A stretch of 31,507 nt of DNA from a virus: the IMG/VR virus record IMGVR_UViG_3300046660_000162, positions 1-31,507 of that record; one strand, 5' to 3'. Positions 1 through 31,507 of this stretch are shown here, one piece after another. How positions within the stretch are numbered: position 1 is the stretch's first letter; each line of letters begins with the position of its first letter. The notes below the pieces were generated by a model. It saw nothing but the letters and a program-made list of their open reading frames with translations, was not told the origin of the DNA and did no database searches. The translations under genes and the position numbers were made by a program.

Positions 1-120
1 TAGTCGCCAGAGGCCGTCGCTGCACCGTAGTCGCCAGAGGCCGTCGCTGCACCGGAGTTGCCAGAGGCCGTCGCTGCACCGGAGTTGCCAGAGGCCGTCG
101 CTGCACCGGAGTTGCCAGAG
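1..120. repeat. 27-bp tandem repeats inside the DUF7666-like gene
   Basis: A 27-base unit is repeated head to tail more than four times and continues beyond the left edge. Units at 1-26 and 27-53 begin gtagtcgcc, and units at 54-80, 81-107 and the partial unit after 107 begin ggagttgcc. Unit length is a multiple of three, so gain or loss of units keeps the frame and changes the number of nine-residue protein repeats. The near identity of units points to recent expansion. Confidence 0.9.
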
Positions 121-512
121 TTAATGGCCGAACCATTCTTCGCTGTTGACGAACTGCCCTTAGCGGGCTTTGCGCGGCTGGTCGTGTATTCAATCGCTGC
201 CTTAATCAGTCCAGCGAGGTTAATCTCGGCCCTAACGGTGATCTTGGAACTAGCGACCTTCGTATCATCGCCGTGATGGGACAGTTCGCCACCCTGCTCG
301 ACAATGGCGAAGCGCGACGTGCCTGGCTTGTAGTACTTAAGAACATGTAGCGGATACTCACAGGCATGAAATCCGCCCGAGCATGCCGCAACCTCGCCCT
401 TGTGCTCGTACGAATTACCAACCTCGTACTGGTAGCCACGGCACTGCATGTTCTCGTCGAAACCCTTGTAGGTGACGATGGTCGGTGACGGTGCGTCATT
501 TTTCTTAGCCAT
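1..512 (-). CDS. DUF7666-like protein with C-terminal tandem repeats (partial)
   Basis: The reading frame starts at ATG 512, with an AAGGGG ribosome site about 7 bases upstream, and runs off the left edge of the window, so the C-terminus is missing. The N-terminal part (about 90 residues, beginning MAKKNDAPSP, with a Cys/His segment ACSGGFHACEYP) resembles the DUF7666 family common in phages and accessory regions. After an Ala/Lys/Ser-rich linker the protein turns into nine-residue repeats of the form SGNSGAATA, later SGDYGAATA. Such repeats are typical for this family; the function is unknown. It is the last visible gene of the leftward early operon. The family assignment rests on my recognition of the N-terminus plus the repeat style. 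Confidence 0.75.
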   Translation of the reverse strand, partial: MAKKNDAPSPTIVTYKGFDENMQCRGYQYEVGNSYEHKGEVAACSGGFHACEYPLHVLKYYKPGTSRFAIVEQGGELSHHGDDTKVASSKITVRAEINLAGLIKAAIEYTTSRAKPAKGSSSTAKNGSAINSGNSGAATASGNSGAATASGNSGAATASGDYGAATASGD

Positions 513-522
513 GCGATACCCC

Positions 523-624
523 TTAAAAGATTCGGATTACGAAGAAGACGAGAAGGTCAATTGCCAACGCAATACCACACGCCAGCGCCGGACCTTTCCA
601 GTAGTTAACCGATAGCGAAGTCAT
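523..624 (-). CDS. Small single-span membrane protein (33 aa)
   Basis: ATG 624 lies inside the end of the upstream gene, with a GAGG ribosome site about 9 bases upstream; the frame ends with TAA at 523. The protein starts MTSLSVNYWKG and has one hydrophobic segment of about 20 residues (ALACGIALAIDLLVFFVI) followed by a basic tail (RIF). This is a typical layout for a tiny inner-membrane protein. It fills the gap between two genes of the leftward operon. No family is recognised and the function is unknown. Confidence 0.55.
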   Translation of the reverse strand: MTSLSVNYWKGPALACGIALAIDLLVFFVIRIF

Positions 625-931
625 TGGCCGCGTCCTCGTCCTGTCGGTGAATGGCAACCTCGGCCTGGTCTTTCGCGTAGACCGTGGTGATGTAATTCCG
701 GATCAGGCGCCCCGCTTCCAGTTCGTCGCCAGAAATCAGTGCGTCGAGGATTGGATTGGGACGGCCCGGCTGCTCGATGCTCGCCTCGGACATCCCTAGT
801 TCCCACGTCTCGCGGCTGCGAAGTTCCGTGGCGATCTGCTTGTTGAGGCGGTCGCGTTCGGCCTCGGCATCGGCCTGCTGCTCTAGGTACTGAGCGACGG
901 CCCAGCTTGCGTAGTCAGGTTGGGCGCTCAT
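605..931 (-). CDS. Hypothetical early protein with coiled-coil segment (108 aa)
   Basis: The start is ATG 931 (MSAQPDYASWAV), chosen because a GGAGGT ribosome site sits just upstream and because it overlaps the stop of the upstream gene as ATGA. The frame ends with TAA. Residues about 15-40 are rich in Glu, Ala, Arg and Gln and probably form a coiled coil; the C-terminus is acidic. No family is recognised. It is part of the leftward operon of small overlapping genes, whose position beside the immunity region suggests roles in early infection or host takeover. Confidence 0.7.
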   Translation of the reverse strand: MSAQPDYASWAVAQYLEQQADAEAERDRLNKQIATELRSRETWELGMSEASIEQPGRPNPILDALISGDELEAGRLIRNYITTVYAKDQAEVAIHRQDEDAANDFAIG

Positions 932-1254
932 GCCATACCTCCGGCGATCAGAAGCGAATCCTTCAGTTCCACCATCGCGTTCTCGCACTCACGATGGGCG
1001 CGGTTTTCGGGAACGATCCCGGTAGCGGTTCCCAGGGCTTCAAAGGCTCTGATAACCCGGCTAGCCGAAGAAATCAGACCGGCAACGGCGACCCGAGCGT
1101 CCTTGAGTGAGTCTCGGTCTTCCGCGTGCATTTCGCCTGAAACGTAGTCGTGGGCAGCGTTGAAGGCGATGGACGCATCGTTCCGCGTGGCGATTTCTGC
1201 CCGAAGGATGCTAAGAACATTGACCACCTTCGTGGTCTCGTTAACGGTGTTCAT
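928..1254 (-). CDS. Hypothetical early protein (108 aa)
   Basis: ATG 1254 overlaps the previous stop as ATGA, and the TGA stop at 928 overlaps the next start, so translation is coupled at both ends. The sequence begins MNTVNETTKVVNVLSILRAE and is predicted mostly helical, with no membrane segment and no motif I recognise. The function is unknown. The tight overlaps and absence of in-frame TAG match the other leftward early genes. Confidence 0.7.
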   Translation of the reverse strand: MNTVNETTKVVNVLSILRAEIATRNDASIAFNAAHDYVSGEMHAEDRDSLKDARVAVAGLISSASRVIRAFEALGTATGIVPENRAHRECENAMVELKDSLLIAGGMA

Positions 1255-1649
1255 GCATCACCATCAACAATGTCGTGGTTCAGTCCGAACCTATGAGCGA
1301 CGATTTCCAACTGAGCCGGCCACTTGTATGGTTCGTAATCGTCATGGACACCCTGAAGCCGGGAAACGAGACCAACTTGCTGGCTGTGCTTGAGGAACCC
1401 GAGATCTACTAGAACGCTAAAGGGTTTCCCCTCCATGAGGGGCTTGTATTCCTCGTCACTGACTAAGACGCCAGCAGCGCACTTCAGTCCACCGATGCCC
1501 CTATACATGCAAGTTTCGTTGTCAGCATCCTTTGACCTTTTGTTCTGCTTAAGAAGATGACGCGAAACGTAGTCGAACACCTCCTGAGTAGAGAATGTAT
1601 TGAGTGTCGCGAGCGTTATTTCTGAGGGGATGAGGTGATCGAGGTTCAC
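1251..1649 (-). CDS. Conserved phage protein of unknown function (132 aa)
   Basis: I place the start at GTG 1649 (VNLDHLIPSEIT), which overlaps the stop of the upstream gene (GTGA) and has AAGGGGTGG upstream. An ATG at 1685 would add 12 residues. The central part, with a Cys-x-Tyr-Arg motif followed by GLKCAAGVLVSDEEYKP and a MEGKPF segment, matches a small protein family seen in many phages that lacks an assigned activity. The two conserved cysteines could bind metal, but this is only a guess. Confidence 0.75.
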   Translation of the reverse strand: MNLDHLIPSEITLATLNTFSTQEVFDYVSRHLLKQNKRSKDADNETCMYRGIGGLKCAAGVLVSDEEYKPLMEGKPFSVLVDLGFLKHSQQVGLVSRLQGVHDDYEPYKWPAQLEIVAHRFGLNHDIVDGDA

Positions 1650-1810
1650 GCTACCCACCCCTTGTGATCGTTGACCCTTTTGCAAACCACCGACCAGCCA
1701 CGCGGGCAGTCGGTCCAGATGCCCGGAATCGTCCGGTACTCCATGGATCCGTTGCGCATCCGGCAGATGCGAAGGGTGTGGATCGGAAACTGGATGATCT
1801 GTGCGCTCAT
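1646..1810 (-). CDS. Small hypothetical protein (54 aa)
   Basis: The frame starts at ATG 1810 (MSAQIIQFPIHTLRICRM) and ends at a TGA that overlaps the GTG start of the next gene. The C-terminal half is rich in Trp, Cys and Arg (ending HKGWVA). It is shorter than usual gene-calling cut-offs but fills the space between two coupled genes exactly. No family or function is recognised. Confidence 0.6.
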   Translation of the reverse strand: MSAQIIQFPIHTLRICRMRNGSMEYRTIPGIWTDCPRGWSVVCKRVNDHKGWVA

Positions 1811-1812
1811 GA

Positions 1813-2052
1813 TTAGGACTCCGGAGAGAAGCTTTTCAGGGCCGCAATGTCGCTACGCAGACGTGCATGGAGCGACGGCTGGTCGGCAATGGACATCGAG
1901 TCGAGGATCACCTGTGCGGTATCGAGAAGACGCTGCACGGCGTTGTTCTTGGCGATGGCGTTGACACCCTTGCGTGCAGTAGCCAGCGCGGCTTCGTCGG
2001 CGACCATGGAAAGCGGAGGAAGGTCGAAACGGGGATTGTTCATTGCGTACAT
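1813..2052 (-). CDS. Hypothetical early protein (76-79 aa)
   Basis: The frame begins at ATG 2052, two bases after the stop of the upstream gene, or alternatively at ATG 2043 (MNNPRFDLPPLS). Neither has a clear ribosome site, so translation is probably coupled to the upstream gene. It ends in TAA. The protein looks helical, with an Ala-rich middle part. No family is recognised. Confidence 0.6.
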   Translation of the reverse strand: MYAMNNPRFDLPPLSMVADEAALATARKGVNAIAKNNAVQRLLDTAQVILDSMSIADQPSLHARLRSDIAALKSFSPES

Positions 2053-2054
2053 GG

Positions 2055-2201
2055 TCAGTACGCCAGATACACGATGGAATCGGATTCGTGGCGCTGGACG
2101 CGGTAGCCGTCAGCAGCCGGGACGATTTCCACATCGAGGCCGCGTGCTTCGCAGTTGTCGGCGTAGTCAGCAGCCTGGTCGAGGGTGGCGAAGGTCTTCA
2201 T
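2055..2201 (-). CDS. Small hypothetical protein, first gene of the leftward operon (48 aa)
   Basis: ATG 2201 has a good AGGAG ribosome site about 6-9 bases upstream, and the frame ends in TGA at 2055. The protein begins MKTFATLDQAADYADNCEAR and ends in IVYLAY, a compact alpha/beta-looking sequence without recognised motifs. It is the first gene after the candidate PL promoter at 2254-2283 and would be the first product of leftward transcription. Confidence 0.65.
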   Translation of the reverse strand: MKTFATLDQAADYADNCEARGLDVEIVPAADGYRVQRHESDSIVYLAY

Positions 2202-2253
2202 CTCAATCTCCTAGCCGCTTCGCCGGAATGGCGGGGTGGGCGGCTTGGAGAGA

Positions 2254-2283
2254 ATACTAAAGCAGCGCTTGCTGTAACGTCAA
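2254..2283 (-). promoter_or_regulatory. Candidate PL-type promoter for the leftward operon
   Basis: On the minus strand, TTGACG (2283-2278) and TAGTAT (2259-2254) are separated by 18 bases and point toward the gene at 2201. The -10 region and the GCTT bases before it are identical to those of the rightward promoter at 3645-3673. This supports a matched lambda-like PL/PR pair under one repressor. Confidence 0.65.
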
Positions 2284-2296
2284 GTACCACTTTAGT
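2255..2296. promoter_or_regulatory. Candidate left operators of the CI-like repressor
   Basis: Two sites resemble the operators between cI and cro. At 2255 the plus strand reads TACTAAAG, four bases, then GCTT, as in the right operator at 3652. At 2282-2296 the plus strand matches the reverse complement of that operator at 13 of 15 bases, including the half-site ACTTTAGT. The first site lies between the -35 and -10 boxes of the candidate PL, and the second covers and precedes its -35 box. That geometry suits repression of the leftward operon. Confidence 0.55.
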
Positions 2297-2344
2297 CATA
2301 GCAAGCAAAGATTGCCATGTGTTCAGCTTGCGTTTATTAAGGGC

Positions 2345-2371
2345 AATAAAAAGCCCGCGCTAGGCGGGCTT
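2345..2371 (-). terminator. Intrinsic terminator after the cI-lipoprotein transcript
   Basis: AAGCCCGC (2351-2358) and GCGGGCTT (2364-2371) form an 8-bp GC-rich stem with a 5-base loop. On the minus strand the stem is followed by TTTTTATT. The structure lies just after the lipoprotein gene, so it should end leftward transcription from the repressor operon before the PL region. Confidence 0.8.
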
Positions 2372-2402
2372 CTTAGACTGCTTCCTGCCGATCAGGTCGG
2401 CG

Positions 2403-2870
2403 TTAGTTCCCCACGCAACGGGTCTGGCTCCCGTAACTGTTGCAGTTGACCACTACGGGCTTATTGGCCGCGTTCTGAAGGATCGCGTTCTGGGTGTTCT
2501 GAGCGTCGATCATCTGCTGGTTCTGGAGCGTCTGGGAGTACCCCTGTAGCGCCTGGTTGAGCACAGCAGCCCTCTGCATGGCCAGAGCCTGGCTCTGTTG
2601 CTGCTGGCCCATGCGCGCCTGAGCAATGTTCACGTAGGGGTCCGATGGCTGGCACGTCTCCCCGCGCCTAGCCACCTCGGACTGGATCACCGCGGCATCC
2701 AGCTTCATCCCATCCATGAGTACACCCGGACCGTATAACTTCACGGCCGCATCCTTCACGCACAGCTCCCAGCCCGATAGGGCGGCAGCTTGAGCCGGCT
2801 TGATCGGCTGGTTGACGCACCCCGTCAAAATACCGACTGCTGCTGCCAAAACTATGACTTTGACTGACAT
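2403..2870 (-). CDS. Gln-rich lipoprotein downstream of the repressor
   Basis: The protein (155 aa) has a short basic N-terminus, a hydrophobic core and the lipobox LTGC around residues 15-18, so it should be lipidated and exported. The mature part has several cysteines, and residues about 85-135 are Gln-rich. ATG 2870 has an AGGGGG ribosome site and lies only 8 bases after the repressor stop. The two genes therefore probably share the prophage-state transcript and the terminator at 2345-2371. All 21 glutamines use CAA or CAG and none TAG, unlike the late genes. By position it is a candidate lysogenic-conversion or superinfection-exclusion factor, comparable in place (not sequence) to lambda rex. 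The exact family is not recognised. Confidence 0.75.
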   Translation of the reverse strand: MSVKVIVLAAAVGILTGCVNQPIKPAQAAALSGWELCVKDAAVKLYGPGVLMDGMKLDAAVIQSEVARRGETCQPSDPYVNIAQARMGQQQQSQALAMQRAAVLNQALQGYSQTLQNQQMIDAQNTQNAILQNAANKPVVVNCNSYGSQTRCVGN

Positions 2871-2878
2871 AAATCCCC

Positions 2879-3598
2879 CTAGAGACCCTTGTCGCCCTTG
2901 CGCTCGATCACGCGACCAACGATGAGGAAGTGGGCGGAATCATCCTCGACGAATTCATCCGGATAGAGTGTCTTGTCCGGGTTGTCCGAAACTATACGAA
3001 TTCGGCCATCGGCCGACCTGAAGAGGCGTTTTACGCGGGCCTCGTCGCCGATAATCACCACGAAGCAGTGATTGCTCGCTAGTCGCGTGTTGCCGGTGTC
3101 TACAGCAATGACATCGCCGTCGTTTATCGTTTTCTCCATGGATTCGCCATGGACCCTCATGAGCTTGACCTTTAACGGGTCAGACCCCTTGGCCCTGAAC
3201 CAGCTCAGCGAGTACCGCTGGCGGTACTGGGTCGGCACGAACTCGGGCACGATGCGCCCAGGACCGCCGCTAACTTCCACCTCCACCCCCTCGACCCATA
3301 CCTCTCGGCTGGGGTCGAAATCTTCATCCGCATCCACGCCCTCAACATCGTAGGCGTGCACCCTTACGACACGATCCCTCGGGGGTTCGCCGTCGTCGCC
3401 AAGCCAATATGCAAGTGGCTTGCCAGTTAGCAGGGATAGGGCAGGAAAATGCTTTCTGTCAATTTTGCCGGTTTTCCTCCATCCGTTCACCGCCTGCGCG
3501 GTAACTCCGCAAGCCCTAGCTACGGTGATGGATTTGATCGGCGGTGGGCCCTGCATAGCAAGGACAAGCCTTCCGGCTAATTCGTTGTCATCAAGCAT
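2879..3598 (-). CDS. CI-like repressor, HTH plus S24 (LexA-type) domain
   Basis: This is the lysogeny repressor. From ATG 3598 (MLDDNELAGRLVLAMQ) it is 239 residues long. An N-terminal helix-turn-helix includes the segment VARACGVTAQAVNGWRKTGK. A C-terminal S24 peptidase-like domain has MRVHGESMEKTINDGDVIAVD, with the catalytic Ser in GESM and the partner Lys in ARVKRLF. Such domains dimerise and self-cleave with RecA in the SOS response. An upstream in-frame ATG at 3682 would add 28 residues, but it would place the operators inside the gene and I think it less likely. The gene ends with TAG, the only clear TAG stop in the window apart from the ambiguous ORF at 15180. Reading it as Gln would add 18 residues up to the TGA at 2825. 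Confidence 0.92.
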   Translation of the reverse strand: MLDDNELAGRLVLAMQGPPPIKSITVARACGVTAQAVNGWRKTGKIDRKHFPALSLLTGKPLAYWLGDDGEPPRDRVVRVHAYDVEGVDADEDFDPSREVWVEGVEVEVSGGPGRIVPEFVPTQYRQRYSLSWFRAKGSDPLKVKLMRVHGESMEKTINDGDVIAVDTGNTRLASNHCFVVIIGDEARVKRLFRSADGRIRIVSDNPDKTLYPDEFVEDDSAHFLIVGRVIERKGDKGL

Positions 3599-3629
3599 TG
3601 CTGGATGGTCGCATCCGTCCTTTTCTAAC

Positions 3630-3672
3630 TCAAGCAAGTGATGCTTGACAGTACTAAAGTGATGCTTTAGTA
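3630..3672. promoter_or_regulatory. Right operators between cI and cro
   Basis: Two inverted repeats lie side by side. TCAAGCA and TGCTTGA (3630-3636 and 3642-3648) are separated by five bases. TACTAAAG and CTTTAGTA (3652-3659 and 3665-3672) are also separated by five bases. Both contain the 11-mer AAGTGATGCTT. The first overlaps the -35 box and the second fills the spacer and -10 box of the rightward promoter, as expected for repressor or Cro binding sites. Confidence 0.75.
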
Positions 3673-3673
3673 T
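3645..3673 (+). promoter_or_regulatory. PR-type promoter for the rightward early operon
   Basis: TTGACA (3645-3650), a 17-base spacer and TAGTAT (3668-3673) make a strong sigma-70-type promoter. The expected transcription start, about seven bases after the -10 box, falls at or next to the ATG at 3681, so the first gene would be translated from a leaderless message. The promoter is covered by both right operators. Confidence 0.8.
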
Positions 3674-3680
3674 CTGCTCC

Positions 3681-3899
3681 ATGGAAGCCCTTCTACGCGC
3701 TATCGAACTTATCGGCTCGCAGGCTGAGTTGGCCCGCCGCCTTGGGGTACGTCCACAGCTTATCAGCCAATGGACGCAGGGTAAGCGGCCACTGCCGCCG
3801 ATTCGTGCTGCGCAAATCGAGGAACTGACGGAAGGCCAGGTCACACGCCTGCAACTCCTTCCGGATTTCCCGTGGGTCACGCCCCGCAATCCCGATTGA
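3681..3899 (+). CDS. Cro-like helix-turn-helix regulator
   Basis: The 72-residue protein is essentially one DNA-binding domain of the Cro/YdaS type. The helix-turn-helix is at residues about 12-32 (SQAELARRLGVRPQLISQWT), followed by KRPLPPIRAAQIEELT. It sits divergently from the CI-like gene and is the first gene under PR, so it should repress cI and its own promoter during lytic growth. There is no ribosome site before ATG 3681 and the predicted transcript starts about there, which suggests leaderless translation. The gene ends in TGA. Confidence 0.85.
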   Translation: MEALLRAIELIGSQAELARRLGVRPQLISQWTQGKRPLPPIRAAQIEELTEGQVTRLQLLPDFPWVTPRNPD

Positions 3900-3937
3900 T
3901 TTCATCCACCACACGAGAACTCAGAAAGGAACCACCG

Positions 3938-4123
3938 ATGTATGCCGATCCGACGCATGTAAGGGACAACCCCATCAAGGTCCGCCTCAACGATGAGGAA
4001 TACGCGGTCATCGAGGCCCTTGCACGAATCAACAAACGCCAGCCCGCTGCGTTCGCTCGTGAACTCCTGATGGCTGGTGTGGAACTGCTGGCGAAGAGTA
4101 ACGACGAAGCGCGTGCGGCTTGA
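3938..4123 (+). CDS. Small ribbon-helix-helix-like protein (61 aa)
   Basis: The start at ATG 3938 (MYADPTHVRDNPIKVRL) has an AAAGGA site upstream. The short strand PIKVRLNDEEY followed by two helices (AVIEALARINKRQPAAFARELL) fits a ribbon-helix-helix DNA-binding fold. It occupies the place held by CII in lambda-type phages, but the sequence is not CII-like, so only a regulatory role is suggested. Confidence 0.65.
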   Translation: MYADPTHVRDNPIKVRLNDEEYAVIEALARINKRQPAAFARELLMAGVELLAKSNDEARAA

Positions 4124-4153
4124 AGTGTCTAGGGAGTCCCTGGGGAGGGCCAC

Positions 4154-4366
4154 ATGCCCGTAATTACGTGCGACCTAACGGACCAACAGCTTTCGGTGCT
4201 TACCGAGGCTGCTAGCAGGGCAGGGATGTCTATCGAGGAATTCGCTGCCCATGCCGCTGAGGCGGCTGTGGCGGCTCGCTACAAGCTTCCGGAGATACGA
4301 AACAACGTGGTGCCGCTACAGGCCCTCAATAGGCAGTTGCGAGGACCGCCGAAGCCTACGGGCTAA
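4154..4366 (+). CDS. Small hypothetical protein (70 aa)
   Basis: ATG 4154 follows a GGGGAGGG ribosome site. The N-terminal half (MPVITCDLTDQQLSVLTEAA, then MSIEEFAAHAAEAAV) again looks like a strand plus two helices and could be a second ribbon-helix-helix-type protein. The rest is Pro/Arg-rich. It ends in TAA. No family is assigned with confidence. Confidence 0.6.
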   Translation: MPVITCDLTDQQLSVLTEAASRAGMSIEEFAAHAAEAAVAARYKLPEIRNNVVPLQALNRQLRGPPKPTG

Positions 4367-4444
4367 TCCACGGCACGCATCTTCCCTAGCGTCCGCAATC
4401 GAACCACACGTTTTGTCAAAGCAACGTCCACAGCAGGTAAACCG

Positions 4445-5188
4445 ATGGCTGGTGATTGGATCAAATTCGAAGTATCAACTCTCGACAAGCAAGAGGTATC
4501 TCTGCTTGCCGACGTGTTGGGAATCGACCATGACGCCGTAATCGGGAAACTGCTCCGCGTGTGGGCGTGGGCTGACCAGAACGTCACCATCGAAAGTAAC
4601 GGTGAAAGTAACGGTGACAGCGTTACCGTAAGCGTTACTACTTCGTTCCTAGACCGTCTCACATTCTGCCCTGGTTTCTCGAAGGCGCTTGAGTCAGTTG
4701 GTTGGCTGGTGATCGGCGAGCGCCAAGTGGTTCTGCCTAATTTCGCTAGGCACAATGGGAAAACCGCGAAGGAACGGGCACTTGCGGCAAAGCGCGCGGC
4801 AAAGTTCAAGGGTAAGAGTAACGATAAAGGTAACGGTAGTAGCGTTACTTCTTCCGTTACTTCTGCGTTACCTAAAGAAGAGAAGAGAGAGATACTAAAA
4901 GAAGGGTCGGAAAAGACCCTCCCCATTTCGTTGCCCGACTGGTTGCCCGCTGAACTATGGGCAGACTGGCACGCTTACCGAAACACTCGGAAAGGTTGGA
5001 CGGCGAAAGCCAAAGAGCTTTCCCTGAAAACCCTTACGGAACTCCACGGCCAGGGTCACAGCCCGAAAACGATCATCGAGCGCTCCATTGAGCGTGGATG
5101 GACGGGCCTGTTCGCTCCCGCCGCTCAGAACGGACAGCAACCTGCCTTTTCAGGGCCTCAAAAGACGCGAAAGGAACTCGGCGCATGA
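4445..5188 (+). CDS. Replication initiation protein, lambda O-like role
   Basis: The protein (247 aa) begins MAGDWIKFEVSTLDKQEVSL, an N-terminal winged-helix type seen in phage replisome organisers. Two Ser/Asn/Val/Thr-rich repeat stretches follow (residues about 51-67 and 125-143), then a C-terminal domain starting around PDWLPAELWADWHAYR, which is common in O/DnaD-like phage replication proteins. It overlaps the DnaB-type helicase start (ATGA), the usual initiator-helicase arrangement. It probably binds the repeat array lying inside its own gene and loads the helicase. The ribosome site before ATG 4445 is weak. Confidence 0.75.
   Translation: MAGDWIKFEVSTLDKQEVSLLADVLGIDHDAVIGKLLRVWAWADQNVTIESNGESNGDSVTVSVTTSFLDRLTFCPGFSKALESVGWLVIGERQVVLPNFARHNGKTAKERALAAKRAAKFKGKSNDKGNGSSVTSSVTSALPKEEKREILKEGSEKTLPISLPDWLPAELWADWHAYRNTRKGWTAKAKELSLKTLTELHGQGHSPKTIIERSIERGWTGLFAPAAQNGQQPAFSGPQKTRKELGA
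4596..4871. repeat. Iteron-like GTAACG array inside the replication gene, candidate origin
   Basis: Nine copies of GTAACG or its reverse complement CGTTAC lie in two similar clusters. The first has starts at 4596 and 4608 (forward) and 4621 and 4633 (reverse). The second has 4818 and 4830 (forward) and 4843, 4855 and 4866 (reverse). Spacing is 11-13 bases and both clusters have forward copies followed by reverse copies. The second cluster is directly followed by an A/G-rich stretch at about 4872-4910. This matches the plan of lambda ori, with iterons plus an easily melted purine-rich tract inside O. Confidence 0.65.
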
Positions 5189-6507
5189 ACGAGACCTTTG
5201 CCCGCGTACCACCGCACTCCATCGACGCCGAGCAGGCCGTGATTGGCGGGCTGATGCTGTCGCCCGAGAAAATCGAGACGGTAGCCGAGCGCTTGACTCA
5301 GGCGGACTTCTACCGTCGCGATCACCAGCTGATCTACCGGGCCATGTTGGAACTGTCCGGTCGTGGTCAGCCATGCGATGCCGTGACACTTGGCGACTGG
5401 ATGGACACGAACGGTTTCGCCGACATGATGGGCGGCTCGTCGTACCTCTACGACCTGGCGAACAACACCCCGTCGTCGGCCAACCTTGCCGCCTATTCTC
5501 AGATCGTCCGCGAGAAGGCCGTACGGCGCTCCCTGATCGATCTGGCTACATCCCTATCAACCGATGCCTACGCGTCCGACAGCGAGGCTCCTGCGCTGCT
5601 TGACGGGGCTATCGCAGGGCTGATGTCGATGCAGAAGGTCGAGTCACGCGCAGAGTTCACTTTGCGGCAGGCGATGACCCTTGCGTATCAGGAAGCCGAG
5701 CGCGCGAAGGCGCTCGGCGGCAAGGTGCCGGGAATCTCTACTGGACTCGCTCGCCTGGACAAGGTTTTGGGCGGATGGCACGACTCGGATCTGGTCATCG
5801 TCGGTGCACGTCCTGCGATGGGCAAGACGGCCCTCCTACTCAACTTCGCCCTGTCCGCTAGCGTGCCGTGCGGAATCATTTCCGCCGAACAGCCCGCCCA
5901 GCAGGTCGCGGCCCGCGTGATGTCCATCGACTCCCACGTTCCCGCCGAGCGGATGCGTAACGGAAGCTTCGACACGGACGACCTCCGGAAGTTGGACTTG
6001 TCCGTGGGGCGTCTGATCGAGCGTACCTGCCTGATCTACGACCGGAGCGCCCCGTCCATCGCCGACGTGTCCCGTATGGCCCGTAAGTGGAAGCAGCAGA
6101 ACGGCATCAAGATCCTTCTTGTCGATTACGTCCAGCGGATCGAAGCCAGTAACGCCGACAAGCGCACGCCGAAGCATGAGCGGGTGGGCGAGGTGGTCCG
6201 TGGCCTGAAGAACCTCGCCCGCGATCTGGACATCCCGGTCGTGGCCTTGGCTCAGGTTGGCCGTCACGTCGATACCCGCGAGGACAAGCAGCCCGGCATG
6301 GGCGACATCTCCGACTCGTCCGAAATCGAGAAAGAGGCGGACCAGATCATCACCCTCTATCGCCCCGGCGTACATGACGACTCGGCGGATCAGGCGGAAG
6401 CCATCCTTAGCGTCGAGAAGAACCGCCACGGCCCAACCGGCGTCGTCCGTGCCGCATGGCTGGCCGAGACGATGCGATTCACGGACATGGCCTATGACAA
6501 CCGATGA
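5185..6507 (+). CDS. dnaB: Replicative DNA helicase, DnaB type
   Basis: From ATG 5185 (overlapping the previous stop) the protein has 440 residues, the normal DnaB length. The N-terminal domain starts RVPPHSIDAEQAVIGGLM, the family's usual opening. The RecA-like domain has the Walker A motif GARPAMGKT (about residues 213-221), the SAEQP segment carrying the catalytic Glu, the Walker B stretch ILLVDYVQRI and the later DSSEIEKEAD region. It unwinds DNA at the phage fork, probably loaded by the upstream initiator. No in-frame TAG is present and the stop is TGA. Confidence 0.95.
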   Translation: MNETFARVPPHSIDAEQAVIGGLMLSPEKIETVAERLTQADFYRRDHQLIYRAMLELSGRGQPCDAVTLGDWMDTNGFADMMGGSSYLYDLANNTPSSANLAAYSQIVREKAVRRSLIDLATSLSTDAYASDSEAPALLDGAIAGLMSMQKVESRAEFTLRQAMTLAYQEAERAKALGGKVPGISTGLARLDKVLGGWHDSDLVIVGARPAMGKTALLLNFALSASVPCGIISAEQPAQQVAARVMSIDSHVPAERMRNGSFDTDDLRKLDLSVGRLIERTCLIYDRSAPSIADVSRMARKWKQQNGIKILLVDYVQRIEASNADKRTPKHERVGEVVRGLKNLARDLDIPVVALAQVGRHVDTREDKQPGMGDISDSSEIEKEADQIITLYRPGVHDDSADQAEAILSVEKNRHGPTGVVRAAWLAETMRFTDMAYDNR

Positions 6508-6766
6508 CGTCCAAGACCTCATCCGGAAACGAATAGCCGCCAGGGAAGTCGAGGCGGCAGAAAACAGGAAGAACTTCACCGCGATGGCGGAAGCGTTGGA
6601 CCTATTCGCCGAATTCAATCCGAAGCCGATCTACGCAGAAGAAAACGGACGAAGCATCGGCAGGAAGCCACAGGACGATCCCAACAGCCTGGACGGCGAC
6701 CGACTAGTTCAGATGCACGACCAGTTTGAACGTACCTCAACCCTGATGAACAAGAGGCGCAAATGA
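6494..6766 (+). CDS. Hypothetical early protein (90 aa)
   Basis: The start is ATG 6494, inside the helicase end; the frame ends in TGA at 6764-6766, overlapping the next ATG. The sequence MTTDDVQDLIRKRIAAREVE continues as a charged helix, then a segment with FAEFNPKPIYAEENGR and a C-terminal basic tail. No family is recognised. Its overlap at both ends indicates translational coupling with the replication genes. Confidence 0.65.
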   Translation: MTTDDVQDLIRKRIAAREVEAAENRKNFTAMAEALDLFAEFNPKPIYAEENGRSIGRKPQDDPNSLDGDRLVQMHDQFERTSTLMNKRRK

Positions 6767-6972
6767 CCACCATCTACAACGATCCGCTCCGCACTGGCGA
6801 TTACGTGACGGCACCCGCTAAGGACTGCCCCGCATGGGCAGTCGTGGACAAGAACACTGGCAAGGTCGTGACCTTTGCCAATACCCGCGAATGGGCGCGT
6901 CAGTTTGCCAGTCACGAGGATGGTGAGCGGATAGCTAAGGTTCATTCGGTGACGTACGAGGTCGCGCACTGA
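6763..6972 (+). CDS. Small hypothetical protein (69 aa)
   Basis: The ATG overlaps the preceding stop and the TGA overlaps the next start. The protein begins MTTIYNDPLRTGDYVTAPAK and contains an AWAVVDKNTGKVVTFA segment that suggests a small beta-rich domain. No function can be assigned. It lies between the replication and recombination genes. Confidence 0.65.
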   Translation: MTTIYNDPLRTGDYVTAPAKDCPAWAVVDKNTGKVVTFANTREWARQFASHEDGERIAKVHSVTYEVAH

Positions 6973-7385
6973 TGATCCTGACGCTTCCAGCAACCGACCG
7001 TGGGGATGCGGTCAACCGTCTCGCCGCTGTCCTGCTGGCGGCATTGCCAGGGAAGGCAGTGAAGGTCGAAGTGAAGGAGTACCGGAAAGATCGCAGTAGT
7101 CCGCAGTGCCGTTTCCTCAATGGCGTGGCCTACAAGCTCCTGAGCGACGCGACGGGCTACGAGCGGGACGACATCAGCGAGTACCTCTGCATCCAGTTCT
7201 TTGGGGGCAAGGAAAAGCGGGTTCCGGGCAAGCGCACGGTAACCGTACCGCTCCGCACCACGACGACCGATGCGGACGGGAAAAGGTCAGTCCTGACGAC
7301 ACAAGAGTTTTCGGAGTATGTCGCTTTTGTCCAGCGGTTCGGAGCACAGCACGGCGTATTCATTCCTGACCCGGAGATGACGTGA
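6972..7385 (+). CDS. NinB-like recombination mediator
   Basis: The 137-residue protein begins MILTLPATDRGDAVNRLAAV and contains PQCRFLNGVAYKLLSDATGY, then EYLCIQFFGGKEK, and ends with an EFSEYVAFVQRF helix. This layout and length fit the NinB (lambda Orf) family, which binds single-stranded DNA and helps load recombination proteins. The position downstream of replication genes and before a YbcO-like gene matches the nin region of lambdoid phages. It has no in-frame TAG. The assignment is by motif recognition and is moderately certain. Confidence 0.65.
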   Translation: MILTLPATDRGDAVNRLAAVLLAALPGKAVKVEVKEYRKDRSSPQCRFLNGVAYKLLSDATGYERDDISEYLCIQFFGGKEKRVPGKRTVTVPLRTTTTDADGKRSVLTTQEFSEYVAFVQRFGAQHGVFIPDPEMT

Positions 7386-7918
7386 TCGCTGAAATTCCAA
7401 GCACTGACGGTCGCTATCTAGCTAGCGACGCCGGAGATATCTACTCATCGATTAATACGCGAGGTAACCCAAGCGGAGAGCTTCGCAAGATGCGTACGTC
7501 AGTAAGCCGATTCGGGTATGAGCTTGTGCAGCTCCGTCTTAATGGGCGCCCTTCTGGTAAGTGCGTGCATCGGCTTGTGGCAGAGGCATTCATCGGCTTC
7601 GTTGAAGGCCAAGAGATTAACCACATCGACGGCAACAAGCTCAACAACAACGTCAGCAATCTGGAGTGGTGCACTCGGGCTCAGAACTGTCAGCACGCCC
7701 ATGACAACGGATTGGTTGATGTTTCGCGAGGTAGCCGTCACGCCAGGGCAAGGTTTACCGAATCACAGATTTGCGAGATCAGGGCGAGGGTCGGTGATAT
7801 ACGCGCCGGAGGTAGGTCGCCACATGGCGCCATGAAAGCGCTAGCCGAAGAATATGGCGTCACTCCGCAGGCACTTGATCACGTCGCTAGGGGTGATTGC
7901 TGGAGGCACGTGCCATGA
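7382..7918 (+). CDS. HNH endonuclease with NUMOD4-type N-terminus
   Basis: The start is GTG 7382, overlapping the previous stop. The N-terminal part (IPSTDGRYLASDAGDIYSSI) is NUMOD4-like. The HNH centre is seen as CVHRLVAEAFIG followed by EINHIDGNKLNNNVSNLEWC, with the His-Asn-His-type ligands. The C-terminal part (EYGVTPQALDHVARGDCW) is a helix-turn-helix-like NUMOD module. These are free-standing homing endonucleases that insert between phage genes. Its neighbours on both sides are intact, and the overlaps show that it is well fitted into the operon. Confidence 0.85.
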   Translation: MIAEIPSTDGRYLASDAGDIYSSINTRGNPSGELRKMRTSVSRFGYELVQLRLNGRPSGKCVHRLVAEAFIGFVEGQEINHIDGNKLNNNVSNLEWCTRAQNCQHAHDNGLVDVSRGSRHARARFTESQICEIRARVGDIRAGGRSPHGAMKALAEEYGVTPQALDHVARGDCWRHVP

Positions 7919-8205
7919 CTGACCTGCGCAAAGCCGCTCGTGGTCGGGACTGCCTAATCCGACTGCCTACCATCTGCAATCACAACCAGGAGACAGTTGT
8001 GCTTTGCCACGTACGCCTCGCCGGTATCACTGGGGCAGGGCAGAAGGCACCCGACATCCTTGGTGCCTACGGATGCAGCGACTGCCACGCGGAATGCGAC
8101 CGTCGCACAACTTTTCTTGCCACCGAAGACGTCAAGCGGTGGTTCTACGAGGGCGTTCTGAGAACGATCGCTCTACTTGCCAACGAGAGGGTATTGAAAT
8201 GGTAA
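7915..8205 (+). CDS. YbcO-like nuclease (DUF1364)
   Basis: From ATG 7915 the protein has 96 residues, beginning MTDLRKAARGRDCLIRLPTI. The paired Cys residues in CNHNQETVVLCHVRLAG and GCSDCHAECD look like the metal site of the YbcO/DUF1364 family, a small HNH-like putative nuclease found in the nin region of lambdoid phages. Its place after the NinB-like gene agrees, with an inserted HNH gene between them. The stop is TAA. Confidence 0.8.
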   Translation: MTDLRKAARGRDCLIRLPTICNHNQETVVLCHVRLAGITGAGQKAPDILGAYGCSDCHAECDRRTTFLATEDVKRWFYEGVLRTIALLANERVLKW

Positions 8206-8453
8206 CCGTGCTGATCATCGCCGCCCTCGTCGCGGCAGGTATCTACATCCGGCTTGATTTCAAGGTTCGCTACTTCCGCGAGAAGTGCGAGCTGTATCAG
8301 GAACTCTACGAGAACGAACAAGAGGACCGGATCGACTACGAAGTGGAACTTCACCGTACACAGACCCAGCTTGAGGACTCGCGGCAGGCTTACAGCCGAC
8401 TGATCGGCACAAGGGCACAAGGATGGGCAAGCTCGACGGCGACGAGGCACTGA
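8199..8453 (+). CDS. Small membrane-anchored coiled-coil protein (84 aa)
   Basis: ATG 8199 overlaps the preceding stop. The first about 20 residues (MVTVLIIAALVAAGIYIRLD) form one membrane span, followed by a charged helical region rich in Glu and Arg that probably forms a coiled coil. It ends in TGA inside the next gene. No family is recognised. It looks spanin-like in outline but lies among early genes, far from the lysis region, so I leave the role open. Confidence 0.6.
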   Translation: MVTVLIIAALVAAGIYIRLDFKVRYFREKCELYQELYENEQEDRIDYEVELHRTQTQLEDSRQAYSRLIGTRAQGWASSTATRH

Positions 8454-8788
8454 TGGTCGGCCAGTCTCCAACGCAGTTGAGCCTCGCCGCGCTTCGTGCT
8501 CAGGGCTACGTGTGCTGGATTGTGGAGCACTGGAACGCCTTTACTAAGCGCCGCGTGGACCTTTTTGGGATGTGGGACATCCTGGGCGTTGGCCCGCTCG
8601 GGACCATCGCAGTGCAGACCACGACGACGGGCGTATCGGCCCGCGTCAAGAAGATCAGTGACGACGACCACGCAGCGGCCTTGCAGGCTTGCCGTGAGGC
8701 CGGGTGGACGCTTCAGGTGCATGGATGGACATCGAAGAAGGTTGGCAATCGCCGAATTTACTCACAGCGGGTGGTGGACGTCTCATGA
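8423..8788 (+). CDS. Probable PD-(D/E)XK-like nuclease (121 aa)
   Basis: ATG 8423 lies inside the previous gene. The central sequence VEHWNAFTKRRVDLFGMWDI, then GTIAVQTTTTGVSARVKKI, has the spacing of an acidic residue, a second acidic residue and a strand with Gln-x-Thr seen in small phage proteins of the PD-(D/E)XK or resolvase-like fold. Such proteins may resolve recombination or replication intermediates. Fold assignment is an inference from this pattern only. It ends in TGA overlapping the next ATG. Confidence 0.6.
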   Translation: MGKLDGDEALMVGQSPTQLSLAALRAQGYVCWIVEHWNAFTKRRVDLFGMWDILGVGPLGTIAVQTTTTGVSARVKKISDDDHAAALQACREAGWTLQVHGWTSKKVGNRRIYSQRVVDVS

Positions 8789-9147
8789 ACAACTACGAAT
8801 TCAAAAAGGCCGTCAACGCCGCCCTCTACCGGGTGGCCCTGTCATCGCCGTATGCCAGCAAGGCGGGCACTACATCCACCGGCCTGTCACTGCACTGGGA
8901 GTCCGGCGAACAGGCTCTCGTGTGGGCCATCTACGCCCGGTCGGTCTACGACCAGCTTGGCATCAACGTGCAGTTCGGCGGCTTCGGCCCTCCGTGCATT
9001 CCCAACGACACGCACCGTTCGGGTGAGATCACTCTGAGCAACGGGAAGAAGCGGAACGTCCTCGAAATGCTCGGCATCTCTCCGGCATGGGCGCTGGCTC
9101 AACTGAAGATCGCGGTTAACTACACGAAGATGAAGGAGGCGGCGTGA
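8785..9147 (+). CDS. Hypothetical protein (120 aa)
   Basis: The frame begins at ATG 8785 (MNNYEFKKAVNAALYRVALS) and ends at a TGA overlapping the GTG of the next gene. It is mixed alpha/beta in appearance, with a Gly/Pro-rich turn (FGGFGPPCIPND) and a C-terminal helix. I do not recognise a family. It belongs to the chain of overlapping early genes. Confidence 0.65.
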   Translation: MNNYEFKKAVNAALYRVALSSPYASKAGTTSTGLSLHWESGEQALVWAIYARSVYDQLGINVQFGGFGPPCIPNDTHRSGEITLSNGKKRNVLEMLGISPAWALAQLKIAVNYTKMKEAA

Positions 9148-9437
9148 ACTGGTTCCGCAAGAAGACCAGTCAGGCGGATGGAATCGCTCCTGACGCCAAG
9201 GGCCTTGGCATAGTCGTCAAGTTTGAGGACGGCCTGTACGGAGTCCGGATGGAGCACGAAGGGGGAACCTACTTCCTTGATGTGAAATCTCCGGCTATCC
9301 CTAATTACTGGTATCCAACAAACACCGGTGACGCATGGGTAAGGCTTGGACGCGGGGTGGCTAAGCATGTGCAGTGGGCGATAAATGCATCCATTAAGGA
9401 GCGGTCTCAGCTTGCCGACAAGGGAACCCCAGTATGA
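9144..9437 (+). CDS. Hypothetical protein (97 aa)
   Basis: It starts at GTG 9144 (MNWFRKKTSQADG) with a GAAGGAGG ribosome site upstream and overlap with the previous stop. The middle part (GIVVKFEDGLYGVRMEHEGG) looks like a small beta-sheet domain. It ends with TGA overlapping the next ATG. No function is recognised. Confidence 0.6.
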   Translation: MNWFRKKTSQADGIAPDAKGLGIVVKFEDGLYGVRMEHEGGTYFLDVKSPAIPNYWYPTNTGDAWVRLGRGVAKHVQWAINASIKERSQLADKGTPV

Positions 9438-9925
9438 CCACCCACGACATCATTGGCCGCGATACGGACGAGGCATTCGCGATGCCGGAACTCTCGGATG
9501 CGTGCATTGACGCGGCGAACCGGACGGCGAAGTTGTTTGATGCCCATTACCCCGGCTGGCAGTTGTATAGCCGCGTGGTCCGTGGCGACACCGTCTACGA
9601 CCGCCAGCTAGCTGCGTGGGCCATCGGCATGGCTAGGCAGCACACACGTACCCGGAAGACGAACGGGCAGGCTGTGGTGGCTCCTAGGGGGCGTCGGAAC
9701 GACTGGATTGCGCAGGCTGGGGTTGCCGCCCTGGAGTTCGTTATTTGTGGACGCTACGGCGAGTTTGCCCGAGAGGTTGAGCGTCGGCTTGGCGTCCATC
9801 ACGCAACGTACCTGAAAGTCCGTGGCGAGCTGGCCGTGATGATGGCAGAGGGGCTGAAAAACTACGTAGTGGAGTTGTACTACCAGTTCCATCACGTCCT
9901 GCGCGAAACACGCAATGCCGCGTGA
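9434..9925 (+). CDS. Candidate late-gene regulator at the Q position (163 aa)
   Basis: This is the last gene of the early operon, directly before the gene-free region and the late genes, the place where lambdoid phages keep the antiterminator Q. The C-terminal half (WIAQAGVAALEFVICGRYGE, then RLGVHHATYLKVRGELA) has a helix-turn-helix-like look similar to Q-type or other late regulators. I see no zinc-binding cysteine cluster and cannot confirm the family by sequence. The regulatory role is inferred from position. It has no in-frame TAG and ends in TGA. Confidence 0.5.
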   Translation: MTTHDIIGRDTDEAFAMPELSDACIDAANRTAKLFDAHYPGWQLYSRVVRGDTVYDRQLAAWAIGMARQHTRTRKTNGQAVVAPRGRRNDWIAQAGVAALEFVICGRYGEFAREVERRLGVHHATYLKVRGELAVMMAEGLKNYVVELYYQFHHVLRETRNAA

Positions 9926-9954
9926 ACTAATTTTGTGGTGACTGTGACCATCAA

Positions 9955-10630
9955 ATTTCCCCATGGTCAAATCCATGGGAGGGCGGATTACACGCCTGAG
10001 ATTCCCGGATAGCCTCTGCCGGCCAGGTCATCGACCTGCTGCCTCGGCATAGCCAGAAAGATCCGGGATGCCTGCGCAATGCAGGGGCCTCGTCTGGCGG
10101 GACGACCCGGATCACGGTCACCGGGACTGACATTTACGTCAAGACCCACGGCAAATCGCCGGAATCTTGTCGGATAGATCAAGTTACGCGGCATCAGGTC
10201 TCCGTACGGTGTGCTTGATGGATTGGGAGTTCCCGGTCGTGCCGCACCAATTTCAGGCCATCCCCATCGGGCTGGGTAATGGGTTCGGTCCCGAGGTACG
10301 CCAAGGGTTAAAGGTAGCCGATTAAACAGCCGGTGGCGGCCAGCCTGGATTCATTTCAACCCATCCGGTCTCGGTCGGATGGCCGGGCGAAAGCCCGACT
10401 TGCACAGAGTGTCGAAATTCCATCGTTTTCGGGGCGAGTTCGACAATCGGTTATCAGTTATGCCGGTAGAGGCGTACAGCCCGCGTTGCCCGATTCAACG
10501 CACCGGCACCTTGTCAGCAGTAGGGAACGACGCTCCGCTACTGCACCGCACCCACCGGTAGCCCAATCCACAGGGCGTGGGGAAGCGGCTCCTAGTGAGC
10601 GTGCTGGGAACGCCGGACGCAACCGGCATT
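9955..10630 (+). ncRNA. Large structured non-coding RNA, about 0.7 kb
   Basis: No convincing gene or ribosome-site-led frame covers this stretch, but perfect stems follow one another. They include 9960-9966 with 9973-9979; 10060-10067 with 10106-10113, enclosing hairpins 10071-10085 and 10090-10105; 10361-10367 with 10376-10382; and 10384-10388 with 10393-10397, closed by a GAAA tetraloop. Others are 10410-10416 with 10439-10445; 10461-10467 with 10502-10508, enclosing 10483-10488 with 10496-10501; 10517-10523 with 10538-10544; and 10612-10616 with 10623-10627. The GNRA loop exists only in the plus-strand RNA, which sets the direction. Size and context resemble the large phage RNAs of the GOLLD/ROOL type, but I cannot assign a class. 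Confidence 0.75.
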
Positions 10631-10655
10631 AATTCACTGCCTTTCGGGAGGCCAC

Positions 10656-11105
10656 ATGATTCGTGCGACATTCAAGCCTGGCGAGGTTATCCCGGTAGAT
10701 GGACCGCATTACAGCCATCCGCAGCCAGTCCGAAGGTTTGAGACGGGAGCCACCCGCGATACGGATGCCGGGAAGGTCGACTACGACGGATTTCTCAGCC
10801 CGTATGCCCTGAAGGCATTCGGCGAGTACATGGATCGGCATCGCCACCAGGCTGATGGCAAGGTCCGCGACTCAGATAATTGGCAGCGAGGGATCCCCCT
10901 CGACGCCTACATGAAGTCCATGTGGCGTCACTTCTTCGATGTATGGTCCGAGCACCGTGGGGTTTCGACCCCGGCGGGGCTCAAGGAAAACCTCTGCGCC
11001 CTGAAGTTCAACGTGGACGGGATGCTTCACGAGCTGGTTAAGGCCGAGTACGACCACACGCCGGGGGCTGGGTATCCCATGCCGCTCGCCGATCCGGAGG
11101 ACTGA
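10656..11105 (+). CDS. dATP/dGTP diphosphohydrolase-type domain protein (DUF5664)
   Basis: ATG 10656 has a GGGAGG ribosome site. After about 30 residues the protein reads FETGATRDTDAGKVDYDGFL, then a segment with DNWQRGIPLDAYMKSMWRH and a following helix with LCALKFNVDGMLHELVK. This pattern is the DUF5664 family, annotated as the N-terminal domain of dATP/dGTP diphosphohydrolase and common in phages. It would act on nucleotide pools. No PurZ-like partner is visible here. The 149-residue length is normal for the stand-alone form. Confidence 0.8.
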   Translation: MIRATFKPGEVIPVDGPHYSHPQPVRRFETGATRDTDAGKVDYDGFLSPYALKAFGEYMDRHRHQADGKVRDSDNWQRGIPLDAYMKSMWRHFFDVWSEHRGVSTPAGLKENLCALKFNVDGMLHELVKAEYDHTPGAGYPMPLADPED

Positions 11106-11106
11106 T

Positions 11107-11181
11107 ATGGCTATCTTCGCCCTTGGTGTCCTCGTCGGCGTTGTGATTGGCATCTGCCTAGAGACGGGTGGATCGCTATGA
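11107..11181 (+). CDS. Tiny membrane protein (24 aa)
   Basis: One base after the previous stop, ATG 11107 with a GGAGG ribosome site opens a 24-codon frame beginning MAIFALGVLVGVVIGICLE, almost entirely one membrane span. Its TGA overlaps the ATG of the phosphoesterase gene. The good ribosome site and exact overlap argue that it is translated, either for its own sake or to couple translation of the next gene. Confidence 0.55.
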   Translation: MAIFALGVLVGVVIGICLETGGSL

Positions 11182-12002
11182 AGCCGCGTCGCCACCTCAT
11201 CCTGCCTGACACGCAGGTCAAGCCAGGAGCGCCAACCGATCATCTTGAATGGGTCGGCCGTGCGATTCAGGACTACAAGCCGGACGTGGTTGTCCATCTC
11301 GGCGACCACTGGGACTTCGAAAGCCTGTCCTCGTGGAGTTCGCCAGGGTCAATCGACCTTGAGGGTCTTCGGTATCAGGACGATCTGGATGCCGGTAACG
11401 AGGCCCTTATTCGTCTTCACGACGCCATGGCTGGGTACAAGGGTCGGAAGGTCATTCTTCGCGGGAACCACGAATGGAGGCTTGAGCGTGCTATCTCGGC
11501 CAGCCCTAAGTGGGCCGGTGCGGTTGGATCGCACCAGTTCGTGGACCGAAAGCTGGGATGGGAAGTAATCGATTATGTACATGGATCCCCCGGCGCAATA
11601 GTGATTGATGGCGTGACCTACGCCCATTACTTCGCAAATCCGAACACGGGCAAGCCGATCAGCGGAACGGTAAGCAATCGGTTAGCCAAGATCGGTACTA
11701 CATTCGTCCAGGGTCACGTCCAGGGCCTCCTACAGGGCTCCGTACAGTACGCCACAGGCCAGATGCGACACGGTATCGTCGCTGGTAGCTGCTACCTCCA
11801 CGACGAACCCTACAAGGGCATGGCCAACTCGCACTGGCGAGGGATCGTGGTGTTGAACGAGGTTCGCGACGGGACATTCTGTGAAATGCCCCTGACCCTC
11901 GACTACCTGTGCCGCAAGTACGAGAACCGTTCGTTGGCCTCGTATCTGAAGCGCCAGTACAAGAATGCCGAGAGCAGGTTTTCCCTGGCACGCGTGGCCT
12001 AA
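11178..12002 (+). CDS. Calcineurin-like metallophosphoesterase
   Basis: The 274-residue protein carries the metallophosphoesterase motif series: LILPDTQVKPG near the N-terminus, VVVHLGDHWDFES (GDxxD type) around residue 40, ILRGNHEWRLERA (GNHE) around residue 95, then two later His-containing segments (VTYAHYF and VQGHVQG). These residues bind two metal ions in the family. Phage members are often annotated as phosphoesterase or exonuclease-like; the substrate cannot be read from sequence. It ends in TAA, closing this block before the promoter-like region at 12003-12167. Confidence 0.85.
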   Translation: MKPRRHLILPDTQVKPGAPTDHLEWVGRAIQDYKPDVVVHLGDHWDFESLSSWSSPGSIDLEGLRYQDDLDAGNEALIRLHDAMAGYKGRKVILRGNHEWRLERAISASPKWAGAVGSHQFVDRKLGWEVIDYVHGSPGAIVIDGVTYAHYFANPNTGKPISGTVSNRLAKIGTTFVQGHVQGLLQGSVQYATGQMRHGIVAGSCYLHDEPYKGMANSHWRGIVVLNEVRDGTFCEMPLTLDYLCRKYENRSLASYLKRQYKNAESRFSLARVA

Positions 12003-12053
12003 TGTCCGCTTCCTGACGCCATAACCCGCTTAACGTCCCACGAAGCGCACAAC

Positions 12054-12097
12054 CTTTAATAAGCCGCCCCGTTATTAAAGTTTAGGCCACCAAACTT
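12054..12097. promoter_or_regulatory. AT-rich stacked inverted repeats before the lysis and late genes
   Basis: In otherwise GC-rich DNA, CTTTAATAA (12054-12062) and TTATTAAAG (12072-12080) form a perfect 9-bp inverted repeat with a GC-rich 9-base centre. AAGTTT (12078-12083) and AAACTT (12092-12097) form a second repeat overlapping the first. The 165-base gap (12003-12167) has no gene. I read it as a regulator-binding or late-promoter region; no consensus promoter with correct spacing is evident. Confidence 0.45.
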
Positions 12098-12167
12098 AAA
12101 TAGCTGGTCGCACGAAATCTTACAAATCGGCCTTTCCGTTCACAGAATTTTACCGAGGATCGCTGTC

Positions 12168-12602
12168 ATCACCACCATTGCCGTTAGTCATGGAGTTGTA
12201 GCGGCTGACAGTCAGGCCACGGGTAGTTTCAAGTTCCCATGGGGCGAGAAGATCCGGGTAGTCAAGAATGGCCCTTGGTCTGGATGGGTGTTCTGCGCAG
12301 CAGGTCGCCTCGATTACGTCCATGTGGCGTTCGCTCAGGTCGAGTCGGGCGAGTTCTCCCCGATATGTGGTTCAGATGACCCGGATGGCGGGTGTTACCT
12401 ACTGGTCGGCAAGTCCAAGGTTTTCTGCCTGGAAGCGGACAAGATGATTCCGTACAAGGTGAGCAAGACCTTCGCCATTGGCTCGGGATGCAAGTTCGCT
12501 ATGGCCGCTATGGCCTGCGGTAAGACTCCGGCTGAGGCCGTGAAGATTGCCGCGAAGCTCGATCCGAGCACCGGTGGGGCAGTGCGCTCCATCGTCGTAT
12601 AA
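12168..12602 (+). CDS. Proteasome-beta/HslV-like Ntn-hydrolase protein, apparent ATC start
   Basis: The sequence opens TTIAVSHGVVAADSQAT after codon ATC at 12168, where relatives begin MTTIAV. It continues with KIRVVKNGPW and, near the end, FAIGSGCKFAMAAMACGKT and AAKLDPSTGG. This is the pattern of phage proteins of the proteasome-beta/HslV type, where the exposed N-terminal Thr would be the nucleophile. No ATG, GTG or TTG lies in frame at the right place; GAGG at 12155-12158 could serve ATC at 12168. ATG to ATC mutation is the alternative. It has no in-frame TAG and ends in TAA. It may process virion or host proteins. Confidence 0.7.
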   Translation: MTTIAVSHGVVAADSQATGSFKFPWGEKIRVVKNGPWSGWVFCAAGRLDYVHVAFAQVESGEFSPICGSDDPDGGCYLLVGKSKVFCLEADKMIPYKVSKTFAIGSGCKFAMAAMACGKTPAEAVKIAAKLDPSTGGAVRSIVV

Positions 12603-12618
12603 CCAACAGGAGGCATCC

Positions 12619-12828
12619 ATGATGCTTTGGCAAGATCACATCGCGGATGCAGCAAAAGTGGCCCCAACAGTAGCGTACGTCGGCACAACCGTAGCGGGGG
12701 TGCAATGGGGAACCTTGGCATAGATCCTCGCCTGCGTGTATTCCGGCTTGATGATCGTCGATTTCCTTTGGCGCAAGTGGGCAAGGCCCCTGCTGGAGCG
12801 TAAGAGTGTCATTTCGCCCAAGTCCTAA
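12619..12828 (+). CDS. Holin-like membrane protein with one in-frame TAG
   Basis: ATG 12619 has an ideal AGGAGG ribosome site. Read with TAG (12721-12723, codon 35) as Gln, the frame gives 69 residues ending in TAA. There are two hydrophobic stretches (about residues 15-36 and 36-53), then a basic C-terminus (RKWARPLLERK), as in small class II holins. It is directly followed by, and overlaps, the endolysin gene. It would make holes in the inner membrane to time lysis. With TAG as stop only a 34-residue fragment lacking the second span could be made. Confidence 0.8.
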
Positions 12829-13282
12829 AGTAGTCGGTGGCTTCCTGGCGGCAGTTGTCGCCGCAGCCGCAGCCTTTACCCAACCTTGGGAAGGCACGGT
12901 CTACGAAGGCTACTCGGACGTTGTAGGGGTTACGACCGCCTGCACTGGCCATACGGGGCCCGAGGTGGTGCTGGGGAGGCACTACGACAACTACCAGTGC
13001 AACCTCTGGTTCCAACATGATATTGCGATTGCAGCTTAGGGCGTCCTGTCCTGCGTACCAGCGGAACGGCTGACGGTTAACCAGGCTGCGAGCTTTACAA
13101 GCACCACGTTCAACATCGGAGTTACCGCCTTCTGCGGATCCACGATGGCCCGCAAGGCGAACGAAGGTGATCGAGCCGGATCCTGTAAGGCCCTTCTTAT
13201 GTGGGTTTATGCAGGCGGCCGGAAGATTCAGGGATTGGTCAACAGGCGCAATGCCGAGTACCGGCTGTGTATGACGCCATGA
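12806..13282 (+). CDS. Endolysin, GH24 lysozyme with signal-anchor-like N-terminus, one in-frame TAG
   Basis: Start GTG 12806 lies inside the holin gene. Residues about 9-24 (VVGGFLAAVVAAAAAF) are a weakly hydrophobic signal-anchor segment. The lysozyme catalytic triad pattern follows: Glu in PWEGTVYEGY, Asp in YSDVVGV and Thr in TTACTGHTG. The C-terminal half (RLTVNQAASFTSTTFNIG, then ARKANEGDRAGSC and WVYAGGRKIQGLVNRR) is typical of P21-type lysozymes. TAG 13037-13039 (codon 78) falls between these halves, so the standard code would yield an inactive fragment. With Gln the product has 158 residues and ends in TGA, the family length. Confidence 0.9.
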
Positions 13283-13470
13283 GTGGCTTTCTTCAGTCAC
13301 GTTTCTAGCTGGCCTGTGCAGCCTTCCTTACGGCGCTTGGCCTGCTCATATTCAACAAGATCGACTCGGCCTAGTGGGCAAGCATGACCACATGGGTCTT
13401 GGGTCTCTACTTCTCCGCTCAGGTGGCGGAGACCGCAGTAACCAAGAAGCCGCCGGACACTCCGGTTTGA
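13279..13470 (+). CDS. Small two-span membrane protein, possible second holin, two in-frame TAGs
   Basis: The ATG overlaps the endolysin stop. With TAG at 13306-13308 and 13372-13374 read as Gln, the frame yields 63 residues and ends in TGA. There are hydrophobic segments at about residues 11-25 and 36-50 and a short basic tail. A second small membrane protein after the endolysin is common in lysis cassettes as holin or antiholin. It starts MSGFLQSRF and would otherwise stop after nine residues. The role is inferred from topology and position. Confidence 0.65.
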
Positions 13471-13479
13471 GGCAGTAAC

Positions 13480-14127
13480 ATGAAAATTCGCGCCCTGCTT
13501 GCCCTTGTCCTCATTGCGACTACGGCGGGGTGTGTCAAACACTCCGTACTGGCCGGAGCCCATGCCACCGCCCTACGCCTGGAGATGGCGGGTAACGGTG
13601 TTTGTAGTGGCACAGCCGTGGGGCCGCACTTAGTCCTTACCGCAACGCACTGCTTCGGTGAGGGTCCATTGGTTAGCCCTGCCGAAACGACGCCACTGGT
13701 GTCTATCGATGGCAAGCCGGTGGCAGAGGTGAAACGGATCAACGACGGGTAGGACCACAGCCTGGTGGTTGTGGATGCCACGTTCGAATCCTACGCGACC
13801 ATTGCAGCACCGCCTAAGCAGGGTGACCACGTTTTCATCTTCGGCAACGCCCTTGGGTGGCATGATCTGTATAGAGAAGGCTACATGGTGGGCGTGTATC
13901 ACGACACTGGGCGCGTCCTGACGGTGTTCGATATGAACTCGTATTTCGGCGACTCCGGGTCGGGACTTTTCAACAGCGAAGGTTAGGTGGTTGGAGTGTT
14001 ATCCGCTGGCTTCTATGCGGATTTGGGTGGCGGCGGCATCAAGCTGATGGCCACGCTGCCTATTCAGTTCACACCTGCTCAGTATCGCGAGGTGGGGTAT
14101 GTCCCATTGGGCGCAGGTTTACAGTAA
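13480..14127 (+). CDS. Trypsin-like (S1) serine protease lipoprotein, two in-frame TAGs
   Basis: The N-terminus (MKIRALLALVLIATTAGC) is a lipoprotein signal with Cys 18. The mature part has the chymotrypsin-fold triad: His in VLTATHCFG, Asp in DHSLVVVDA and Ser in GDSGSGLF. TAG at 13750-13752 (codon 91) lies one residue before the catalytic Asp, and TAG at 13984-13986 (codon 169) follows the Ser motif. With both read as Gln, the product is 215 residues and ends in TAA. A membrane-anchored periplasmic protease in the lysis region might help break the envelope or act in superinfection control. It overlaps the next small gene. Confidence 0.8.
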
Positions 14128-14203
14128 TTGGTTCCCGGTAGGCATGGCCGCGTTCTGCCTTGTGCTGATTATCCGAATGTACTTCGGCCGCGGCGATGAT
14201 TGA
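14099..14203 (+). CDS. Small single-span membrane protein (34 aa)
   Basis: ATG 14099 lies inside the protease gene end with a GAGGTGG ribosome site; the stop TGA overlaps the next ATG region. The protein begins MSHWAQVYSNWFPVGMAAF and has one span (about residues 12-26) with a basic tail. It may be a holin-type or accessory lysis protein. No family is recognised. Confidence 0.55.
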   Translation: MSHWAQVYSNWFPVGMAAFCLVLIIRMYFGRGDD

Positions 14204-14393
14204 CCCGAGAGATTGGCTAAACGAACGATTGTCTTGGGCCTACATCCAGGCCAGTGGCAAGGCCACCCACACGAACACATGCAGCACGAGCGTGGCACCG
14301 GCTAGACAGCCCGGCCCCTGTGACTGCGAGGCAGAAGACCGGGCAGAGAGTAATCGGAAATGGTTCGACCTTGGGCCTGGAGCTTCGCAATGA
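14196..14393 (+). CDS. Small hypothetical protein (65 aa)
   Basis: ATG 14196 overlaps the end of the preceding small gene, and the TGA overlaps the ATG of the spanin gene. It begins MIDPRDWLNERLSWAYIQAS and has three cysteines in the middle part (HTNTCSTS and GPCDCEAED), perhaps a metal site. Similar small proteins lie next to spanins in some phages, but I cannot name a function. Confidence 0.55.
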   Translation: MIDPRDWLNERLSWAYIQASGKATHTNTCSTSVAPARQPGPCDCEAEDRAESNRKWFDLGPGASQ

Positions 14394-14647
14394 GATACGT
14401 CTACATCGCCCTAGGCGTCGTCCTCCTGTGGAGCGCCAGTCTGCTATGGGCACATCACGAGGGATCGACCAGCGAGCGACAGGCGCAGGCTCAGAAGACG
14501 GAAAAGGTCGTAGCGAAGAACCACAAGAAGCGAAAGAAGGTTGAGGAAACCGTAGATGCGCTACCACCCGCCCCGACCATCCCTGTGCATGACGTTCCTC
14601 CTGATTCTGCCGCTGGCAGGTTGCGCGACAACTGGAGCCGGGATTAA
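14390..14647 (+). CDS. i-spanin (Rz-like)
   Basis: The 85-residue protein has an N-terminal membrane anchor (about residues 3-20, YVYIALGVVLLWSASLLW), a charged periplasmic helix rich in Lys, Gln and Glu, and a C-terminal segment ending DSAAGRLRDNWSRD that is typical of Rz-type subunits. An o-spanin lipoprotein is encoded in another frame starting inside it. Together the pair bridges the periplasm and fuses inner and outer membranes after the endolysin has cut the wall. Confidence 0.85.
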   Translation: MRYVYIALGVVLLWSASLLWAHHEGSTSERQAQAQKTEKVVAKNHKKRKKVEETVDALPPAPTIPVHDVPPDSAAGRLRDNWSRD

Positions 14648-14789
14648 CGGCTGCGACTGGGCGAAACCGATCTACGTGTCACAAGACGACGTGCTGACTG
14701 ACGGCACGGCCAAACAAATCCTGACCCATGACGAGACTGGCAAAGCCATCTGCGGATGGGGCAAATACAAACCCGAGGAATCCGAATGA
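14556..14789 (+). CDS. o-spanin lipoprotein (Rz1-like), overlapping Rz out of frame
   Basis: The frame starts at ATG 14556 (or ATG 14589, directly before the hydrophobic core) within the Rz gene. The signal MTFLLILPLAGC has the lipobox LAGC, so the mature protein starts at Cys and is anchored in the outer membrane. The 77-residue length with an extended C-terminal part (ending KYKPEESE) is longer than classical Rz1. The overlapping out-of-frame arrangement is the hallmark of lambdoid spanin pairs. Confidence 0.85.
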   Translation: MRYHPPRPSLCMTFLLILPLAGCATTGAGINGCDWAKPIYVSQDDVLTDGTAKQILTHDETGKAICGWGKYKPEESE

Positions 14790-15013
14790 CCGACGAAACC
14801 GTACAGCCCGAAGTGATCGCTCCGGTGGTCAATCCCATTGCCACCGTCGAGACTGCTCCCGAAGCACCGACGCAGGAGGTTGCTGAGGCTGTCGCCGATG
14901 TGGCCGACGAATCGTTCTTCCAGCGTGTCGAGAAGGCCGTAGAGGAACTGGGCGCGTCTGCTCATAACCTCGTGGACTGGCTTCGCCAGGAAATTGCCAA
15001 GGTGCGTAGCTGA
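14786..15013 (+). CDS. Acidic hypothetical protein (75 aa)
   Basis: ATG 14786 overlaps the previous stop. The first about 45 residues are rich in Ala, Pro, Glu and Val (PEVIAPVVNPIATVETAPEA), and the rest is a probable amphipathic helix (FFQRVEKAVEELGASAHNLV). It ends in TGA within a TGATG overlap. No family is recognised. Confidence 0.6.
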   Translation: MTDETVQPEVIAPVVNPIATVETAPEAPTQEVAEAVADVADESFFQRVEKAVEELGASAHNLVDWLRQEIAKVRS

Positions 15014-15183
15014 TGACCGGCATTCCCGCATGGATTCATAACGACAGCGTCGTCATCACCCGGACCATGAACGGCTTCGCCATCGTCGAGACTCCCACGT
15101 CTCCGGTGTCTCAGTCCGTGAGCTTCGAGACCTGGGACGCGCTGGCCTATTACCTCAACGCGAATTTCTCCCCGAGCGTATGA
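15013..15183 (+). CDS. Small hypothetical protein (56 aa)
   Basis: It starts at ATG 15013, overlapping the previous stop, and ends with TGA overlapping the next ATG. The sequence MTGIPAWIHNDSVVITRTMN, with a later FETWDALAYYL segment, looks like a compact small domain. The function is unknown. It lies between the lysis genes and the tRNA. Confidence 0.55.
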   Translation: MTGIPAWIHNDSVVITRTMNGFAIVETPTSPVSQSVSFETWDALAYYLNANFSPSV

Positions 15184-15269
15184 GCGGCAAGGGCGATGAC
15201 CGTCGTCCTCTGAGCGTGGATGAGCAGACGTTCTCGGATAACTGGGATCGAGTGTTTGCGGCTAAGTAG
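15180..15269 (+). CDS. Small MSGKGD-type protein ending at TAG, with possible read-through across the tRNA gene
   Basis: ATG 15180 opens the frame MSGKGDDRRPLSVDEQTFS and reaches TAG at 15267-15269 after 29 residues. The opening is typical of very small phage proteins. If TAG is read as Gln the same frame has no stop through the whole tRNA gene. It passes a second TAG at 15504-15506 and ends only at TGA 15591-15593, giving 137 residues. The part encoded by the tRNA is unlikely to be a real domain. I therefore give the short form, but which TAG reading applies is open. Confidence 0.45.
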   Translation: MSGKGDDRRPLSVDEQTFSDNWDRVFAAK

Positions 15270-15330
15270 GATTACTACGCAAGTGTCCGAGAGAAGAACT
15301 ACGTGGATAGCTTGCGGCTGGAAGGTTTAG

Positions 15331-15405
15331 TGGGGCGTAGCTCAACGGTAGAGCCAGAATCTCTAAAGTTCTCGGATGTCCGTTCGAATCGGACCGCCCC
15401 CGCCA
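15331..15405 (+). tRNA. Amber-suppressor tRNA, anticodon CUA, tRNA-Gln-like, CCA encoded
   Basis: A full cloverleaf of 75 bases can be drawn. The acceptor is TGGGGCG with CGCCCCC; positions 2-7 pair and the first pair is a T-C mismatch. The D stem is GCTC/GAGC. The anticodon stem AGAAT/GTTCT encloses the loop CTCTAAA, giving anticodon CTA. The variable region has five bases, the T arm is GTCCG/CGGAC with loop TTCGAAT, then G73 and an encoded CCA. U1 with a weak first pair, G2-C71, G3-C70, A37 and G73 are known glutamine identity elements in bacteria. The tRNA should read UAG, probably charged with Gln by host GlnRS. Confidence 0.95.
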
Positions 15406-15420
15406 CACACGAGGTAACAC

Positions 15421-15522
15421 ATGGAAATGCTAGTGAACCGTCACACGAACCTGTGGCGCAAGCCGCTGCCTCGTCCAGCACGGACCGGGAAGACGGCGAA
15501 GGATAGGGCAAGATCTCGTTGA
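15421..15522 (+). CDS. Small basic hypothetical protein (33 aa)
   Basis: ATG 15421, with a GAGG ribosome site, opens a frame beginning MEMLVNRHTNLWRKPLPRPA and rich in Arg and Lys; it ends in TGA at 15520-15522. It starts 15 bases after the tRNA. The basic composition might suit nucleic-acid binding, but the short length leaves the call uncertain. Confidence 0.4.
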   Translation: MEMLVNRHTNLWRKPLPRPARTGKTAKDRARSR

Positions 15523-15593
15523 TCTACTGGGATCCGGTGAGCAAGCGTGAGGTTAGCCACGATTGGTGGCCCAACATTGAGGAACCGAAATGA
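15519..15593 (+). CDS. Small hypothetical protein, TTG start (24 aa)
   Basis: TTG 15519 overlaps the stop of the previous small gene (TTGA), and the TGA stop overlaps the next ATG. The peptide begins MIYWDPVSKREVSHDWWPNI. The tight overlap at both ends and the well-composed sequence favour translation. It is also the end of the long read-through frame starting at 15180, so it could be just the tail of that frame. Confidence 0.4.
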   Translation: MIYWDPVSKREVSHDWWPNIEEPK

Positions 15594-15790
15594 GTCAGCT
15601 TCCATCGCACCACCAGATCAATGACCGCGTTTCTCTCAAGTTCGGCGAAGGCTATGTTGGTGCTCAAGTCGTCGGCGTTTTCTTCACCGAGGCCAAGGTT
15701 CTGTACACCGTCGTGACCGATCAGGATATCCAACTCGAAAACGTCGACTCTGCCGTAGTGTGCGATCCGGCCAGTGGCGAGACGGACTGA
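15590..15790 (+). CDS. Small conserved phage protein of unknown function (66 aa)
   Basis: The ATG at 15590 overlaps the preceding TGA. The protein has a hydrophilic N-terminus, then INDRVSLKFGEGYVGAQVVG and VFFTEAKVLYTVVTDQDIQ, a small beta-barrel-like (SH3-type) pattern seen in many phage proteins near late genes. The stop is TGA. No enzymatic motif is visible. Confidence 0.65.
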   Translation: MSQLPSHHQINDRVSLKFGEGYVGAQVVGVFFTEAKVLYTVVTDQDIQLENVDSAVVCDPASGETD

Positions 15791-15912
15791 GCAACGTTCG
15801 CTGTTCACGAATCGCGAACACGAATAGATTCCGAACACATGAAACGGCTCTAGGATTGGCCTGGAGCTGAAGTTTTGAATAGATTTTCCTGAACTGAGAA
15901 CAACGAAGATCA
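15791..15912. other. Short intergenic region with inverted repeat before terminase
   Basis: This 122-base gap holds GTTCGC (15796-15801) and GCGAAC (15814-15819) as an inverted repeat, and CGAACAC occurs twice. A 17-codon frame with a TAG lies at about 15840-15893 but has no support. The region may hold a promoter or processing site for the packaging and head genes; nothing decisive is visible. Confidence 0.3.
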
Positions 15913-16203
15913 ATGGCTTTCGAGAAGGGACAATCAGGCAATCCAGGCGGACGTCCTAAGCTTCTTGCTGAGGTGTAGGACGCTGCCCGCGAGCACACGC
16001 TGACTGCATTGGATGTCCTGATCTCCATTGCCACGGACGCCGAGAAGCCGCCTGCGGCTCGTGTGAAGGCCGCTGAGACGTTACTTGATCGTGGATGGGG
16101 TAAGCCCCGTCAGTCGGTGGAGGTATCGGGTGACGCGGACCAGCCACTGGTTACTCGTGTCGAACTCATTTCCATGGTGACGAGTGGCAACGGCCCAGGT
16201 TGA
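15913..16203 (+). CDS. Probable small terminase subunit, one in-frame TAG
   Basis: The 96-residue product begins MAFEKGQSGNPGGRPKLLAE; the GQSGNPGGRPK motif is typical of DUF5681-type proteins found at the small-terminase position. A helical part (REHTLTALDVLISIATDAEK) and a segment ending in TLLDRGWGKPRQSVE follow. TAG at 15976-15978 (codon 22) read as Gln joins the motif to the rest. It directly precedes and overlaps the large terminase gene, so it most likely recognises phage DNA for packaging. It ends in TGA. Confidence 0.75.
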
Positions 16204-17494
16204 ACTACCCCAGAAGCTGATCCCGATCTTTTAGGGTGAGGCTGACGTGCGTGGTAGCCATGGTGGCCGAGGCTCGGGCAAGACCCGAAGCTTTGCGGTG
16301 ATGACCGCCGTACGTGGCTATATGTTCGCCAGGTCGGGCGTAAGCGGGATTATCCTGTGCGCCCGCCAGTTCATGAACTCGCTGTCTGACTCGTCCATGG
16401 AGGAAGTGAAGCGGGCCATCGAGGACAACCCTTGGCTTAACGACTTCTACGACATCAGCGAGAAGTAGATTAAGTCGAAAGATGGGCGGATCAGCTACGC
16501 CTTCGCTGGCCTGGATCGCAACATCGGCAGCGTGAAGTCTAAGGGGCGTGTGCTGCTGTGCTGGGTGGACGAGGCTGAGCCGGTCACTGACCAGGCACTG
16601 TCTACCCTCATGCCGACGCTGCGAGAGGAAGGCGACGACTGGAATGCCGAGCTTTGGGTGACGTGGAACCGGGCCCGCAAGACCGCAGCCGTTGAGCGGT
16701 ATGCCAATGCCATCGACCCTCGAATTAAGGTCGTGCAACTGAACTGGCGGGATAACCCCAAGTTCCCCGCCAAGCTGGAACGAGACCGTCAGCGTGACAT
16801 GGTGGACAGGCCGGACCAGTACGACCACATCTGGGAGGGCGACTTCCTTGGTGTCGTAGAGGGCGCCTACTTCGCCACAGGGCTGACGAGGGCAAAGGCT
16901 GAGGGTCGTATAGGTAAACTTGCAGCCGACCCGCTGATGACGATACGCGCCTATTGGGACATCGGCGGGACAGGTGCCAAGGCTGATGCCTGCGCTATCT
17001 GGATCGTCCAGTTCATCGGCAAAGAGATTCGCGTCCTCGATTACTACGAGGCGGTAGGCCAGGAGTTGTCGGTACATATCGACTGGCTCCGGTCGAAGAA
17101 GTACGAGAAGGCCGAGTGTGTGCTGCCCCACGACGGGGCGAACAACGATAAGGTCTTCCGGGTTAGCTACCAGAGCGCCCTACGCGATGCCGGATTCAAT
17201 GTCAGGGTCATCCCGAACATGGGCGCTGGTGCTGCTATGACCCGAGTGGAGAACGTCCGCCGCATCCTGCCGTCCTGCTGGTTCAACGAGGACAGCACCG
17301 AAGGTGGCCGCGATGCCCTCGGCTGGTATCACGAGAAGCGCGACGAGAACCGGGGCATTGGCCTTGGCCCTGCTCACGACTGGGCAAGTCACGGTGCCGA
17401 TGCCTTTGGCCTGATGGCCGTTGACCACGCTACCCACGTATCGTCCTCCGAATGGAGTTCGAAACTCACCTACAAAAAAATGGGCAACGCTTGA
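16184..17494 (+). CDS. Terminase large subunit, two in-frame TAGs
   Basis: With GTG 16184 as start and two TAGs read as Gln (16232-16234, codon 17; 16466-16468, codon 95), the product is 436 residues, a normal TerL length. Walker A is GGRGSGKT (about residues 27-34), Walker B is VLLCWVDEAE, and the C-terminal nuclease domain has aspartates in RAYWDIGGTGAKADACAI and in HDWASHGADAFG. It pumps DNA into the capsid and cuts it. Under the standard code the Walker A part would be severed from the Walker B and nuclease parts. It ends in TGA, overlapping the portal start. Confidence 0.95.
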
Positions 17495-19743
17495 AAACTG
17501 ACCCGTACGACGAAATCCTAGGTGACACGGACGACGAGGCCACTGGCGAAATGTCGGACGGCGAGCTGTGCGGCATCATCGACCGTGAGCGGACCAACGG
17601 CATCGGCTTCAATGACCAGATGTAGTCTGACCGCGAGCGTGCGATGTCCTACTACCAGGGCGAGGCCGTGGGGGAACTTGCCCCGCCTGAGGTAGAGGGG
17701 CGTAGCCGGGTCGTGTCCAAGGAGCTGATGGACGTCGTTGAGTGGACGATGCCTGGACTCATGGAAATGTTCGCCTCCACCGATGACGTGGTGGCCTTTG
17801 AGCCATCCGGTCCAGCCGAGGAAAAGAACTGCAAGGACGCCACGCGATATTGCGGCTACGTCCTGCACCGTAAGAACCCCGGGTTCACCATTCTGCACGA
17901 CGCCATCAAGTCGGCCCTGATCACCCGCATGGGCGTGGTCAAGGCGTACTGTGACCGCTCGTGGGATGTGCGCGAGTAGAAGCTGACCAACCAGTCGGAC
18001 ATGGACCTTGAGGCGATCAAGGGTGACGACTCGATGGAAGTCGTCACAGTGGCCGCTATCCAGCCCGTGGAGGGAGTCCCACCTGTCGAGGTAGCACCGG
18101 GCCAGTTCCAACCCGCGCCGGTCACCTATGACGTTACAGTGCGTGTCAAGGAGCGCAAGGACAAGTTCGTCGTGTGTGGCGTGCCACCCGAGGAAATCAC
18201 CATCTCCAAGGACTCGCGGGACATCGAGAAGGTCCGCTACATCGGCCACGACGTGGAGCGCACCAAGTCCGACCTGTTGAGCCTTGGCTACCCCAAGGAC
18301 AAGGTCGAGGCCCTGTACGACGACAAGAGGGCCAATGCATCGTCGGAAGCCTCGGTACGCGGTGACTACGATGGCGTGAACAACTACGACGACGATCCGG
18401 CTGACAAGAGCCAGAAGAAGGTCACCCTCACGGAAGCTTACCTTCTGGTCGATTACGACAAGGACGGTATTGCCGAGTACCGCCGCATCGTCAAGGCCGG
18501 CATGGTCGTCTTCGAAAACGAGATTGTCTAGGACCACCCGTTCGCCCTGTTCACCCCGATCCTGATGCCATACAAGCTGGTGGGTATGTCGTTCTACGAC
18601 CTCGTAGAAGACCTCCAGCGGATCATGACGGCGATCAACCGGCAGATGTTGGACAACTTCTATCTGTCCAATACGCCGCGCACCGAGATTGTCGAAGGCC
18701 AGGTGAATCTGGACGACTTCCTCAACCCGGTTCCGGGTGGTGCCGTCCGCGTCAAAGCTCCGAACATGATGCGTGAGATTCAGGTGCCGTCCATTGCCGC
18801 CCAGGCGATGCAGGGCATCGAATACTTCAAGAACGTCCGCGATGGCCGTACAGGCGTCAAGGAATTCAGCCAGGGACTCGTCGGCAACGAACTGAGCAAG
18901 TCGCAGATCGGTTCCGAGGGCGTCAGTCAGCTCATGGACCAGGCCGCGACCCGCCAGAAGCTCCTGGCCCGCGTGTTCGCTGAGACCGGCATCAAGCGCT
19001 TGTATCGCCTCATCCTCAAGATGGTCACGCAGTATCAGGACCGCGAGGAACAGGTGAAGGTCAACGGTGCCTGGATGGCCGTCGATCCACGCGAATGGGC
19101 CAACAACTACGATATGGTCGTGTCGGTGGGTATCGGCACGCAGTCCAAGCAGGTACAGGTGGCGCAGGCCATGCAGCTGTTGCAGATCCAGCAGGCAGCG
19201 GCACAGGCGTCCCCGGGGCTGGTCACGCCGACCAACGCGTTCAACACCCTGGAAGACCTGACAAGCACGCTGGGCAAATCGGATGTCAGCCGGTACTTCA
19301 CCGCCCCCGATCCGAATGCACCGACCGCACAGGCTCCCGACCCGAACGCGCACAAGATGGCCGAGATTCAGGCGAATGCGCAGATCAAGCAGGCCGAAAT
19401 GCAGCAGCAGGGCCAGTTGCAGTAGCAGAAGCAGCAGGGCGACATTGCTGTGGAGCAGATGAAGCAGCAGTTCCAGGCCCAGCAGGCCCAGCAGGAGACT
19501 CAGCTTGAGGCCGAGCGCAACACTCAGCAGATGCAGAACGAGATGACCCTTGCCCAGTTCAAGGCTGAGAAGGACGCCGAGCTGGCCAAATTCAAGGCAG
19601 AACTGGATGCCAACACAGAGATTCTTAAGGCCCGCATTCAGGCTGAGGCACAGATCGCCGCAGCGGAACTTCGTGCGCAGGCTGATGAGAGGCTTGCTAC
19701 CCAGCAAATCCAGTATCAGCAGTCACACGAGGGCCAGGTATGA
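17491..19743 (+). CDS. Portal protein, P22-like, four in-frame TAGs
   Basis: The frame begins at TTG 17491, overlapping the terminase stop (TTGA), and reads 750 residues to TGA. Four TAGs (17623, 17977, 18529 and 19423; codons 45, 163, 347 and 645) must be decoded. The sequence has the marks of the P22-like portal family: RSRVVSKELMDVVEWTMPGL near the start, DLVEDLQRIMTAINRQMLDN in the middle and a long Gln/Ala/Glu-rich helical C-terminus. The fourth TAG sits in a Gln tract (GQLQ-TAG-QKQQ), which favours Gln as the inserted residue. The portal ring is the DNA gate of the capsid. Confidence 0.93.
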
Positions 19744-20012
19744 CGCCTGAGAAGGAGGTCCAGCGAGGCCACTAGGCGCAAGCCATCCTTGACGACCCTC
19801 TGTACATCGAGGCATTCGAAACCGTACGCGCGGAGATTGAACACCAGTGGCGAAACTCACCGGCAAGAGACGCGGAAGGCCGCGAAAAGTTGTGGCTGTC
19901 AAGCAAGATTCTGGATCGACTGGAGCAGCACCTGAAGTCCGTGATGGACAGCGGAAAGATGGCGAAGGCCACGCTGGCCCAGCGAATTGGAAGGAGTGCC
20001 TCGGGCTTCTGA
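19740..20012 (+). CDS. Conserved head-region protein of unknown function (90 aa), one in-frame TAG
   Basis: ATG 19740 overlaps the portal stop. The sequence MTPEKEVQRGH-TAG-AQAIL (TAG 19773-19775, codon 12) continues with DDPLYIEAFETVRAEIEHQW and SPARDAEGREKLWLSSKILD. The latter is a familiar pattern of small helical phage proteins between portal and scaffold. The role is unknown. It ends in TGA, overlapping a possible CTG start of the next frame. Confidence 0.75.
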
Positions 20013-20167
20013 CGAAGATCGAGGCCAAGTACAAGCCCCGGTCGCTGACCTGTGTGCAGATCCCATGCGACGGTCCTGACTACTTCATCGGTATCTACGG
20101 CTCCGCACCTGTCGTGCGTGGCACATTCAAGGTCCGGCTGAGCGATGGCCGTACCGTCACTAAGTAA
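20009..20167 (+). CDS. Small hypothetical protein, CTG or upstream GTG start
   Basis: The C-terminal part (SLTCVQIPCDGPDYFIGIYG, then GTFKVRLSDGRTVTK) looks like a real small beta-rich domain and ends in TAA. I favour CTG 20009 as start because AAGGAG lies upstream and it overlaps the previous stop (CTGA), giving 52 residues. GTG 19847 would give 106 residues but would share 166 bases with the preceding gene in another frame. The start is uncertain. Confidence 0.5.
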   Translation: MTKIEAKYKPRSLTCVQIPCDGPDYFIGIYGSAPVVRGTFKVRLSDGRTVTK

Positions 20168-20181
20168 CTGAGGATCCACCC

Positions 20182-21204
20182 ATGAGCCAACCGGAAACGG
20201 AGCTTGCAAACGGGGGCAGCCAACCGGAAACGGAGCACAGCCTTCTCGATATCGCTGGAATGATGGACGAAAGCGAGAAGGACGAGGCCGCCTAGGACGA
20301 CGTACAGGACGAAGCTGGTCAGGATGGCCACGAGGATACGGATACAGACACGGACGACGCCCAGGAAAGCGCTGACGAAGCCACAGACGATGCCGGTAAG
20401 GATGCCGACAAGACCAAGGACGATGACGACACATGGAAGACCAAGAAGGTCAAGGTGAGTGTGCAGGGTGAGGAACATGAAATCACCCTTGAGGAAGCGA
20501 CACACGGCTACATGCGTGAACAGGACTACCGACGCAAGACGCAAGAGGCAGCGGAACTAACCCGAGCGGCGCAGGCTGAACGGGCACAGGTCAAGCAGGA
20601 ACTCGATAACCGAGTCAACTCGCTTAACGTGCTTGGGCAGGCGCTTTATCAGGAGTACGTTGGCGATCAGGCGAAGCTTGCAGGATTGCTTGAGACGGAT
20701 CCGCACGGCTACCTCCGAGTTAAGGAGCAGATGGCACAGCGGCAGAACCTTCTCGGGCAGATTGAGGCCCATCGACAGGCCACGCAGGAGTACGCGATCA
20801 ACGAACAGGCGAAAGCCCGTGTCGAATCGATTCGCCTGGCGGAGGAAACGTTGCTGGAGCGCCTCCCCGAATGGAAGGACCCCGGCAAGCGCAGGGCGGA
20901 ATCGACGGATATCGCCTCACTGCTTGTTGATGCTGGGTACTCCCATGACGAGCTTAAAGAACTGATCGACCCCCGTGCCCTGATCGTCGCCCGCAAGGCG
21001 GCTCTCTGGGACAAGGCGCAAGCCGCCAAGGCAAAAGCCACGGAAGTGACGAAAACCCCGGCAACCCCGGCCAAACCCGTCACCCCTGGCACGGCTGGCA
21101 AGCCCGAAAAATCCGCTAGCGCAGTCAAGGCCGCACAGAACTACCAGCGCAATCCGAATTCACTGGATGCCCTGGCCGGACTGGCCCTTGAGCGCGGCAT
21201 CTAA
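20182..21204 (+). CDS. Scaffolding protein, one in-frame TAG
   Basis: ATG 20182 follows a GAGGATC ribosome site. The 340-residue product has a very acidic Asp/Glu-rich N-terminal third, then KVSVQGEEHEITLEEATHGY, long Ala/Gln/Glu-rich helices, and a Lys/Pro/Thr-rich tail before NPNSLDALAGLALERGI. This composition, and the place just before the capsid gene, is typical of scaffolds of podovirus-like phages. TAG at 20293-20295 (codon 38) lies in the acidic part. The QPETE segment is duplicated near the N-terminus. It guides capsid assembly and is then lost. Confidence 0.85.
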
Positions 21205-21221
21205 CCTCTTAGGAACCAGAA

Positions 21222-22220
21222 ATGCCCGCAAATACCCTCATCACCCCGAGCGTCATCCGCGTTGCGGAAGATGTCGAGGACAAGATCTACAACTTCCGCC
21301 CGTCCGACGCTCCGCTGACCTCGGCCATCGACCGTATCAAGGTCGAAAACGTGTTCCACGAGTGGACTGCCGACACGTATCGCGCCCCGAATGCCGGTAA
21401 TGCCGCCATCGAAGGTGCTGACGCGTCCTACGCCGCGTAGACCCAGCCGGGTCAGTACAACAACCGCTGCCAGATCGTTCAGGACACGATGTCGGTGTCC
21501 AACACGGCTGAAGCAGTCCGCAAGTACGGTCGCAGCTCCGAAATCGCCCGCCTGAAGACCAAGAAGATGGTCGAACTCAAGCGTGATATCGAGGCCGCTG
21601 CCATCGGTAACGGTGCTTCGGTGACCGGTACGTCCGGCGTCGCGGGCCAGATGCGCGGCCTGTACGGCTTCATTGCCACGAACAACGACTTTGGCGTCGG
21701 TGGCGTGGCTCCCAACCCGCAGACGAATACGGCCCCGACCCTCGGCACGCTGCGTCCGTTCGTGGAAGCCTCGGCCAAGGCCGTCATCCTCGGTGCGTAC
21801 AGCAACGGTGGCGACGCTGCGGTGTTCCTCGTCTCGCCGGCTCATAAGGCGAAGTTCTCCACCTTCGGCTCGGCGGTGCAGCGTACCAACGAAGTGGCCC
21901 TCCAGCCGGGTACGAGTAAGTCGCTCAGCCCGAACGACGTTATTGTCCAGACCGCGTTCACGTTCTACGGTCACGACTTCGGCGTCAGCAAGGTTGTTCC
22001 GGACCGCGTGATGGGTGCTGGCGGTGCCGGCCTCCTGAACACGGCCTATCTGGTGGACTTCGACAAGCTGGCTCTGGGTCAGCTGCGTCCGTTCGAATCC
22101 GAGCAGCTGGCGACGACCGGCGATGCCAAGAACTGGCAGATCCGCACGGAAGTCACGCTCGTGGTTCGCCAGGAATCGACCCTGGGTGCGGTGCGCGACC
22201 TGACGGCGACCGGTAACTAA
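21222..22220 (+). CDS. Major capsid protein, SU10/DUF5309 type, one in-frame TAG
   Basis: The 332-residue protein begins MPANTLITPSVIRVAEDVED and has FRPSDAPLTSAIDRIKVENV followed by HEWTADTYRAP, the opening of the SU10-type capsid family (DUF5309). Later come the conserved ELKRDIEAAAI and VFLVSPAHKAKFSTF regions and a C-terminal VRQESTLGAVRDLTAT. TAG at 21438-21440 (codon 73) follows YAA and precedes TQPGQYNNRCQI. Without decoding, no capsid could form. The gene ends in TAA. Confidence 0.95.
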
Positions 22221-22238
22221 TCCGGTTAACGTAGCAAC

Positions 22239-22262
22239 GGGGAGGGGCTTCGGCCTCTCCCC
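22239..22262 (+). other. Strong hairpin with TTCG tetraloop after the capsid gene
   Basis: GGGGAGGGGC (22239-22248) pairs with GCCTCTCCCC (22253-22262), with one G-T pair, around the loop TTCG closed by C-G, an extra-stable tetraloop. No T-run follows, so it is not a classical terminator. It probably stabilises or limits the capsid message relative to downstream genes. Confidence 0.75.
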
Positions 22263-22278
22263 ACTTACGGAGAGACAC

Positions 22279-22578
22279 ATGGAACGCCACCTCGTAGCCG
22301 TCGATAACAGGACCATGATTGACTATGCCGTTGTCGAGACGAGCAAGCTCAAGCAGCTGGCCGATGCGTGCCGTGAGCAGCGTGAGGCGGGATAGACGGG
22401 CGACGAGGACATCAAGGTGCTGGCCCATGTGGACGCATGGATCTGCGAAGACTGGTGCAACCGGAAGGGCGTGCTGTGGCGTGACTTCATGCGTGACCCG
22501 CAGGTTCAGGCCGATTTCCTCAATGACCCGGCAAATGCGCCGTTTCGTGTCTATCAGGGCCGGATTGGTGCTAAATGA
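22279..22578 (+). CDS. Hypothetical structural-region protein (99 aa), one in-frame TAG
   Basis: ATG 22279 follows a GGAGAG ribosome site. The frame MERHLVAVDNRTMIDYAVVE runs through TAG 22393-22395 (codon 39, after REAG) and ends in TGA overlapping the next start. It is charged and helical with a Trp/Cys-rich middle part (WICEDWCNRKGV). No family is recognised; it lies between capsid and adaptor genes. Confidence 0.7.
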
Positions 22579-23177
22579 TTAACGACTACAGCAGCCTTCA
22601 GTAGGCCGTCACCAACTGGCTTGCCCGTGCCGACCTGGCTCCGCGCATCCCCGATTTCATCATGCTGGCCGAGACGCGGATCAATCGCGACCTCCGCACG
22701 GCACCGCAACAGACTGCACTGAGCGGGACGACGGTCAATTCGGCGATCACCCTGCCGTCTGACTTCCGCCAGATGCAGGCATTCATCATCAACTACGGTG
22801 GGTATGAGCGTGAGCTTGATCCCGTTCCGCCGTAGCAGTCGCTTAACGGCGACAACCGTGTGTGCCCGACCGGGTACTACATCACCAACAACACGCTGAA
22901 TGTCATCGGCAGCGATGACTACAGCTATCGCATGGTGTATTTCGCTGGCGTCCCTAGCCTGACGAGCGACGCGCCGCAGAACTGGCTTATTCAGGACGAT
23001 CCGAGCCTATACCTCTACGCGACGCTCTTGGAGGCTTCTGTGTATATGCGTGACGACTCTCGCACGCAGCTGTTTGGGACGGGCTACCAGACGGCTCTGG
23101 CTGGCTTGCAGAAGCAGGACGACTATGTCCGCTACTCGCCGTCGCCCCGGCAGCGCACGGATATCCAGACGCCGTGA
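22575..23177 (+). CDS. Head-tail adaptor protein, SU10-adaptor-like, two in-frame TAGs
   Basis: The 200-residue product starts MINDYSSLQ-TAG-AVTNW and continues ARIN-type helix AETRINRDLRTAP, then LPSDFRQMQAFIINYGG, a common pattern of podovirus adaptor proteins that bind under the portal. TAGs are at 22602-22604 (codon 10) and 22833-22835 (codon 87, PVPP-TAG-QSL). Relatives carry Gln or a similar polar residue in these segments. It ends in TGA, overlapping the next GTG start. Confidence 0.8.
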
Positions 23178-24631
23178 GTGCGACCCAGCTAGTAGGCTTC
23201 AGTCCGGACCTCGACCCGACGACTCCTGGCGTCATCGTGGACTGCGACAACATTATCCCGACGACCAAGGGGTTCTCATCGGGTAACAGCCTCGTGGACG
23301 CTGGTCTGGCCGCGCTGGACAGTGCGTGCAAGGGCGCCTACGTCGGTACGTTGCTGGACGGCACCAAGCGCATCGTGGCTGGCACCAACGCCAAGCTGTG
23401 GGATATCTCTGGCGGCGTGTGGACGGACCGTAGTCAGGCAGGCGGATACACGGGACTCGCTCCGTGGCGATTCACCATGTTCGGCAGCAACATCCTGGCG
23501 GCTAACCGAGCCCAGAAGATCCAGTAGGCCGCACCCGGTGCCAGCTTCGCCGATATCCCCACGGCTCCGGCGGCGTCGATCATCTGCTCAGCGGCTAACT
23601 TCGTTCTTGCCTTCAACTTCTCCGACCTGAGCGGCAGCTTCGGCGACCAGCCTGACGGTTGGTGGTGCTCCAACCTGTTCGACCAGACCGCATGGACGCC
23701 CGCCATCGGCTCTCAGGCGGCCAATGCGCGCCTCGTGGACACTCCTGGCAAGATCACTGCGGCCCGCGAGTTCGGCAATGATGTGATCGCGTACAAGGAG
23801 AAATCCATGTATCGCGGGCAGTACATCGGGCCTCCGCTGATCTGGTCGTGGCAGCGCATTCCCGGTGAGATTGGATGCTCCGGCCAAGAGGCCGTGGTGG
23901 TCATCGGCGCATCCCACTTCTTCGTGGGACCTTCCGACTTCTTCGTCTATGACGGCACGGTGCCCCGGTCGATTGGCGCTCCGGTTCGCGAGTGGTTCTT
24001 CACCAACCTCAACGGATCGCAGCGGGGCAACATCAAGGGCGGTGCTGACCTGACCCGCGACCTCGTCTACTGGTACTTCCCGAGCACAGCCAGTACGGGC
24101 ATCTGCGATATCTGTGTGGTCTACAATATCCGCACGAATCAGTGGGGCAAGTTCGCCCGCCAGATCGAGGCAGTCATCCAGTATTCGTCCGGCAACGTCA
24201 CCTACGACGGTCTGGGCACGCTCTACAGTACCTACGACAACCTGCCCAACATCGCCTACGATTCGTCGTTCTGGATTGCCGACAATACGGTGCCCGGCAT
24301 CATCTCGACGGACCACAAGCTCTACAGCCTGACGGGCGTGCCGGGCGCCTCGTACCTGATTACGGGTGATCTGGGCGACGAGACAAACTACGCGCTACTT
24401 CGACGCATGACGCCGCGCTACCGGACCTCGCCCACAACGCAGTCCACGGGTACGAACTTCTACCGTTACGACCTGGGGGCCGCTCCGGTACAGGATGCCA
24501 CCATCGCCGCCTCTAACGGCCGTTTCGACTTCCATCGTGACGCCCGATGGCACCGTGTCCGTATGGACTGGACAGGAACGATGATCATTAACGGCTACAC
24601 GCCCGATATTCTGGCGACGACACCCGAATGA
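23174..24631 (+). CDS. Tail hub/stopper-type protein (485 aa), one in-frame TAG
   Basis: The frame opens at GTG 23174 (MSATQLVGFSPDLDPTTPGV) and reads through TAG 23525-23527 (codon 118, AQKIQ-TAG-AAPG) to TGA 24631. The middle shows propeller-like repeats with Gly/Trp/Tyr motifs (KEKSMYRGQYIGPPLIWSWQ, VVYNIRTNQWGKFARQIEAV). This kind of protein follows the adaptor in many podovirus-like phages and forms the tail tube or stopper. The exact family name is uncertain. Confidence 0.75.
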
Positions 24632-24933
24632 AGCTCCAGACAAACCCGTCACTGCCGCAGGATCTGCAACAGCAGGTATTGCGACTCACCGACCTCCTTC
24701 AACAGGCCGCCACATAGGTCAACCTGCTCACCGAGGGTCGTGCCGCTGCGGTATATAACGCCCGGGCGGCGATACCGAACCAGGGGCAAAATGCAGTGGG
24801 TGACTTCGTCCTGAACTCGGCCCCGGCTGAGCTGGGAACGGCTGGGTCGAAGTACCTCGTCCATGGATGGCGTTGCACCGTCGCCGGCACTCCCGGTACG
24901 TGGCTCCCCGTCCGCACACTGACAGGCAACTAA
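24628..24933 (+). CDS. Small structural protein (101 aa), one in-frame TAG
   Basis: ATG 24628 overlaps the previous stop. A Gln/Leu-rich helix (MKLQTNPSLPQDLQQQVLRL, with TAG at 24715-24717, codon 30, inside it) precedes a compact C-terminal part GDFVLNSAPAELGTAGSKYL and a HGWRCTVAGTPGTWLPVR motif that is common in small phage virion proteins. It ends in TAA. The location between tail and ejection genes supports a virion role. Confidence 0.7.
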
Positions 24934-24936
24934 TAC

Positions 24937-25374
24937 ATGTTTCCAGCTATCTCAGGCGTTACTGGCGACGGTCAAATGGTCTACGGGCTTGTGACAGACG
25001 TCAGGCAAATATGGCCCATCGTCAAGGGCGGCGTTGAGCAGATCATCTAGACCAACAACGAGCCATTTCTGGTCGAAGACGTCTATACCTCAATCATCGA
25101 GGGCAGGGCGGCGATGTACATCGTCCACACCAAGGAAGGAAAGTATGCGGGCTTCTCCGTTCTGACTCCGCATCAGTTTCCGTACACAAAGTAGCCAGAC
25201 CTGAATCTCTGGCTAGGCTACACGACCGAGCCGACGACGGGTCATTACGGCATAGAGATATCCAAAGTCGTGCAGCAGTCCGCAGGATTCCAGCGGCTCG
25301 TGTTTGCGACCCCCTAGGACGGATGGCCCGAGCGCTACGCCTAGAAGATACACACTTGGTACGAGGTTAATTGA
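24937..25374 (+). CDS. GNAT-like/internal virion-type protein with four in-frame TAGs (145 aa)
   Basis: The frame ATG 24937 to TGA 25374 is interrupted by TAG at 25048, 25192, 25315 and 25342 (codons 38, 86, 127 and 136), so no piece longer than about 47 residues is open under the standard code. Read with Gln it gives a coherent protein: VRQIWPIVKGGVEQI, a beta stretch RAAMYIVHTKEGKYAGFSVL, LWLGYTT and a C-terminal KIHTWYEVN. This resembles small acyltransferase-fold (GNAT-like) phage proteins near ejection genes. The activity is unproven. It has one of the highest TAG densities in the window. Confidence 0.75.
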
Positions 25375-25375
25375 G

Positions 25376-26365
25376 ATGGGTGGTAGCAGCGCACCGAAGA
25401 ACACGACAACGACCACGCAGACGGAGCTTCCGGCGTGGCTCACCCAGGACTATACGTAGTTCATCAATCAGACTCAGGCGCAGAACGCACTGCCCTACCA
25501 GTCCTACAATGGACAATTGAACGCGGGCCTATCAACCGGGCAGAATGATGCCTATCAGATCGCCGGGGCTGGTGCTCGTGGCAATCAGCAGGGCCAGATC
25601 GCCCAGACGAATGCCCTTAACGGCATCATGCAGGGAAGTCAGAACGTAAACGCCCAGACTAGCCCGTATCTAGGCCAGAACTCGTATCTTGACGGGGTCG
25701 TCAACGACTCCAACCGCGATATCACCAACTCGTATCTTCAGGGTGCAGGTGTCCAACTTCCGACGCAGTTCGCCCAAGGCGGTGCGTTCGGTGGTTCGGC
25801 CATGCAGCAGGCAGCTACGGCCAGCCAGCAATAGCTCGCCCAGAGCCTCGCAACGAACACCGACAACCTGCGGTATCAGGACTACAACGATCAGGCCAAT
25901 CGCTGGCAGCAGGGCTTCCAGAACCAACTGGCGGCATCGCAGAACAACACCCAGAACATCCTAGGCGCATCGAATTCGATCAACGGCGCGAACGCGTTGC
26001 AGGCCCAGTACAACGGTCAGCTTGCCGGGCTCGGACAGGTACAGCAGGACTACAGCCAGGGCAACATCAATCAGGCATACAACGACTGGTATCAGCAGAA
26101 CTACGGCTACGGTCAGCAGCAGCTTGCGAACTACGGCAACGCGCTCAACTCGATTTCTGGCAACTTCACCAGTTCCGCAACCTCCGGACTGAATCCCGCC
26201 TACAAGCCACGCACTGCGGCTGGCGGCGTGGCTTCTGGTGCGGCTGGTGCCGCTGCCGGTAGCGCCATCGGCGGCATGATTGCTGGCGGCGAAGCTGGTT
26301 CAACTGCCGGCCCGTGGGGCGCTGCTATTGGCGCTGCTGCGGGTATTGCTTCCTATTACCTCTAA
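25376..26365 (+). CDS. Gln/Asn-rich ejection or internal virion protein (329 aa), two in-frame TAGs
   Basis: ATG 25376 to TAA 26365, with TAG at 25457-25459 (codon 28) and 25832-25834 (codon 153, in ASQQ-TAG-LAQS). The protein is rich in Gln, Asn, Gly and Ala and ends with a glycine-zipper-like hydrophobic tail (GAAAGSAIGGMIAGGEAG, then AAIGAAAGIASYYL). Such tails are typical of podovirus ejection proteins that enter the host membrane. The second TAG lies in a row of glutamines. Confidence 0.8.
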
Positions 26366-26374
26366 GGGCACACC

Positions 26375-26776
26375 ATGGCATTCAACTTTCTATCCGGTCA
26401 GGTCCCCCAGCAGCAGGGCATGGGAAGCTACAACCCGCAGGCCATGCAGTCATATGCCCCGGCATGGAATACCGGCCAGCCGTAGGGTATGGACTACTCG
26501 CAAGTCCTCGGCGGCGGTCAAGCGTCACCCGCGACCCAGGGCCTCGACTTCTCAAAAATCGGCCAGTGGGCAACGTAGATGGCTGGTCAGCAGGGACAAA
26601 ACGGGCTAGCTGCGGCATCTTCGATGGGGCCGACCCAGCCGACCCAGGGAACCATGCCGACCATGAGTCCGCTACAGGCTCGTATGGCTCAGCGTGCGCT
26701 CGGTCAGGTGCAGCAGGGGGCATCGGGTTACATCGGCGGTAACACTCGCTCGGGTCTTCTCGGGAGCATGAGATAA
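26375..26776 (+). CDS. Small Gln-rich virion protein (133 aa), two in-frame TAGs
   Basis: ATG 26375 to TAA, with TAG at 26483-26485 (codon 37, TGQP-TAG-GMDY) and 26576-26578 (codon 68, QWAT-TAG-MAGQQ). The protein is rich in Gln, Gly, Met and Pro and is probably disordered at the N-terminus; the C-terminus is helical (LQARMAQRALGQVQQGA). Its place among ejection-protein genes suggests a virion component. The TAA overlaps the next ATG. Confidence 0.75.
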
Positions 26777-28179
26777 TGGCATGGCAGGACATTTTTGCAG
26801 GTCAGCAGCCCGGCCTTAGCGAGGACGACAGGAAGTAGCTCGCGAATAGCGGTCTTCTACAGGCTGGCTTGTAGGCGCTATCGGCTAACTCTCAGCCTGG
26901 CGTAACGCCCATTCAGGCACTTTCCGGTGGTCTCCTCGGCGGCATCCAGTCAGCCCAGCAGGGCGGTCAGCAGCTTGTGCAGGATCGCTACAAGCAGCAG
27001 CAAATGCAGTTCCAGCAGTCCTAGATGGCGGATCAGTAGGCGCAGCAGCAGCGTCGCCAGCAGATCCAAGACCTCGCCCTGAAGTTCGCTAAGCCTGATG
27101 GAACGTTCGATATGCCGGGTTATCAGACTGCGCTCATGCAGTTGGATCCCGAGGCCGCTCTTGACCTGCACAAGAACGAGCTTCAGACGCAGGCCCAACA
27201 GTTGGCTATCCAGAAGGGCCAGCGTGACCTTAGTGTCGCTCCGACTCGTGAACTCGACGTTGGAAACAACAAGGTCACGCAGGAGTTGCAACCGGACGGT
27301 ACGTGGAAGCAGCTTGCATCGGCCGGTCGATTTGCGCCTCAGCAGTCGGCATCGTCCGCACTGGCCCAGCAGGTCCAGTTGCTCAAACAGTACGGTGCGA
27401 CGGATGACGACATCAAGCAGAAGCTTGGCATCGGTGGTGGTCTGACGAATACTCCGACCTACAACCCGAATGGTCCGACGGGTGATGACTTCCTGAAGAC
27501 ACTCCCGCCAAACGATCAGCCTATCGTCAAGGCTGTTCTTGACGGTCGCTACCCGATCCCCACCGGCAAGGCGGCAACGTCTCCGGAGTGGCAACGTGTC
27601 GTGCAGTTGGCGACGCAGGCCGATCCGACGTTCGACGCTGGTAACTACCCGGCCCGTGCGGCGGCTCGCAAGGACTTCACTTCCGGCCCAACGTCCAAGA
27701 CGATCACCGGCCTGAACACGCTGGCTCACCACATCAACACGCTGAATTCGTCGATTGACGGTCTGGATAACGGGAAATATCCAAGGATCAACGCGATTGG
27801 TAATGCGTTCCAGAGTGGTACGGGTGACCCGCGCGTCAACAAGTTCCAGGTTGCGGCTAATGCGGTGGCTGATGAAGCGGCCAAGGTGTTCGCGGGATCT
27901 GGCTCGGCACTGGCTGACCGCGAGAAGCTGGCGAGCATGTTCGATCCTAGTATGTCGCCGGCCCAGTTGAAGGCGGCAACGGCTCAGCTTTCACAGTTGG
28001 TCGAAGGCAAGCTCGGCGGACTCTAGAACCAGCTTGACCAGGGTATGGGTCTCGGCTCACGAAATATCCAGGTTGTCAGCCCCGAGGCTCGGCAGTTGTT
28101 CGACTCTCAGTCTGGCGGCACCCAGTAGCCTAACGCCCAACCAGCAAATGGCGGCTGGTCCGTAAAGAAGGTGAACTAA
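26776..28179 (+). CDS. Ejection-type internal virion protein (467 aa), six in-frame TAGs
   Basis: The frame ATG 26776 to TAA 28179 is interrupted by TAG at 26836, 26872, 27022, 27037, 28024 and 28126 (codons 21, 33, 83, 88, 417 and 451). Several are next to CAG-rich runs, for example FQQS-TAG-MADQ-TAG-AQQQ. The N-terminal region is Gln-rich and helical; the middle contains PNDQPIVKAVLDGRYPIPTG and ALADREKLASMFDPSMSPAQ, a pattern frequent in podovirus ejection/internal proteins. Four TAGs in the first 90 codons would block almost any product until suppression works. Confidence 0.85.
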
Positions 28180-30413
28180 TGCCGGTCTATCACGTCACCG
28201 GACCCGATGGCAGCACCTATGAGGTTAATGCTCCCGATGGAGCGACCGAATAGGATGCTATTGCCTACGCGCAGGCCAACCTCGCCCCGAAGAACGCACA
28301 GCAGACCCCGGCACAGCCGACCCCGCAGCCGTCACTACTGGACCGTGCGGGCGATGCCCTGTCGCAGGGCTACAAGGACGTAAACGACTTCGGCAACAAC
28401 CTGGGCGATTCGTTCGCTCATCACGTTGCTAGCGTGCCGGTCGGCATCGCCTAGCTTGGTATGCACCTTGCCAAGGGTGCCGGCGACCTCGTTGCACCAT
28501 CCCAGCCGACGATGTCCGGACTCATCACCGGCAAGCAGGATGGAAACTGGCTCGACCAGAAGACTGCCGCCTACGACAAGTGGGTGCAGGATCGCGAGCA
28601 GGCGTATCAGGGATCGGTCCCAGACTCCACAGGAAGCTATGCAGGCGCCACGCTTGGCGAGGTACTACCGTGGGCTACGGGTCTTGGCGAGGCGCGCGCC
28701 TTGGGCCTCATTCCGACCGCTACGAAGCTTGGCGGAAAACTCGGCCTGTTGGGCGCTGAAGGTGCGGCCATGGGTGCTACCCAGCCTGTCACGGATGGCG
28801 GACAGAATTACGCCACTGACAAGGCCAAGTAGGTCGCCGTAGGTGCCGCTACGGGTCCGCTCTTGTACGGGCTGGGCGCGGCAGCAGGCGCCACGAAGCG
28901 CGGCGTCGGTAACGTCATCGAGCACATTACCCAGCCGCAATCGATCGCTGACGCCAACATCGCCAAGCTTTACGGCAACACGCCCGATGTCGTGGCGAAG
29001 CTTCAGGGTGCCGACCAGCTTGTTCCAGGCGAAATGCCCTCGGCCGCTCAGGTCTTGCAGACCCCGGAAGCCGTGTAGGCGGAACGGATGCTGCGGAATA
29101 ACCCGTCGTCGGGTCCGGCTTTCGTCGCGCAGGACAACGCCAACAATTAGGCCCGCATGGGTCTTTTGCAGAACATCGCGGGGACAGATGACGATCTAGC
29201 TGCGGCGGTCCAGGCGCGTCGTGACGCCACGTCCCCGTTCTTCAAGGACTACCTGTCGCCCAGTGACCCACAACAGCGCTACAAGACCGCACAGGGCCTT
29301 CTGGGCGATCTGAGTGGGCAGTACGCCCGTCCGGACTACGAGGCCCTTCAGCAGGCCAAGGGGATCGCCTCCAAGGTCGCTCGTGGCGTTATCGACGAGG
29401 GCACAGGTGCCGATCTGATGAATCAGATATCGGTCAAGTCCAACAAGGCACAAAAGGTGCTCGACTAGGCTATAACGGCGATCAACCAGAACATGGTCGA
29501 TCCGACCCGCATTGCCACCCAGCTTCAGGAATTGACGAAATCAGGCAATCCCACGGTAGCCAACGCAGCCAACCAGCACCTCGCCTTGCTGGCCCGGAAT
29601 GCGGACGAGACCGGCATGGTGCCTGCGCGTGCGCTGGACGACATGCGGTAGAATATCGGCAGTATGCTTTCCGCTAACGCTCCGAACGGTGTCGTTGGCT
29701 CACAAGAGGCTGCGCTATATGGACCCGTCTCCGCCAAGATTGTCTCTACTCTCGACCGAGCGATACCGGGGTATCGTAATAACCTGGCGACGTACGCCAA
29801 GCTTTCGCAGCCTATTAACGATATGCAGGCCGTACGTGGGCTACTTGACCCTAACGCTCCGGGTAGCGCTAACACTGCTGGCGATTCACAGCTTACAGCG
29901 GCTCGTGTAAAGCAAGCCCTGCGCTCGGACGACAAGGCCAACTACGGCGTAAGCGTCCAAGCTCGCAGCCAGCTTGAGGGTGTTCGTGACAGTCTCCAGC
30001 GTCGCAGTATTTCTGACGCCAAGGTGAGCGCTGCTGGGCCCGGGACTGCGGCTGATATGCAGGCTCAGGGGCTTCTTTCCTCGGCCATCTTCGGCAGCAA
30101 TCTAGGGAATAAGGGCGGGCCACTCGGACGTGCGGCAGGAGCCATCGGCGGCGGCCTTCTCGGCCTTTATGGGCACGGCCCTGCGGGAGCAGTCCTCGGC
30201 GCGGGTATTGGCGGTGGCATTACCGATGCCATCGGCGCAGTGAATAACCGAATCATCGCTAAGACCGGGCAGACGGCGGCTAGCTCTCAGGCATCCGCAG
30301 AAGCGATCCAGCGCTGGCTTGCTAAGCAGCCAAAGGCCCAGCGCGGCCTTCTTGAACAATACCTCTTTGGTCAGTCTGTCACCCAGCCCATGCTCAACAA
30401 GGGAAATCCATAA
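28179..30413 (+). CDS. Large ejection protein (744 aa), seven in-frame TAGs
   Basis: ATG 28179 to TAA 30413 is open only when TAG is decoded at 28251, 28452, 28830, 29076, 29148, 29466 and 29649 (codons 25, 92, 218, 300, 324, 430 and 491). The N-terminus MPVYHVTGPDGSTYEVNAPD followed by a DAIAYAQANLA helix is common in phage ejection proteins. The body is Ala/Gln/Gly-rich, with a hydrophobic glycine-rich stretch near the C-terminus (AAGAIGGGLLGLYGHGPAGA). It probably leaves the capsid with the DNA to form a channel. It has the largest number of TAGs of any gene here. Confidence 0.88.
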
Positions 30414-31456
30414 TGGCCGTTCCTGTAAAAATGTCGGATCTGTTCACGCTGACCGCGTCCAATAGCCCCTAGGGTTCGGATGCCATCGGCAACAGCCTCG
30501 ATGACTTCATCCGGGCCCTGTCAGCCATCGTCCGCTCGACGAATGCGCTGTCTTCGGCGTCCATTGCCGCTGCCTCCACCACCGACCTCGGCTCGTCCGA
30601 CGCGGAGTAGGTTGCTGTCACCGGCTCGGCGACGATTACTAGCTTCGGCACGACACCCTCTGGCATCAAGCGTGAGGTGATCTTCACAAGCTCCGGATCC
30701 GTGCTTACGAACTCGGCGTCCATCGTGCTGCCCAGTGGCGTCAATATTACAGTCCAGGCGGGAGACGTCTTCCAGTTTCGGAGCCTTGGCTCCGGTGCAT
30801 GGCGCATGTGTGCCCCCCGTACCCAGCTTGTAGTAGCGGATATCGCCGGTCTGGCTACGGCGATTGCGGGTTACCTTCCCTTGGCGGGCGGCTCGCTGAC
30901 CGGCGCACTGGGCGGAACCACCCTCAGTATGTCGTCTACGATCACGGGGGCAAGCTCGATTACTGGGAATTCCTTGGTTGCAGCGGGAGGCGGCATTACC
31001 TCGTCGATTGGTGCGGGCAGCGGACTTGTATTCGCCGACCGCACTTCGGGCAACAGCCACGCCCTGTTCGGTGCGGCAAACGTCATCTCGCTGTTCTCCA
31101 ACGCCGACACCACGAACAACACCTTGATCGCCATTAACGCGGTCAACGCCAACGTCACGTTTCAGGGTACGTGCACCGGCCCGAACTTCATCGCCACGTC
31201 TGACCGGAGCAAGAAGAAGAACGTTAAGAAGCGGGCTGCTAGGCAGGACATCGCTGACCGACTTGAGCTGGTCACCTTCAACTGGAAACAGGACAATCGT
31301 GCCGATATCGGCCTCATCGCCCAGTAGGTCCGTGACGTGGCCCCTGAGTACGTCTACACGGACGAATAGGGCGCTCTCGGCTTGGATAAGGGAATGCTGG
31401 CTCTAGAGGCTGTAATTGGCCTGGCGGCTCGCGTACGGGCACTGGAGGGCAAGTAA
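30413..31456 (+). CDS. Tail fibre/spike with C-terminal S74 chaperone domain, four in-frame TAGs
   Basis: The ATG overlaps the previous stop; the 347-residue product ends in TAA. The middle is Gly/Ser/Thr-rich (GGTTLSMSSTITGASSITGN), as in fibre shafts. The C-terminus from about residue 264 (SDRSKKKNVKK, then LELVTFNWKQDNRADIGLIA and the final ALEAVIGLAARVRALEGK) is an intramolecular chaperone of the endosialidase type (peptidase S74), which trimerises the fibre and cuts itself before the Ser of SDR. TAGs are at 30470, 30608, 31325 and 31367 (codons 20, 66, 305 and 319). The last two fall inside the chaperone domain (LIAQ-TAG-VRDV). Confidence 0.88.
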
Positions 31457-31507
31457 GTGACTCTCCCGGCAAGCGGTGCGATCAGCCTCCAGATGATCTA
31501 GGACGAG
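31457..31507 (+). CDS. Start of a virion-type protein, one in-frame TAG (partial)
   Basis: GTG 31457 directly follows the fibre stop and opens MTLPASGAISLQMI-TAG-DE before the window ends. This opening (LPxSGxISLxxI) is a well-known start of small phage structural proteins. TAG at 31499-31501 (codon 15) sits where relatives often have a polar residue such as Gln or Asn. Seventeen codons are visible. Confidence 0.65.

Follow-up and report, generated by a model that had tools for sequence, protein, structure and literature searches.

In phage lambda, the 6S/pR' late leader is an untranslated RNA of about 194 nt with a terminator at its end, located directly 3' of the Q gene and transcribed from the Q-controlled late promoter. 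AlpA and Q proteins are described as binding an element in the late promoter, after which the polymerase passes downstream terminators (PMC9371919). Large structured RNAs have also been described from phages: GOLLD, which occurs in phages and prophages near tRNAs and is raised during lysis, is reported to have conserved 5' and 3' regions that flank a variable linker, sometimes with phage tRNAs within it, and ROOL, a large phage RNA often found near tRNA islands, has a solved example of 659 nt (PMC12286853). Theta (HDV-like) ribozymes are described as structured RNAs beside tRNAs in TAG-recoded phages, a group in which the same source calls the trigger of the genetic-code switch poorly understood (PMC10879173). 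We here describe a locus that invites comparison with each of these systems.

A structured region between early and late genes

The window analysed here is the whole of IMG/VR virus record IMGVR_UViG_3300046660_000162 (31.5 kb; 31,507 nt), which has a lambda-like gene order and apparently belongs to a temperate, TAG-recoded phage. In addition to a CI-like repressor gene, it carries plus-strand early and middle genes for an O-like replication protein, DnaB helicase, a NinB-like protein and an HNH nuclease, then P0001, and beyond the metallophosphoesterase gene lie those for an HslV-like protein, endolysin, terminase, portal and head proteins. Between P0001 and the next ORF are 730 nt, positions 9926-10655 (Table 1), for which the original prediction proposed a multibranched RNA of no known class, set beside the late region and explained by no gene. 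The region is more stable than expected from its composition (z -3.0, with none of 20 dinucleotide shuffles equally stable), compared with z -1.97 for the opposite strand. A protein-coding reading was rejected because no frame is conserved: the module A alignment has gaps mostly of 1-2 nt, and runs free of TAA and TGA occupy different frames in different phages, so that no open frame is shared. This absence of a coding frame and the covariation described below were the two outcomes on which the prediction had been staked.

The proposal that the RNA belongs to no known class also held in our searches. With cmscan at the gathering score, the window and the loci of the nine other phages that carry the RNA matched only ordinary tRNAs in Rfam. 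At relaxed E values (up to 3-5), four copies (window 9900-10700, L098, L099 and L103) gave no match to GOLLD, to ROOL or to the HDV-type families; relaxed matches to Guanidine-II, mir-370, CRISPR-DR20, H19_2 and rydB lay far below the cut-offs and were set aside as chance. A literature search, mostly at the level of titles and abstracts, turned up no description of the RNA. Overall, we regard it as almost certain that this is a genuine structured phage RNA absent from Rfam release 15.

Table 1. Positions in the window of the RNA, its parts and neighbouring features.
Feature	Position	Strand	Basis or remark
CI-like repressor	2879-3889	-	
P0001, 163 aa, upstream neighbour in 10/10 phages	9434-9925	+	probable Q/AlpA-type antiterminator
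Candidate late promoter: GTGACC (9944-9949), 17 nt, TCAAAT (9967-9972), 6 nt to module A	9944-9978	+	putative
Module A, conserved 5' structured core, six helical blocks, 43 pairs	9979-10128	+	alignment, consensus fold, covariance model
Helix 1, loop GATTACA	9981-9985/9993-9997	+	nearly invariant
Helix 2, closes multi-helix arm; TCCCGGA/TCCGGGA	10003-10009/10062-10068	+	covaries
Helix 3, arm within helix 2	10014-10029/10033-10056	+	double changes in 5/16 pairs
Helix 4, loop GCAAN	10071-10085	+	double changes in 4/5 pairs
Helix 5, conserved TGG in loop region	10090-10105	+	double changes in 5/6 pairs
Helix 6	10106-10110/10121-10125	+	double changes in 3/5 pairs; 100% of cells paired
Variable linker	10129-10460	+	differs from phage to phage
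Linker element, acceptor-like ends GCGGCAT/GTGCCGC, then ACCA	10188-10249	+	by sequence
Linker hairpin CGGGC-GAAA-GCCCG	10384-10397	+	loop not conserved
Module B, conserved 3' element	10461-10508	+	conservation and pairing
Hairpin GCCTTTCGGGAGGC over presumed ribosome-binding site of next gene	10639-10652	+	
Unknown protein, first ORF 3' of region	10656-11105		ATG at 10656
Metallophosphoesterase	11178-12002		
tRNA, anticodon CTA (amber-reading), late region	15331-15405	+	Rfam and ARAGORN; sole tRNA found in window

Two conserved modules and a variable linker

The RNA is present in ten phage records, the window and nine others (L098-L106, named G001-G009) that were gathered via neighbour proteins and conserved DNA stretches. 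We aligned module A of the window with its nine counterparts using MAFFT (alignment A4) and derived a consensus fold with RNAalifold, in which 18 of the 43 pairs show at least one compensatory change; the region thus does have a covarying, multibranched fold. Read on nine distinct rows (not ten), which are related to one another so that the shuffles are no significance test, 93.7% of module A cells are paired compared with 79.8 ± 1.3% in shuffles, 47 cells are doubly changed (16.6 ± 2.9 in shuffles) and the covariation score is 0.382 (0.148 in shuffles), values each reached by none of 500 shuffles. When the 3' partners were slid by 1-3 columns, 31-43% of cells were paired and 7-10 were doubly changed. 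These slid controls, together with the spread of changes over the helices, are stronger evidence for module A than the shuffles.

Most of the signal lies in helices 4, 5 and 6, where 12 of 16 pairs have double changes, while helix 1 hardly varies and is therefore outside the reach of covariation. Helix 2 takes the form CCCGCC with GGCGGG in L104 and L105, which are one base out of register in A4 at this helix, so that helix 2 loses pairs in the count. Among paired cells of module A, G-U greatly exceeds A-C (36 versus 5), which places the RNA on the plus strand. Kissing between module A loops was considered and dropped as not consistent by eye.

Two details of the predicted structure are not conserved. 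An 8-bp helix between 10060-10067 and 10106-10113 can be drawn with the letters of the window, but all eight pairs form in no other phage (pair by pair, 2, 5, 4, 8, 9, 10, 6 and 8 of the ten phages are able to pair), and its strands are used instead by the covarying helices 2 and 6. The predicted GAAA tetraloop is likewise present in the linker hairpin of the window, but the corresponding sequence is TGCAAAT-like in the three aligned phages L102, L103 and L106.

Module B consists of a 7-bp outer stem (TGCCGGT/ACCGGCA) that encloses two inner hairpins, GGC-GTACA-GCC and GCGTTG-CCCGATT-CAACGC. Its cells are 96.1% paired compared with 89.1% in shuffles, and nine are doubly changed (3.2 in shuffles and 0-4 in slid controls). 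Three of its pairs show a double change, a number matched by 76 of 500 shuffles, and module B therefore rests on one covarying hairpin together with its conservation. Further downstream, a sequence similar to the GCCTTTCGGGAGGC hairpin precedes the next gene in other phages, as judged by eye.

The distance from the start of module A to the start of module B is 194 nt in L101, 195 in L100, 482 in the window and 934 in L099. The 730 nt of the window are accordingly one long version of the RNA, L100 and L101 are almost without a linker, and the conserved core is about 200-250 nt. Several linkers hold tRNAs or sequences resembling them: ARAGORN calls a tRNA-Ser(TGA) in L099, and the relaxed Rfam search gives sub-threshold tRNA matches in the linkers of L099 (25.5 bits) and L103 (24.8 bits), with a further weak match of 23.1 bits in the L103 record. 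By eye, L102 and L106 contain tRNA-Gly-like stretches, accompanied by weak tRNA matches of 22 bits, and L098 a tRNA-Ala-like stretch that is absent from the relaxed Rfam results. In the window copy (9900-10700), Rfam at E values up to 5 gave no tRNA-like match, and the acceptor-like element of the linker was not recognised; this element encloses a hairpin, GATTGGG-AGTT-CCCGGTC, that is also found in L098, L099, L100 and L104.

Inspection by eye also revealed an HNH-like ORF between the tRNA-Ser and module B of L099 (approximately 6310-6735), after which the sequence of the tRNA-Ser 3' end, CTCCTTAACCTTCCGC, recurs as if a cassette had been inserted there. The outgroup phage L143, which lacks module A, has a stretch resembling tRNA-Gly(TCC) at the corresponding place, 3' of its P0001-like gene and before its late genes (approximately 6560-6690); it was seen by eye and is not called by ARAGORN.

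Occurrence among phages and association with TAG recoding

The covariance model finds exactly one copy of module A in each of the ten records. As predicted for the window, the RNA lies between early and late genes in all ten carriers, and it is always 3' of P0001, with intervening sequence of a few hundred bases in L099, L100, L101, L102 and L103. In L100, L101 and L102, approximately 450-500 nt separate P0001 from module A and contain an apparent frame with a TAG in it, which by eye looks like a GIY-YIG-type nuclease gene.

Searches of cultured phages gave no DNA match to the region and no tblastn match for P0001 or its outgroup homologue, and no copy of the RNA was found in the bacterial genomes searched. 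The only pattern match in a bacterial genome, L109, was rejected as chance: it spans about 30 of 167 profile positions at an E value of 0.2 and by eye seems to fall inside coding sequence. Covariance model R1 was also run on three more sets of 56, 34 and 47 loci, where its only convincing matches were L003 and L013, which are already members of the carrier set. The best other scores were E 0.27 for L173 in the second set and, in the third, E 0.057 for L249 with L224 and L247 both at E 0.11; the loci of this third set had been chosen for a 15-base stretch of module A. Five outgroup phages (L025, L043, L143, L145 and L146) encode a P0001-like protein with 20-31% identity to P0001 and have no module A. 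By eye, their HslV-, holin- or lysozyme-like late genes follow soon after the P0001-like gene, from which they are separated by a leader of approximately 100-200 nt or by one or two small ORFs. Set against these loci without module A, the large RNA gives the impression of a late leader that one phage group has elaborated.

In the window, in-frame TAG codons are found in none of ten early and middle genes and in all nine late genes examined, 28 in total (12288-31456). This restriction to late genes, together with the CTA tRNA, indicates that the late genes appear to read TAG as sense, and we assume that it is read as glutamine. All ten carriers of the RNA possess a CTA tRNA and nine of them have an in-frame TAG in the terminase gene. 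Two terminase lineages combine the RNA with recoding, one with the window and G003 and the other with the remaining eight carriers at 32-33% identity. In two sets of 80 terminase relatives, 39 and 28 loci extend 6.5 kb or more upstream. Of these 67 loci, eight have an in-frame TAG in the terminase gene and all eight carry the RNA. Two of the other 59 stand apart: L141 combines the RNA with a CTA tRNA but has no terminase TAG, and L146 possesses a CTA tRNA without the RNA. RNA, in-frame terminase TAG and CTA tRNA are all missing from the remaining 57. We scored a locus as recoded on either of two grounds, an in-frame terminase TAG or the joint presence of module A and a CTA tRNA; the latter matters only for L141. 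If the CTA tRNA is taken as the rule instead, the RNA is present in nine of ten, with L146 as the exception. Left out of these counts because their loci stop short of the region were L011 and L012 (in-frame TAG), L150-L152 (CTA tRNA) and L193 (one TAG). L146, which carries its CTA tRNA at 8225-8298 and a P0001-like gene without a terminase TAG or module A, is possibly an intermediate state of recoding.

These counts bear on a reading in which the RNA itself times or supports late translation of TAG as sense, for example by holding tRNAs or by imposing a delay until the amber tRNA accumulates. It would account for the CTA tRNA in every carrier, for the presence of the RNA in 8/8 loci with a terminase TAG and in 0/57 with neither TAG nor CTA tRNA, for its recurrence in two terminase lineages and for the strictly late position of the in-frame TAGs. 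Nonetheless, the RNA and recoding may be two marks of a single lineage, with an early cassette passed on by descent or recombination, so that the counts are not independent, and L146 combines a CTA tRNA and a P0001-like gene with no module A. To our knowledge, no such RNA is known from other recoded phages, such as the crAss-like phages. Shared descent of the early cassette accounts for the link between RNA and recoding as well as function does, and we consider a direct role in the code switch quite improbable.

P0001, late transcription and the role of the RNA

In the searches made, P0001 had no protein-family match and no sequence homology to known regulators. A first structural model (pLDDT 60), for which cyclin and Orc6 rows had Z scores as high as or higher than those of lambda Q and AlpA, was replaced by an AlphaFold2 model built with five distant homologues added from the outgroups (pLDDT 82.8). 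The first Foldseek match of this model is the antiterminator AlpA (E 0.23), and the top three of 994 chains in VIA-align are AlpA, twice, and lambda Q, at Z scores of 7.2, 7.1 and 6.9 followed by 6.1 for the next, unrelated chain; over P0001 residues 10-157, 125, 125 and 139 residues are aligned at an rmsd of 3.5. Z scores of 6.9-7.2 in a helical protein may reflect a common arrangement. P0001 also lies directly upstream of the late operon, which is the place of Q in a lambda-like gene order, and the modelled fold and gene position together suggest that it is probably a Q-type antiterminator. With a probable Q-type gene upstream, the RNA most likely falls within the leader of the late transcript; fold and gene order thus make a Q-type regulator with late-leader transcription a likely arrangement, and we think that the RNA is probably part of that leader.

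The candidate late promoter between P0001 and module A is weak: a consensus promoter scan with a threshold of 9 of 12 reported no sigma-70-type promoter, the candidate at 9944-9972 included. An inverted repeat, TGACCAT/ATGGTCA (9945-9969), surrounds its spacer and is a possible protein-binding site. In L104 and L105, the hexamer GGGACG, given as the AlpA binding element in PMC9371919, lies 14 to 9 nt before module A, although the two sequences are nearly identical and a single match of six bases may be fortuitous.

The RNA lies directly where the late transcript is predicted to begin, and it accompanies P0001 in ten of ten phages, which raises the possibility of a role confined to cis. Module A, folding while it is being transcribed, would then modify the polymerase or gate the late genes, perhaps with P0001 as partner, and the RNA would be an element for antitermination or for control of the late leader. 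The put RNA of HK022, an RNA antitermination element, is a model for such a role. The 42 nt upstream of module A fall into the same five groups as the helix-turn-helix region of P0001 ({window, L098, L099}, {L100, L101, L102}, {L104, L105}, L103 and L106), whereas module A groups otherwise, L098 with L100 and L099 with L103 and L106. P0001 and the upstream DNA adjoin, so linkage alone could give the same groups, and in Mantel tests the upstream 42 nt are not significantly correlated with the helix-turn-helix region (r 0.16, p 0.12), whereas the helix-turn-helix region and module A are (r 0.46, p 0.023). Moreover, module B, which starts 194-934 nt past the start of module A, would be needless for a 5' cis element. 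A role purely in cis therefore seems unlikely to us. It is far less probable that this stretch, set between the early and the late genes, is in the main a hotspot for insertions or a tRNA island in decay, with structure left by dead tRNAs. The tRNA-Ser, the tRNA-Gly-like and acceptor-like pieces with ACCA ends, the variation of the linker and, by eye, the HNH-like ORF of L099 all fit such an origin. By contrast, module A is not tRNA-like by Rfam and its helices are kept by compensatory change, unlike decaying DNA; the tRNA-island explanation thus fails for module A and, to a large extent, for module B as well, and it remains for the linker only.

With low confidence, we prefer a stable and separately acting RNA to a leader that works purely in cis or to direct involvement in the code switch. 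In such a scheme, P0001, as a Q-type antiterminator, would act on a promoter just 5' of 9979, and the polymerase would transcribe module A, the linker with its frequent tRNAs or tRNA-like sequences, module B and then the late genes in which TAG is sense. Once folded, the modules would form a stable RNA that builds up late in the lytic cycle and acts as a molecule of its own, as proposed for GOLLD and ROOL, and host tRNA-processing enzymes could free it from the long transcript at the tRNA-like segments. Release by tRNA processing followed by action in trans is conjecture, and we hold it doubtful. The window copy has no tRNA-like match, so release by this route would need the element at 10188-10249, and since L100 and L101 are almost without a linker, tRNA cargo cannot be essential. 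Taken as a whole, the reading of a structured RNA outside Rfam that is a late-transcript leader and also stable and separately acting has, in our judgment, an even chance of being correct. A further idea, that the two modules clamp a tRNA-bearing linker and that one RNA thereby couples the start of late transcription to the change in the meaning of TAG, strikes us as a long shot.

Compact at its core and always accompanied by a probable regulator, the RNA described here has a defined location where the late genes begin; its ten carriers all possess an amber tRNA, and the relatives with a standard code that were examined all lack it. These features make both the roles of late-leader RNAs and the trigger of the code switch in recoded phages testable. 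Among the described systems, theta ribozymes are found at tRNA 3' ends; our RNA was compared with these through the HDV-type Rfam families, which it does not match. Unlike the late leader of lambda, it extends over 0.3-1 kb with a conserved multibranched structure, and our scan reported no terminator-like site inside it. The original prediction had likened it to GOLLD and ROOL, a likeness that holds for setting and layout and fails for Rfam matches and for size, the core of about 200-250 nt standing against 600-800 nt. It differs from ROOL in that its modules are separable by a linker of almost none to hundreds of bases, and from GOLLD, which exceeds 800 nt, in its much shorter conserved part. 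In several phages its conserved 5' and 3' parts flank a variable linker with a tRNA or tRNA-like sequence inside, a layout shared with GOLLD that we take as resemblance rather than homology.

Follow-up and report, generated by a model that had tools for sequence, protein, structure and literature searches.

Genomic context and suppressor tRNA gene

The stretch of DNA analysed here (hereafter the window) covers the 31,507 nucleotides of the IMG/VR virus record IMGVR_UViG_3300046660_000162. Its early part carries a gene for a CI-like repressor (Peptidase S24; 2879..3889, minus strand), whose terminal stop codon is TAG, and an early gene encoding a DnaB-like helicase (5098..6507, plus strand) without any in-frame TAG. 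A block of TAG-bearing genes, all on the plus strand, opens with the gene located at 12755..13279 (TAG at 13037). It continues with two overlapping Rz-like spanin genes involved in lysis (14360..14789), a small late ORF (15180..15593) in which a tRNA gene is embedded in frame, and a gene at 15590..15790, whose ATG overlaps the TGA of the tRNA-bearing ORF (ATGA) and which has a homologue in record L182. The packaging and head genes are located downstream: a terminase small subunit-like gene (15913..16203; one in-frame TAG), the terminase large subunit (16184..17494; TAG at 16232 and 16466), the portal (17452..19743; four in-frame TAG), the scaffolding protein (20182..21204; one) and the major head protein (21222..22220; one). 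Further structural, ejection and tail-fibre genes occupy positions 22279..31456, where the homology-supported plus-strand genes contain in-frame TAG and have TGA or TAA as their terminal stop. A tail-fibre-like protein encoded at 30413-31456, with four in-frame TAG, bears a SDRSKKKNV motif close to its C-terminal end; presumably, this end resembles that of an intramolecular chaperone.

Only one tRNA was called by ARAGORN in the window, on the plus strand at 15331..15405 (75 nt), with the anticodon CTA at 15363-15365. A previous sequence-only reading of this DNA had described a complete cloverleaf with a CTA anticodon and an encoded CCA, and three approaches agree with this description: ARAGORN recovers the gene, Rfam concurs with a match to the tRNA family RF00005 at 15331-15402 (53.2 bits, E-value of 6e-9, for a gathering score of 29), and the minimum-energy fold is the cloverleaf, in which position 1 is the only one of the acceptor stem that fails to pair. 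The folding energy alone is unremarkable (z of -1.03). The acceptor stem consists of U1·C72 (unpaired), G2-C71, G3-C70, G4-C69, G5-C68, C6-G67 and G7-C66, the 3' end of G73 followed by the encoded CCA, and the anticodon loop of C32 U33 C34 U35 A36 A37 A38. The elements that had been listed by the same reading (unpaired U1, G2-C71, G3-C70, A37 and G73) are thus all found in the sequence, and the tRNA does lie between the lysis and packaging genes as it had stated, flanked by the spanin-like genes (14360-14789) and the terminase (16184-17494). Its location within the open reading frame 15180-15593 had escaped that reading. Copies of this tRNA, with no or few changes, are present in other contigs. 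No match to a ribozyme family was found in the window.

The window tRNA meets the identity set of the Escherichia coli glutaminyl-tRNA synthetase (GlnRS), i.e. U35, an open 1-72, G2-C71, G3-C70, A37 and G73. As in any tRNA reading UAG, position 36 is an A and not the G of this set. A tRNA-Pyl identity was rejected: the tRNA-Pyl fold has a 6-bp anticodon stem, one base between the acceptor and D stems and a reduced D-loop, whereas the window tRNA has a 5-bp anticodon stem, two bases (U8 A9) and an ordinary D arm. The “Pyl” given in the ARAGORN output is merely a label for the anticodon CTA.

Recoded relatives and their hosts

Scans of IMG/VR yielded more than 20 recoded relatives. All of them contain in-frame TAG, and those where the tRNA region is covered usually have a CUA tRNA. 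In addition, a scan of GTDB identified two prophages in bacterial contigs, from Luteibacter sp. Sphag1AF and Dyella sp. SG609, both hosts belonging to the Rhodanobacteraceae (Gammaproteobacteria). A wider search for prophages in the Rhodanobacteraceae gave nothing beyond these two cases. In the Luteibacter and Dyella prophages, the suppressors (71 nt, reduced D arm; L209 2238-2308 and L210 1895-1965) were missed by ARAGORN with default parameters and found at a relaxed threshold. Surveys relying on such tools may therefore undercount suppressors. A further divergent tRNA, a tRNA-Gly(UCC), was also observed in the region around the Luteibacter prophage (L257, G006:C2:244547-244617), 4.7 kb from the suppressor. 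Three other relatives (L179, L180 and L181), whose virion protein is about 75% identical, use the standard code without any TAG and are interspersed among recoded branches of the tree, a pattern suggesting that recoding was gained or lost repeatedly.

The host of the window itself is inferred from these relatives. The 485-aa virion protein of the window is near that of the Luteibacter prophage in the tree. Its DnaB matches nearly every genome, mostly the host DnaB at about 40%, and the few matches at 55-68% are probably prophage copies; these DnaB matches are only weak host evidence. Both the Luteibacter and the Dyella genomes, i.e. the hosts of relatives, encode a GlnRS above the family cut-off as well as RF1 (host codon use was outside the analysis). 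The best PDB matches of the Luteibacter GlnRS are bacterial GlnRS, including that of E. coli. Among the family hits of the proteins encoded by the window, no synthetase was seen. The dependence on a host GlnRS, also put forward from the sequence alone, is well supported by the presence of GlnRS in the hosts of two relatives and by determinants that fit the published set, the charging itself being inferred. A su+7-like origin from a host tRNA-Trp was considered as well. The anticodon loop of the window tRNA (CUCUAAA) and that of the host tRNA-Trp (CUCCAAA) differ by one change, but this origin is unsupported, as tRNA-Trp is not among the four Luteibacter tRNAs nearest to the body of the window tRNA.

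Meaning of UAG in early and late genes

About 40 homology-supported in-frame TAGs were identified in the window, spanning 13.0-31.5 kb. The first ones appear at 13.0 kb, and they continue across the lysis, packaging and structural genes. Ten window proteins were read with TAG as sense, including the terminase, portal, scaffold, major head, virion and tail-fibre proteins. Inside the frames of conserved window proteins, the stops found are 30 TAG, 0 TAA and 0 TGA.

We then inferred the residue inserted at UAG. For this purpose, the residues that standard-code relatives have at each TAG site were evaluated as if the site encoded each of the 20 amino acids in turn. The substitution frequencies came from these alignments themselves, and each site counted as one effective observation; the test covered the genes resolved by score. 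In a blind calibration, the codons CAG, CAA, TCG, TGG, TAC, GAG, AAG, TTG and CTG were all correctly recovered. Gln has the highest likelihood at the 40 window TAG sites with standard-code homologues, with a lead of 16 lnL over Asn, 18.5 over Ser, 52 over Tyr and 61 over Trp. Gln was also inferred in all of the 20 relatives with at least 18 scored TAG sites. In L195, Gln is ahead of Glu by only 1.6 lnL, and records with less than about 10 TAG sites (L002, L189) leave the residue unsettled. This inference rests on homologues at variable sites, where Ser, Glu, Ala and others occur at single sites. From this comparison of sequences, the window TAGs are best explained as glutamine, in agreement with the recoding that had been anticipated.

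In the homology-supported genes of the first 12.7 kb (replication, repressor, recombination), no in-frame TAG was found apart from isolated hits, and these exceptional hits sit in ORFs that are probably spurious (antisense or weak). The Luteibacter prophage displays the same split between early and late genes, and the window and this prophage (L256/L257) share the position of the TAG stop of the repressor. Because the repressor ends in TAG, UAG acts as a stop for a lysogeny gene and as sense in the late genes, and expression of the suppressor would extend the window repressor by 18 residues. The restriction of the suppressor to the late phase is an inference from the place of the tRNA in the gene order.

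Diversity of the suppressor tRNA bodies

The clade uses at least seven dissimilar suppressor bodies, from 71 to 94 nt. The types comprise that of the window, a 71-nt body with a reduced D arm, 75-nt bodies with other D arms, a 77-nt body, and bodies of 87-90 nt and 94 nt, which have a long variable region. The pairwise identity between types is mostly 52-76%. Nevertheless, an unpaired 1-72, G2-C71 and G73 were found in each of the 17 distinct clade tRNAs first examined, the mismatch at 1-72 being U·C, C·C, A·C or C·A; the 3-70 pair is C-G in L004, L163 and L201. In comparison, none of 36 other viral CUA tRNAs with CCA, picked by anticodon-loop pattern, has an unpaired 1-72. The hypothesis that this feature is unique to the clade was however rejected: a search aimed at U1·C72 also retrieved unrelated phages, and the signature is therefore not private to the clade. 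CUA tRNAs with U1·C72 and G73, on varied bodies, were observed in phages outside the clade (L276, L278, L280, L283, L297, and further L299, L306, L313, L324 and L326). Other unrelated, mostly large phages have a tandem pair of CUA tRNAs (L282, L291, L293, L298, L304, L312, L315 and L318), one with U1·C72 and the other of a different type, some of them of 91-97 nt.

Near-identical neighbours in the protein tree bear different tRNA bodies. Between L176 and the window, the flanks share 96% and 90% identity and the tRNA only 57%. This divergence is bounded at the mature ends of the tRNA, i.e. an almost clean exchange of the body alone. As related records are not independent, the counts given for the clade exceed the true number of events. 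The acceptor ends may derive from a common ancestor, with only the middle exchanged; this is as possible as full convergence, and our data do not separate the two.

An open frame running through the tRNA gene

In the small ORF at 15180..15593, the N-terminal part (N-part) reads MSGKGDDRRPLSVDEQTFSDNWDRVFAAK..., the stretch encoded by the tRNA is VGRSSTVEPESLKFSDVRSNRTAPA, and the C-terminal part (C-part) is ...SLIYWDPVSKREVSHDWWPNIEEPK. The consensus of the ORF is MSGKG..RRP.SVDE.TF.DNW.R.F for the N-part and IYI...TG.qV...WWPG for the C-part, where q stands for TAG. In the window, in-frame TAGs are located before the tRNA (15267-15269) and after it (15504-15506).

All three frames were examined, and the frame of the C-part relative to the 3' end of the tRNA is identical in 19 out of 19 distinct contexts. 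Where both parts are found, a single frame connects them whatever the tRNA length (71, 75, 77 or 94 nt), and these lengths cover all three residues modulo 3. The only out-of-frame N-part belongs to L211, a cassette without C-part. Moreover, the used frame is open in the 18 distinct tRNAs tested, 8 of which are open in one frame only. The idea that a splicing-like process takes the tRNA out of the ORF was rejected, since the tRNAs of 71, 77 and 94 nt keep the frame only if they are included. The C-part has a dN/dS of about 0.13 in the used frame, compared with a pN/pS of 1.25 in both other frames. Judging from these substitution patterns, it is therefore very probably translated, and under selection as a protein.

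At least one TAG is found after the tRNA in the ORF of 18 out of 21 cassettes (6.2 expected at the average TAG density), at the same site in 11 of them. The window TAG situated about 60 nt before the tRNA is replaced by lysine in the nearest relatives, and this UAG is therefore not a conserved device. The N-part occurs alone in some records, including L034, L183 and L206, in which no TAG was detected, so that the tRNA and the C-part look like an added cassette; the C-part was searched for in standard-code relatives and was not found there. The ORF terminates shortly after the tRNA in L210, L211 and L216. In L004 (8946-9117), the 94-nt suppressor has a tRNA-Asn directly downstream, and the nested ORF stays open in its coding frame across both tRNAs.

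Discussion

We consider it highly probable that the window represents part of a temperate phage in which UAG has two meanings: a stop in early and lysogeny genes, and glutamine in late genes by means of the phage's own tRNA charged by the host GlnRS. That the in-frame TAGs merely are the decayed genes of a defective prophage can practically be dismissed. Many late genes are indeed broken under the standard code, but TAG alone is affected and TAA or TGA hardly ever, the frames are otherwise intact and conserved (no TAA, TGA or frameshift in the conserved late genes of the window), and dozens of related contigs are alike, with CUA tRNAs of their own. It is also very improbable that the suppressor inserts another residue, either Ser in the relatives with a long variable arm or Trp in view of the Trp-like loop of the window tRNA. 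Class II-like bodies, whose long variable arm is expected to attract SerRS, do occur (L004/G003, L163 and the 87-90 nt forms), and the loop of the host tRNA-Trp is the one-change neighbour mentioned above. A switch from Gln to Ser was expected in L004 and L163 and had to be rejected, as the TAG-site likelihoods gave Gln. Gln is ahead of Ser by 21.6 lnL in L163, 15.5 in G003, 24.7 in L214, 24.6 in L219 and 16.4 in L216, and the lead over Trp in the window argues likewise. Furthermore, in E. coli it is Gln that is charged onto the Trp amber suppressor, and changes at 1-72 and 3-70 turn an amber tRNA-Ser into a Gln acceptor (PMC9976931).

Another very improbable alternative is a charging by the indirect route (GluRS and GatCAB), the true host of the window being devoid of GlnRS. 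Judged by the terminase, the closest named phages are those of alphaproteobacteria, a group in which many members rely on the indirect Gln-tRNA route. However, the two close recoded relatives that were located in bacterial genomes are integrated in GlnRS-bearing Gammaproteobacteria. In addition, the amidotransferase depends on U1-A72 (PMC9976931), which is absent from the clade tRNAs. Concerning the nested ORF, the open frame through the tRNA could be accidental and the C-part a separate gene starting at or after the tRNA, with nothing translated across the whole tRNA. This explanation is unlikely without being negligible. The records having the N-part without the C-part and those in which the ORF ends soon past the tRNA are compatible with it, as is the NUG start codon formed at the 5' end of the tRNA in several cassettes and, conversely, it does not account for N- and C-parts sharing one frame across tRNA lengths of all three residues modulo 3. 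Besides, the 94-nt tRNAs (A1 G2 C3) have no start at their 5' end, and the C-part of L163 begins directly after the tRNA.

Under the preferred reading, with two meanings of UAG in one phage, UAG would be read as a stop in the prophage and during early infection. Transcription of the late operon, itself inferred, would then release the embedded suppressor tRNA, the host GlnRS would charge it with glutamine, and the UAG codons of the lysis, packaging and structural genes would from then on be decoded by the ribosomes as glutamine. Acceptance by GlnRS may rely on the CUA anticodon (U35), A37, the opened 1-72, G2-C71 and G73, kept across unrelated-looking bodies. Late transcription would supply a single RNA, from which RNase P and 3' processing would excise the tRNA, and uncut RNA would be translated as a message. 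The UAG after the tRNA would make the end of the nested ORF dependent on the suppressor, and its small protein, perhaps together with the overlapping next gene, would be coupled to working suppression. In the window, the UAG about 60 nt before the tRNA would bar ribosomes from the tRNA until the suppressor accumulates. Without biochemistry, the charging by GlnRS, the translation through the tRNA and any feedback remain inferences, as does the late transcription.

More tentatively, and with doubt slightly prevailing, the clade may have evolved a switch RNA, which when cut would be a UAG decoder and when uncut would give a small protein ending behind a UAG that only this decoder opens. The bodies would have been swapped at the mature ends, with the frame and the Gln meaning kept, and each body remade to the same minimal GlnRS code. 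If the tRNA-containing ORF is translated, it would be a new way of coupling the production of a decoder to its use. With many bodies sharing a single meaning, these natural tRNAs offer a direct test of what the glutaminyl-tRNA synthetase must see. They also belong to a temperate group in which UAG appears to change meaning from lysogeny to late infection. As prophages of this group reside in sequenced Gammaproteobacteria, how and why phages switch code becomes addressable by induction.

In the papers searched, we came across no account of an open 1-72 common to such tRNAs, of exchanged bodies, or of a coding gene whose frame includes a tRNA. Body exchange and the nested ORF appear to be new, this novelty being provisional. 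The decoding itself has well-known counterparts. The published GlnRS identity set includes weak 1-72 pairs in Gln-inserting amber suppressors, the E. coli amber tRNA-Trp (su+7) and amber tRNA-fMet accept Gln, and in the case of amber tRNA-Asn, every mutant obtained by in vivo selection had a weakened 1-72 and inserted Gln (PMC9976931). As in these E. coli suppressors, Gln insertion in the clade would result from an amber anticodon placed on a foreign body whose 1-72 is suitable and often weakened. By this analogy, the phage tRNAs resemble natural counterparts of the E. coli laboratory suppressors; unlike the laboratory mutants, the clade repeats the solution in nature on at least seven bodies.

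Phages using code 15 with a Sup-CTA tRNA have been described among crAss-like phages (Yutin 2021, PMC7886860; Peters 2022, PMC9523058), in phAss-1 (PMC10607447) and in the survey of Cook 2024 (PMC11210395). The late recoding of TAG to Gln by a phage suppressor tRNA was thus already known (PMC7886860, PMC11210395), with support from proteomics in crAss-like phages (PMC9523058). Isotype predictions other than Gln have been published for Sup tRNAs in code 15 phages (PMC10879173), consistent with a single meaning carried by varied bodies. Theta ribozymes located beside phage suppressor tRNAs have been proposed to time the code switch (PMC10879173). In the window too, a special arrangement adjoins the phage Sup tRNA, but this neighbour is a protein frame running through the tRNA. 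Code 15 phages and the window have in common a phage CUA tRNA, TAG read as Gln mostly in late genes, an assumed host synthetase and, for the window presumably, a host with the standard code. In contrast to code 15 phages, the present clade consists of small, temperate and podovirus-like phages, with integrated prophages in Rhodanobacteraceae. It has many exchangeable tRNA bodies, including class II-like ones, its tRNA is nested in frame in a coding gene, and its repressor ends in TAG.
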